Below, one piece after another: positions 1 through 64,000 of a stretch of DNA of 64,000 bases; the stretch's first letter is position 1; every line of letters starts with the position of its first letter. The stretch comes from Branchiostoma floridae (lineage: Eukaryota > Chordata > Leptocardii > Amphioxiformes > Branchiostomatidae): NCBI RefSeq assembly GCF_000003815.2, contig NC_049983.1, forward strand, positions 16,452,059 through 16,516,058. The letters are read 5' to 3'. The position numbers and the translations under genes were made by a program. The notes under the pieces were generated by a model. The model saw nothing but the letters and a program-made list of their open reading frames with translations, was not told the DNA's origin and did no database searches.

Positions 1-247
1 TGGATTTCGAAAACTTAAAAGGACTCTCGTCCAAGTTTTCCTGTTGTGAAGCCATCTTGAAATTCTTTGGCCTTGGAAAAAAAATTTGTGTTTGGTGTTT
101 CTTGAAAAAAAGATAATCCCTACCTACCGATCCTATTTTTTCAGGACTGAAACAGGAAACAAAACATTTTTTCCCAGGCCTTAATTACTGAATACACATA
201 CATGTACTAATTTTCAGTATATGAACAATATGAAAATCACATCTTAC

Positions 248-3200
248 CCAAAGGTCCTTCTCCATTTGCCTCCTGTGACACGCTTCTCTCGGAGAGTCGA
301 CGCTTGCGCTGTGCCATCGGAGAGAGCTCTGGCTGCGGTTTCCCGCCTTCATCTTGTCCCGTACTGCCGTGTGGACGGTCTGGCGCACTAGACGTGCTCG
401 GTTGGGGTGTCCCACCAACGTTCGGCGCAGCGGATGTGCCGGACTGGGGTATCCTACCATGGTTTGCGGCACTGGATGTACCAGGGTGGGGTATCACACT
501 GGCATTTGTTGTGCCAGAGGTGCTTGGTTTGGGTGTCATACTGAGGTTCACTGCGCTTGATGTGCTAGGTTGGGTTATCACACCAAGGTTTTGTGTGCTC
601 AATGTGTTTGGCTTGGTTATCATACCAAGGGTTGGTGGTGCACCTGACGTGCTAGGCTGGGGTATCACGCCAATGTTTCGTGAGCTGGGCTGGGGTGTCA
701 CACCAAGGTTTGTCGTGCTGGGTTGCAGTATCACACCAAGGTTTGGTGGTGTGGACTGGTGTAATACACCACTGCTGGTGTTTGGCTGGGGTATCAAACC
801 AACGTTCGGTACACTGGAAATGCTTTGATTGGGAATCACACCAGAAGTTGTAGACTGAATTATCATACCAAGCGGACTGGTGGCACTGCCTTGGGGTATC
901 AGACCAATGTTTGGTCCGCCTGCCGTGACAGAATGTGTTATTATCCCCAAGTTTGCAGAGCTTGACGTGGCTGGGTGGGGTATCACACTGAGGTTCTGTA
1001 TACCGGATGTTGTTGTGTGGGGTATCACACCAAAGTTTGGACTGCTCGCTGCCGCAGGCAGTATCATAGCCAGGTTTAACGTGTTGGAGGTGGCAGGCTG
1101 TGGTATCACACCGAAGTTTGGAGCAACAGACGAGACAGGCTGTGGCATGATACTCGGGTTTAGGGTGGTGGACGTGAGAGGGCGGGAGACGACCCCAAGG
1201 TTCGGCGTGACGGTCTTCGCAGTTTGAAGTATCATTCCGAGATCTGTTGTGCTGGGCCTCCCTGGCTGGGGGATCATGCCAAACGTGCCAGAATGCGGCA
1301 CCACGTTTGACGCGCCGGGCTGAGATATTATAGTCAACGTGCCGATGGGCTGGGCCATCACTGGCTGGGACTGTACCAATGTGGCAGGAGGGGGTGCAGG
1401 TTTCGATGGAATCACTGAGACGACGGGTGCTTGGGACTGTACCACTGTGGCAGAAGGGGGTAGCTGGGCTTGTACCACTGATACAGAAGGGGGGAGTTGG
1501 GCTTGTACCACTGACACAGAAGGGGGCAACTGGGCTTGTACCACTGATACAGAAGGGGGGAGCTGGGCTTGTACAACTGATACAGAAGGGGGGAGCTGGG
1601 CTTGTACCACTGATACAGAAGGGGGGAGCTGGGCTTGTACCACTGATACCGAAGGGGGGAGGTGGGCTTGTACCACTGACGCAGAAGGGGGGAGCTGGGC
1701 TTGCACCACTGATACAGAAGGGGGGAGCTGGGCTTGCACCACTGATACAGAAGGGGGGAGCTGGGCTTGTACCACTGACACAGTGGGAGGTTGTTGCGCT
1801 TGCACAGTCGTCACAGCAGGTGCCGTGGTTGTACCCAGGACAGTAGAAGGTGGTTGTCTGTCTCCATCCATGATCACTATAAAACAGAATAGCGTAACAA
1901 TGACATCTAACTCTAATTCTAAACCTATATCTAACACAACTTTAGGCCACACCAATTTGATTTCTTGGTTCACGAATTTTTTCATAAAAAATATGGAGCG
2001 ATAGGGCAAGGAGCTTTTATCAGAGCTCCTTGGATAGGGTGAAAAAAAAAAAAAAAAAATTGTAAAATGGTTGGGGTAAAGATAAGGGCTAATCCAAAAT
2101 ATACAGAATAAAAAGTTTTCAGCTTGAAAAAAAGTACAAAAAACCTATTACCGTACAGTAACAGCACCTGTTCGTTGAAAATTACATAAGTAGTGTCAGT
2201 TTTTATGTTTGTTCCATTCTTCATGAATAAAAAATATAACTGGAATAATAATATCAACATTTTAAGGAGCTTATAATATAAAGGCCAATTTGCTAACACC
2301 AGAAAGTTGGTGAATGGTTTCATTAATGGTGAAAATTTGCTGAGTGGTAATTTTTATTTTTATTTTTTTCCCCAAAAAATAGGAGCGAGCGAATCCGTGA
2401 ACCAATCAATCAAATTGGTATGGCCTTATATACACAATCAACTAGCAGTTTCAAAAATAACAATAACAAGCACACTTATTCTGGATTTAACTGTTAAGAT
2501 ATATATTTCCATGGCTCAGGAGATATAAAATCAAACAAAGTACAACCCTGATTCTTCTGTAAACAAAGCAGACAAGACTAATACAATCAGTCTCCATGCC
2601 CCACAACACAAAAATCTATACCTGCATAAACAAGCTACAGTTTATAAATCGTGCACTTAGAATCAGGGATAATGGCTAACATTAACAGGTAAAATAAAAT
2701 CCTAACAGTTTTACTTTATTTCATAGGATTTCTTACTACACTTTTCAAATAATACGTTTGTTGACAATGTATATACTGAAAGCTGAAAAGTGATAACTTT
2801 GCTACAGGAGAAGGGACTTAAAGTCTTATATAAAGGAAATGGAATAAATGAATTGTGTGTTGAAGTATCAAGTCAAGTACTTGGAGAATAGGCATGTTAC
2901 AAACGTGAGGGTATGAGGAAATGATATTTCATTTTTTTTTGCATGCTGAATGATAAATCCTATTATGATAGGCATCCTCATTTATATCATATCCACAACA
3001 TTCTAGAGTCATTTTTCAGTCATCAGTATAGATAAACTGAGCTTTTTTGATTACTTAAGTACTAAATAGGTTAGCCTGGATGCCAGACTGTTTCCAGGGA
3101 CTATATAGTAATTACAGTGCAACTCCTTGGCTCTTGTTCTGGCCAACATGCCCCCAAGGAAATTTTACGGCAGGCCCTCCTGAGATTGGGCAGGGTATGG

Positions 3201-5440
3201 CATCCAGACTATAAATAGATAAATTATCACATTTAATCTATCATTGTGGTACAATGTGCCAGATCATTGAAAGGCGTTAATTGCAAATAATGTACCATGG
3301 TGAGCTGAAAACTTGAAGAGTGCTGTTGTTGGTTATGTAAGCCCCTCTCTAACAGTAACACCAAGACTTAATATTTCTTCTCCTTTCTTTCCCCAACTTT
3401 TTCTGAAAAATCTGAGAGTGAAAAGATTGATTTGGTGTGGGCTAAGAAAATAAGAACATGGATCCAAAAACGAGATTTTGGGGTAGCATTTTCTTACTCT
3501 CATATCGTGCACTTTTTTCTTTGATTGCCTTGTGTTAGAAATTGTACAAAAAGAGAACATATGTATTCATCTATTCATTTTCCCGGAGGTTTGCTTAGCG
3601 GTATGACAGAAAAGGAGTCATTCTGCGTTTTGAATTTGCAATTGGTAGTAAGACATTAAATTTGCGGTGCAGAAGTCACCACATAAATCTGAAGCTTTAA
3701 CGAGGCAGCACAAAGTATAGCTCTGTGAGGTGAGATACAGTTTTACTGTAGTATCTTTTTTTTTTAGAAAACGTGATCTTTTATGCGTCTACCTATTTTT
3801 GCATTTAGAGAATGGTCACAGATATAATCAAATCTGCTTATTGTAATGAGTTTTTTAAGTCCTTTGAAACCCTTTGTACTTGAGCAAAGAAATGTTAACA
3901 ACTCATTTTGAGAGACATTATATCCTAAGCAGTTTCCATGAAAATGAAAATGATCTGTTTGTAAAGCTTCACAGCCTAAAGCCTGAATAACTTTCCAGGT
4001 TTACAGTGTACATCTACTTGGAGATTGCCATGGCAACAGGAGCATGGAAGCAGCCAGGCCACATGGTTCCCATCACTTCACCCCTGGACTTCCCCACAAG
4101 GCATGACAACAATGGGGAGGTGTGAATGGGCAGCCAGCCCCCTGTTCACCAAGTGTGAAACCCCACACTACATTTCTGCACGCCCCATTGGGTACCCTGC
4201 ATATTCAGCCCACAATCCCATCAATTGTGCACTTCTCACTTCCATGGGAACCCCGCCTTGATTATTACCGCCCTGGCTGAAATAAACTTCACATAAAGCT
4301 CATTACGGTTTACGAGCGGGGCCCTATAGGGTACTCTGCATTGAAAGTTTCCAAAAGACATGTGGCAGGAATTACTTCTCCCAGAACAAGCCCCACCCTT
4401 CTAGTTGTAACTTCTCCATAAGGCCACACCAATTTAATTTCTTGGTTCACGGATTCGCTCGCTCCTATTTTTTGGAAAAAAAAATAAAAATAAAAATTAC
4501 CACTCAGCAAATTTTCACCATTAATGAAACCATTCACCAACTTTCTGGTGTAGCAAATTGGCCTTTATATCATAAGCTCCTTGAAGTGTGGGTACAGGTG
4601 CTGTTATTGTACAATAATAGTGTTTTTGTACTTTTTTCAAGCTGAAAAATTTTTTTCTTTATGTTTTGGATTAGTCGTTACCTTTACCCCAACCATTTTA
4701 CAACTTTTATTTTTATTTTTATTTCGCCCTCTCGCTCCATATTTTTTGTGAAAAAATCCGTGAACCAAGAAATTAAATTGGTGTGGCCTAAAAGACAGAT
4801 GTGGTCTTATAATTCTTTTATCAAATGTGGCCAATAAGAGGGCTGGGGGTTTTGATGGGAAATGGAGTAAAGAAAAAGATCTCTCTCTGGCATGCATGTA
4901 TGCACTTTGGACTGCTGTATGCAAATGAATGTCAAATCTGTTGACCCTTGCCACATCCATCAAAGTGTAGGCGGCAGACAATCAGGTCAAACAATGCCAG
5001 ACATTTGTGAAAGCGCTCCCAAACAACAAAGGGAAGCCATTTTTAATCCAAAAATGATGAAAAATTCAACAACTTTTTTTACACCAATCTCTCTGCTGTG
5101 CTTGCAAGACTCAAGCCTACATTGTATATTTACCTCTTAGTAACAAACAATATAGTAATAGGGTACTATAATGAAGGGATACTAGTTTACATAAGTACAC
5201 AAACTATTGAGTCATTCAGACAAAATCAACATGCCTACAGAATAAACATGATAGGTGTGGTGGCATTGCAAATCCACATTTATTTGGTTAAACAAGTATG
5301 TTTGTTAAATCTGCAGCCATAAACTTGAAGCTATTACAATTTTTTCTGCTGACATCAATCAACAAAATTTTGTTGATGCGTCAAGAAAAATGAATCTTAC
5401 CGTGTTCTTTTGTTTCAGGTTTTGTGGCCATTGGATCTTC
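248..5440 (-). CDS. Pro/Ser/Thr/Gln-rich tandem-repeat protein, two exons, 3' part outside window
   Basis: Two exons join in phase. Exon 1 is 5440-5401 (40 bp): TTTACAG acceptor, ATG at 5431-5429 giving MATKPETKEH, then donor G|GTAAGAT. Exon 2 is 1876-248: acceptor CTGTTTTATAG, phase 1, resuming as VIMDGDRQPP, and ending at TTTGG|GTAAGAT in phase 1, so the gene continues beyond the left edge. About 553 residues are visible. After a short N-terminus come about 12 units of the 11-mer VVQAQLPPSVS. These are followed by about 20 degenerate units around NLGVIPQPSTSS, then a basic segment QRKRRLSERS that could be a nuclear localisation signal. No signal peptide or known domain is seen. Reading upstream from exon 2 without splicing gives a false N-terminus that runs into a MITE. 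The product is not recognised; a nuclear or scaffold role is only a guess. Confidence 0.6.
1435..1830 (-). repeat. Coding 33-bp minisatellite (about 12 units)
   Basis: Tandem 33-bp units encode VVQAQLPPSVS in the minus-strand gene. The central units are almost identical at DNA level and the edge units are diverged (QQPPTVS, PPSAT), so the array was homogenised recently. Both strands stay open across it, which creates long spurious plus-strand ORFs rich in CTTDTEGGSWA. Confidence 0.9.
1945..2425. mobile_element. PIF/Harbinger-like MITE, copy 1 (481 bp)
   Basis: Inverted termini start GGCCACACCAATTTGATTTC at left; the right end read in reverse starts GGCCATACCAATTTGATTGA. TTA stands directly outside both ends (1942-1944 and 2426-2428). 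A 3-bp TWA duplication with GG-starting termini is typical of PIF/Harbinger elements. It has no coding capacity and sits in intron 1 of the Pro-rich gene. Confidence 0.8.
2429..3070. other. Intron, AT-rich, no feature seen
   Basis: Intron 1 of the minus-strand Pro-rich gene between two mobile elements. No ORF, exon or repeat was recognised. The same is true of 3213-4421, apart from a low-complexity T-run. Confidence 0.5.
3071..3212. mobile_element. Short TIR element, possibly hAT-type MITE
   Basis: Termini TAGCCTGGATGCCAGACTG and (reverse of right end) TAGTCTGGATGCCATACC. Flanks TAAATAGG and TAAATAGA differ at one of 8 bases, compatible with an 8-bp target duplication. A relative lies at 41959-42168. 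Confidence 0.55.
4422..4788. mobile_element. PIF/Harbinger-like MITE, copy 2 (367 bp), inverted relative to copy 1
   Basis: Same termini as the copy at 1945-2425 (GGCCACACCAATTTAATTTC), flanked by TAA at 4419-4421 and 4789-4791. Internal sequence matches the first copy in reverse complement but is about 115 bp shorter. It is in the same intron. Confidence 0.8.
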
Positions 5441-6624
5441 CTGTAAACAATTGAATGAAAAAAATATTACAACTCCACAGCTGACTATTCTCTACTGACT
5501 CAAAAACATTTTTTTCTTGTGAACAATGCAAGGAAATTTCAAAAGTAGGATCCTAAGTGTGAGAGTGAAGTATATTAATGACTTCTCCAGGCCAGAATGA
5601 TAAAGCACCATGCTATGGCTGGGTGTGGACAGGGCACAACCCCTACAGAGAGACTCATCTGCCCACATATCTCTTTTCACAAACACAGTAATCAACTGCT
5701 ATTTATCTTCCTATTTCTAGTGACACTTGTAATTTGCCGTACCATGTCCTACTCCATCTCTCAAAATGGTATTGAGAAGAAGGAAGGGAATGGTGTACAA
5801 TAAATGCAGATAAACATATGTCGACATAAAAATATTGTTGTTTTGCTGGTGTGTTATGATGTATTTTCAAAAGATGTTTTTAATCCAATAAAAATTAATG
5901 GAACGTAGAATATTTCAAAGTGGTGTAAACTGCAACCATGTAAATCTTTTCTTGTTAGCAATACTTCTGCAAGAATTTCTGCAAAAAGACTTAAATATTT
6001 TGGGACAAAATGCTTGCACACGGTTAAGATGTTATAGATTTTGATGTAAATATAGCTTGGACAAACTCATTTAATGGTAAGATAACAACAAAACTCTGAA
6101 ATTTTAAAAGTCAGACTAGTATCAAATATCCTGAAACATCTACTTCCACACAAAATACCCTTCCTTGTAACATGACCAAGCAAAATACACCAAAACTTGT
6201 TTTGAGTGCAAACAAAACAAATGTTTTACTTTTGAGTTTTGTTGAAATAAGAGAACTCCATTTTACTGCAAAATGATAAAGTCAATGGTATAGTTCTAAT
6301 TGCCTGAAAAAGAAATGATTTACTTGTAAGGACAAAAGAAAAACAATCCCAGAAAAATAAGCCTAACCAAGGAAAATAACAGGCCCAGACAATTTTCTCC
6401 GTGCCAGCATACTACAAACAACATTTGCATGTCTGAAATATCATATAACTTGGATCCTGGCCAAATTTCACAAACCAGCATTTTAGCAAGCAGAAAATAT
6501 TTCTATTTGATCACGTATAAGCAAATGATTGAAGGAAGCGATGCAAATGTGACAGGATGCAGGAACCGTCCAGTTTTGTTTGAAATTGGAAACGTGGCAT
6601 GACATCAATTATTATGCAAGCCAA
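5441..6624. other. Upstream intron or intergenic DNA, nothing recognised
   Basis: AT-rich sequence 5' of exon 1 of the Pro-rich gene. No splice-bounded coding exon or repeat family was recognised. Confidence 0.4.
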
Positions 6625-6975
6625 TGGGCTATTCCAAAAAATAACTGAGGAGAGGGGGTTGACGACATTGGACTGGACGCTTGGACTCTAGGGGTACTTA
6701 AGGTTGGACTGGACACTTGGACTCTAGGGGTAATACTGGAACGTTGGACTGGACGCTTGGACTCTAGGGGTACTTAAGGTTGGACTGGACTCTTGGACTC
6801 TAGGGTTAATACTGGAAGCTTGGACTGGACTCTTTGGACTCTAGTGGTACTTAAGGTTGGACTGGACTCTTGGACTCTAGTGGTAATACTGGAAGCTTGG
6901 ACTGGACGCTTTGGACTCTAGGGGTACTTAAGGTTGGACTGGACTCTTGGACTCTAGTGGTAATACTGGAAGATA
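6625..6975. repeat. Minisatellite built on TTGGACTGGAC / CTTGGACTCTAGGGG, locus 1
   Basis: About 300 bp of alternating units TTGGACTGGAC, CTTGGACTCTAGGGGT, ACTTAAGG and AATACTGGAAG. The left boundary at 6625-6671 (TGGGCTATTCC, then GGGGGTTGACGACA) recurs in reverse complement at the right end of the second locus (16.87-17.22 kb). Both arrays therefore probably sit inside copies of one TIR element. Confidence 0.75.
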
Positions 6976-7122
6976 GGACTGGCAGGATTAATTATGCTAT
7001 AGTCACAAAATTCATCAGTTTATGCTTTCTGAGCAGCTACAATGCATAATATTATAGAATTAAAACGGCCAATAAAGCTAGCTCTAAACAAAATACCCCA
7101 AATTGACGTTCTACATTGATTA

Positions 7123-7500
7123 TGGTTGTCCGTCTACACTCTATGGCCCAATCTATACTCAGTTTTTGCCGATATCTTTGGAGAATTGTCGGGAGGGATC
7201 TGGAACGTTGGCCGCGGGACACCCGTGGCGCTTTCAGTCATAAATAGCTATATAGCCTAATGAGCCCGCATTATATGCTAACGAGCCCTCCCGAAGTCGG
7301 GGACACATCTACACGCGCGCGCGGAAGCTGTCGGGGACCCCTGCTAAGCTATCGTACAAATGGTACGGACCTTTCGAGAGAAATTCTGCCGATATCTTAA
7401 TGGCGATATTGCAGTTCCATCTAGACGCTGAAAAAAAGCTGTCGGCGAGAGGTTGTTGGCTCGTGCCTATGTAGGGTTGTCTGTCTACACTCTACAGCCG
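7123..7500. repeat. Dispersed-element relict with terminal direct repeats
   Basis: GGTTGTCCGTCTACACTCTA at 7123 recurs as GGTTGTCTGTCTACACTCTA near 7474, and GCCGATATCTT occurs near both ends (about 7168 and 7389). The GC-rich interior (GGGACCCC, CGCGCGCG) contrasts with the AT-rich surroundings. No ORF. Superfamily unknown. Confidence 0.45.
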
Positions 7501-9102
7501 ATTACTACCTTGATACCTTTCATTTGTATATTTAGTATACTTTACTCAAGACATGAGTCTCTCGTAATATTGTAACATGTTCATTCACTGTCATAATTAT
7601 GCTGCCTGTGGAGCTGGATACTAGTATTGCGTGCGAATCAAAATGGCGCGTGTTTTCGTCTTGCAACACCTGAATACCATTTATATTTTGAATTCGTTTA
7701 CTACCCGCATTTTCCTTTGTATGAGGCAGCATAGAGGATGAGGCACATGTACAGGGCGGACGGGCAATACCCAGGCTTGAACTCGGCTTCTGCCATCACC
7801 GCACTGGTGCATAGTAGTGCAAGCCGGGCATGTGACAGGGTCATAGGAGAATAACAAGGAAGCAGTCACTGGTGGCAGGCCATTTCACCTGGAACATTGA
7901 TGACTTTCAATGTCTCAAACGAACGTTAGAACTATGTGGCAAAACTTGTTTCCACTGCATATCATTAGCATATGATCCACAACCTCCTATTACCGTCACC
8001 AGTGACGGTTTGTCTTTAGACATGACAGAAACCGTCACGGGCCCCCCGCTGAACTGACCGATTGGCATTTGCTGTTCAGTGTTTGGCACTAGTTACACTT
8101 GATATATTTTTGAAAAAATAATTTTTCTAATAGGAAAACTCTGTCAAAAGCTTCTTGGTCAGATCAATGAAAGCTCCTTGGTCAGATTCCATGACTTGCC
8201 AGAAAAAAGCTGGCTCAAAAAACAACTAGAAATTGACCAGCCAGAGGAGCTCACTGAGCAGGCAACTCTGTATTCCAATGTCTGGTCAAGCCCTCTGAAA
8301 AAATGTTTGGGGCCATAATTTCTACAAATTGTTCAGACAGCCAGATGGGGGGGTCTAGAGACAAACGAAGTTCTTTATAACTTTGTACAAACATAACATT
8401 TCCAAAGTCTCTCAAAATTAGTAACAGCAAGGAGGTAATAGCCTCAATTGATACATGCCCAAATATGGCCCTGATCAATGTACTGTAGCCTCCTTTGCAG
8501 CCTTCCCCGAGTGCAGTGCCCCGAGTGCTGGCGGTTATTGTTGGGGCGGGCGCTAATTCATGATTTTCAAACTATGGGCCAGAGACAGGGTCTTATGTCA
8601 CGAAGATCATAATTTTTCTGCGCAGACACCCTCCCCGAACAACAAACACCAGCGCTAATGTAGAAGGCCGCAAAGGGCCGTTCATTATGCTTTTTTGAGG
8701 GGTGTTGATATTACGTATTGCATCTACAGGATTATTTAGATTTTAATTTTTCAATCTTAACCTTTTTTTTTGCCTTGATACCATGGGCCCATGGGCTCTG
8801 CAGATTAGAAACTGTCTGGCCCCTTTATGACCCAGAACCTGACTACAGCCACCCAGGGAGGATCCATTGTTCTATTTTGGCTCAATGCAAATCAGGGTAA
8901 TTCACACCCTGATGTTGATTAGGGTGGTGTTCACAAACAAACATCCCTGAATGAAGAGAGGCATGCTGAAGTTTATACACATGTACTTGTTGGGATCAAG
9001 AAGGGTATAAACTCCTTGCTTTAGATGTTGGGGGATGGGATGTTTAGGGAATTGGGGTAGAGAATTTAAAAATCCTATCTGACTCACGACACAAGGTATA
9101 TG

Positions 9103-9393
9103 TACCCTGGAAGCCAGACAGGACCGGGTAGCTAGCGAGGTTTGTTAGCAATTTTTGTTCGGGGAGCCAAGGCAGTCAGCCCAACATCAATCTCACTCTT
9201 ATCGCTACCCTTTCCGTCTGGTGTCGCCTGTCATGCAGAGCGTCCAAGAGGGGCTGGTCAGTGCTGTGATTAATGACACCACCGCCCAGCATGTCATCCC
9301 CCACCCTGCCCAGTGCAAAACCTTATTGGCTACAGCTGATTTCAACATAAAGGGTAGGTCCTAGCTGCCCGATCCCGGATGGCCTCCAGGGTA
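9103..9393. mobile_element. hAT-type MITE with perfect 8-bp target duplication (291 bp)
   Basis: Termini TACCCTGGAAGCCAGACAGG and (reversed right end) TACCCTGGAGGCCATCCGGG. The 8-mer GGTATATG flanks both sides exactly (9095-9102 and 9394-9401). An 8-bp duplication is the hAT hallmark. The only ORF inside is short and unlike any transposase. Confidence 0.8.
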
Positions 9394-9486
9394 GGTATAT
9401 GTGGTTTGACCAAGGACATAACACATTTTGTATATAATTAAAAGTTAACTCTCAATTTTATTTGACCAAGGATTTTTTTTATTTGA

Positions 9487-9872
9487 CCAAGGAGGTTTAA
9501 AGGCAAGAACATTCTGTCCTTGGTTTATCAGATGGAGAGCTCGACCTTCACTTCAGTCCCTCTGTAAAAGTGACCATCAGGGTATAGAGATATTCTCCAA
9601 GCAGAAGTTCAGTTCTGGCTTTTTTTTTTTTTGCGTTCCTAGATGTTTTGGACATAAGGTTAAACAGGACAAGATAGAAAGGCTGACAAAAATGTCTAAA
9701 AACAAAAAAAGGCAGACCAGGCTGAACTGTGCTGGCAGAATGTTTACAGACACAGCAGACAGGAAGACTGCAACGGAGGGGGACCATCAACGGAGGGGAT
9801 GGTCCCCAGTCAATTGCCAGTTAGGAAATTAGAGTAACTCAGTAAAGTCACGGTCTATATAACCTCCTTGGT
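9487..9872. repeat. Segment bounded by inverted CCAAGGAGGTT, containing a diverged fold-back copy
   Basis: CCAAGGAGGTTTAAA at the left and its inverse TATAACCTCCTTGG at the right bound about 385 bp. Inside, around 9590-9740, TATTCTCCAAGCAGAAGTTC followed by a T-run resembles the fold-back family at 18.4 and 20.3 kb. Further TTTGACCAAGGA copies lie just upstream near 9412 and 9463. Confidence 0.35.
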
Positions 9873-10101
9873 AAAGTTGAGTAGTGTCAGCCAAGTAGAA
9901 GTCTTAAAGTTTTACACCACGGCTGTTTCACAATTGAGTGTACCAAACAGGTGTCACTGAGGTTGAAAAATCAACTTGAATATATTTCAAAATTAATGTT
10001 GGCAATTGAAAGGTACATACTTGGGGCTCAATATCCTAAAAGATCTCTGCACAACACCTCTCGGTTACTATAATACAGGGCTTTCTTTCATGGATCACCA
10101 T

Positions 10102-11439
10102 GGGGGTACGGACGGGACAACTGTAAGACTGTATGTAAAGATATATACAGTACAGCCAGAGGAAGAACTAAAGATAAACACTATTCCATGTTATCTTCCA
10201 TCACTAGTGTCCACAAGACCAGAAAACTAACTTTGATTTGCAGTAGCACCTTGTTGTGTCATTTTCTGGTCATTTATTGTAAGGCGATGATAACACCTTG
10301 CTGTCATTTTATGTGGAAGGAAAGGTCAAATACGAAATTTTTAAATTCAAGCACTTTGGTAGCTAAACTTTGGTAAAATTTCATTCTTTATATACTCCTA
10401 CATAAGATTCTAGGTTTTATACATTGGCAACACAACAAGGGACTTGATGATTTTATGAATATGATATTATGTGGGGGTACGGACGGGACACAGCCAGACA
10501 ACAGGCCAACAAGACTGATACTGCAGGGACTTGTCCAAACCTTTTGGAACACATTTATTCACCAAATACCAGTTAATTAAAGCATCTACAAATACTGCAA
10601 TATTGTCTAAACTTTAAGGGAGTTAGACATTCTTATTAGATCTGATCTGAGAATGCCATTACTGGTAGCGTATTTTCTTTGATGGCGATGCTCCACGGTG
10701 AACTTGCTGGAATGTACCTGCTCTGTCAGGGAATCTGCAATTTCTTGACCTACTTGCAGTTCTCTTCTGCTCTCTTTTGCTACAGCAAGTACCCCTTTCT
10801 TCTCAAGGATTTTATTTTGATAGGAGACTTGAAAAGTATCTCGAGAACCTTTGCCTTTCTCCTTGGCGTGTCAGGTAGTGCCTATCTTGCCCTTTGCATT
10901 TACACTAACTGCACTAGTGGGAGGTGAGGAAAATGGGTTGTCACCATCAACTTAATCAGGAAGAGACTGAGCTGGGCTAGAGGAGAGCACATGGTCTGGG
11001 CAAAATGGGATGGTAACTTAAGGGGAATATCATATTTCATCTCATACCAGTCCCAGGCAGTTTATGGGAATTAATGAAAAACTGTTAAAGAATACGATGA
11101 TGAATTCATTAGAAACTACTATTTTTATTGAGGAGATTAGATGTTTTTATCTTTTAAGTCTTTAGTATGTGTTATTTTAGCAATTGGAATGTCATTTTCC
11201 CCAATATTTTGCTTAAATCTAAAAGTGGGGGTACGGACGGGACAGGTGGGGGTACGGACGGGACAGGGGTACGGACGGGACATTTGCAGTTATACGGTGC
11301 TGTATTGGGCAAGGTCTTAATCATAGATTTGGTTTCTATAGTGGTTTGGTATCTGGTCAAAGAGACTTGTAAACTATCACAATCAAAAGCTTGTGGTATT
11401 AACTTAATATAGAAATTAAGGGGGGGTACGGACGGGACA
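10102..11439 (+). repeat. Six same-strand copies of an 18-mer GGGGGTACGGACGGGACA
   Basis: Copies at 10102-10119, 10473-10490, 11227-11244, 11248-11265, 11266-11282 (one G shorter) and 11422-11439. All have the same orientation in otherwise unrelated AT-rich DNA. Three are almost adjacent and the others are solitary. No palindrome and no coding role is visible. Confidence 0.85.
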
Positions 11440-13661
11440 AAATTTTTCGGAAAATGACAGCCGATACTTTGATCCTTCGCTGTGACTCAGATGAAAGTAG
11501 GAATGATCTCATTCTACTTTTGTTCTTTCACATACATCATATCAAATATTAACATGTCAAATTAACACTTATCACAGCACATTAAAATAATGCTACAGAC
11601 TTTGAAACCTTTAAGTAAATATTACATTAAAATTGGTAACATGTGGGTGAAAATACAAAATAACCCTGATTGCCAAAAAAAAGTCGGAATATCTTCAAAA
11701 AATGGTAATAAATCTCTAGTTAACATATCCCTGCATGTACAAAATAAGGAATTTTAAGGTAGCAGCCATGTTTTTGATGTTAGATGCAATGGTTTAATTG
11801 TGAAAAAAACTGAATGACCCCTGGTAACACTAAAAATAAGACATTTCTTAGTAATATTTTTTACGATATTTTTGCCAAATATTGATGGATTTCTCTATTT
11901 CTTTTTTTGTTGTGTTCCTTGTTACATCAGCTTTTGGGAAATAAAAGTGTAAAACAGTAATGTCTTATGTAAACTTTCTTATCAACTGGTAACATGTGGA
12001 AAAATAAATGGGTACACTCAATTGTGAAACAGCCGACCAGTCAACCCCATGGCATTCTATACTATATTCAGTGAGGGATAATAACAACATGACCATAGAA
12101 AAATTCACCAACCAACACTGGCCACAGAGGCCTGACTGCACAGAGGGGATGACTGATATTAGCTGAAGTTTCTTTTTAAAAACTTCATCTTTACAAAATT
12201 TCATGCAGGTTTGAAGGGAAATAATGCCAGCTTGTTGATAACCCTGGTAGTGATTTTACAAATATCAGACTCCCATGCCAGGGGCAGGGATGTCTTGCTA
12301 TTCTGAAGCAAAAGGAGATTTTGGCTGTGCTAGTGATATAACCCCTCCCTTGGGGACCTCCTGTTTGCAAACAGGAGGGTTCATGATTTTCTGACTATCA
12401 GTTGACCTTATGACCTCATGCATTTTTTTCACAGTTCACAAACACCAGGAATATGAAGTAATGAAGCAAATATGGTAAAAAGTTTCAATTTTTGGGCCAA
12501 TATGTTACATAGTGCATATTCCAGGAGCTACAAGTACATATGGAAGTTGTAGTACTGTCCAATTGCAGCATTAGGACCTTGCTTCCAGTTTGAATAAACC
12601 GCAGTTTCCCCTCACTGAGGCTCAGCCAATCAGCAGTGACTGCGTTTATAGTCATGCTTGGCCTCAAAATTGAAAATCTTGAGAACTTTCATGTGGTGAC
12701 CACTTTTCAGTATACTAACTTACATCCTTGCAAATACAAACAGCATAAGGTCTCAGCTGAGTTTCTAAAACTATCTCAAGTAGAGATGGTAGAGGTGGCA
12801 GACCATCCTGGTATAAACAAGCACAGTGATAGGTAACTCCATGGGTGGGCGAATAATTAGTCATGCATACTCCAGGCTGGCTAACAGCTGTGACTGTCTT
12901 GAAGATCTCCTTCACATCACTTCTTTGGAAACAGTCATACCTTTTGCTATGAGGGTAAGAAACAAATGGCATTGTAGTCTATATATGAGTTATTTTTCCC
13001 TGCAAGAAATCTGGATGAGCAAAGAAGATGAGCAATCTTGAAACAGAGGGAACAGGCACCCCACTGGGCAGAGTCTAACGAAGCCCACATGCATGTCATT
13101 TTGTACCTGGTGTTGTAACTTCCCTCCTGAATAAAGGACTACCAGTACAGGGTTGCTCTAGTTGACTTATTTTTTTAGTTCATGTTGTGGTTGATAAATC
13201 TACTAGCCTGTGACTAGACCCCCTCCCATTTTTTGTGTCCTCGATGTCTCTCCTCTAAGGAGTCTCACCAGGTGGCCCTCTGTCTTTCCCCACACACATA
13301 TGCAGTTATCCTGTCAGCTCCTGACACCTGCTGGTGTTGTGGAACTGGGTTAAACATATTTTTTTTAAAATTCACTTGCCCTAGAGAGCAAATTCATAAA
13401 AAATCTGCTGGCCCAAGTCAACTTTTCACTGGCCCCAAATTAAATGTTTCTATGTATATCCCTGTACTTTTCAAACCAAGGAGTTGAGACTCTTGCAGCT
13501 TGTGCGGATGTCATGTACTTGTTGACAAGGAGCATGATCTATAGTACCTTGCATTACAGCGCAAGCTTCTACTAGTTCTAGAGCAGCTCAGACCAACATC
13601 TACCCTCTAAAGAATAGCACACATGGAATGTGGGGCAAAAGGATCGAGCCAGTGGTAACTA
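11440..13661. other. Long non-coding stretch, no feature supported
   Basis: Unremarkable AT-rich DNA with only short random ORFs. Nothing with splice-bounded coding character was found. Confidence 0.4.
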
Positions 13662-14372
13662 TGACCCCGTTCACACTCAGAAAAACAATTTGAATAAAAC
13701 AGTTATCTAAATTAAAAATTTTCTATCTGACCCAAAATTGTGTTCGCATTGCTCTTGGGCAATTCGATTAGTGTGCCCTCAGTCTTATCCGAATAAAACT
13801 TTCGCAGATGTATCGCTGCGTCTTGTGGTAGTTGGCGGTGAGATTCTTAACTTTATCTCTGCACCGTTCAAGGGATTTCTCAACTCCATGCTCCACCATT
13901 CCTTTTGATATATCTTCATAAATGTCCCTGTTTTTATGGACCTTCCCAAGCTTTTTCTGCGTTTCCTCCCGCCCCAGATGGAAATGAGCAGCTTCGTTTG
14001 TTCTGGTGTTCACTTTGCGAATGATGAAGAAAATGTCCCTTTCTCTCCGCTCATTGTTGTTGGAAGTAAAACACAACGGAAAATGCTTGCTGAAAAACGA
14101 AGCGATCAGGCGTGTGTAGTGTTTCCCACACGATGCAAAGTAGGACCCCAAGTTCCCGGATGCATGACGTCACACCCCGGAACGTAGCAGAATCCTATCC
14201 ACTTGCGCGTTCACACTGCTGAATCGCATGAATCGGGACTCCCCGCAGCGCAGTTCTATCCACCTCCCCGAGTGATTTGGGAGCGTTCACACTGCAGAAA
14301 CTTATTCGAATTGGGCTGTTTATTAGGATAACATGTTTTTTCAAATTGTTTTTCTGAGTGTGAATGGGGTCA
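13662..14372. mobile_element. TIR DNA transposon (711 bp) carrying a Myb/SANT-like ORF
   Basis: Near-perfect termini TGACCCCRTTCACACTCAGA, continuing AAAACAATTTGAA, occur in inverse orientation at the two ends. GTTCACACTG is repeated internally. No clear target-site duplication was found. It carries the SANT-like ORF at 13768-14151 but no transposase, so it is a deletion derivative or the second-ORF part of a PIF/Harbinger-type element. Confidence 0.7.
13768..14151 (-). CDS. Myb/SANT-like DNA-binding domain fragment of a transposon (127 aa)
   Basis: Residues about 60-110 contain HKNRDIYEDISKGMVEHG followed by CRDKVKNLTANYHKTQR. This fits helices 2 and 3 of the Myb_DNA-bind_4 / MADF-like domain, where a typical line is RNKKVFEEIAKEL, then EQCRDKIKNLKKEYR. 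The usual N-terminal Trp-bearing helix is not seen in frame (HLGREETQKKLG stands there), so the ORF may be frameshifted. It lies within a 711-bp TIR element; PIF/Harbinger elements commonly encode a Myb-like partner protein. Its role would be transposon end binding, by inference. No stop is found inside the domain. Confidence 0.5.
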   Translation of the reverse strand: MGSYFASCGKHYTRLIASFFSKHFPLCFTSNNNERRERDIFFIIRKVNTRTNEAAHFHLGREETQKKLGKVHKNRDIYEDISKGMVEHGVEKSLERCRDKVKNLTANYHKTQRYICESFIRIRLRAH

Positions 14373-16868
14373 AGGCTGGTACTCAGGCTGGCTGATTGTG
14401 GATGAATGGTAGGGTAATTACAATTTGGCCCAATCTGCACTTTCACTTGCAATGCCAATCACCTCGCTTAGATCAAGGAGGTTCTATCAAGGCAACTTTT
14501 TTATGCCAATCTTTCTTTTTTAATTCGCTTGCTCACATCACTTTTTGGATTCCCAGAGGATGTCATCCATACAATCAAATCAACATGACCTAATTAAGAA
14601 ATAAGTGCTGTTACAGTGCAGGACTAGTATGAATGTACCTTATACCAGAAAAGCGGCCTGCAGGCCGATTTCAGCTTCTAATGAATAAATAAAGGTTTCA
14701 AACAAACAACAAACCTTAGTTTTAGGTTACATTATAATATGAAGTGTCCATCCTGGCATGGGATGATTTTTTTCAAGTTCAATTTTGGAACAGTCCCTTT
14801 TTGGCATAAGAAGGACAGAGTAAAAATTTCTAAATTTGGTCATAAGCAAATACCAACCTTTCTACTACTACTAGTTACCTTCACTTACAGATTTCCTACA
14901 GATTTGAAAATGTTTTCCTGAGAGGATGTTGGCAAGAACGGCCAACTACTATAAAATAGCTACATTGTTGGTATGTTTGTTGTGTATTAGGATCTATAGA
15001 ATTAAATATTCAGGCAGATCTACCAGTGGCATAAGGAGTTTGGCTGGTCAAGAGTCCTACCAAAGTGTCTATTCAGTAGATTAAAACCGTTAATGTATTA
15101 GAAGCTGTGGAAACAATATTCCCCTGAACACATCTTGAAATCTTTTTCAGTTTCCCTCTGTCCTAGTCTGCTGGACTAGGACTGGGTATGCATACCCAGG
15201 TGCATACCCATCAAGTGACCAGTCTAGCATTGTTGAATGCTCAGGCCTGTTATCAGTAGGGATAATCACTGCCCCTCCCACTTGCCCCACCCATCTCTTC
15301 AAGAAGGGTAAACTGCAAATCCTTTGCAATGCCAAGTGTAAACCAGCAGTCATTTGACGCATGATGGGGGGGTTGTTGATAGGAGGAGTGATGAACTGAA
15401 AGTTTTATCTAAGACCCTGTTTACACTAAAAAAAGAACAAACTGATTACGATTCCCTGGTACCTGGACTTAGATACTTTTATACTTTCGTACAACATTGT
15501 AGGTTTTCTCAAACCCAGGTCATTTAGGGTCATGACCTAACTAACATAGTATATGTTGGCAAAGAGGGAGATCTTCTGCTCAAGTCAAAGATGTCCTTGT
15601 TTTTTCGTGCATTTTTCTAGTTTGCTCTGTGCTTCATGTATTTCCTCTCTCCTCCAAAGCGCGATCAAAAGCTTAATTGTTTGCTTCCAATTCCACTTGC
15701 CTTGACCCTGTAAAGCATTTTTTTTTCTTTCCAGACATTATCGATAGGCACAAGAATAAGTTAAAGACCAAACAGGAGTGCCCTGGGCACAGCACTAAGG
15801 AAGTACTCCCTACTGTGACCATCCCAGCAGCTAGAGGGGTGAATTGACCCCTATAAATACATAAACTAATAAAAATCTCAGACTGTCTACACACTGGAAA
15901 CAAAGGTAGGGACAGATTAGCATAAAATACTGGTCAAAAATTCAAATATTTTTCTCTACTGGTTTTCAAGGAAACACTATCAAACCCTGCAGAATTATCA
16001 AGATAGTTGTAACAAAGTTACATAATCGAGGTCCTAATAACAGCAACTTTCAAATTTTGGGAAACCAACCTTGTGTTCAAATTGAAACTTTCAAGTCTGC
16101 TCTGCCAACTTTGTATCAAAATGTCTTTTTGTATCTACACATGATTGCAACTTGAAAATCTTCCTTATAACTGAATTAGCTCTGATATTTATGTGTCTAG
16201 AAATATGGCTAATAATGTGGTGTCTGTTTGCAAGTGTACCAACAGGGGCTATGTAGACTGTACATGTAACTGTCAGTTATGTCTCACAGTACCAGAGTAA
16301 GACAAGCCAGCATTTTCATTACTTTATATTCTGGGTTAGGTAAAGCTTTATGTATAATCATACTTTAATACCTAATGTAGTATCCTAATATCAAAATTGA
16401 ATTGAAAATAAACTTGTGTTGGTCAGCCGTCTCAGCCAGCCTTCCCCGATGTGAACTCCACCACAGTGAACAGAAGACTGAGCTCTAGTAGTTTACGTTA
16501 GCCGAATTTATTGGGTGGTTTTATAGTACGGGGTTGGTCTTTAAGTGAGCAAACTTGTCAGCGTGGCATGTGGTATGGGTCCCGAACTACGCAAACTTTG
16601 ACCTTGTGTACCTGGATATACAACCTCCAACTGGGGGAAAATTTGCATAGAATCTATCCACGTTGCGTTCAATTTCAGGGTTCGAGCCAAGCCGATTGTT
16701 CGCAAGTGTCTCAAACTATCTCTTAAGAATGTATTGCAAACGAGCTGGATCAGTGAAAATCCAAGCCGATTGGAGCGTTCACATTAAAAAAAACAATGAC
16801 CTCTCCACCGCAAAGCCAACACTAAGACGAAAATTATTAGGCGAGGGAAAGCAGGACTTCGGTCGTAA
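14373..16868. other. Non-coding stretch, nothing recognised
   Basis: AT-rich DNA without a supportable exon, RNA gene or repeat family. Short ORFs here look random. Confidence 0.4.
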
Positions 16869-17224
16869 TATTTTGGACTGGACAGTTGGACTCTAGGGGG
16901 TCGTAGTATTTTGGACTGGACTCAGGGGTTTGAAGCATTTGGACTGGACAGTTGGACTCTAGGGGGTCGTAGTATTTTGGACTTGGACTCAAGGGGTCGA
17001 AGCATTTGGACTGGACAGCTGGACTCTAGGGGTCGTAGTATTTTGGACTTGAACTCAAGGGGTCGAAGCATTTGGACTGGACAGTTGGACTCTAGGGGTC
17101 GTAGTATTTTGGACCCGGACTCTAGGGGTCGAAGCATTTGAACTGGACAGCTGGACTCTAGGGGTCGGAAGCAAATTTCGGTGTCGTCAACCCCCCCTCT
17201 ATTTTTTTTTTTTGGAACAGCCCA
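16869..17224. repeat. Minisatellite TTGGACTGGACAGTTGGACTCTAGGGG, locus 2
   Basis: About five units of TTGGACTGGACAGYTGGACTC plus TAGGGGTCGTAGTATT or TCGAAGCATT. The right boundary (TGTCGTCAACCCCCC, then GGAACAGCCCA ending at 17224) is the inverse of the left boundary of the first locus at 6625. Units share the core TTGGACTGGAC but use different spacers, so each array expanded independently. Confidence 0.75.
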
Positions 17225-17239
17225 ATGTGCAGCCATGCA

Positions 17240-18200
17240 TGTAAAGCTCGCCCTGCCCACGACAGTCACTCTGCCAAAATACAGTTCTCCCGCCAAAAAT
17301 TTAGCCCCCAAACACAAAATTCCTCCATCGTTCACTGCAAGAATATATCCACCACGGTACAAATTTAAAGAAAAAGGGAAATATTTCGTCTGGAATTTTT
17401 TTCCAGCGGATAAAAATCTTTTTTCCCGGAAGCCCAGTTGGCCACTGAGGTCCGCCATATTGAAAAACGGGAAGAGAGAAAATGGCGACTCGCGAAACCA
17501 AAACGATCGTCACTTCTTTCTGAGCGAAAAAATCACTTTTGCCACCGACACAAACACGAGACATCCCTGTCAAACCTTACCTAAGTACCTTATAGACTAT
17601 TTTCTGGTGTTTTTCCCGCAAGTTTGACAGAAATATTGCAGAATTTCGAGGCTGGAGTCGAGGGTTTTGCCGAGCGGGGTCAGCCCGCTTGCAAAAATAG
17701 AAGCCCAGTCAGACGACCCACCCACACAAATTCACTCACAAATATCGTTAGGAAAAACTACAAGACAACAAAACACAAGCAAACAGACTTCATAGTAAGG
17801 TAGAATGATACGTTTTCCACGGAATGCGTGTGTCAGGAGTCGTCGGGAAGGAATCTGGAAGGTTTTTCACGGGTTCTAGTCCGACGCTCGAGCTCCACAA
17901 GTAAAACAAACAAAGCAACTTACCCAAAGACGTCATGAATACACGTCACGCACACGACCTAAAATCACCACATTTATCAACTAAATTACCACACCACAAC
18001 CAGAAAAAAACGAGAACAACACTGATAACACAGTTATCTACTGTCTGCACCAACCTTTATGTCTTTCTCGGCCATTTTCGACAAGTTTCTCGGCTCCAAA
18101 ATTTTCTGTTTCGCTCGGAGGGCCGAGGATATATTTTCCAAGATGGCACCTGTAAACTCAAGAGCGCATGCGTAAGAATGAAAGTCATTTTGTTGTTGTT
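17240..18200. promoter_or_regulatory. CpG-rich promoter-like block with NRF1, YY1 and CRE-type sites
   Basis: The block is CpG-dense compared with its flanks. It contains CCGCCATATTG near 17453 (YY1-like), AAGATGGC at 18140-18147 (YY1-like), GCGCATGCGT at 18164-18173 (NRF1-type palindrome) and GACGTCA at 17930. A strong minus-strand donor TTTGG|GTAAGT ends at 17924 and a plus-strand GC|GTAAGA at about 18172. It may be the promoter and 5' UTR exon of the minus-strand Pro-rich gene. No transcript evidence is available. Confidence 0.35.
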
Positions 18201-18393
18201 GTTGTTGTGTCTCTGCAAAATAAACAACAACTAAGTTTGGTTTGTCACTAGTAATTAATTTCCTAATGAAAAAGTTGCGTTGATGCAAGAATGCCTGAAA
18301 AATTTCTGTTTAGCGGCGTATTTCGTTGGTTTGGATGCAATGTTTTGACTCGCCGCCATCTGCATTTCCAAAGCGTCGCCAAAGGGGGCGGGG

Positions 18394-18597
18394 ACTTCTC
18401 TCTAAGCAGAGGTTAGGCTTCGGCCTGTTTTGGGATTTTTTTTCGGTCTTTCTATTCTATTACGCTTTCTTTTTTTATCTGCTAGCTAAACACAAGCACA
18501 AAAAGAAAACGTGACAAAATAGAAAGTCCGTAAAAAAAACCCAGAAAGACGTCAAAACGAGCGGGAGCTTCTAACGTAATCTCTGCTTGAAGAGTAA
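18394..18597. mobile_element. Fold-back (hairpin) element, diverged copy
   Basis: Left arm CTCTAAGCAGAGGTTAGGCT and the inverse of the right arm CTTCAAGCAGAGATTACGTT bound about 200 bp. The arms pair almost throughout, with a short loop. Same family as the copy at 20294-20489. Confidence 0.65.
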
Positions 18598-19020
18598 TGT
18601 TAGAGGTTAAAGAGTGATGGGCGTTTTCAGCACGCACGAAATGGCGGGGGCTGATTAAAATGCATGAGATCATTTCAACAGATATTTTAAGCGTTATGTC
18701 ACGATCTATTCTTTGCACACGTTTTTCCGCAAGGGCATTACTGTGACCTCAAACAAAGAAGAGAAAAGCTGATCAACTGGTGCCCGTTTTTTTTAGTCCC
18801 GCATGCACGACACAGTTGAACAGATCCAAAAATAGTGTTAGAATAAATGCAAAAGTATAAACACCTTTGGCACTAGGCGGTTTGAAATGGATAAACTATT
18901 AGTATGACACCATGCACGTGTAGCTCCGGCTTTTTTTCAATGCGAATCTATAGCGTTATTGATTTAAGTAAATTAGTCACCGTGTGAAAATGTTGTAAAG
19001 AGAGAGACATATTGTGTATC

Positions 19021-19625
19021 AATAATCAGGCTAGCCTTGAAATAACGCGTTGCCGGCATTCCTGTATTAAGGAGCTAACGTTTCTTACAAAGGCTGACAC
19101 ATCGGGGGCTCAGCTTGGCGGGTGATTGTTGTATTTCTCAATAATTAGAGCCTAAAAAAATGAGCAATCAACAGTCAACAAAACTGCTAGACACCACAGT
19201 TAACCCATGACCGCATGATACCTTAGCTGCAATGTGTTATCAGGCACGTTTACAGGAGCTGAATTGTCAATAGAATTCAGGTAGTCTGTGGGACACAGAC
19301 TCTGCTGTGGGGACTGTAACTGGCACCTCCCCTCAGAGGCCGGCGGATGTTGGGCGGGCTGCTATAAGCGAGATTTAATCAGGCTAGAAATAACGCGTTG
19401 CCAGCATTCCTGTAAGAAGCTAACGTTTCGAACAAAGCCTGACACATGAGGGGCTCAGCTTGGCGGGCGATTGTTGTATCTATCAATAATTAGAGTCTAA
19501 AAAAACTAGCAAGTGAACTGTCAACAAAACTAGACACCGTTAACCCTTGCTCGCATGATACTTCAGCTGCGATGTGTTATCAGGTTATGTAAGGAGCTGA
19601 ATTGTCAATAGAATTCAGGCATCGC
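19021..19625. repeat. Two direct copies of a 250-bp non-coding unit
   Basis: 19021-19285 and about 19375-19625 align over their length (AATAACGCGTTGCCRGCATT at the start, GAGCTGAATTGTCAATAGAA at the end). They are diverged by point changes and small indels and separated by about 90 bp of unrelated sequence. No coding potential. An old local duplication. Confidence 0.8.
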
Positions 19626-20293
19626 GTTTTTTTGGTAGTCAACGGAAATTGACGGAATTTTGTCCGTTAATCTTTGGAGACTATAAATAGACGTAACACC
19701 ACCCTTATAACGTTACTGCTCTTTGATATAAAGACTAATCAAGTAATGCAATAAAGAGATGTTAGGGTCTGTACACTGAGAATGCGTTATTCATGTCCAA
19801 TGTACAATGTGAGACTCTGTGTACGCAGAAACATTTTGTTTCAATTTTAGAAGTCTGAAATTTACAACAATATTTACGACAATGTTACAACTTTCAATTC
19901 CATTGATTACGACTATAACGTTACTGCCTAGTAATACAATTTGTTTTCGAAGCTTTCTGGAGAATGTCTTATACACTTGGGTATCTGAAGTGTGCATCCC
20001 TCTGAGACTAATGATTCTTGATCAATTTATTTATTTAGACAAATTTAACATCGTGCATGTGGTGGACATGCAAAAATTGTGGGCGTTTACGTTATGGCGC
20101 ATTTGAACGAAAAAAAAATACACACACACACGCAAGTTACGTGATACATCGGAAACCTGATACCGACTGTCATCATTTGGCTTGATAGTCGTGTGCGCGC
20201 GTAAATTAGCATTATCGATTCTTGATGCAGTGTTTGTTCTTTAATGAAGTCCGATCGCCGACGTCCGTTGTTTAAAAGCAGAAATAAAGTATG

Positions 20294-20489
20294 TACTCTC
20301 CAAGCAGAGGTCAGGCTCCGGCCGTTTTTTTGACGTTTTTTTAGTCGTTTTTATCGGGTTTTCTATTTTGTACTCTTTCTTGATGCCTCGTCAGACCGCG
20401 AGACAAAGCGTACAACATGGAAAGCCCGATAAAAACGACTAAAAGAAAACGTCAAAAACAGCCGGAGCCTAACCTCTGCTTGGATAGTA
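20294..20489. mobile_element. Fold-back (hairpin) element, near-perfect 196-bp palindrome
   Basis: Left arm TACTCTCCAAGCAGAGGTCA; inverse of right arm TACTATCCAAGCAGAGGTTA. Pairing continues through CCGGC, the T-rich ACGTTTTTT segment and TCGTTTTTATCGGG to a short loop around 20390. Transcribed, it would form one long hairpin. Confidence 0.8.
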
Positions 20490-21422
20490 AAATAAAACCG
20501 TGGGCCTTCTAGACATTGTGGTACAGTATTTGCATACAGGGTGGGGAAAGGTCACAAAATTTGCAATCAGCTGGATGTTGTAAGTTAAATTTGTATTTTT
20601 TTTTTATTCTCAAATATTTTGCCTTTGCAACATTCAGTTCATCGTAGAATTATGACATTAAACGTTGATAAGCAAGATTCTGGTATCAATAATTAAATCA
20701 TGATCTTGCCACCAACAAGGTAATTCGCAACAATGTGTCGTGAACAATGTTACATACATACAAACTAGCTATTGGCGTGATCTGCCATGTTTGTATGGGT
20801 GGATTTTGAAACCAAATATAATCAGAATTGCTTTTGACTTTAGATTTTGGTTTTTGAATTTTAATTCATTTATTTATTCATTAATTAATTGATCTCTTTG
20901 GCACTACGCCGCAATAACGGAACACGTTTTATCTTATCCCCCGTATACGTTGGCAAAATTCAGGTCACAAAATTATGATCATAAGCAAAATATTATGTAT
21001 GCCACCCACACGCGCACGTAGTGACGCCAAGGCCTAGACTGTTTCCAAGAAGAAGAAAATTAAATAATTCAATCGCAGACTTGTACCTTCATGTGTACAT
21101 ATGCTGATTGGCTACGACTCTCCCGTTAGCCATTATAGGGTGAATGGCTAGATATCGTACAATCCTGACACCTGATTGAGTGCGAAATCGCAACTATTCA
21201 TATATACACAGGGGAGTACCATGAATTTGTTAAAAAGTCGTTTCCTTTCCAATGGCATCTAAAATGGGTCAGTGTAATTCGTGCATCTAATTGACTCTCT
21301 TAACTTTTACTGCAATCAAACTTCAGGTCGTAAGACGGGGCTGTTTTATTATAATAGTAAATTGTATGTACATCAAAGTTGTCATGGTAAGCTAAAATCT
21401 AGCTAGATCGATATCGATACAG

Positions 21423-21628
21423 TACTGTAAATGCATGTAAGTTCGCGGTAGCGGTAAAATGGTGTTTTCACGGTGGTTTTAAGTTCGCGGTAGCGCCATA
21501 GACTGTAGCCATTTAATATACTAGTAATGGATACATGTTTGCGGTGGTTTTACTACGGTTCGCGGTGAAGTGGCCACCACAAAAACCGCGAACATAAAAC
21601 TACTGCGAACAATTTTGCATTTACAGTA
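21423..21628. mobile_element. TIR element with TACTGTAAATGCA ends
   Basis: TACTGTAAATGCA at the left is inverted at the right end (TGCATTTACAGTA). Internal GTTCGCGGTAG / CCGCGAAC pairs also make it largely fold-back. 206 bp, no ORF. Confidence 0.65.
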
Positions 21629-21689
21629 ATTATAGTAGTAGCTGATGTATTTTAAATCAACATCCGTTGACGTTGTGTGCACAAAGTAG

Positions 21690-22230
21690 TGACGTACACG
21701 TACACGTGATGAGCTGTCTACCCGTACCCACAGCCAGGTTGTGTAATATCCACGTCATCTTATTATGCGAACCAGCGACGAGACAATCATTGTAGGCGGG
21801 CCTAGTACTAGACACCCGCCCCCCATAAAAATAATGAAATGGGGTAAATAATAACATCTGGCGTACCCGGGTAAACAACCTATGGTGAGAATATCTGGAT
21901 AGCCTGATAGACTACCATATACCATTACAAAACTGTAAGTAAAAGCCAGACCCATGCATGAAGCATGCTAAGGAGGCAACAAACACTTGAACTTTATATA
22001 CAAGGCCTGGAGCTGTTGTCTGGCGGAGTGACGCACACATGATGATTCGTCTACTGGCAACCAGATTGTGTAATTCACGTCATCTTATCATTATGCGACC
22101 TAGCAACAAAACAATCATATTATTACTGTGTACCGTAGACTCCCTCCAAAAAAATTCTCATGCGACATTGCAACCAGACAATTATATCACTGTAGGTGGC
22201 CTTGTATAATAGACTCCCTCCAAAACAACT
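21690..22230. repeat. Three diverged direct copies of a 75-130-bp unit upstream of the lectin gene
   Basis: Copies near 21690-21828, 22022-22150 and (partial) 22156-22230 share CACGTCATCTTATTATGCGA, ACAATCAT and GTRGACTCCCTCCAAAA-type blocks. They lie 70-600 bp upstream of the lectin start codon, so they could be promoter repeats or degraded element copies. Confidence 0.5.
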
Positions 22231-22299
22231 GGTATGAGTTGAATGGTAGCATTTTGGTTTTCTAAGCTGAGGTGGTGAGAAGAAGAAGGACTGCGTAAA

Positions 22300-25200
22300 A
22301 TGGACAGAGACATCTACCAGGAGGCCTGTCCGGTCTCTCCATCGATGGTTTCGCCCCGAAGGATCGCCCGTGACCAGACCCCCACTACTGCTACTGGAAC
22401 CGCCAAAGATGGGCTGAAAGAAACATCGGGACAAGAGGGTAAGATATTCTCACTTGTTCAGCCCAGAAGTCACAATAAACATTAAATCGAAACTGTGAAG
22501 TTGTACTTAATCTTATACTAATGACGCTAGGGTTTCTTTGAGTCTATGTCACGAAATATAGATTAGTAATTGACCTAAGATATCAGACTAAGTATGTCTG
22601 CATACTGGTTTAATTTAACCAAACAATTACTTTCAAAAGTTTGTGCACATAAAGCTGTTACTAATTTTTTGTGTGTTTCTCTTGGGATGAGATTAATCTA
22701 TTGTAGCAAAGTTATTGTCTAAAGGCGAATCCGAATAACGTGATAACAGTTAATGACAGTTGGATGAGGCATGAGTCTATTGTAGTTGCTCTATTAGCTA
22801 ATTTATAATTAATTACTAATGTTCTAAATCGTAACTTTGTACTTAATTGACTTTACTAATCGACCCTTTCCTGAAATACGTGAACTATTTGATTTTAACA
22901 GAAGTGTACTTTTCTTATCGTTTGGAAACCGTTGAGGAATTAAGATATTACATGTTTTGTTAAAAGGAAAATGTTCATGGGGGTTTCTTTTCGTGGCATG
23001 GAGAAAAGGGACTGTTCATTTTTGGTTCACGGTTGGAACAAGGGGATATGCGGGCAGGGCAGTCACGCTGAACAGGTCAACGTTAACGTACATCACACCA
23101 CAAGCGAACAGTCCCCCTTTGCTGTATTTTGATATGGCTTTTTTCGATTCTCTGTAGTATCTCTCAAAATATCGAAGAACAAAAAACGTATTCCAGTCTA
23201 ACGACGATCGACAAACGGCCGATCCTCATTTATCTTTGGATAATATTTCTGCTTTTATCAAAGACTACATTCCAGGAGTCGGCATGAGGAGCGCTGGTCA
23301 GTCCCAACTTGACTCCCAAGTCTTGCCCAGCGCCATGAAGGCCATGCCCGTACTGGCCATCATTCTGAACTGCTGTCTGCTTGGTACAGTGATCTTTATT
23401 GGTGAGGAAAAAATCGGCTGAGATTCTATGTTTTTACACACTTACAAAGTCGAGAAATGTAACAGGGCAGTTATAGAATCTGATATCTTAATACATGGAA
23501 ATGAAGCAAGAGAAAAGCTGACCCATAATACCTTCCTCACATTAATAACGGTATATATTGCAAACACATATTGGCCGCAGTGTGCGAATTTAGCCAGTTC
23601 TACGTATACAGGGCGGAAAGTTTCGAAACAGCATAGAAACGAACTTGATTACTTAAGACTCCTCTGCACAACATACAACCACCACTATTTAAAAGTGCAC
23701 CGGACACATGAAACAAAGCTAGAAGTCTGGATTTTCAACAAAATAAGACTGAAACCCCTAACTTGTGACACCTAGCTCTTAAGTATCAACATTTCTCCTC
23801 AAATGGACACAGGTAGTTTGAATGAGGGTATATGACGTCATGTCCCTGTATCTTTCTTAGCTGTCACAGTGTCGGACCTAAAGTTGTCAGTCAACAAGCT
23901 GGACCAAAAGACACTGAACCTACAGCTGTCCGTCAGGCAGATAAATCAGCAGGCAGAGAAATGTACTACTGGCCAGGCTGTCGTCTCTACCTGGCCGAGA
24001 CAGGTATACGCAGAACATGAAACAAGAAATCTTTTTAAAAAAGCTGTGCCTTGCCGCGTATTTTATGTTATTTTGGTAAGTTAGACTAGATTCTACGCTT
24101 AAAAATCCCGAGTTCCACATGTCGCCCCCCCCTCATTATCATAATTTATGTCAGATGAATTATTGGCACATTAAACAGGTTTTGTAAAACTTTTTGACCC
24201 ACAATGAATATGCATTATTTTTTATTACAAACTAAGTTCCTTCTGATGCAATTTGTGATATATATTTATATAAACATGGTGAGTTAAAGCGTAGATTTAT
24301 TACGCTGGACCACATACAGTAACATGCGTCTAGAAGAGCGTTTTAATACTCGCCTGGAATGTACCATTGTCTAACTGAGCCATGAAACTCGGCACGTTGA
24401 TCACGTAATTGTGACGCTTTGATGAGTTGATCTATTGGTTTGCAAGTCGGTTGAACTCTGGGCTTATTGAGTTGATCTAATGGTTTGCAAGTCGGTTGAA
24501 CTCTGGGCTTTAATGAGTTGATCTAAAACTGCAGAATCTAGTTGCAGCATTGTGGTTTACTTCTGCCCCCCGCCCATTGCGTTGACTGGGCTGAGAGGGG
24601 CAGAGGTGGTCCATCCATTGTGGGGCGTTCGCCCTGTTTCGCAGCTGCAAAATCTAGTTGCAGCATTGTAGTTTCTGCTGTCCCCCGCCCATTATATAGA
24701 CTGGGCTGAGAGGGGGCAGAGGTCATCCATTGTAGGACGCTGCTCTGTTTTGCATTTCAAGGGTTGAGACAGACAGTGGTGTCCATTTTGTCTGAGTGGA
24801 AATTTCCACTTGGGCTTGCTCCTTGGCAAATTTAGCAATTTAGTTTGAGAACCAGTAGCGCCCGGAGAGGCTGCCTAGTTTATTGGTTCGTACTTGGTTG
24901 TTCTTTAAGCGTGTCAGTTTGGTTACACGCCTTCATTTACGTTACGTTTTCAACCCTTGCTGCCCGTGGAGTCCGTGGAGGCTGTCTGATTTACAGGTAG
25001 TGTTTTTCAGGGTCTCTGGCAGCTCTGTCTGCTCATATTTTGGTTCCTTTTTAGTTTTATTTCAATTGGTTCTAGTTAAAGCTGCATTATGAAGCGTCCT
25101 CTTTCAATAAAAGTTGCCGTGTACCGTGATCGGTTAACGTATGAACAAGTGTTTACTTTGCTGAGCGAGGTTTCGGCTCCCATGAGCAGCATTCAGGCTG

Positions 25201-28200
25201 TTCAGTCTCTGGGACCAAACTCATTCGACGTGTCATTTTCCTCGGTACACGAGCGTACATTGTATGCGGGGAAACTGTCTGGTTTAGACGCCGTGGATGT
25301 GTCATCTTACGCGGCGGCGGAGATAATTGTCACGGCCACAAGAATTCCGTATGAGCTCGATGACAACTATGTCAGGAACTGGTTAAATCAATACTGTGCC
25401 GTCATCACGTCCCGTATGGTAACATACCGGGACAGACCGACCATCAAAAATGGGAACCGGCAATACAAAGTAGTTTTAAAGCCGGGATGCAATATACCAT
25501 CAGCATGGAAAATGTTTGACGGGAGGATGGTTTTCTTCAGGTATGTGGGGCAGCCCCGTACCTGCTTGAGATGCAACCAGGAAGGCCATGAGTCGGCAAA
25601 TTGTGCAGTAACATTTTGCAACAAATGCCAATCCATTGGGCATTTGGCCATGGATTGTACCAACGATGTTGTGTGCCTCAGTTGCAGGGCAGAGGGACAT
25701 ACGGCCCGCCGTTGTCCCCTGTCCTTCGCAAACAGGATTAAGATGGGAGCCAGTTGGGCTAAGAGCCAAGAGCTCCCGGCAGGTGTGAGTCAGGTCCGTG
25801 AACACCATGATGGAGGGGATCCTCAGACTGTAAATAAGCCTGTTCGGTCGGAACTGGCCCATGTTTCTGACGCAGAGTCTGGTGTATCTGATCCTGTTTC
25901 GCCTCCAGGTCACCCTGGCAGTGTGGACCCGGGTACTTCTTCGGCTGTGAAGTCGGATGTTTCTTCTCCGGTCGTGGAGCCGGAGGATTCTCCTCCGGTC
26001 GCGGTGGTTGAGCCGTCTGAGGACGTGCTGTCGGAGGCCGCTCCTTCTCTGACCAAGTTTTCTCCGGTCGCGGTGGTTGAGCCGTCTGAGGACTTGCTGT
26101 CGGAGGCCGCTCCTTCTCTGGCCAAGCCTGGCCTTTCTTCCTCTTCTAGCGAGCAGGTACCCTCAACATCTGCTGCTCCGGTACCGGCCCCTCGCGCCCG
26201 GTCCCAGAGAAGGAGGCGTAAGGCGGCCAGTCCTATCCGACCTGTTACTCGTCGGTACATGTGTCAGGGTTGTGAGTTGGATTACACAATCACTCTGGAG
26301 GTGGTGTCTTGTCATCAGTGCAAGGCAGACATAACTCCAGAATCTGCTCTCCTTGCTTTCTGTGAGGGCCCAGTTTGTCAAAGCGATAATCGCCTCTTTC
26401 TTTGTCAGAGCTGCCATGATGGCAACTCTGATATTGCTGACAAAGATTCCAGGAAAAGGTGTAGGGGTGATTCCAGTGAGGGATCTGCCTCTGCAAAGAC
26501 TTTGTCGAAAGGAAAAAAGATTCGTAAGGAGCCGGATTCCGACTCCAGTCTTGTTATCGAGGAGTTTCCCTCGGAGAGTCTTCGTTCTGTGGACGGTAAC
26601 GAGTCTGACTCTACTGTTGGCTCCAGAAGCCTCATCATTGATGAGGATACTTCGGATGCCTCTCAGGCTCCAAGTCCCGATTTGGTAGCAAAGGCGAGAG
26701 CCATTGTCATCTCCTCTGACTTGTACAAGAATAAGGCTGTCTTTGTGTGCAACCAGTTTATTTCTCATGGTTGTGACGAACTCTTGCATAGTTTTAGGTC
26801 TTTGAAATCTCACCTTGCAAAGGCGCATGGCATCTCCGGGGACATTGTGCCTTGTAAGGTTGGTAATTGTTCGAGGTTTTTTAAAACCACCATGTTATGT
26901 CTCAAGCACCTCTACAATGTCCACCCCCAATTTGTTAACCGAATTGGTGTGGAAGGAATTGATGATCTGTACCACTAATTCCTCACATTCCGATGTTGTT
27001 TGACATTCCTTCTCTATGTAGCCTCATGGTTCTTATTGCTACACTCAATGTCTGTGGGCTCCGTAGTCCGCAGAAGAGGAGGCAGGTTTTCGGCTTTTGC
27101 CGTCAACATAAATTTGACGTTGTTTGCCTCCAAGAGTGCCATGTTTCGTCAACATCTGAAGCGGTGCTCTGGGAGAAGGATGGGGAGGCAAGCGTTTTGG
27201 GCATTGGGCTNNNNNNNNNNNNNNNNNNNNNNNNNNNNNNNNNNNNNNNNNNNNNNNNNNNNNNNNNNNNNNNNNNNNNNNNNNNNNNNNNNNNNNNNNN
27301 NNNNNNNNNNTTTGCCGTCAACATAAATTTGACGTGGTTTGCCTCCAAGAGTGCCATGTTTCGTCAACATCTGAAGCGGTGCTCTGGGAGAAGGAATGGG
27401 GAGGCCAAGCTTTTTGGGCATTGGGCTCCTCCCAATCTAGAGGTGTGGGTATTTTAGTCTCTCCATCTTTCAATTTTGATGTGGTTAAAAAGTCTTGTGA
27501 CGACAGTGGGCGTGTTGTCTGTGTCGTCTTGTCCGATGGTGCGCGTAATTTCAAAGTTTGTAACATGTATGCTCCTAACATTTCTGCGGAGCGTACTGGA
27601 TTTTTTAAAAATTTGTATAAGTTTCTGTCGGGGGCTGAGCCCCTTATTTTGTGTGGTGATTTTAACTGCGTTGAAGATGTTGATATTGATAAGAGGGGCG
27701 GGAACCCGGCTCATGGTAGTGGCGGTTCCACCGTTTTAAAAGACATTTGCGCCGATTTTAATGTGCATGACTCTTGGAGACATGAGAATCCTTCTAAAAA
27801 GGTCTTCACTTGGAGACAGCCGACCAAAGGTATTGCCTGTCGGCTGGACCGATTTTATTCGTCTAAATGCCTCGTCGTTTCAAACTACTGTTTTTTACCC
27901 GCATATTTTACAGACCATGACTGTGTGTCCTTGTCAATTTTACCGGATGTGAAGAAGAAGCCTGGCTTGTGGAAATGTAATGTCTCGATTTTAAAAAGAG
28001 ACAAAGTTTTAAATGATTTTAAACTCGCTTTTAACAATTGGAAGACTTTGAAACCAGGTTTTCCTTCTTTGCGAGCCTGGTGGGATGATGTAAAGGCTAG
28101 AACTCGCTCTCTCCTGATCAGAATTTCTTGTGAACTGGCTAGGGAGAGACGGGAGTCCATGTTTACCTTGAATAATGAACTTGTCGATCTCACCAACAAG

Positions 28201-31200
28201 ATGAACGACGGGGCCTCTTCGGCGGACATCTTGCGTAGGTATGAATGTACTAAGTCTTCCTTGTCCGAGTTGTCCGCTGAGGAGGCTCGCGGTGCTTTTG
28301 TTCGGTCCAGAGTCAAGCAATTTGTCGAGGGGGAAAAATGTACCTCGTATTTTGTAAGCCAGGCCTCTTCCCGAAGTAGGCAGCGACGCATTTCTTCGGT
28401 CAGAGATTCTACTGGACGTGTTGTCCAAGATGACGAGGAGATTTTAGACATTTTTAAGCTATTTTATGAAGACCTTTTTAGTGCTGAGCCTATTGATAAG
28501 TGTGAGGCGAATAACCTTTGTAACAATTTAGAAGGGTCTTTGGATCCTGATGAAGTTTCTTCATTAGAAGGTCCTCTTTCATTGGATGAGCTTTGGGCTG
28601 CATTGCGCAGTATGGAGAATAATAAGTCCCCTGGCAGTGACGGTCTCCCGAAGGAATTTTATGTCGCTTTCTGGGACGTCATTGCCGGGGATCTCCTCTC
28701 AGTTTTTGAGGAAGTTTTTTCTTCTGGCGAGCTCTCTCAGAGCCAGAGTTTTGGTGTTATTACTCTCCTTCCAAAAAAAAGGGACCCTCTGGACCCGAAG
28801 AACCGTCGCCCCATCTCTTTGTTAAATTGCGATTATAAGATTCTTGCAAAGGTCCTTAACAATAGGCTTAAGATGGTTGCCGCCTCGGTCATCAGTCCTG
28901 ACCAGACATGCGGTATACCAGGCCGGTCGATACAATGTAACCTACTTTTGATGAGAGATATCATTACATATGTTAATATGAATAACTTTGACTGTGCGAT
29001 CATTTCTCTGGATCAGGCCAAGGCCTTTGATAGAGTGAATATTGATTTTCTTCACTTGACTCTTGCGAAGATGGGTTTTGGCCCGGTTTTTCGCAAATGG
29101 GTTGCTATATTGTACCACAACATTACCAGTGCTGTTCTCGTCAATGGGTCGCTATCATCTTCTTTTTCTCTCTCAAGAGGTGTTCGGCAGGGGTGCCCTA
29201 TGTCACCCCTGCTGTACGCAATTTCTTTGGAGCCATTTGCCGCTACAGTAAGGGCCGACGCTGCGATTCACGGCCTCAGGTTGCCTGGTGGCCGTGAAGT
29301 TAAGATCTCGCAGTATGCGGACGATAACTCGGCTATTGTTACAACCGATGAGTCGATCCGCCGGCTCTTTGCTGTTATTGACATGTATAACAGAGGTTCC
29401 GGGTCTCTTTTAAATCTTGACAAATGTATGGGTCTCTGGCTAGGTAGTTGGAGGAAAAGACTCGATTGTCCGAAGAATTTTAAATGGACATCTGTATCCA
29501 TACGTTTATTGGGAGGTACTTTTGGAAGTGTTAATATGCCTTTAGTCAACTGGAGGGAGAGGCAAGCTAAGTTTGAAGCGGTTCTGCGAAGGTGGGACAG
29601 CTTCTCTTTATCCTTCGCTGGCAAGGTTGTCGTCGTTAATAACCTTGCTTTATCTACTTTGTGGTATATTGCTCCTGTATTTTCTCCTCCCGAGTCAGTC
29701 GTCAAGGACATTACGAGAGCCGTCTTTAAGTTTTTCTGGAGTTCTCGTGCAGAAGTGGTATCTAGACAGACAGTTATGCTACCTTTGGACAAAGGTGGAT
29801 GGGATCTCATTGATTTTGGAGTGAAGGCCAATTGTTTTTATTGTCGGCCGTTTACCAATATTCTTGACCGGCCGGATCTTCCATGGGTCCAGTTGGCAAA
29901 ATATTGGCTGGGTTTTTTTGCCCGTCGTTTTGAACCATCATCGTGGTCTAACAGTTCCCCCCACTCTCCTGAGGCTCCACCTCACTATTCTTTGATGCGG
30001 AAGCTCACCTTGGAGTTTGTTAATGCTTCTGCTTCGAAGACTTGGGACAGGATATGCACCGTGCAGTCTTTGTACAAAGCTGCCATTTTAGCTCGTTCTC
30101 ATACCCCTTCCGCTTGTTTTTTAGAGCGGGGTGTTGATTGGTCGCTTGTTTTTTCAACGGTGCATAACACTCTCCTTGAGAATAACCTAAAGGAGCTTTC
30201 CTGGAAGGTCGCACATGGGGCTCTCAAAACCAACTACTTGACTTGTTCGATTTGGCACAGAACTCCTTCCCCTCTTTGTCCGAGGAGAAACTGTAGAGCT
30301 ACGGAGACCGTTACCCATGCCATCTGGTCTTGTGGCGAGGTGCTCCTGACCTGGACTTGGGTCGAAGGGTTCATTAGGCGATGGGTGGTCTCTAGTTTTC
30401 GTGTTTCTCGCGCGGTCGCTCTCTATGGTGTTATGTCGTCTACCCTGAAGAAGTGTAAGAGAGATGTCTGCACCTACATTTTGGCCGTCGCTCGGTCTAA
30501 GATTTGGTGGTCCAGGTGTCAGGCTCTCTTTGACAATAATTTCGTATCTCACATTGAGCTGGTGTCTCTAATCAAGGAGGCTCTTAGGTTTAAACTCAAG
30601 ATGGAGTTTGTTCGACTTGGTTCTGAAAGTTTCTTGGCTGAGTGGTGCCAATCTGTTAGATGGGCAAGTGTGCGGACGGGAGTTTTGGTTCTACGTTTTT
30701 AGAGTCCTTGTCGTAGTAGTCTTTGTTTGGTGCTACAGTCTGTCTTTGCTATTGGTGGATTGTCTGTTAGATGTTCAGTGTGTGTGGTCAGTCCTTCACT
30801 ATGGTGTTCTCCTTCTACTCTCTAGTCCTCTTTATAATTTCCAGTTTGCTTTGATGTGTCGTTTCTTGGCAGAAGGGTGGGCGGGTGCAAGTCTGCCTCG
30901 GGTGGAATGGCACATCCTTTTTCTTTGTTTCCATTCATGAGTTGTTTCTTCTTATATTATGATGGTTTTCAGTTTGGTCTCTGTCTGTATTACTAAAACT
31001 GTTTGTATACCCAAAATAACAAAGGGCCTTTGGAAGGGGCTTTGGAAGGGCTGGGTTAAAAGGTCCGTCCATTGATCCATGGAAAAAAGCTGGCGTAAAG
31101 CCTTGCCTGGCGGCAAGGCAAAAAATTAGAATTTATTTTTTAAAGCAACAGCAGCAGAAAACTTTTCATAAATGAAAATGACATGATTCCGTTGGTATAT

Positions 31201-32745
31201 ATCGACGTATCGCAATATACTTTTGACACGAGAGAAGAACATTGAACTTCTGTAAACTCCTCTCCAACAAGCAAGCAAACAAACAAACCTTTAACAATGA
31301 TTTATGGTTCATTATTGCTTCACAATGCAAGTTTCAACTACAGTTTACGGCATAGTTCCTAATCTAAAGCTAGAAATGTGAATTACGATTAATTATTTTC
31401 TTTAATTTCATCAAAATATTTGTTTAAAAAGACGATATATATATATCTGCTTCACAGGTAACAGAAAAAGCAGAAGACCTGACAGTAACGGTTGACGATG
31501 AAACAACCATGCAGACTGTTTCAGCAGGTAAGAACTTAAAGTACTTAAGTACACGTCGGGCCACGCGGACCCCGGGAACGCTACTTCCTCTTTATCCTTA
31601 GGGTAAACTACACCGATATCCGTTCTTTTTAAAAGCAGTGTATTTGGGGATGTCAAGGACAAGGCGACAGACGGTAGTTTCAAACTGTTATGTTTTTGTT
31701 TGAATATTGTAATATGAAACTACCGACCATAACCATTAAATGGATAATACTGTTCAGACTATCTTTGTAAAGGCTTCGAGGGGTACCTCTGAACCAGTAT
31801 CTAGTAATTATATTTTGCAATGTTTCTAACATGTGCTGATAATTTAGGAAGAGCAAAGTTAAAACCTATTTTTTAATAATAGAATCAATGACATGTTCTG
31901 ATGGCTACAGACAATTTCATTGTGACCTGTATTTAAAGCTGAACCAATGAATAAATGAATATATGACCCTTTGTATTCAGCGACCTGCCCTGACGGTTAC
32001 ATGAAGTACCGCGAAGTCTGCTACAAGGCATTTGACACGTACAAAACGTTCTCCGAGTCGGCTGAGATCTGTCGGTCTGACGGAGGAACCCTCGCCATGC
32101 CCCGAGACGCCGGCATCAACGCCTTCCTCTACTCTCTCACGACCACGTTAGGCAGCAATGACGACTTCTGGTTCGGCTTGCACGATCAGCGACAGGAAGG
32201 TAAGTACGGTGGCCCAGAAGGACAATCTGGTGCCCCTTTCAACCCTTCTTTTCTTCAAATTCTTGTCCTATATATTTCTGTGATAATGTTTTTCTTTGCC
32301 CTCTTTGTGTACCCATGAACAGCCTTTTGTTAATTATTGCCCTTTTCTGTGTGAATTTCTCTTCACTATTGTTTTTTCTTCCGTTTCTATGGCAGGAATG
32401 GGTTCATTTTATAACGTTTTGCAGGGTGTGTTGGCTTGAAAAAGAAGAGAAGCAGGGGAAAAAGAAGGAAAGAGACGTTTTTCTTTGGGCAAATAACGAG
32501 CAAGGACAAGATTATTGACGAAAAAATTACAGGAACAAACAAATTCAACATTATTCTTCTGGGCCACCGTAGGTAAGTGGACATGGATGGACGACACCGC
32601 ACTGGGAACCGGCAACTACACCGCCTGGGCAGCGGACCAACCCAACAGTTATAAAGGAGAGGAAGACTGCGCCTTGCTGCACACGGGCTGGTACGATTAC
32701 CCTTGTCAGGAGAAGGAGGGCTTCTTCTGTCAGGTCATACCGTGA
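22300..32745 (+). CDS. Type II transmembrane C-type lectin, six exons, 289 aa
   Basis: Exons 22300-22438, 23276-23401, 23861-24003, 31458-31527, 31981-32199 and 32573-32745 all have GT-AG ends. Phases agree (1,1,0,1,1) and the total is 870 nt including TGA. Exon 1 is a cytoplasmic head starting MDRDIYQEAC. Exon 2 carries the signal anchor AMPVLAIILNCCLLGTVIFI. Exons 3 and 4 form a probable coiled neck (heptad-like VSDLKLSVNKLDQK). Exons 5 and 6 give one CTLD: TCPDGYMKYREVCYK, FWFGLHD, WTWMDDT, WAADQPN, EEDCALL, then FFCQVIP. QPN occupies the usual EPN/QPD position, and WYD stands where Ca-binding lectins have WND. Sugar binding is therefore plausible but unproven. It is a surface receptor by topology. 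Intron 3 is 7.4 kb because of a sense-oriented LINE. Confidence 0.85.
24422..24757 (+). repeat. Tandem 5' UTR monomers of the LINE
   Basis: Two kinds of direct repeat stand upstream of ORF1. The 45-bp units start GAGTTGATCTA with GGTTTGCAAGTCGGTTGAAC (starts 24424, 24469, partial 24515). Two 116-bp units start at 24531 and 24647 and share ATCTAGTTGCAGCATTGT and GACTGGGCTGAGAGGG. Reiterated promoter monomers are known from some L1 families; that they are promoters here is inference. Confidence 0.6.
25089..26978 (+). CDS. LINE ORF1 protein (nucleic-acid-binding), 629 aa
   Basis: Starts MKRPLSIKVAVYRDR after an extended 5' region. Residues about 1-155 look like an RRM-type fold, as in other ORF1 proteins. 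Three CCHC knuckles follow at about 158-212: CLRCNQEGHESANC, CNKCQSIGHLAMDC and CLSCRAEGHTARRC. The Pro/Ser/Glu-rich middle holds a tandem duplication of VAVVEPSEDxLSEAAPSL. A Cys-rich cluster (CQGC, CHQC, CEGPVC, CQSCH) suggests a zinc-binding domain near 390-450. The C-terminus has two C2H2-like units (CDELLHSF...HLAKAH and CKVGNC...HLYNVH). The role is RNA binding in the retrotransposition particle, by family knowledge. It ends 14 nt before ORF2. Confidence 0.85.
   Translation: MKRPLSIKVAVYRDRLTYEQVFTLLSEVSAPMSSIQAVQSLGPNSFDVSFSSVHERTLYAGKLSGLDAVDVSSYAAAEIIVTATRIPYELDDNYVRNWLNQYCAVITSRMVTYRDRPTIKNGNRQYKVVLKPGCNIPSAWKMFDGRMVFFRYVGQPRTCLRCNQEGHESANCAVTFCNKCQSIGHLAMDCTNDVVCLSCRAEGHTARRCPLSFANRIKMGASWAKSQELPAGVSQVREHHDGGDPQTVNKPVRSELAHVSDAESGVSDPVSPPGHPGSVDPGTSSAVKSDVSSPVVEPEDSPPVAVVEPSEDVLSEAAPSLTKFSPVAVVEPSEDLLSEAAPSLAKPGLSSSSSEQVPSTSAAPVPAPRARSQRRRRKAASPIRPVTRRYMCQGCELDYTITLEVVSCHQCKADITPESALLAFCEGPVCQSDNRLFLCQSCHDGNSDIADKDSRKRCRGDSSEGSASAKTLSKGKKIRKEPDSDSSLVIEEFPSESLRSVDGNESDSTVGSRSLIIDEDTSDASQAPSPDLVAKARAIVISSDLYKNKAVFVCNQFISHGCDELLHSFRSLKSHLAKAHGISGDIVPCKVGNCSRFFKTTMLCLKHLYNVHPQFVNRIGVEGIDDLYH
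26993..30702 (+). CDS. LINE ORF2: AP endonuclease and reverse transcriptase, broken by an assembly gap
   Basis: The first 70 or so codons (LIATLNVCGLRSPQKRR, VVCLQECH) are the start of an AP-like endonuclease. The frame re-opens after the 100-N gap at 27334 and runs 1122 codons to 30702. Endonuclease motifs ILCGDFNCV, CRLDRFY and TDHD follow. Reverse transcriptase has LPKKRDPLDPKNRRPISLLN, AFDRV at about 29022, RQGCPMSPLLYA and the catalytic YADD at 29314-29325. The C-terminal CPRRNCRATETVTHAIWSC is a zf-RVT-like metal site. Frames differ across the gap only because its length is arbitrary. The intact RT core suggests recent activity. Confidence 0.85.
27211..27310. other. Assembly gap of exactly 100 N
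   Basis: Sequence before the gap (27096-27210) and after it (27311-27427) is the same 115-117 bp with a few mismatches and small indels. The gap therefore most likely joins two overlapping contig ends, and the true missing length may be zero or negative. Confidence 0.95.
31126..31457. other. Residual lectin intron 3 sequence 3' of the LINE
   Basis: AT-rich intron sequence leading to the exon 4 acceptor CTGCTTCACAG. No feature seen. Confidence 0.5.
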
Positions 32746-32920
32746 GGCCGGCGTCGCAATTTTCCTTCTCGTATCAAAAACGCTCGTCCCCTTTCCAAGC
32801 TTAACGGCAGTTGCTATATCGCCGATTATTTTTAACCATATCCGAGCGTTTCATTACTTTTGCGAGACTAGCAAGAAGCAAAAATGTATGTAAAGCAACG
32901 TTTAGATTACAAATATACGT

Positions 32921-32941
32921 AATAAATGGTAAAAGAATAAA
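32921..32941 (+). terminator. Polyadenylation signals of the lectin gene
   Basis: AATAAA occurs at 32921-32926 and again at 32936-32941, about 180-200 bases after the lectin stop codon and with no other gene between. Confidence 0.55.
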
Positions 32942-33988
32942 AAAGTGTATTGATTCGGGGTTGAACACGAGTCAAAAATTGAAGAAAAAACCCTAAGTCC
33001 CAATCTTGGGGGAGTAGAAATAATTGGAGAGAGATTTCTAATGCATAACTTGATGACAACGATCGTTTATGAGTAGCTTCGCCGCATTTCAAGATCGCCA
33101 GAGAGTCGAGAATATTGGCTTGTAAAAATAAAGATATCACACTGGTGACCTACAATCATTGGCCGATATCTAGAAATCTCGCAGTAATCGAGAGGTATTG
33201 AGGTATTGCTGTCCTGCAGAGATCGCACGCCCGTCGAGTGAGGTTTTTATTTGCTGCTGTGTAACGCATCACAAACATGACATTGGCATGTATAAAACAT
33301 TTCATTCAGTTTGCACGACTAGCCTATTCATAGCATTGCATGCGTGGAAGAGTGCGTGTTGACAAAGTAGTCTGGGCAAAAACGTAACGTGACATATTTG
33401 TATGGTCTCCCCACCATCTAAATGTTAAGTAAATCTTATGTAAGTTATTTGATGTAAATTAGAAACAGCACCTCCAATTCTGTATGAATGTTTTTCGTAT
33501 TTAACGAATACGTGTGCTGCCCGCCATAACATTGTTCCACACATGTAGTGAGATGACATAACCCCCCAAACGTTCAGAATTATTGTTAATTGACCTTAGC
33601 ATGCATTCCTTATCGGGGCTGAACAGTATTGATTTTACGATACCGTTGTTTTGTATAACACTGTTACTAATGAAGATATGAACAGTGTAGAAACGACATA
33701 TTGAACAGACGTTTGAAATCTGATACTATCAGCAATAACGACAAGAGCATAGACTTTTGTGGGCATCATATTGACGAGTGTACTTCGGTTGAATGAGTTT
33801 TTGTTTCCGTTGATTTGTTAATTGGCCGTTTCAGTCCCACAATTTTATTTTGTTCCGACAGACGTAGAAATGCAAAATAAAAAACCTGCAAATTAATACT
33901 AGTATTTCACGACTACATTTCATCAATATTTCTACTCGATTACTAGTTTAAGAAGTCTTGTTTCATTTGTGTATGAAAATATTGGCAG
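32942..33988. other. Intergenic stretch, nothing recognised
   Basis: Between the lectin poly(A) signals and the SRP RNA gene. Only short random ORFs. Another AATAAA near 33127 could be an alternative end. Confidence 0.4.
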
Positions 33989-33995
33989 AAAAAAA
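33989..33995 (-). terminator. Pol III oligo(T) terminator of the SRP RNA gene
   Basis: Seven consecutive T on the minus strand immediately after the mature 3' end. Confidence 0.8.
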
Positions 33996-34293
33996 GAAGA
34001 GTTGGGTCCCACTATATTGGCCGGGCTGAGACGCAGTGCCTATTCACGGGCGCGATCCCGCTACTGATCGACACGGGGACTTTTGCCTGCTTTGTTTCCA
34101 ACCTGGGCCGGTGCGTCCCTCCTTAGACGACCTGGTTGCCCTGGGCTCCCCCGGGGTAACCATATCGATGCCGAACTTAGCGTGGACGCCCGATCGCCAT
34201 AGGACAGCACGCCGCAGAACCCCCGGCATCAAGCGGTCCACCAACCCCAGCCTCCAGGTAGCTGGATTACAGGCGCGCGCCACCACGCCCAGC
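33996..34293 (-). ncRNA. SRP RNA: Signal recognition particle RNA (7SL)
   Basis: The reverse strand matches vertebrate 7SL RNA from end to end. The 5' Alu domain starts GCTGGGCGTGGTGGCGCGCG then CCTGTAATCC. The central part has GCGATCGGGCGTCC and CTAAGTTCGGCATC. The S domain has CTAAGGAGG (helix 6 GNAR loop), ACCGGCCCAGG and GGAAAC. The 3' part has GATCAGTAGCGGGATCGCGC, then CGTGAATAG. Length is 298 nt against about 300 in vertebrates. A run of seven T on the transcribed strand follows at 33995-33989, fitting a Pol III terminator. It is the RNA scaffold of the particle that targets nascent secretory chains to the ER. It lacks the deletion of the middle that marks Alu-type pseudogenes, so it is probably functional. 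Confidence 0.95.
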
Positions 34294-34319
34294 TGAAAGT
34301 TGCGTTTCCAAATGGAGGC

Positions 34320-34325
34320 TTTAAA
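34320..34325 (-). promoter_or_regulatory. TATA-like element upstream of the SRP RNA gene
   Basis: TTTAAA lies 27-32 bases before the SRP RNA 5' end, the distance expected for the upstream TATA-like element of Pol III 7SL genes. Confidence 0.45.
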
Positions 34326-34634
34326 CCGATGTATCGCGTGATCCAGATGTGTTTCTCCCAAAAATCGCTAGAAGGTGCTGTTGCAAGTAGCCTATCGATT
34401 AGTTGAAGGAGTGTCCTTATACCCCTGTCACATTTGGCGAAAATCGATCGGACGACAATTCTGCGGCAATCGCCCGAGCCTCGCTTATAATAATAACTTT
34501 ATTGCACAACAATTTTACAAGGTACAAAGTATGGCTTATTTTTGACAGTGACGGTTTTCAGGTGAAAAATACGCGCAACCCTCTGTGACTCTGCTGATCT
34601 TAAATATGGCCGATGTTCCACCGAAGATCGTGGA

Positions 34635-34760
34635 TCATGTGACAGGGGCATCAGCTGTGAGGATTCCGCAGACTTTCATGATCTCGTGTTCGGAGAATTC
34701 GTCCATGCCTAACGTCTGGCGGATCACACGCACCACGTTCCGCCCCACACAGTCTCCATT
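34635..34760 (-). pseudogene. Orphan exon resembling a SET/MYND (SMYD-type) protein segment
   Basis: After acceptor TTCTTTTTCCAG an open phase-0 frame reads NGDCVGRNVVRVIRQTLGMD, then EFSEHEIMKVCGILTADAP, and a TGA at 34637-34635. The pattern of a helical segment ending VCGIL plus N/D-A recalls the pre-SET insert of SMYD-type methyltransferases (VCGILxxNAxEV), but the SET core (NHxCxPN) is absent nearby. No donor is seen before the stop and no companion exons were found. It is probably a stranded exon or truncated pseudogene. Family assignment rests on recall of motif shape only. Confidence 0.35.
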
Positions 34761-35384
34761 CTGGAAAAAGAAATCATTCTCAAGTGTAGTTTTGGCATGT
34801 TACGCGGATAGCTTCGGCTCTTCTTTCACTGGTCGTACATATCAGTAGCCTGAGTATGGTACTCAGGCTACCGACATGTACGGCCATCCTCCGTATAGTG
34901 ACCGCTGGCTCAATATTTTCGCACCCAGGCCAGGATATCAGTTCTGTAATAGTACAAGCTGCGTGCGTTTTGATTGTCGCACGCTTCATTCAATGGGGGA
35001 AAAAAACTTTTGCCGTTTTAAGGGAATGCGTCAACTCTTGTGGAATAGCGGAATAGCTGATACATGAATTAATATGCCAAGACGTAGTGCCTTTTATTTT
35101 GGGTTGGAATAGTTGGTTGAGTAGTTTGTGGAATCATAGCATATGCCCCCAAAATCAATTTCGCCAAAAACACATCGCTTATCACACTTGCTAGCCAATT
35201 AGTCATGCCATTTCGCAGCAGATTATGAGAATTGTGTGCTCAAAGCTTGACCCTCGCAACTCCATCCTCTCCTTGCCGTGCAATATTAGTCTGTGCACCG
35301 TTAGATTGATGCAAACGCTGATAAAGATACTAGAATATTGGCGTTGAAAGGCAAAGAAAATTAGTTGGTTCGTCATCATCAAAG
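34761..35384. other. Intergenic stretch between the SMYD-like fragment and the CRE cluster
   Basis: Contains the short inverted repeat AGCCTGAGTATGGTACTCAGGCT at about 34850-34870. Otherwise nothing recognised. Confidence 0.4.
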
Positions 35385-35529
35385 TGACGTTTCATGTGGT
35401 CCAAGCTTTGTGACGTAACAATACGTCACGTGACGTAGGTAAAACGGAATGTTTAGGATCATGGGAAGGCTTTGTGACGTAATCACGCCCTACCTGTGTG
35501 CTAACAGATGCAGTGCTTATGACGTCATA
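35385..35529 (+). promoter_or_regulatory. Cluster of CRE/ATF-type sites upstream of the Cys-repeat gene
   Basis: Within 145 bp: TGACGT at 35385, TGACGTAA at 35411, the 16-bp palindrome TACGTCACGTGACGTA at 35422-35437 (E-box CACGTG between two CRE halves), TGACGTAATCACG at 35475, and full CRE palindrome TATGACGTCATA at 35518-35529. A further TTACGTCA lies at 35744 just after the first exon. The cluster sits 120-270 bp before the proposed start codon. Confidence 0.55.
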
Positions 35530-35652
35530 ACAAGACTTTTTTCATCTCAGTGCAAAGAGATCCAACTGCGGATGTGCATTTTCATTCTCCTACTGGCTTT
35601 TTCATTTGCGTCTTGAAATTCGTTAAGTTATGTTGTTTGATTTAGTGAGAAA

Positions 35653-38600
35653 ATGATAGGCTTGATGTTAGTGACCACTGGGGTACTCCAGGACTTAATG
35701 ACGAGGTCTATCAACGTCCTGCTGAGGTCAGGTAAGTGCAACGTTACGTCATCCCTTCACTTACTATCAAACCGGGTCCGTTCCACAGCGTCAACGTTCT
35801 AGAGAACGTAAAGACAACGGTCTTGCATAGGTATACGTGTTGAAAATAAAACGTTTTCACATTACCGTGTTACTACATAGGAGACAACGTCTGAAAAAAT
35901 TGTATTATCAAGGAACAAAATCAGCCCCACATTTCTCATTACATGTGAAGGATACACAACTAGCCGGATACATAACTACTTTGACGTCCGAGCGATTTAT
36001 TGCTTTCTTAGATGGAAGGCGGAGGAAGGCGTTCAGCAACACCGCTTACTGAACACAAATGGAACAGTAACCTTTTGTTCTAGAACTAATTTTTCCTAGA
36101 TATAGTACAACGTTTCTGGTATGTCAAATTCAAGAACACAGTTTTCCGAAAAGGAAAATGTGGTTTCTTTCGGGTTGGATACAAAAACCTTTTCACGATA
36201 CCGAGTTACTCAATGGGAGACAAGGTCTAAAAATATATGTGCGCAAGTAAAAGAATCAGCCCAAGAATTTCCATGACATCATAATATGTAATATTACATC
36301 ATAATATGTACTATTATTTAGACGTTCGATTTAATGCTTTCTCATACTGAAGGCGGGAGACGGGGTTCAGAAACACTGCTTAGAACAACGTCACAGTTCC
36401 GAACCGGGGCCCGGCCGGGCTGTTTGTAGGAACTAAGAATAGAAATGTATGCACAAATATGCACAAATAATGTCCACGACTATTCCTTTTACGTCTTGCG
36501 TAGGTTGTTGTACTTTTTTCATACTTTTTTTCATTTTTTGCGTAGGTTGTTGTACTTTTTTCATACTTTTTGTTCCCGAAACCTGTCCGGCCGGGCCCCG
36601 GTTTTGAAATGACACGTATGAATATGCATGAAACAATACCCTTTTGTTCTAGAACAAACTCATTCTTAGATATCGTACAAAACTTGCAGATATAGAAATG
36701 AATTCAAGAACAAAGTTTTAAGAAAATTCCATAGTCACCGTTTAGTGATGTTTAAAAGGTTGACATGCTCTGATAATGCTTAAATGACATAACGTATATA
36801 TTTTCAGTCGCAGTATCAGCACAGACTGTCAGGCCTGAGACTACTGCGTGCAAGACAGACATGCGCAATGGCTCTGACGTGGCTGCTGAGTCCGAGACGA
36901 AGCCGGAGAGTCGCGAGAGTCTAAATGGACCAGGCGCATGCGCACCTACGGATGAGGCCCCACAGACCAGTGTAGCAGGAAAGTCCGCATCACCGGCAGA
37001 TGTTGTAGGTAAGAATGGTTTTGGTCAAGACATTTTGGTCGTAATTTAGAACTTTACAACTTTAGAACTTTATTAAAATCACCACCTTGCAGGCATTTAG
37101 CCTGAATTGTGTTGGTGTTTACAAACTTCGTTATTAACATTGTTTATAAAGTTATTACAATTCTAAAAACACTTGAAATTGAGACATAATAATTTTGCTA
37201 AGCAACACAAATTGCAGACTTTAAATGAATATATACAATATTGGTAAAGATGAGTAAGACACAAGTCATACGACAGTTGATGTGAAAGTGCCTTAACTGT
37301 GATTCAACAGAGCAAGGGCCCTGGGGATAAACGATTGGGAATTTGCAATAAGTTAAACAAAGGTTGCAAATAGAATGAAGTGTGCTATACATGACTTTTC
37401 TTTTCAAAACATGTATTGATATTGACCTAGAATTACTAATCATATATATATGCAAACAAGGGATCTACTGGTACTGTGCCGTTTCGTATTTCGCCTTCCA
37501 ACATAAGAGGGGCTTACACAGATTACTACAACACATAAAACATGAAACTTTTAATATAGAATGAGTCTTTCCTAAGCCTAACTGTTTTAGAACTCCTGCA
37601 GCAATGTCGATATACTTTCTAAAAAAAGTGAAAATGTGTCCTGATTTGTAGGACACCTCATAGCTAAGGCTTAGGTCACATTTAAAAAAAGGGGCCCGGC
37701 CGGGCAGCTATAGGGAGCAAAGCAAATAATAGAAAAGACATCAAAATACACAAGATGTCAAAATAAGATTCAAGGGCATACTTTGTGTATTTTTCTTGGT
37801 ATACAATTTGATTTCTCGTTTCTTGAAACATCCCGGTCGGGCCCCGGCTTGGAAATGTGACCCAGGCCTAAAGAGAAATGATGATTTAACGTTAAATGTT
37901 TTGCATTATTTTGCAGACAACCGGAGTGGCCGTGGCACAGATGACACCATGGCCAGTGTCGGAGTCTGCGACGACACCACGGCCAGTGTCCGTGTCTGCG
38001 ACGACACCACGGCCAGTGTCCGTGTCTGCGACGACACCACGGCCAGTGTCCGTGTCTGCGACGACACCACGGCCAGTGTCCGTGTCTGCGACGACACCAC
38101 GGCCAGTGTCCGTGTCTGCGACGACACCACGGCCAGTGTCCGTGTCTGCGACGACACCAAGGCCAGTGTCCGTGTCTGCGACGACACCAAGGCCAGTGTC
38201 CGTGTCTGCGACGACACCACGGCCAGTGTCCGTGTCTGCGACGACACCACGGCCAGTGTCCGTGTCTGCGACGACACCACGGCCAGTGTCCGTGTCTGCG
38301 ACGACACCACGGCCAGTGTCCGTGTCTGCGACGACACCATGGCCAGTGTCCGTGTCTGCGACGACACCAAGGCCAGTGTCCGTGTCTGCGACGACACCAT
38401 GGCCAGTGTCCGTGTCTGCGACGACACCACGGCCATTGTCGGAGTCTACGACAAGAAGCCGGAGAGTCGCGAGAGCCTGAATGGGCCAGGCGCATGCGCA
38501 CCTATGGGTGACGCACCACAAGCCAGGAGGGCCGGAAAGTCCGCATCACCGGCAGGTGTTGTAGGTGAGAATGGTTTTGGTCAAGGAAATTCTGATCGTT

Positions 38601-39330
38601 ATTTGCAAGAATGAAAAAATAAAATTAAAAAAAGAAGTGTGTAATATTTGTCTTTTGTTTTGAAATTATAGATCAATATTGAACCAGAACTACTCCTTAT
38701 ATGTATATATGCAAGTAAAGGATCTACTAGTACTGTACCATTTCGTATTTCGGCTTCTAAGTTGGGAGGGGCTTACACAGATTACTACAACACATTAAAC
38801 GTGAAACTTTTGATAGAGAACGAGTCTTTCCTAAACCTAGCTGCAGCAATGTCAATATCCTTTCTAAAAAAAGGTGAAAATATGTTTGCTTGTCCTGATT
38901 TTCTGAGACATCTCATAGCTAAAGAGAACTAATGCTTTAAATGTTTTGCATTCTTTTTGTAGTCCTTACAGGTCGACCTGCTCCGGTCAACCTGCCCCGT
39001 CAAAGCTCTCTGGTGCCTACCCCTGCACGGTCTACAGGCGACCGGGATGGACAGCGTCCAGCCAACAAGACCGGTGCCAGGAAGAAGGTAACCTTCGCAC
39101 CGTCTACAGACGATCGGGATGCCCAGCATTCAGCTGACAAGAGTAGTGCCAGGAAGAAGGAAACTGGCGGCTCAGCCGGGGGTACAAAGCTGAAGGCGAA
39201 GGAAGCGCAGAAGGTGGGGAAGATGAGAAGAGGAGGCAGGAGGCAGGCGCCGGCGAAGTCTCGGGAGGCGGCAAAGTCTCACGAGAAGAAAAAGTATGGT
39301 AAGAAGGCGGCTAAGAAGGCTCGTTTGTAG
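35653..39330 (+). CDS. Cys-bearing 10-residue repeat protein with Lys-rich tail, four exons, 431 aa
   Basis: Exons 35653-35731, 36808-37008, 37917-38564 and 38963-39330 are all phase 1 with GT-AG ends; the sum is 1296 nt including TAG. Exon 1 gives the hydrophobic start MIGLMLVTTGVLQDLMTRSI; it is the least certain exon and may be a signal or anchor. Exons 2 and 3 end in homologous segments (KPESRESLNGPGACAP, AGKSASPA, VVG). Exon 3 also encodes 17 units of DDTTASVRVC, 16 of them with one Cys. Exon 4 is basic: two ARKK segments, then RRGGRRQAPAKSREAAKSHE and a KKYGKKAAKKARL end. No known domain is recognised. An extracellular disulfide-linked or a structural protein is possible, but this is a guess. 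Confidence 0.55.
36389..36615. mobile_element. GC-ended MITE, copy A
   Basis: Termini CGTCACAGTTCCGAACCGGG and (reversed) CGTGTCATTTCAAAACCGGG, both continuing into GCCCGGCCGG. A 42-bp internal unit (TTTTGCGTAGGTTGTTGTAC) is duplicated. In intron 1 of the Cys-repeat gene. Confidence 0.7.
37673..37868. mobile_element. GC-ended MITE, copy B
   Basis: GGTCACATTT with GGGGCCCGGCCGGGC at left; reversed right end GGCCTGGGTCACATTTCCAA, then GCCGGGGCCCGACCGGG. Lies 48 bp before exon 3 of the Cys-repeat gene. Confidence 0.7.
37940..38449 (+). repeat. Coding 30-bp minisatellite, 17 units
   Basis: Units of GACGACACCACGGCCAGTGT plus CCGTGTCTGC encode DDTTASVRVC. Variation is almost confined to one codon (ACG, AAG or ATG: T, K or M), while the other bases are fixed. 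The first and last units are the most diverged (GGAGTCTGC, GGAGTCTAC). Being a multiple of three without stops, it leaves several frames open on both strands. Confidence 0.95.
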
Positions 39331-39494
39331 CGCAGAAGGTAGCAGAGAGTGCTGACATGTACGCGGTGGCGAGCCTTTCCAAACGCACGGATCGGAACCA
39401 GGGTGTCTGCAGCTATGTACCCACTCACGCCGAATCTGATCTTCCGTGCACCGGACAGTAGCTTAGTAATCAGTAGATATGTAAGCAGTAAGCA

Positions 39495-39920
39495 GCAGAT
39501 ACGTCCGAACAGACTGGTTGGTTTTGCGTGTAAAAGTCGCTCCTTTCGTATCTGAGAGAGGTGATGTTATCGAGGACATGATACAATGTTCTTGATATTG
39601 ATTATATAGTATATTGTGATATTGATGTACATTGAACGTATATATACTTCTGTGCGTACAGACCGGTCAGTTTTGCGTGTAAAACACGCTCCTTTCGTAT
39701 CTGAGAGAGGTGATGTTATCAAGGACATGATACAATGTCTTGATATTATATGCATATCGAATGATGATATTGATATATGTTGAACGTATGTGGTATGTCT
39801 TCTGTGCATCAATAGATACACACGAACAGACCGGGTAGTTTTGTGTGTAAAATTAACCCCCTTCGTAGCCGAGAGAGGAGATATTATCAAGGACATGATA
39901 CAATGTTCTTGATATAGGAT
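39495..39920 (+). repeat. Three tandem 3' UTR units of 150-170 bp
   Basis: Units starting near 39502, 39656 and 39823 share GAACAGACYGGTYRGTTTTG, TTTCGTATCTGAGAGAGGTG and AAGGACATGATACAATGT. They lie between the stop codon and the poly(A) signal of the Cys-repeat gene, so they are probably in its 3' UTR. Confidence 0.8.
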
Positions 39921-40076
39921 ATGAATATATGAAGCTTTGTCACACATATGAAGTTGTAAACTACAGGTAGAATTTTATCCTGTAGTGCATAAATTCCACG
40001 TGGTATTATATCCGTGTATTTAGAAGTCTACTATGTCTCAGCTATAAAGTTGCTGACGTTGTGAAGTACACATTAG

Positions 40077-40082
40077 AATAAA
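40077..40082 (+). terminator. Polyadenylation signal of the Cys-repeat gene
   Basis: AATAAA about 750 bases after the stop codon; no closer hexamer was noticed. Confidence 0.45.
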
Positions 40083-40156
40083 AGAACATGTTATTGTTGT
40101 CATGACACCGTGGTTCGTAGTTTTACTTATGGCCTGTATAGTAGTACAAATGAATG

Positions 40157-40248
40157 TTTTGAGAAAGAAAGAGGAAGAGAGGCAGAGAGAGAAAGAGGGA
40201 GAGAGAAAGGGAGAAAGACAGAAGGAAAGAGATGGAGAGGGGGGAAAA
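40157..40248 (+). repeat. Polypurine (GA-rich) tract
   Basis: About 90 bases almost entirely of A and G (GAAAGAGGAAGAGAGGCAGA pattern), a simple-sequence tract capable of triplex structure. Confidence 0.8.
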
Positions 40249-40359
40249 CATTCAGCACCAGGGACAGGCCTATTCAGCTGAGTGCCGACAGTACTAACTG
40301 CAGAATACACTATCAAGTTACGCCATCATGGCCCATTCACGCTTCTGGGCTAAAGTAGA

Positions 40360-41950
40360 AATGTTTATGTCTTCTATTTTACATTACCCTAATGTTGACA
40401 TTCATGGGGTTTTATTGAAGTTTTCTTCTTGTGTCTCATTGTTATGATAAGATACTCCTACATTTACTTCCTTCCCTTTTCTGACCAACATGTTCCCTTT
40501 CACGCGTTACCTACCTTTTATTTGTCCCATAAGCGCTGAATAAAATAGCCCAACGGTTTGCCTCAAGCTATCATCCTGTTACCAAATTCCATTTAATTTA
40601 GTTTTCACTGAAAGCTGGCAGAGGAAATGAGGAAAGAAATGGACAAAGCTGAACAAAGAAAAATTGTATCCGAGGCTCCAACATAAAGGGGTCGAGAAAT
40701 GCTGTATAACGTTGGACTAACTGGACAGTTGTTAAGCTAGCCTGGAATCTAGCCTTGTTAGCTTTGGTTCACTCCCGACGTTTTCAAGGAAAAGAGGGAT
40801 TTTCAAGGATTTTCAGTGGCACTAAGATTCCCATTTTGTTGCCCTCTTCTTCGCAACGGAACTCTGACGTCAGCCCGTAACAAGTTTCTTTCACCGCGGC
40901 CGAGAAAATAGCCTGGGCATTTCTTTGTCACACAACGTTACCTGAGGCCGTTATCTGATCCCTTCTAAGGTCAAAGGACATGGGGAAAGATTAGAAGTCG
41001 CTAGGTACGATCGCTTCTAAGATTCTTCTATTTTCCACGCGAAAGGACTAGAAAAACGCTGAAATTTTTGACAATGTTCAATCCAGGCATGCGTCGTAAC
41101 CAGTAACTGTTTGGACTCAGTCGTATATGAGGATCAACTGGAAAAAGGTGTGAAGGGGGATTCCAGGGAGGCAACGAGTAGCTGAAGAATCGCCATCGTT
41201 ACTCAGCCAAGCACACGGCTTCGGCCTGCAGCAGTCTCCACAAGAAGCTGGAGGAGGGTTTTTGAGGTTAGTTTTAAAAACCAGGTTGCTGGCATGTGGT
41301 TTTGCAGGTAGGCTAGTACTCGAAGAGATGAAGTGAGGCGGGGCTAAGGTATCCAACTGTTACTGTTTGTAAGGAAAGAAAATTGAGCATGCAGGCCAGT
41401 GGAAAGTCAGTTAAGCTACATGTACATGATGCCATCAAAACCCAAATTATTGACGCTTTGGTAACATTTTGATTAGATCGGGGGGATTAGATAACCATGA
41501 AGTAGGATACATGTAGTTCCAAAGGTATTCACACACACGATGATAAAACTAAGGGCATATCTTGAACAAGAACGTCCATAGTGTTAGGAGAAATGACTTA
41601 GTTGCAAGCCAAAGTGTATGTAGGGTAGAGCCGTAAGATTTTCTTAACCTGGTGTCAGACACACGTTTTAGGAACAAATTAGGGTAAAATTCTTGTCAGT
41701 TAAGGTGATTTGCACCTGTGAAATATCTTTTTTGTACTCTATTGTTTACTTGCATGCAACACGATACGAAGGTCACTGTGAGGTTACATGCTACACCATC
41801 GTCCTTCCTTACACAACTAAGACTGAGACATACCATGTCAGAAACATCCATGGTCCGTTTGGTTTGTTCTGCATGGCCGGTAAACCGCCATTGGGCGTGA
41901 CACACCGGACTAAAGACTAAAGGGTACCGGTTTGATCCACTCACACCAGG
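40360..41950. other. Intergenic stretch, nothing supported
   Basis: No exon or RNA gene recognised. TTTTTGACAATGTTC and similar runs are low complexity. It may contain the unseen 5' UTR exon of the downstream glycosyltransferase. Confidence 0.35.
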
Positions 41951-41958
41951 ATGGACCC

Positions 41959-42168
41959 TAGCCTCGATACCAGACTGTTTCCAGGGCCTGCACAGCCGAA
42001 CTCCTCGGTTGGTTCCAGGGCCAACATGCCCCCAAATAAATTCTATAACACGTCCCCCTGTGACCGGACCTAACTCAGGGGCCTGTGGTAAAATTCCTGG
42101 AAGGTATGTGAGCCTTGAAGATAGCTAAAGCCGAGGAGCTACCCTAAAACAGTCTGGCATCCAAGCTA
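41959..42168. mobile_element. hAT-type MITE relative of the 3.1-kb copy
   Basis: Termini TAGCCTCGATACCAGACTGT and (reversed) TAGCTTGGATGCCAGACTGT. Flanks ATGGACCC and GTGGACCC match at 7 of 8 positions, as expected for an aged 8-bp duplication. Confidence 0.65.
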
Positions 42169-42176
42169 GTGGACCC

Positions 42177-42281
42177 TTACTCTTTTTCATTAAATGTTGT
42201 ATCATTTATTGTGACCTGTACTGAACCCAGTGGGTATGAATGTACAATAAAGGTCTTCATTCATTCATTCATTCATTCATT
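42177..42281 (+). mobile_element. Non-LTR retrotransposon 3' tail with (ATTC)n
   Basis: TTATTGTGACCTGTACTGAA leads to AATAAAGG, then six repeats of CATT. A LINE tail ending in a short microsatellite is usual for CR1/L2-type 5'-truncated copies. A similar GTGACCTGTATTTAAAGCTG stands at 31921 before lectin exon 5. Confidence 0.45.
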
Positions 42282-42484
42282 AAAATGCGGTGGATCTTTT
42301 AGCGAGGTGTGGCTTTCCACAGAAACGGAGACTCCAGCCTCACGTCCCATCCGATAGGACGTCATTACCTTAAAGACATTTTCACTCTAGTCGATCGAGA
42401 AAATAGGTCTTAAGCAATGCTAGGATCGATCCGGAATTAAAGTCCCGCAGCTCCAGATTCTTCAGAGCTCTGAAATGAATATCA

Positions 42485-42860
42485 TCCGTTTCTTGATAAC
42501 CTCCATAAAAAGGAGGTATAGTTTTTTGGTGTGTCTGTCTGTCTTTGTGTGTGTCAGTGTGTTTCCGGATATTTGTGGTCACCATAACTCTAGAACCTCT
42601 GGATGGATTGTAATGATAGTTGATATGTGGGTAGGTGTTGCAAAGACGAAGGTCAGGGTTGATTTTGGGGCCCCTGGTGTGTCACCTTGGTACTGCAGCA
42701 GAACTTCGATTTTTCATATCCTTTGACCTGGACATGCGATGGTTTTGATTTTTCTATGGCAGATAGCTTGTGATGTAAAGTGATGTAAAAAAGAAATGAT
42801 ATATGTTTGTATAATCAGAATATTTCATGGATGTATGACGTCTCCGAACTCTTGTTGTAT
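42485..42860. repeat. Dispersed repeat starting at an AACCTCC hairpin, copy 1
   Basis: AACCTCCATAAAAAGGAGGTATA, a GTCT-rich stretch and the TTGGGGCCCC/ACCTTGGTACTGCAGCAGAA block lead to an end near TTCATGGATGTATGACGTCT, CGAACTCTTG. The same order is seen at 51935-53013. Confidence 0.5.
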
Positions 42861-43010
42861 CATGCACTGCCTTAAAAGTATAAAGCTCTCTCAAAGTGGC
42901 TGATTAGCCTAAGAATGAAATTGATCTGGCCTTTACATCATCATCATTTCATTTTCTTTTGTTTATTTACAGGAGGTCTGAAAACCAGCACTCGAAAATT
43001 CGAAGCCACC

Positions 43011-44003
43011 ATGCTCGCACCAGGTTTTAGAGCTTCTTCCAGAATATTTACATGGTTCCTTATGGCATCACTGTTAGGCATAATTAGCCTCATAGTACTA
43101 GTAGTATGGGTCATCGGTTACCATGGCAACCCCTATTCAGAGACCGCAAATCAGAAATATTCATCTGAAGTCGTTAAAAAGCCGATTAACCCACATCCCT
43201 ATAGGTTCACCATGGCTCACGAGGACAAGTGCGAACGCGACGGAAATGACGTTTTCCTCGTCATCATTGTGCACACGGCACACGACCACGTGACTCAACG
43301 TCAAGCAATCAGAGCCACCTGGGCGAACGAGTCAAACACCCCTGGGGTCGAGATCAAGACACTATTTGCCCTGGGAACGACAGATCAGCAAGATCTCCAA
43401 CGGGAAGTAGAGAAAGAAGACGCCATATTCGGGGACATCATTCAAGAAAATTTCCTAGATTCGTACAAGAATCTGACACTTAAGGCGGTGATGACTTTGA
43501 AATGGTTCCTGGATTTCTGTCCGAACGCGGCGTACCTCATGAAAATTGACGACGATACATACGTGAACCTTGACAACCTGATTGCTACGCTGCTGGGGAT
43601 GGAACAAAAATCTCAACTTGTACTTGGCAATATTCACACAAAAGACAAACCAATACGTAAAGTCGAAAACAAATGGTATCTGTCAAGGTATTCGTTCTTG
43701 AGAGAGTCGCTCCCATCGTTCGCTTCCGGAGGATCTGGTTACGTCATTTCCGGTGACATCGTGCGGAGTTTATACGAAACATCACTTCGCACCAAATACA
43801 TATATCTTGAAGACGTGTTTATCGGTATGTGCCTGGAAACGTTGGGCATCACGCCCGTACACAACGGAGGCTTCCTCTGTTGCCAGAGGGTGGACATAGA
43901 TGACCGGTACCCCTGCGCATATCAACACCATATTACTGTACACGGTCTTTCAGCATTGGGCATGTCCGTCCTTTCAAGGGCTGAGAGGGAATGTGTGCTG
44001 TGA
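43011..44003 (+). CDS. Beta-1,3-galactosyltransferase-like protein (GT31), 330 aa
   Basis: Single coding exon. A strong acceptor TTGTTTATTTACAG at 42972 precedes an ideal start context GCCACCATG, so a 5' UTR exon must lie upstream. It is a type II Golgi protein: cytoplasmic head of about 16 residues, anchor TWFLMASLLGIISLIVLVVW, short stem, then the GT31 catalytic domain. Family motifs are RQAIRATW, YLMKIDDDTYVNLDNL (the DDD metal/UDP site) and YLEDVFIGMCLETLGI. Length is typical (310-350). By family knowledge it transfers Gal or GlcNAc in beta-1,3 linkage from a UDP-sugar to glycan acceptors; which sugar cannot be told from sequence. Coding exons without introns are common in this family. 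No defect is seen. Confidence 0.9.
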   Translation: MLAPGFRASSRIFTWFLMASLLGIISLIVLVVWVIGYHGNPYSETANQKYSSEVVKKPINPHPYRFTMAHEDKCERDGNDVFLVIIVHTAHDHVTQRQAIRATWANESNTPGVEIKTLFALGTTDQQDLQREVEKEDAIFGDIIQENFLDSYKNLTLKAVMTLKWFLDFCPNAAYLMKIDDDTYVNLDNLIATLLGMEQKSQLVLGNIHTKDKPIRKVENKWYLSRYSFLRESLPSFASGGSGYVISGDIVRSLYETSLRTKYIYLEDVFIGMCLETLGITPVHNGGFLCCQRVDIDDRYPCAYQHHITVHGLSALGMSVLSRAERECVL

Positions 44004-44393
44004 CCCGCAAGATGGCAACGTTTTATTCCATAACAACAAAAAACCGAAATACTTATTGTACATTGTCTACTTTTAGAATTCAACTTTTTTTGCAACACAA
44101 AATGTAAGCCATAGAATTGTCGGCGTAACCCATCATCAGCATTCGTAAAGTAGACGTCTAGTAACAAGACAAGATCTTTTCTTGGTATCATACATGAACA
44201 TGTCATAAACTCAGTTTTCACTTTTTTACCACAGTGACAACATTGCAGTACAACTTGAGGCAGCTAAAAGTTAGTCTTGAATGTTTTCAAGATTAAAGAA
44301 ATTCTAAAGCATCACTTACCAACGAAAAGAAGGTTCGACATCAGTGCCACCACGTGTTTTGTTTGTGTATTTTATGTCAAGTTGTTTGCTTGA

Positions 44394-44422
44394 TGTGTGT
44401 GTGTGTGTGTGTGTGTGTGTGT
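44394..44422 (+). repeat. (TG)n microsatellite
   Basis: About 14 TG dinucleotides downstream of the GT31 gene. Confidence 0.95.
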
Positions 44423-44466
44423 CTAAAAATGTGCGGTATTACTAATGGAGATCTTACTCAGCCAAA

Positions 44467-44490
44467 CCAAGGAGGTTATAACCTCCTTGG
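44467..44490. repeat. Perfect 24-bp palindrome
   Basis: CCAAGGAGGTTA and its exact inverse meet without a spacer. The same half-site bounds the segment at 9487-9872, where the halves are about 360 bp apart. A further CCAAGG follows at 44496. Confidence 0.85.
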
Positions 44491-44641
44491 CCAAACCAAG
44501 GACAATATATAGCCCAGCCCTTGCAATAAGACCCGTAGGTAGTGTTCTACCCCAAACGCCCACTCCAGTTCTGTGGGACAGTGTGTTGTCATGTAAAAAG
44601 TTACATCGCCGTTTAAAAAAAAAAAGAAAAAAACGAGGCCT

Positions 44642-44865
44642 TTGCCTTGTGCATGGAAGGAAAATGAAAGTGTCGAAAGCTACGTCACAACAAGCACAGA
44701 ATGTGTTCACCATGCGATTGAAATCAGAACTACAATGAGAGAATTTAACCGGAAGTTTGCGGCTTTTCAGACCAACAAGGCAGGAGGAACCTTGGAATAT
44801 GTGATTGAAAATATGTTGTTGCATAGAGACCCATCACATTTGAGGTCATTTACGGCTACAACAAG
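44642..44865 (+). CDS. Possible coding exon of unknown gene
   Basis: An open frame with protein-like composition (EIRTTMREFNRKFAAFQTNK, then TLEYVIENMLLHRDPSHLRS) ends exactly at an excellent donor ACAAG|GTAAGT in phase 2. The in-frame stop is created by the donor itself. A candidate acceptor CTCCTAATTTCCAG lies at about 45117. Neither start nor family is recognised. It stands between the GT31 and dermatopontin genes and could be the first exon of a small gene or chance. Confidence 0.3.
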
Positions 44866-45377
44866 GTAAGTACTGATCATGCATGAGTATAAGTCCCCCC
44901 CCCCCCCAAAAAAAAAAATCAATGATGAAAACAAATTATTAAAGCTAGTATCGATATCCCCAGTACCGGCGTTGCTTTGTGATGCCGACGCCGGGCACGA
45001 GGAAGAAACGCATAGTCATGGAGTCCAAATTCACAACAGATGCATTCTTGAGGGTCCTTGTTGATTCTTGGATCACCACCGGATGTTATATGACATGTGC
45101 ATCTCTCCTAATTTCCAGAGTCGCCTTTCCTGTAGCCTCCATCACCGGCCTCTCTGGCGGCCCACAGTGGCTACAAGCTTCCCGGTATATATTCCTTTCC
45201 CGGCATTCCCGGTTAAAAAATCGCGAATCGACGTCCCCCGTCACCACCCTGAAAAGTGTCAACGCTCCCCCCACTCCCCACCCACGAAACTTACGCCAAT
45301 GCCCTCAGAGAGGCCGGTGAAGGAGGCTACCTTTCCGGTTAGTTTCTCAGTCGTGAAGCAGGATGCTTGTATTCCCA

Positions 45378-45384
45378 TATAAAA
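45378..45384 (+). promoter_or_regulatory. TATA box of the dermatopontin gene
   Basis: TATAAAA, 72 bases before the dermatopontin start codon. Two copies of CAGTTTACTRTGAGAAAC follow it in the presumed 5' UTR. Confidence 0.65.
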
Positions 45385-45455
45385 GCAGTTTACTATGAGA
45401 AACAGTTTACTGTGAGAAACACATTCGGAGCCTACACAGCTACAACACCGGCAAC

Positions 45456-47573
45456 ATGGCCCAGGGGTCTAGATCCCTGCGTTTCCTCCTCGTTCTTGCC
45501 GTGATCGGGCTTCTTCTCTGCCAGGGAGACGCGTGGCGCCGTCGCCGCCGCCGCCGCTGCAAGAGTCCCGGGCAGGCCCTGACCGGCGCCCAGACCAGGT
45601 GGGACGCCGCTTTCCAGTTCGAGTGTCCCGGTAGCCAGGTCATCCGGCGCGTCAGCAGCGTCCACTGCAACCGCGCGGAGGACAGGGTCTGGAAGTTCGG
45701 CTGCGGTTCAGTCCCAGGACTCCCCAGGTTTGTGTAATACCTTCGTCCGACGGTTATGTTTCCGGTAGTGTTTGTATGTCACATACAAACACATAATGTG
45801 GGTATATGTGCATGCGTGTGTTTGCGATGCAGTTGACCAGCATAACTCTTGAATACCTAAATGGCTTTATTGATATTTAGTATGTGCGTAGGTCTTGATG
45901 AGACCTCGAAATGATTTGATTTCGAGCCCTCTAGCGGCTTGTTGCGGCACTGTAGCGGAACTTCCGGTTTTGATATCTTGTTGGATATCACCATCTTGTG
46001 GATCTTTTAGGAGCTGGCACAGCGGAATTTTACTCGCAGCAGATTTGTTTACCTTACCAATAAGTTTGTTCTCATGTATGATCCGTGTTCTTTTTAGTTA
46101 TAAAAACTGAGCTGCTGTTTTGTTTGGTGTACAGTTCTAATATCGGAGATTCACAACCATGCCACCATTGGACTACAGTTTTGCACTTTTAAGTGTGTGG
46201 TCAAATTAATCATTTCATCATCTATCCCCAGGTTTGATGAGGAGTTCTGGTCCGGGTGGATCAATGACTTTGACGGCGTCATGAACTTCCAGTGCCCCTT
46301 TGACGCCATCATCACCGGGCTCAGGAGCGAGCACAACAACGGCCGGGAGGACCGCAGATGGAACGTGAGTGGGCGTAACGTCACATGAGTGTGTATATAC
46401 AAGTCCGTATGAGTTAATTTTACATAGTAAAGTTTACGACCCAAAATCATCTTTCTTGTTCAATAACAAGGCTATACAGTAAAAGTGAAAATAAAATGTA
46501 GCTTCTTCCCCGCAAACTTGCATTGGAGTGACGCCCACCGAGCCTCTCTGCCAAAAACACATGGAATGCATTTGTGCGCCAACCTGCCAACTTCATTCAA
46601 CATTTCTTGGCACCAAGAGCCGTATTGTTTTAAAACAACGGTATGAGAGAAAACGTTTTACAATTACATTACTAGTCGTCTGACTTATTGCCTTTGATAA
46701 CTTCCTCTGGCACAGGTGAAGTGTTCCCGGAAGCGCGGCATGCAGACCTACAACTGCGCCCTGTCGCCCTACGCGAACAGTCTGGACGGTGATATGAACT
46801 ACTCCGTCTCCAGCGGGTATTACCTGCGGGGCCTACACAGCTTCCACAGCAACAAACATGAGTAAGTTACGCTCAGTCGGTCTTTTTGTTTACTCCTCTT
46901 AGTATTCAAATTCAATTCAATGTCTACAACTGGATAACAACAGAGATTTACTTCCGGGCGTTTCTTTCACTCTTCTTCAGCGTCATTAGAATGTCACAGC
47001 GTCACGAAAATATTATTTTAGTATTTATTTGAATCTAGCAGAGGGACGAGAAAATTGTGTCACACACAGACTTACAGGAAGTATACGTCGAATTGAAGTA
47101 TCATAAAAAACGATATGGATGCGGCTACCACAGCAACGCACAGGGGTTCCGATCCGCTCAGTAGGTTTTTCTTTTACTTTCGTGAACGAACATATCATTT
47201 TGGTATTTATTTTAATACAGTAGAGTGACAAGAAAATTGTGTCACGCGCAGACTTGGGCCTACGTCACAATTCCGAACCGGAGCCCGGCAGAGCTGTTTG
47301 AGGAAATGAAAAATAGAAAAATGTACACAAATACTGTAATGCCCACGATCATCTTTACGTTTTATGTAGTTTGGTGTCTTTTATGTCATACTTTTTGTTC
47401 CTGAAAGCTGCCCGTCCGGGCTCCGGTTTGGAAATGTGACGTAGGCCTTACAAAAAGTAAAGGCCGAATTGGAGTATCATAAAAACAATGGATAAGCGTT
47501 GTACTGATCTTATTGATTCTTGTTTTTCAGAGATCGGCGCTACAAATTCAACGTGTGCAAGATACGGCTGTAG
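45456..47573 (+). CDS. DPT-like: Dermatopontin-family secreted matrix protein, four exons, 197 aa
   Basis: Exons 45456-45727, 46232-46364, 46716-46861 and 47531-47573 agree in phase (2,0,2) and total 594 nt including TAG. Signal peptide LRFLLVLAVIGLLLCQGDA is followed by WRRRRRRRCKS, a run of seven Arg. The dermatopontin pattern repeats twice or more: FWSGWINDFDGVMNFQCP, ITGLRSEHNNGREDRRWNVK, YYLRGLHSFHSNKHEDRRYK, then FNVCKIRL. This parallels the WVNDYDxxFxFQCP, RSxxxxxxxDRxWxxxC and YIRG...DRxWKFxxC lines of vertebrate dermatopontin. The family binds collagen, proteoglycans and integrins in the extracellular matrix; invertebrate members often act as haemagglutinins. The polyarginine stretch is unusual and could bind glycosaminoglycans. 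Length is typical. Confidence 0.88.
47000..47494 (+). repeat. 110-bp direct duplication, second copy split by a MITE
   Basis: First copy is about 47000-47119. The second starts near 47185, is interrupted at 47257-47447 by a MITE, and resumes to about 47494. Shared blocks include AGAAAATTGTGTCAC, GCAGACTT and GAATTGRAGTATCATAAAAA. Located in dermatopontin intron 3. Confidence 0.75.
47257..47447. mobile_element. GC-ended MITE, copy C, inserted at TTA
   Basis: Termini GGCCTACGTCACAATTCCGA and (reversed) GGCCTACGTCACATTTCCAA. Left flank is TTG and right flank TTA; the uninterrupted duplicate upstream reads GACTTACAGG, so TTA was the target. Fits PIF/Harbinger. Confidence 0.8.
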
Positions 47574-47840
47574 ATGCCTTTTGAATACCAAAGTCACACT
47601 TGCCAATGCCAATAAGAATTCCAAAGAGAATGAAGAAACACTACTTATGCATTGCTATTGGCTCGACCAAGTAAAGTAAAGTAAGTAATTAGTATGGTGA
47701 GCTTGTTGTGATTTTGAAAATTGATAAAGCATATTAAAGGAGTGTACATGAATCAGGTAATAAATGTTGCCCCTATTTCCTATACTGTGCAAATATACGA
47801 TACAGATTCAGCAACACCTGTACCACCAATCTATCTAAAA

Positions 47841-50800
47841 CTATCTGATAAAACACAGTGCTGCGACAATCACACAAAAGCGCCACACTGTAGCTCTCGA
47901 GCTAGCTGCAGGCGATGCGGCGTTGGTCCCTGGTTCACAAGTAGACCGGACAGTGGACTCCAGAGCCGGCGCTACCTCAGTCCAGAAGTAGATCTTCTTG
48001 GGTCTGAGGCTACTGCTGACGTCGTCTCCGCTCATGTTGGTCTTCAGCGTCAGGTACTGTTTTGTGGTGGGCTGTCCGAAGCGGGGCACGTACAGCGGCC
48101 AGACGGTCGGCAGATCCGACGCAGACGGCAACATTGGGTTGCTGAAAAATGACAATAAAAAATATCAGGATATCATGATCATATCATTTTTGTTGGACCA
48201 TGAACGATAAATCTATGGTCGTGAGAAATGTCATCCGTGGTTGGCGCGGTTGCCTGCTTCATTCCATTTCGTTTATTTCATTTTACAAGGGTAAAAATCA
48301 CACTCAGGCCACGGCCTGTTCTTCAGGTGTCCCTGGACACATACAGAACTCAAACAAGACAACTAGGACATACACACATAAACTTAGTCAAAAGGTAACA
48401 ATAAGTCTTCTAAGTCTTCTGGCAGTCACTCAGCTACACAATTTGAACAATCAAAATGGGAAAAGCCGTATTCTTCACCACGATTAAACGAACGAACTGG
48501 GGCTATAAATAAAGATGGCTTCCAGGCTCCTCCCAACCAGGCGCCGACCATTTTTGGGGAGTGGTCGGGACCTAACTCGTGGGAAGGTCATGAAGGTCAA
48601 GAAATCAGTGTAAAAGTTTGGGCCACTGTTGTATATTTCCTTGCCTCATCAATGTGCTATGTGGTATGTTTCAATTGATCGAAAATTTATAACAAACTTT
48701 AATAATTCAGGGTGTGAAACACGATGTTTTCTTCCCCTGCTTGTTACCTGCATGTATGCAGGTATGGTTTTGATGCTGGTGGGAACTTTTCGGTAGCCGG
48801 GGATGTAGGGCGCTGTATCTCGTGAACGGATGGTGCGAGCACGACGATTTTTGGTACGTGGGTTGGGGGTGGTAGCCTGACACTCAGGTGTGATTTTGGG
48901 CCTCCTGGCGCTTGACCTTGACATTGAAGGTGGCATTTTTTGTGTTTTTGGGGCACTTTTGGCGCTGTGTGTCCGGAACGATACGCGCGATTGCGACGAT
49001 TTTTGGTGCATGGGTGGGGGGTTGTTGCCTGTTGCCTAGGATTGACTTTGGGCCTTGTCGCGTTTGAACTTGACCCGGCAGGTCGAATTTTGTGTCCGGG
49101 AGGGGTGTTTCCGGAGTTATATCTTCTGAACGGCTGGTGCTGGCGCGATGATATTTGGCACATGTGTCGGCGGTGGCTGAATAATGCTCAATTTTGATTT
49201 TGGCGCCCTTGGTGCTTGAACTTGACATTTTAGGTTACCTTTTGTGCGGGCACGGGGCGTGCGCTGTATCTCCGGAACGCAAGGTGCCATTGTGTTGCCA
49301 TTTGGTACGTGAGTTGTTTGTGGTGTCCTGGTGGTCAGGTTTGATTTTGGGCCTCCTTGTGCTTGAACTTGATACTGTATAGGTTGACCCTGTTTTAGTG
49401 TGGTTGGGGCATCCTCCCAATATCTGCTTGGTTGTAAAAACAGATTATGGTTGGGTGTAGAACCATCATCTGGCCTGGGCTACCTTCAATGTATCAGGTT
49501 ACTTAGTGGCACTGACAGTTTGCCAGATGACGGGAGTGTACAAGATTATATATCTGTTGGTCAGGTATAATTGAAGTTTGCTTATTACTCTTTGTGGTGT
49601 TTCTAGAGCTGTATAGTACTGAGTTTTAAGTTCCGGTACAAGTTCCTTTACCCTGTTGGCAATCATGGTTGAACTTGAACTTAAACAGAAGAAGATGCAA
49701 TTTTCTAATGTGGAGGAGAACTGTATAGAGTGTGGGCATAAGAGAAAGGTATGTGTATGATTTGTCCTGTGTTTCTTTTTGTTTCTTTGGTAATGCCATT
49801 TCCATACTGTATACAGGTAATTTGTTGTTTTGGGCTAGTCATATTCGCTTGGTTTTTGGGCCTGCTTAATCTATGGTACAGGCAGGGTTAAGTGGTGGAG
49901 GCTTAGCTTTGTCCTGTTTTAAATTCAGTATCGTTTGTTGCATTTTGTCGCGGCAAATATATGATGAAATTCCCCTTCTAAGCAACTGCTCATTGGTTTG
50001 CGGGGATGTTTGCTGGGTGTTTGCTTTGACTACAACAGCTTCTGAACTTTTCAAAGCTTCCATTGCCAGCAGCTTGCCATCTATAAATGGGATTGACAAG
50101 GACATTTTTCATAGTAAATTATGCTGTTAAATTTGGCTTAGATACTACAGGAGATTTAGGTTTGGGTTGGATGGATTGAATGAAAATATCGTACCACCCT
50201 GGGGACTAACTGTTGCTGCTGCATGGGGGCTACCACTATTCATGTTGTCTAATGTCTATGGAACTACAGATAAAAGTATCATTGGTCAAATTGTGCGAGT
50301 AAAACATTCCGATGTCAAGTGAATAACACCCCAGAAATAAGTCTTTAATGAATATCATTGGAAGAACACAAACCAAGGAGACTTAGCAGCTGCATTAGGT
50401 CAGTACATTGAAATAGGAAGATATTAATATATCATGTGACAGAGTAACTACATGTGCATGGGCCATCTGAGACAAAAAAAGGTAGCGTCTCAACAACTTC
50501 AAAGTACTGTGGTTGGTTACATACTTAAGAAATCCAAAATAAGTAATGTTCATCCCTGTCCAAACTTACAAATTCAGAAAATGGAATTTCAGAGTCAGAC
50601 TTTTGCATGGTGCACAACCAACACAGTAAAAAGCTCATTTTTCCAACCACGTACCACAGACAAAAAGGCAAAAATACACAATAGGTCTACAGAAACCCAA
50701 TACATTTCATGCAGGCCTGAGGTCTACGAACTCTTGTTAAGGTTTGTGATGTGTTATAAAGTTTACTGTAATGTATGACAACTTACCCCGTCTTAGCGAA

Positions 50801-53800
50801 GTTAGTCCAGTACTTTATCATCACCCGACTTAGTTCCTTTTCTTCTGCGCTCAGACTATCGGGGTTGTTCCCGCGTAAGTCCAGGAAGAGGAAGTACAAC
50901 TCCTGGCCGTGTGACGCTTCGACATAGTCCGGCAAGGTGGAGAATGATGGGCGATGGGTGAACAGGTACATGTAGGTGGGGTGGTTACGCTGAAAAAAAA
51001 TTCAGGCACGTTTGATTACTTAAGGAATAGTCTGGCCTGGAAATAGAAATGGAAGAGAATCTTCTTTAAATTTCTTATTTCTCCTTTGACAAGACCGTGT
51101 CACGTTTGGGACCGCATTCTCGCCGCAGCGCCACTTAGCGGCGACTCCGCTCATTACAGCCTTGAGGAAGGGAACTAGCACAATGGATAGCGAGTAATTA
51201 TAAAACATTATATATTCGTGTGCAAACAGACCCAGTACCATGCGCATGCTTTCATACAAAAGGATAAATGTTGGCGGTAAAGTTAAAAGCCAAGTTTGGT
51301 AAGTGGTTAAAGGCAACCCTAAGAAAATCCCCTCACTAGGTTGATAAGACAAGCTGCAGATCTTATAAATTTACCATTCATGTCTATTCTCACTGAAGCG
51401 ATCCATATTGGGCAAAACGCGAAACGAGTTTGAGAGAATTCGTACCAAGACCAGAATTATTATTAGGTGTACTGTGGCTACTCAGTTACCGTACATACAT
51501 GTTCGTCTGGTAACACTAACGTCACATTTCCAGACTGGGCGCTGGCCGGGCTGTTTGTGGAAACGAAAATAGAAATGTATACGTACAAATATAGTACAAA
51601 TAATACCCACAACTATTCCCTTTGTGCAGTTTGACTTCTGTTAGATATCATACTTTTCGTTCCCGAAAGCTGCCCGGCCGGGGCCCGGTTTGGAAATGTG
51701 ACGTAGGCCTAAACGGTGCTGAACCATGGCGCCTACTACTGTTGATAGAATGTACCAACCTGTGAATACAGGTTTGCCTTCTGCACGGTGTTGGCCAGAT
51801 ACTCGAAGTCACCGTACATCTGCGCGAACGCCCGGCGGAGGGTCTCGGGATCGGTCTCGTCCCAAACTCCGTACTCGTACGTCGCTGCCTCCATGATCAT
51901 CTGTTTGCGTGTGTACATGTGTTGCAAAATCAGCATGATTACCTCCATGAAATGTCATGGAGGTTATATTTTACCCTGTGTTTGTCTGTCTGTCTGTCTG
52001 TCTGTGTGTGTGTAAACAAGATAACTCAAGAACGGCTTGGTGGATTGGTTTCATACTTGGTGTGTTGGTAGGGTGTGATGAAAGCTGGAAATGATTAGAT
52101 TTTGGGCCCCCTAGCGGCTTCCCTTGGTACTGCAGCGCAACTTCCGGGTTTGCTATCTCGTGTTCTGAGCAAGCTATGGTCACGATTTTGAAGTATTAAA
52201 TAGCTCTTGTGCTCAGGAATAAGTGACATAAGTTTGGGCCCCCTAGCGTCTAGTTTTGGGAAAGCAGGGGCATTGTTGTCAAAAACTTCTGAAGACGATA
52301 ACTCAAGAAGGGAACAACGGATTTTCATCATTTTTGGTATGTAGGTACCTTAGACAATGTTTTACAAGATAAGATACTAATTATGCAAAATAGGAGTACA
52401 TTTGCATAATTAATGAGAATATTCTATCATAGCAGTTTTTTCAATGTATCTCTTGTTTCAGACATGCTATGGTCTTGACATTTTGGTGGTAGATAGCTTT
52501 TGGTGTCATGACAAAGTGGGGCAAGTTTCAGCCCCCTAACATTTAATTGTGGAACTGCATGGGTGTTTTTGTCAAGACACTCCAAAGAGGATAACTGCAG
52601 AAAGGAACGACGGATTGCCTGCATTTTAGGCATGCGGGTAGCTGGGCAAAGATGTTCATAATGATATACATGTTATGCAAATGAGGACTTAATTTGCATA
52701 ATTAATGAGGAAATTGTATAGTTCCATTGTTTTCAATAACTGGACCTCAATACATGTAACACATGTTAATTATGATAGGTGGAATATAAGCAGATACCAA
52801 ATATGGTAATGAGGAACTTATTTGAATAATTTATGTTAAAATTGCAAAACCGCTTTATGATTAATATTGGGAATTTTATAACTGTGACATGTGTACGTTA
52901 GTCAATGATGAACAACACCATGCATAAATTATGTTAATGTGTTAGTCAATTGCATGAAATTTACGAAAGCTCTAAATTTTCATGGAGGTATGAGGTCGCT
53001 GAACTCTAGTTAATTATATGTTTCATACACACTACTCCGTGGTTCTGTGCAGATGAAGCAGACCACGCCAGCAGCTCTGAGCTTTTGGCGTTGTGATTTG
53101 CACGCTGGATTTGTGATCCGGCTGCCCGGGTTCGGCGCAGGTTCGAATCCCGGGAGTCGGGATATTGTTTCCTTCTGTTCTACACGCCCCTCTGGTTGTT
53201 TCACTGGTATAGACGGGAAGACCGAAATCGTATCGCCAAAAAATTGCAAGATTTTACCATCCTTTCATCCGCGCCGCCAAATCCTCAGTACTGGGTGAGC
53301 TTTAGAAATTTTGCGGACGCGTCGACGAGAAATGGAATCATCCTTCTTTTTTTCAATAACACTTGTCCGACTACTAGTATTTCATAAAAGCCAGGAGAAT
53401 GCAATAGTGCTAAAGAACGTATGGGACCTGCCATTATATCTGTTCTAACGTTCCTCGTATCTCAGTATCATAATAATCAAGAAACAGATAGGTAGTTTGC
53501 ATCCACACGTACCTGTGTGTTTTTGGGGTAGGTCGGGAAGAGAGACGAATTCAGGTAGAACTCGAAACTCTGCCTGTCCACTATGTGGGACGCCGGGGCG
53601 CCCTCCCCCAGCTGCCCGCCGCCCTCGTCGTTGTTACACCCGATGAGGAGCTGGCGGGAGTCCAGAGATGCCGACTCCAAGTAACGAGCTGGCTCCTCCG
53701 GTATGAAGTCCCCGTCAACCACAGGCAACCATACCCTTCTGGTGAAGTTACCTGATATGTCGGATGAAAATATAGGTACAGTTAACCACTCTTATACTAG

Positions 53801-56800
53801 TACTGCACTTCTTCATTTGCCCTCCTCAATTGAGATAAAGCATGGTGATTTTCCAGCAGTTGTATTGCAGTGCAGTTTAATTTGGCTTACGAATCGCTTC
53901 TCTATATTTAACTGTATTGGGTGCCTTTAGGTATAGAGGTTTGACGCCATTAGTTCGACCATTTGAAAGGCTTCGCGCTGAAACGTTTGAACTGATTTCT
54001 AGTATCAGATTGTAACAATCATACCGGTAAACACAGCAGCGGCCTGCGTCAGCTCGTCCGCGCCCTTCGCCCTCAGCGCGGAGACCATCCCGGCTGGGTC
54101 CTCCGTCCCGCAGTTCAGGTAGTCGCACAGCTGCTTGGTAAATGCGAGTGGGTTGTAGTTGATAGCTCCGGGTGTCATGGCGACGCCGCTCTGACAGATG
54201 GCCCGCTGGAACAAACCTGTTGTCTTGGGAGATATCAGCTGCATGCTGACGGCCATGCCGCCTGCGCTCTCTCCGAAGATTGTTATCCTAGGTCGACAGA
54301 GTGTTAAAAGTATTTAAAAGACCACCCCGACATTTTTTAATGGGATCTCGCGAGAACACAACCTATAACGGGATCTTCCGTGATCTTGCACGAGAACTAC
54401 GACGGAGAAGATTTAAGTCTATCAGACAATATTTGAAAATAATGAGGAAATATAAATCAATGCATCAGTATACAAAAGAGATCGAAATATTCTCAACCAT
54501 TTTCTTTAAAAAAATCTGCGAATATTTCTGTCACTGCCCCACTACTGCTATTATTGAGAATTCTATTTTGTTGTCAAATGTGACCATATGAAACTCTATG
54601 GAAATAAAAGTACGACACTTGTGATTAAATACAGTATAAGGCTTGTCTTTCTTTTGTTCAAATCTGAAACTTCGTGGGTATTCCGACTTCTGTAACCACT
54701 TTTATATTCACATTTGATCATAAGCGGACTCTAACGATGTATTACGAACAACTGTTCCTGAGTTCAGATTATATCCACCGTGAACCTGCAAATATGTACA
54801 AGCTACACAACCACGATTATTCAAAAGTAAACGTGTAGATGTTGATATTCAACCTCATACAACTAACGTCACCAGCCTAATCACAAGATTAAGACCAACC
54901 CAACACTGTTCACACTGCATTGCGGACTGAAGGGCGTAGCCAACGAATCACCGATATAGGGACAAAATTCCTCCCGGATTTCCCAACAAGAAGGTACCGA
55001 ACGGAGAGTTTCTGACTAGCTCTAAAGGTAAGCTGGGATAAAATTAAAAAGGTCAACCTTTTTGTATCTAAAATGTGACATTGACTATCGTGCAAGGTCA
55101 AACTGATGGGCAGAATTAGGTTAGACAGAATTCGACATTTTGGAACTTTCGGCACAAAAACTACATTGAATAAGGTACGCCATCCCTCTCTGCAAGGCAC
55201 AGAGATCACCACACCCACAATCACTTTTCTCTTAGAGAAGGCAGTCTTCATGTAGACTTTACTATACATGTCTTAAATGTTCGAGAGGAGTAAACAACCT
55301 GCGTAATTTCAATATTCAACCAGCAAGTTTCAGACAATCAACACCACGCACACCAGTATAGCAATTAACGACTGCCACACCCCATATATAACGTTATGTA
55401 CAAACAAGTATTCTAAAGGCAGAACAACTGATTTTAGATGATTATCTATTGAAGAGAAATAGAGACAGAAGACTTTCATTAAAGAACATCGATTCTATGG
55501 AAAATTTTAAATAAACTTCAGCTGCAAGTGTATGTCACAGGCAGCAAATCTTCACTAATCACAACACAGTAGGTAAAAAGACCACCAATGACTTCAATAC
55601 GACGGTTTGAAAATAAATGTTTGTCCTCCTCGGTGGTTCTTCGATAAAACGCCCAGCTTCTCATGCTTTATCAATTTCCTAGGCTCTGAACATGCTTTGC
55701 ATTTGGTCATAATTAAATAGGTTGTGACGAAATTGTATATATTTGGGGCCCTAGTAGATTTGAAATCGAATGTGCCATTTTGCTGATGGGGTTTGAAGGA
55801 TTTTGGTAAGGTTTGATTGCGCAAATCAGTGCCAAATTGGAATGACATAGGTTGATATGATTATGCAAATTAAGGCATAGGAGAACTTTTATTCTTACCA
55901 ACATATGCAGGTTGGAGGGAAAAAAAAACAGTTGATTTTGATGATGTGCCTTACTGTTTTTAATTTTTTTGTTTGTTCAATCTTTACATATGATTTACTA
56001 TCCATACTTTGTAAATTTCAGTTTCATTAATTTTCGATTTACACATGATTTGATATATGATTTGACCTCTGACCTCCACTCCATCTCTTGACATATTGAT
56101 TTTGACCTTGGAACGTTTTCGACATGAGTATGGACACTGATTATGTTTTGACGCACCGGTTTTATGTTTTCTGTACTGTATGTTGTCCCTGGATGTTCAA
56201 AGTTTGACTGATTGTAACCACGTTTTTTGTCCTGTATTTATTATTTTACATGTATGTTTGATGGGCCCCCTTGGAAATCAACTATGCACTGTTGTAGGGG
56301 CTACCCATCTGTTTTCAAGATGAAATAAATAAATAAATAAATAAATGATGCAAATAAGGTCCATTTGTACATAATTAGTGGGAAACATGTAAATATAATC
56401 GTCATATTTATGTCATAGTGCGAACTCGCTGAGAAGTACTGTTTGTTGTAGTGGAAAAACTGTAGCCTAACTTGAATTGCCTACATCTGAATTGATTACA
56501 CATGTGCTAAGTTCCATCTACTTTTAACATTTTGCATTATTTGAAATGTTTTGGCGTACAAAAATGAAACAACCTTGCACAACGTAGGCGGGGGCTCTCT
56601 TGTATTCCTTTGAAAATATTGATACTAGCTACTACACAGCCATTTTTATGAGTGCAGGTAGAATTAGACATACAAGCGTCAAATGATTTAATTTCATTTC
56701 GGTTTTCTATTCTTTAAGGTGACAGAACAAGATGGGAAGAAAGCTGAGGCACTTGCTAATTTTCCTTCTCATCATCCTGAAGGAACCAAACCTACTGGGA

Positions 56801-59800
56801 GCTGACTGCCCCTGTCAGTTGCCCATCTACTGCAAATGCGCAAGCCTGGGCCTCACCAGCATTCCAGAACTTCTGCCAAGATCTTTAACTACTTTGGTTT
56901 TGGTTTCTAATCCCATATCAGGCATTCCCTCTGGCTCATTTTCAAAACTATCCAAGATTCAAAATATAAACCTATGCTGCAATCAAATAACAAACATTCA
57001 GCGTGGCACATTCTCGGATTTACCCCAACTCCGAAGTTTGATCTTAGACAGAAACAAAATCACCAGCATACAAAGTGGTGTATTCTCAGACTTGCCCCGA
57101 CTACAATTTCTCAACCTAGACCAAAACCAAATAGCTAACATCCAGCCAGGTGCATTGTCACGTTTACCCCAGCTCCAAACTCTGAAACTAGGCCACAACC
57201 AAATAACCAACATCCAGGATGGTATATTCTCAAATTTTCCCCAGCTCCAGGATTTGGAAATATACCAAAACAAAATAGCTACCATCGAGGTTGGTGCATT
57301 CTCAAATTTGCCCAAGCTAGTACATTTGTGCCTTCACCTCAACCAAATAGCCGCCATCCAGGATAATATATTTTCGGATTTACCCAAGCTCAAGGATTTG
57401 AACCTCAGCCACAACCAGATAACCACCATCAGGGAAAAATCATTCTCAGATTTACCCAAGCTACACAATTTGTACCTTGCCTCCAACCAAATAACTAAGA
57501 TTGAGCCTCATGCATTGTCAGAATTACCCCAGCTAAGAAGTTTGAAGCTAGGCTACAACCAAATACCTAACGTTCCGTCTGGTACAGTATGGGATTTAAC
57601 AAAGCTTGAAATTTTAGACCTGCAGTCAAACAAGATAACTACCCTTCCACGAGTAGCTATTGGCCTTTTGGCATCTATGAGTGGTGTTAACATTGGCAAT
57701 AACCCATGGAAGTGTGATTGTAATATTTCTCAATTTAGGCATGAAATGGCTAGATATTTTTCTGCTTCATTTGCAGAGCAGATGATATGTGTCGAGCCTG
57801 ACAAGTTCTTTGGAAGACAATTGAAAGATATCAATCTCGAAGAACTAGATTGTAGAAAGAAAACAATAACAACATTGCCTGTTGCTATCCCACCCTCACC
57901 TACCCCTTATGTGGAGCTGGGACATTCTTCAGTTGGTAAATATGAAGAAAATAATGCCAAACCAACACCACCTACCATAGCCCCAACATTTGCCCAAACC
58001 CCTAGGCCTGTTGCTGAACAGACATCAGATCTAAGATCTTCATTTGGTAATGCAGGCAATAATTGTCACCCAACACCACCGGCACCTAAAAGTAAAACAT
58101 CCGGCAAAATCCCTGTTGCTATTCAGGCCTCAGCTACCTCGTTAACAGTGCTAAGATCTTCATTTGGTGATGCAGGCAATAATGGTCATCCAACACCACC
58201 AACACCTATAAGTAAAACATCCGGCAAAATCCCCGTTAATATCCAGGCATCTCTTATCTCCTCTGAAGAGCTAAAATATTCCTCATTCAGGAATGCAGAA
58301 AATGATACTCTCACAATTACAACACCACCTGCTGTTAGTTCGGCATTTGACATAATGTCTGATAATACCCAAAGAAACGTGTTAGCAACAGTTACAACGA
58401 CACCATTAACCACTCGTGGTGGTTCGCTGAAACGAGAAAGGGACAGGCATTATGAATCAGAAACTGATATCTCTCTCCCTGTTTACATTGTCTCTCTTAG
58501 CGGTGCCGTAGCTGTCACTGCCCTCATTGTCGCCGTTATTGTCACAATCGTATACAAGAGAAGGGCAGGTAAACGTTCTCCGGACTCAGACGCAAATAAT
58601 GGTTTTAGCAACAGAAACATTACATCTACTATTGTAGTAACAGGCCAGGGAGGGCAATCAGAGACTGGACCCAAACCCACAACCACCCAGAACTCACCAT
58701 CAACCAATGCAAATATACCCTGTCATAACCAACCTCCCCCACTCCCCCCACGTCGCAAAGGTGCTTCTTTAGCACGCGAGAACGCCCAAGCGGAATGTCA
58801 TGACACTCAACCCAGGCCCAACAATCAACACATACCAGAAACCAATGATGGTCATGATGGTGCAAATGGCACTACACACCACTACCAACCATTAGCGAAG
58901 TCATGGAATATCAACGGACCCACTGATTGTCATGACTACTTAATGCTTGTAGCAAATGCGCAGGCCAATACAATCAAACCATACAAAGATGAGCCTCCCC
59001 CTCTTCCCCCATCCCGTAAAGTTGCTTATGCAGTAGATGAGAAAAAACACTACCAATATCTAACAAAACCCGATAACCAGCCTGCTGATGCAGCTGAAAC
59101 CCCACATCACTACCAATCTCTAAAACAAACCATGACAGTTGAAGGGTCCACTGATGAAAATGGTTACTTAGTACTTGAACCAAAAGTGAATGACAAAAAT
59201 TAACATCTGAACATTGCCCAGCCTGCTTCAATATCTACGATTAAGGTCTGTATCTAAAATTTCCATCAAATGCCACTATAAGGCCAAATATGGCCAGTCT
59301 CATGGGTCTCGTGGGCTCCAGGGTCACGCTGATGTATAGCTTATCAGATCTCCACTTACTCCTCCCAAACACCCCTTCTACATGTAGTTCACTTGTCTAC
59401 GGGTAAACTCGGATCCGCGAAAAGCGTTCTGCATGAGTGCCACGCCTTAAGATATATTTTATTGCTTTTTGAGTTAAACTAGCCTTCCAACCCAAACGCA
59501 TTCAAAATTGCAACATTCCAACAAGGGTAGATCTGCATAGAATCATAATTTTCGTCTGCACACCAAATGCCAACAAAAATGCATCCGATAATTTTACGTG
59601 GGCTGACATGCTGTTGTAAAGAGCAACTCAACAAGAGATTGTTGCATTGGTTCAGCTGAAGGTGCAAGTATATTACTAGCTATAAAGAGCAACTATCCGT
59701 TCGACGACTATGCTATTTGTTTACTTGATTATACACTCCCTGGAAGGGTGGAACTGAAAACTCACATATTATTTCAATCCCCGCTTCAAGTTAACAATTA

Positions 59801-62020
59801 TGGAGCATACCTGATAATGGCCACAGTAATAGTTACACATTCAACAATTTCGGGAACTTTTGCATGCAGATCTGTCAGAGACTTAGGTTCATGCATGCAA
59901 ACCCGTAAAGACAAATTATGACGTTAGCTTTTTTAGCAGAGGTAACAATGTACTGCAGTACGTATACGTGTTTAGTCAAAAAACGAGTGTTCAAAGTAAA
60001 TATGATGTGTTCTCAAAAATAACAATGAAAATATCTAAAGAATATCTTATTTCTCGTCCTTATAAGAGCAATAGTACGTTAAAGCAGTGTCTGTATTACA
60101 TTTAAGTTCAATTATCATCGATCTTTTATGACTTTATTGACAAGTCAAGACGTTTTCTCACCTTATATAACCTATGTATCAAGATTATAATGTACACATT
60201 TGTTAGTGGTGACTAAACCAGGGATTTAGATTTAGGGGATCAATATTTCATTCTAGAACATGACTGTATTAAGGTTTGTTTGGTAGGAAGTATGTATCAT
60301 AGTGTGTGTATAAAGATTCAGGTTTCCCTTTCTGACAAGTTTTCTATCTTTTAAGCATGTGGAGCAAATATGACATCTGCACATAAATTTCACCGTCTCC
60401 ACAGTTACTTTGTATGTAATGGACAAAAAAGCTTGTTCAACTTGCATTAGACATTACTTGCCATTGTTAATGTCCATAGAAGTTTTCTGTCACATTTATG
60501 TAAATTGAGTCAGATCTTATTACTACAGCAGTACTTTTCAATATTGTGAATACGTGGGGCATGATTGTTGCGTTGATTCAGCTGAAGGTGCAAGCATTTT
60601 ACTTCAATTGATAAAATCTAGAAGCATCAGAAAGAGTGGTAAAAGTATCAATCCATTTTTTGTAACTTTACAGTGAACTTGAACATTTTGACAATGTTTT
60701 CATTTCAATTCACCTTCGATTGCAAAACATTCGACCTTATTGCATGGGTGTTCTATTAGTTTGATTAGAGGATATTTCAGCGTACCATGGTTTCACAGAG
60801 CACTCACTGGTAGAAGAAGAAGTTTTTTCTTAATTGGTGCTATTCCACCATGTACCAAGATTCTCAAATGATTGTTCAAAAGTAATAATTATTCTCAGTG
60901 ATTGTTGTACAGTTTTGACTTTCAGGAGTAGGTGTAAGTCTTTGACAAATAAAGAGACACAGAGTATACTTCCGTTTTTGGTATGTAGTAGAAGTCTCAA
61001 CTCCCAACTTATAATTAATAAAAATTTTAACATCAAAATCCATGATTTTGTAAGTTTCAAATTCTTGACTTTTACCAGCTTTACAACATGTTTAACAGCT
61101 TACCAGAGCATAGACATCAAAAGGCAGAGGGAATAACACATTGGCATGTAAAAATTCAAACATTTCACAATGGTTACAAGCAGGTTATCATAATGGTTAC
61201 CTAATAGGATCCCCGCCGAAGTTGTGGATGTTCTCCTTCACCCAGACGATGGCTGCCCGCTGGTCCATGAGTCCGTAGTTTCCCGGGGAGTTCCGGTCCC
61301 CCGTGCTGAGGAACCCGAATACGTTCAGCCGGTAGTTCATGGCAACCACGATGACGTCGCCCCTGCTAGCCAAGCACTTGCCGTTGAACGACAACGCCGT
61401 GTCAAAGTTGAACCTTTTGGGGAATGGTAGCAGCTTTCATCGAGAGTTTTTTTTTTCATATTGTCATGATACACAAAAAGCCAGGTGTGATCGAGGCCAT
61501 CTCAAGAATATCCAGAACACCTTACTATCTGAAGTATACATGGCTCTGCATTACTGATGCTGACAGAACAACAGATCTTATGTTATGGAGAGCTGGAGCT
61601 CACATGCCCAAACACACAACAACAACAGAAAACATACCTTCCGCCATGAATATACACCATGACCGCTGCACTCTGAGTTGCGTTCGAGCCATTGACGGGT
61701 ACATAGATGTTCAGGAACAGGCAGTCCTCCGACACTGGTCCGTACTGTGTCCTGGTCTGCATGCACGAGGCTCCGAACGTCGAGGCGTTCCTTACGCCGT
61801 CCCATGGCTGGGCGGGCTGGGGCGGCCTGAAGCGGAGAGGGCCGGTCGGGGGAGCCGCGTAAGGAATGCCGAGGTATTCTTCTACTGTCGAGCCCTCGAA
61901 GGCGACGGTTCTGCCCGACACGCGGCCCAGACGTGTTGTCCGAGTTGGGTACGCATCCTGGGCCTTCACACAGAGCGACAACACTGCGAAAACTACGCTC
62001 AAGGATCCGGTCGAAGTCAT
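47841..62020 (-). CDS. Carboxylesterase type B / cholinesterase-like enzyme, seven exons, 580 aa
   Basis: Exons 62020-61638, 61413-61201, 54287-54025, 53751-53513, 51900-51760, 50989-50787 and 48141-47841 agree in phase (2,2,1,0,0,2) and total 1743 nt. The start at 62020 gives signal peptide [20 protein letters not shown]; an ATG 28 codons upstream is less likely. Motifs: [53 protein letters not shown], the nucleophile elbow FGESAGG (exon 3), acid Glu in GCNNDEGG (exon 4) and His in [12 protein letters not shown] (exon 6). The triad is complete. The short first Cys loop lacks the cholinesterase Trp region, so a general carboxylesterase is more likely than AChE. The C-terminus [17 protein letters not shown] after a small-residue stretch suggests a GPI-anchor signal. 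Intron 2 holds an entire receptor gene on the other strand. Confidence 0.88.
48142..48780. other. Esterase intron 6, 5' part
   Basis: A short segment TTTCATTTTACAAGGGTAAA near 48276 resembles tails seen elsewhere (TTTTACAAGGTACAAAG at 34515). No exon seen. Confidence 0.35.
48800..49390 (+). repeat. Four diverged tandem units of about 150 bp in esterase intron 6
   Basis: Units near 48812, 48965, 49118 and 49266 share CTGTATCTCSKGAACG, TTTGGTACGTG, TGATTTTGGGCCTC and CTTGAACTTGACAT blocks. Overlapping minus-strand ORFs with PTHVPKI and PTHAPKI are translations of this repeat, not genes. Confidence 0.7.
49665..49748 (+). CDS. Possible short first exon, unknown
   Basis: ATG frame [20 protein letters not shown] then IECGHKRK ends at a good donor AAAG|GTATGT in phase 0. 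The CxxC...H pattern is protein-like, but no downstream exon was found. It lies inside an esterase intron on the opposite strand and could belong to a transposon. Confidence 0.25.
49749..50786. other. Esterase intron 6, 3' part
   Basis: No supported feature. The ORF at 50452-50778 has no splice or family support. Confidence 0.35.
51520..51709. mobile_element. GC-ended MITE, copy D
   Basis: CGTCACATTTCCAGACTGGG at left; reversed right end GGCCTACGTCACATTTCCAA, then ACCGGGCCCCGGCCGGG. TAA stands outside both ends (51517-51519, 51710-51712). It ends only 50 bp from the donor of esterase exon 5. Confidence 0.75.
51935..53013. repeat. Dispersed repeat with CCTCCATGAAATGTCATGGAGG start, copy 2 (1.1 kb)
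   Basis: Opens with the hairpin ACCTCCATGA/TCATGGAGGT and a (GTCT)n stretch. Several diverged 150-bp subunits follow (GATAACTCAAGAA, TTTGGGCCCCCTAGCG, TTTGCATAATTAATGAG). It ends ATTTTCATGGAGGTATGAGG, then CTGAACTCTAG|T. Starts 35 bp from the acceptor of esterase exon 5. A CTAG end before T would fit a Helitron-type 3' end, but the other copy ends CTTG, so the class is open. Confidence 0.5.
53083..53163 (+). tRNA. tRNA-like sequence, probably a pseudogene or SINE head
   Basis: An A-box-like TGGCGTTGTGATTTGCACG and a perfect B box GGTTCGAATCC are about 40 bases apart. An anticodon-type hairpin CTGGATTTGTGATCCGG between them would give anticodon TGT. The acceptor stem does not pair and the T stem is imperfect, so a functional tRNA is unlikely. 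Confidence 0.3.
54288..56731. other. Esterase intron 2, left flank of the nested receptor gene
   Basis: Holds repeat fragments at 55590-56470 and AT-rich unique sequence. The polypyrimidine-AG TTTTCTATTCTTTAAG at 56718 looks like an acceptor 13 bases before the receptor ATG, so a 5' UTR exon of that gene may lie in this stretch. Confidence 0.4.
55590..56346. repeat. Repeat fragments ending in a LINE-type (AAAT)n tail
   Basis: GTCCTCCTCGGTGG and TTTGGGGCCCTAGTAG blocks resemble the 52-kb repeat. A separate tail GATGGGCCCCCTTGGAAATC, then GGGGCTACCC and (AAAT)6 at 56323-56346, looks like the 3' end of a truncated non-LTR element. Confidence 0.45.
56732..59203 (+). CDS. LRR single-pass receptor with YxxL and SH3-ligand tail, 823 aa, single coding exon
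   Basis: Signal peptide [20 protein letters not shown] is followed by an LRR N-cap ([11 protein letters not shown]). Eleven 24-residue LRRs of the LxxLxLxxNxIxxIxxGxFSxLPQ type span about 45-310. An LRR C-cap follows ([12 protein letters not shown]...MICVEP...LDC). A Thr/Pro-rich stalk has a duplicated unit SSFGxAGNNxHPTPPxPxSK. The TM helix [20 protein letters not shown] lies at about 584-610, then a stop-transfer YKRR. The 215-residue tail holds PPPLPPRRK (about 668) and PPPLPPSRK (about 755), SH3-type ligands. It also has five YxxL motifs: Y718 QPL, Y736 LML, Y774 QYL, Y794 QSL, Y812 LVL. No TIR or kinase domain is present. It is a candidate immune or adhesion receptor by architecture. The gene lies wholly inside esterase intron 2, antisense. 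Confidence 0.9.
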   Translation: MGRKLRHLLIFLLIILKEPNLLGADCPCQLPIYCKCASLGLTSIPELLPRSLTTLVLVSNPISGIPSGSFSKLSKIQNINLCCNQITNIQRGTFSDLPQLRSLILDRNKITSIQSGVFSDLPRLQFLNLDQNQIANIQPGALSRLPQLQTLKLGHNQITNIQDGIFSNFPQLQDLEIYQNKIATIEVGAFSNLPKLVHLCLHLNQIAAIQDNIFSDLPKLKDLNLSHNQITTIREKSFSDLPKLHNLYLASNQITKIEPHALSELPQLRSLKLGYNQIPNVPSGTVWDLTKLEILDLQSNKITTLPRVAIGLLASMSGVNIGNNPWKCDCNISQFRHEMARYFSASFAEQMICVEPDKFFGRQLKDINLEELDCRKKTITTLPVAIPPSPTPYVELGHSSVGKYEENNAKPTPPTIAPTFAQTPRPVAEQTSDLRSSFGNAGNNCHPTPPAPKSKTSGKIPVAIQASATSLTVLRSSFGDAGNNGHPTPPTPISKTSGKIPVNIQASLISSEELKYSSFRNAENDTLTITTPPAVSSAFDIMSDNTQRNVLATVTTTPLTTRGGSLKRERDRHYESETDISLPVYIVSLSGAVAVTALIVAVIVTIVYKRRAGKRSPDSDANNGFSNRNITSTIVVTGQGGQSETGPKPTTTQNSPSTNANIPCHNQPPPLPPRRKGASLARENAQAECHDTQPRPNNQHIPETNDGHDGANGTTHHYQPLAKSWNINGPTDCHDYLMLVANAQANTIKPYKDEPPPLPPSRKVAYAVDEKKHYQYLTKPDNQPADAAETPHHYQSLKQTMTVEGSTDENGYLVLEPKVNDKN
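59204..61200. other. Esterase intron 2, right flank
   Basis: Contains the presumed 3' UTR of the LRR receptor. AATAAA at about 60946 and ATTAATAAAAAT near 61015 are the only poly(A)-like hexamers noticed. The phrase TTCAGCTGAAGGTGCAAG occurs twice (59651 and 60578), a short dispersed repeat. No exon seen. Confidence 0.4.
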
Positions 62021-64000
62021 GACAGGGCGCGAGGAGTACGTCACTGGCCGGCAATGAGACCGCGGAGTCACAGATGTGGGGTAAAAGCTTCCAAGGTCTT
62101 CCAATGTCTATGGAACGGTGCCAACAAAGACACATGCATTAACAACGTAAACACATCCACCAAGCACTTGTTTAAATGATCTGACAACTGCTAATACGCT
62201 TGGGACAACATATGCAAATATGTTAGCATGAAACACATGCACATTGTCGAAGTTGTTTACAAACGTGAAGAAACCTTTAGCAACCTGAGTAGACTAAACT
62301 GCCATTTTCTGTTGGCATAATACAAGCTTTGAGTCTGTGCTCTTTTATCAATTGACCTTGCTCAAAGGTTCTATCCAGATGCTGTATGCGAGTCACGAAA
62401 TTGGCTTTAATTTCCGAGGGAAGTCATGTCCGTATACGACCGAAAAGTCTGCAACACATAGTTCTATTTGTGTCGGATAAAGCAACCTTTGTTTACATGG
62501 ACACGTACAGCGACAGCACTTGTCATTTGCTCGCATCAGTCACGAATGCCGATGTTTGAGGTTCCTGTTACAAGCTAAGGTCAATCAATGACGTCCGTAC
62601 CGAAAACCAACTGCAAGCCATTATGTTATACAGTGACACATCATGTTGTTGTAAGTCATCATTGAGAAAGAAAAGGGGGAATTACTACTTCAATCCACAT
62701 CAGGCAGATCTTCCCCATTGCTGAACAATACACATCATTTTCTCCATTAAGTCCCTTTATTTACTAAAGCATAGTCCTCAAGGACAGAAGCTTTGCCCCT
62801 CAGGGAAGACAGGTCCTTATTTTTGGACCAACACTTTTTCTTTACCCCCAAGACGGCAAGAGACCTGTCTTCTGGGTCAGACGTTTATTCTACATGTCAC
62901 ATCGTCAACTATTGAATTTTCTTATCTGTTATTGCCCATATGTTCCCATAGCAGTATGTTTCGACAGCTCTCTGTTCCGACATCACCTATACAACCCTTA
63001 CTGTAACATAAGGTTAATCTTGTTGAGAGAGAGAGTTTAGAGTTTATTTTGATCCACATTAGCCTCATTTTAGTTATCTCGGTTCTAACTAACTTTTTTT
63101 TGTGTGAAAGAAAACAACTCCATTATTGGAATGAAAACAAGGTATCTTTATTACAAACAACATTTGAATGAATGAATGAACGAAACGTTTGTTCGAACTT
63201 TGCAAACTGAACGTTTGAGTTGAATTGACTTGAACTGACTACGACCTTTAGTACTAGTGCACTTAAAATAAAATTAAAAAAACAACTAAGTTGTTGTTTG
63301 AGCAAAGCAACGAACTTAACACATGATCTCTGTAATCTCTTCGTGTGATTACTTGGCACTAACACCAGTGCATGCCTTAGGTAATTAAATACCTGATATG
63401 CAAGTAAGACACTTGAAATTACAGGCTGTGGTTACATCAATCCAGTGTTTTTTCGGTCTTTACAAAGATCACGAAGAGCTACAAGAGGCTGCGTATACGT
63501 ATATGATTTTCTACCCTGGCCAAAACTCAACTATGGCGTATTTCAGCCAACCACGCGTACGGCGTAGTTTGACAAGGCACGACGTATTTGTGCAACAGTA
63601 CCTTACAATTTGTTATTAAGACAAGAATGGAAACTGGACATTCGCTAAGTAGACAATAATTTCAACAACATTTAGTGCACCTAAATACTATGGGTGTACC
63701 TGCAATTATTAGAACTTGCAATCTTTATCAAAAGTGGCCTTTAAAAACAATGATGTTCAATGCTATGGAATGTAATTTTCGTACAACCCTAACTAGAACG
63801 AACCAAAACAGAAGACATGGTGCCAATAAGCTGAGACAGAGACCAGGTCCGTGCCCACAAACTTTAACGTCTGATGATGTACTTGTGCCTGTACAAGTTA
63901 CGACACCACTGTTCACTCGATAAGACATCGCTCGTATCACAAGAAGAAGACATGTCGACGAGAAGCCGCGAAGTCTGTTCTTATGTCAGTCCTTCAATGG
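62021..64000. other. 5' flank of the esterase gene, nothing else supported
   Basis: Presumed 5' UTR and promoter of the minus-strand esterase, with TACGTCACTGGCCGGC close to the start. Contains tandem GAATGAATGAATGAA at 63165 and scattered TTGAACTTGA-like runs. Short ORFs at 63398-63923 have no recognised family. Confidence 0.35.

Follow-up and report, generated by a model that had tools for sequence, protein, structure and literature searches.

A leucine-rich repeat receptor of Branchiostoma floridae with a duplicated block of predicted SH3- and SH2-ligand motifs in its cytoplasmic tail

In the 64,000-nucleotide stretch of Branchiostoma floridae DNA analysed here (contig NC_049983.1, positions 16,452,059 to 16,516,058 of the forward strand; hereafter the window), an intact gene encodes a leucine-rich repeat (LRR) receptor whose cytoplasmic tail holds two copies of one block, each with a proline-rich SH3-type ligand motif followed by a pair of YxxL tyrosines spaced 18 residues apart. 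Judged by the homology of its transmembrane (TM) segment and tail to those of paralogues, the receptor is a member of a large family of the LRR-TM(-Ig) type. It is probably a non-TIR LRR receptor on which Src-family kinases are predicted to dock by their SH3 domains and which is predicted to recruit SH2 proteins. The features of the gene, with the evidence for each, are as follows.

56732..59203, plus strand: intact single-frame open reading frame of 823 aa, type I LRR receptor (translation; LRR_8 E=3e-76)
56732..56803, plus strand: signal peptide, approximately aa 1-24 (hydrophobic N-terminus in the translation, judged by eye without a program)
56807..57853, plus strand: LRR ectodomain of 24-aa repeats between two cysteine caps, spanning C26 to C374 (Pfam, regular expression)
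57854..58480, plus strand: Pro/Ser/Thr-rich stalk, 36.5% P+S+T (composition)
58026-58265, plus strand: stalk repeats of 40 aa (120 nt) (internal repeat comparison)
58484..58552, plus strand: single TM segment, followed by YKRR (hydropathy maximum; matches paralogues)
58553..59200, plus strand: cytoplasmic tail of 216 aa, of low hydrophobicity and with no known domain (hydropathy, Pfam)
58718..58948, plus strand: tail block A (aa 663-739), SH3 ligand and Y718/Y736 pair (block alignment)
58733..58759, plus strand: PPPLPPRRK, class II SH3 ligand motif, from aa 668
58883..58894, plus strand: Y718, YQPL
58937..58948, plus strand: Y736, YLML
58979..59176, plus strand: tail block B (aa 750-815), SH3 ligand, Y774/Y776 and Y794/Y812 pair (block alignment)
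58994..59020, plus strand: PPPLPPSRK, class II SH3 ligand motif, from aa 755
59051..59062, plus strand: Y774, YQYL (with Y776), SH3-proximal tyrosines whose counterpart is missing in block A
59111..59122, plus strand: Y794, YQSL
59165..59176, plus strand: Y812, YLVL

The start codon is preceded by an in-frame stop, with three codons intervening. The ectodomain is capped by C26-C36 at its N-terminal and C328-C374 at its C-terminal side, and a strict regular expression matches nine LRR units in it. When the receptor was scanned against Pfam (E <=0.001), nine families were matched, all of them LRR families or weak LRR-like models; TIR, Ig, and kinase domains were absent from that scan, and no WSC domain was found in the ectodomain at the same threshold. 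Therefore, the proposal of a sequence-only reading that this is an LRR receptor without a TIR domain is borne out. The tail alone matched no Pfam family at E up to 1, and the peptide holding the tyrosine pair matched nothing in the PDB. The sole PDB match of the tail, FtsZ with E=0.49, was dismissed as chance. Viral and prokaryote collections gave no confirmed relatives of the receptor.

Other features were noted along the window. A mucin-like open frame of 590 aa (237-2009, minus strand) includes a 33-nt tandem repeat at 1438-1783. A non-LTR retroelement at 25089-30702 consists of an ORF with a CCHC zinc knuckle followed by an ORF with endonuclease and reverse transcriptase, and a run of 100 N (27211-27310) lies within it. 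A 30-nt minisatellite at 37943-38452, with 17 copies and a 97% match, is open in several frames. A single-frame gene at 42915-44003 (plus strand) is beta-1,3-galactosyltransferase-like (Galactosyl_T E=8e-51), and the stretch 61583-62104 on the minus strand, about 2.4 kb downstream of the receptor and opposite to it, encodes the N-terminal portion of a carboxylesterase-family protein (COesterase E=5e-38).

The same sequence-only reading had joined Y718/Y736 and Y794/Y812 into two pairs 18 apart with 14 residues separating the YxxL units, with a fifth tyrosine (YQYL) between them and PPPLPP-R/S-RK ahead of each block; all of these were confirmed, the fifth tyrosine being Y774 and the proline-rich sites starting at aa 668 and aa 755. 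The examined tail stretch has nine tyrosines in total, including four that this reading left unnamed: Y608 at the TM edge, Y751, Y766, and Y776. The class II SH3 pattern PxxPx[RK] has three matches at two sites (aa 669/670 and 757), where binding is predicted. After the SH3 ligand of block B tyrosines follow at +3, +11 (Y774), and +13 (Y776), while after that of block A the next tyrosine comes only at +42.

The pairs had also been likened to ITAMs. Of this likeness, two YxxL units joined by a linker of 14 residues remain, but the strict spacing of 6-12 (tested as YxxL/I-x(6-12)-YxxL/I within the tail) does not occur in the receptor. The ITIM pattern is [ILVS]xYxx[ILV] and the ITSM pattern is TxYxx[VI]. 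Strict ITAM, ITIM, ITSM, YxN, YxxM, and NPxY patterns all have zero matches in the receptor tail, and a canonical ITAM, ITIM, ITSM, Grb2-SH2, PI3K, STAT3, or NPxY identity of the tail was rejected for want of a matching pattern. Overall, the motifs mark it as a putative phosphotyrosine-type LRR receptor and, by the tests made, not as an ITAM or ITIM receptor.

Five or more Yxx[LIVM] units were reached in 27 of 20000 tail shuffles. Two disjoint, equally spaced tyrosine pairs (spacing <=30) arose in 10502 of 20000 shuffles; equal spacing alone is therefore uninformative and was rejected as stand-alone evidence. Alignment of aa 663-739 with aa 750-815 gave a protein score of 105, which none of 2000 shuffles reached (best 54), and the DNA of the two blocks also aligns (reached by 0/500 shuffles). 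These alignments show that both tyrosine pairs derive from a single block that was duplicated, and therefore the identical spacing of 18 reflects one event. Thus the claim of a duplicated paired module holds as to the shared contexts and the homology of the blocks, but not as to two independent occurrences, and two independent ITAM-like pairs were rejected. Between blocks A and B, the codons of the shared motifs have dN 0.13 and dS 0.77 (14/17 residues identical), against dN 0.71 and dS 0.85 for the remaining codons in the gap-free parts of the alignment (7/32 residues identical), which have changed freely. The difference (Fisher P=0.00013 on rounded counts) supports a constraint on the motifs but does not prove it, since the motif set was picked after inspection of the alignment.

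The own-genome protein search covered 513.4 Mb in 431 contigs. With the full receptor protein, at least 97 matching stretches were found, which fall into at least 55 places; this number is a floor because just 55 of 1911 first-look candidates were scored. A query with the TM segment and tail gave 51 stretches in 43 places (E <=1), many of them weak. The strongest homology of the window TM and tail was to genes at C5:5.63-5.65 Mb (E=8e-14, 5e-13, and 1.6e-10), and the segment of approximately 35-40 aa holding the pair matches paralogues with E=5e-5 and 6e-5. A DNA pattern for TIW[YC]KRR at the TM exit occurs at 52 places, against one for the reversed control, and 29 of the 52 are new relative to both protein searches; the window receptor, which reads TIVYKRR, lies outside this set. 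Four of the 29 were examined in 1-kb stretches, and all four run into a family-type tail with motifs such as YEDV, YEDI/M, YENI, or NPMY; in L071 alone the stretch also includes an LRR C-cap, recognised by eye. Taken together, the searches give 117 places, which are candidates rather than annotated genes.

For motif counts, 48 entries including the window were assembled, and 43 tails, 40 of them with a stop, were kept. L004, L029 (LRR frame), L033, L050, and L066 were left out since the script found no TM segment in them, although L033 and L066 do show one by eye. Thirty tails came from 33 of the 55 places, selected by LRR similarity and mostly top-ranked, and the other 13 of the 43 were picked by tail similarity. 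In the LRR-selected group, three or more tyrosines are present in 28 of the 30 tails, and 27 carry one or more of five motif classes, namely SH3 ligand (10 tails), YQxL (7), Y[EKQ][DE][VIM] (16), NPxY (10), and YxN (15). Against 500 shuffles, which overstate enrichment because paralogue tails share ancestry, the 43 tails have 31 SH3 ligands P..P.[RK] (shuffle mean 7.7, max 19), 15 YQ[PSY]L (0.17, max 2), 40 Y[EKQ][DE][VIM] (0.67, max 4), 24 NPxY (1.9, max 7), 114 Yxx[LIVM] (mean 48), and 46 YxN (24, max 39). No enrichment was seen in these tails for YxxM (12 against a mean of 5.2, within the shuffle range, max 14) or YxxP (32 against 25.7), and no excess for ITSM (1 against 3.1). One regular expression found 15 proline-rich ligand sites in nine tails; the next tyrosine stands at +12 to +14 in nine of the 15 and at +3, +18, +19, +21, +42, and +76 in the remaining six. 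It is supported by these counts that tails of this kind, the window tail included, carry SH2- and SH3-type ligand motifs, with binding predicted.

Two further tail types were observed. The 598-aa tail of L036 (G000:C1:24.04 Mb), with four PPPLPPPR sites of which three have YED(V/E) at +14, is an extreme form of the module of SH3 ligand and tyrosine. The tails of L052, L053, L055, and L060 (G000:C5:24.05-25.6 Mb) are 85-94% identical, have six to seven YxN (Grb2-SH2-like) motifs each, and form a separate class; three of them exceed the stretch examined, and both YxN-class receptors that were scanned, L052 and L055, have Ig domains after the LRRs.

The tails nearest to that of the window receptor are in a tandem cluster at C5:5.63-5.70 Mb, on the same contig and approximately 11 Mb from the window. 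YQPL-x14-YLIL, with a spacing of 18, is present in three of four cluster paralogues (L029t, L030, and L031), and L032 has CQPL-x14-YLIL, with Cys replacing the first Tyr. The four tails are 79-87% identical. Since the cluster genes are tandem duplicates, their agreement counts as one inheritance and not four, and therefore the independent comparison is that of the window with the cluster, whose divergence is deep (pS 0.53-0.61). In a remoter group, YQPQ or YHPQ stands 16 (L043), 16 (L067), or 13 (L047) residues ahead of a C-terminal Y[MI]x[IV] motif. Therefore, by this comparison the spacing of 18 is retained in a subclade at deep divergence and is not fixed family-wide. YxxL-x14-YxxL occurs five times in four of the 43 tails, window included (shuffle mean 0.03, max 1 in 300 shuffles), three of the four being tandem duplicates of each other or near kin. 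A second motif of L029t and L031, YKPL-x12-YQPL, falls within the ITAM spacing of 6-12, but two matches are within the shuffle range; the strict ITAM count of the 43 tails is two, with no excess (shuffle mean 0.43, max 3, 300 shuffles).

Tails of this type also occur on other ectodomains. L034 (HHYQPL...HHYQSL) and L035 (HYYQPL...HHYQSL) combine them with LRR-Ig ectodomains. We take these two, with LRR, Ig, a related TM segment, and an HHYQSL tail, to be like the amphioxus LRRIG proteins, from which the window receptor differs in having no Ig. L034 (G000:C15:19.97 Mb) has three Ig stretches and L035 (G000:C205) has two; in both, the TM segment is related to that of the window receptor and the tail has a proline-rich SH3-type ligand. 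In a comparison of 21 ORFs, the relatives closest to the window receptor in the ectodomain are L047 and L048, whereas in stalk, TM segment, and tail they are L030-L032. This discordance between ectodomain and tail points to either reassortment or concerted evolution of the LRRs. In the cluster member L029 (G000:C5:5628500-5635500), the ORF with the LRRs and the one with the TM segment and tail lie in different frames and were read separately; an intron, decay of the copy, or an error of assembly may account for the split.

A mechanism for the preferred reading, a docking and recruiting receptor, can be potentially described as follows. A ligand would cluster the receptor, and a Src-family (Lck-like) kinase would dock by its SH3 domain on PPPLPPxRK and phosphorylate the neighbouring tyrosines. 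The phosphorylated YxxL units may then recruit SH2 proteins of the Src-family, PLC-gamma-like, or tandem-SH2 (SHP or Syk) types, and those with tandem SH2 domains may bridge the tyrosine pair. In the own genome, 60 exon-level matches to SH2 were found, all over the cut-off, and some of them contain stops. The sign of the signal, activating or inhibitory, is not readable from the sequence.

The YxxL units could instead be AP-2 type (Yxx-phi) sorting signals of an endocytic or adhesion receptor, with the tyrosines acting unphosphorylated. All five units, and thus five of the nine tail tyrosines, fit Yxx[LMVIF], with binding predicted, and YQxL resembles classical internalisation signals. Sorting by itself appears unlikely, as it leaves unexplained the SH3 ligands linked to a tyrosine at a recurring distance, the occurrence of YEDV and NPxY motifs in paralogue tails, and the fixed spacing of 18 residues; sorting and signalling functions can coexist in one tail.

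With a similarly low probability, the tail would act in an inhibitory receptor like BbLcLRR of B. belcheri, recruiting SHP/SHIP phosphatases and damping a response driven by Src-family kinases. BbLcLRR is present in BbLck immunoprecipitates, is phosphorylated at three tail tyrosines (Y539, Y655, and Y690), associates with SHIP1 and less with SHP1/2, and is inhibitory in Jurkat cells; the same report names amphioxus homologues of SHIP1 and SHP1/2 (PMC8211107). Its tested motifs DDYATV, HDYSEV, and HDYDDP are unlike the YQxL and YLxL of the window tail. None of the five YxxL units has the hydrophobic residue or Ser at -2 that the ITIM pattern requires, and the 10 ITIM matches in the 43 tails show no excess over shuffles (mean 9.6), though this test is not final because the BbLcLRR motifs themselves do not all fit the strict ITIM.

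How far the motifs are held by selection bears on the docking and recruiting reading as well as on the weakest of its alternatives. In 16 disjoint pairs of tails, Tyr is third in order of retention, behind Trp and Pro. The family tails are under weak purifying selection, with dN/dS in 11 disjoint paralogue pairs of 0.34 for motif codons, 0.46 for Tyr codons, and 0.62 for the rest; the motifs are perhaps more constrained than the remainder, the difference between motif and rest codons being not significant across the pairs (P=0.22). A random-column test, in which columns with at least one Tyr were set against any columns, showed no excess conservation of Tyr columns (19136 of 20000 draws reached or exceeded the observed 83/125). 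The weakest alternative is a repeat-prone linker under little constraint, with motifs that persist through kinship and duplication rather than signalling. It would agree with this test, with the 0.62 of the non-motif codons and the P value across pairs, and with internal repeats in both stalk and tail. It is quite improbable, however: window and cluster are deeply diverged and yet share the pair, the spacing, and PPPLPPxRK; retention is 166/208 (0.80) for Tyr, compared with 0.57 for Phe and 0.72 over all residues; and several known motif classes exceed shuffles in different tails.

Jawless vertebrates have LRR antigen receptors, and jawed vertebrates have Ig receptors with tyrosine-based signalling. 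The results suggest a big, little-studied family of tyrosine-signalling receptors in an invertebrate close to vertebrates. As a tentative and rather doubtful extension, amphioxus might have a repertoire of approximately 100 or more LRR and LRR-Ig receptors with reassorted ectodomains and tyrosine/SH3 tails, amounting to an activating and inhibitory system comparable to that of the leukocyte receptors FcR and KIR but with LRRs in place of Ig domains, in which the 18-residue pair would be equivalent to a non-canonical ITAM. With a large pre-vertebrate LRR family that has built-in SH2-, SH3-, and PTB-type motifs, it could be tested directly outside vertebrates how tyrosine signalling by immunoreceptors arose, and BbLcLRR, the single receptor with tested tail tyrosines in the literature examined, would gain a family-wide context.

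Lancelet LRR genes expand and turn over fast (PMC4284660). In the CC-licensed literature on amphioxus LRRs and tyrosine motifs, within the text available, no account of the family tails was found, and a prior description is possible; the available parts of PMC8605373 hold nothing on ITAM spacing, and those of PMC2575513 and PMC5787515 hold no tyrosine-tail LRR receptor. The suggestion that the receptor is of an undescribed type needs qualification, since a tyrosine-phosphorylated amphioxus LRR receptor, BbLcLRR (PMC8211107; MW390887), has been described experimentally, and the gene is one of a large family; therefore the principle of a phosphotyrosine LRR receptor is not new. Both are amphioxus LRR receptors with one TM segment and no TIR. 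In BbLcLRR the tail tyrosines are phosphorylated by a Src-family kinase and SH2 phosphatases associate. The two, compared by description and not by sequence, differ in that BbLcLRR has a reported WSC domain, and the report, as far as its available text goes, mentions no module of SH3 ligand and tyrosine pair (PMC8211107). Amphioxus FrLRR, also an LRR receptor, was associated with the SH2/SH3 adaptor Grb2 but has a predicted GPI anchor and no cytoplasmic tail, unlike the window receptor (PMC10199209).

Outside amphioxus, two comparisons can be made, with an Fc receptor and with engulfment receptors. The ectodomain of Fc-gamma-RIIA is Ig, unlike the LRR ectodomain of the window receptor. Its non-canonical ITAM is the nearest analogue found, with no homology implied: two YxxL units lie in the ligand-binding chain, the second being YLxL, and are separated by a long linker with acidic residues, of 12 residues against 14 in the window receptor (PMC6433993). 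Draper, MEGF10, and CED-1 are similar in layout, being single-pass receptors, present in invertebrates too, in which Src-family kinases phosphorylate the YxxL or ITAM tail and SH2 proteins recognise it; they differ in their EMI and EGF-like or NIM ectodomains and in having NPxY with one ITAM or YxxL, and the available text mentions neither LRRs nor a duplicated SH3-ligand module (PMC8092387, PMC9388098). Draper uses Src42a and Shark (PMC8092387). In C. elegans, SRC-1 phosphorylates the YXXL of CED-1, and both the SH2 and the SH3 domain of SRC-1 are required for binding to CED-1 in the yeast two-hybrid system (PMC9388098).
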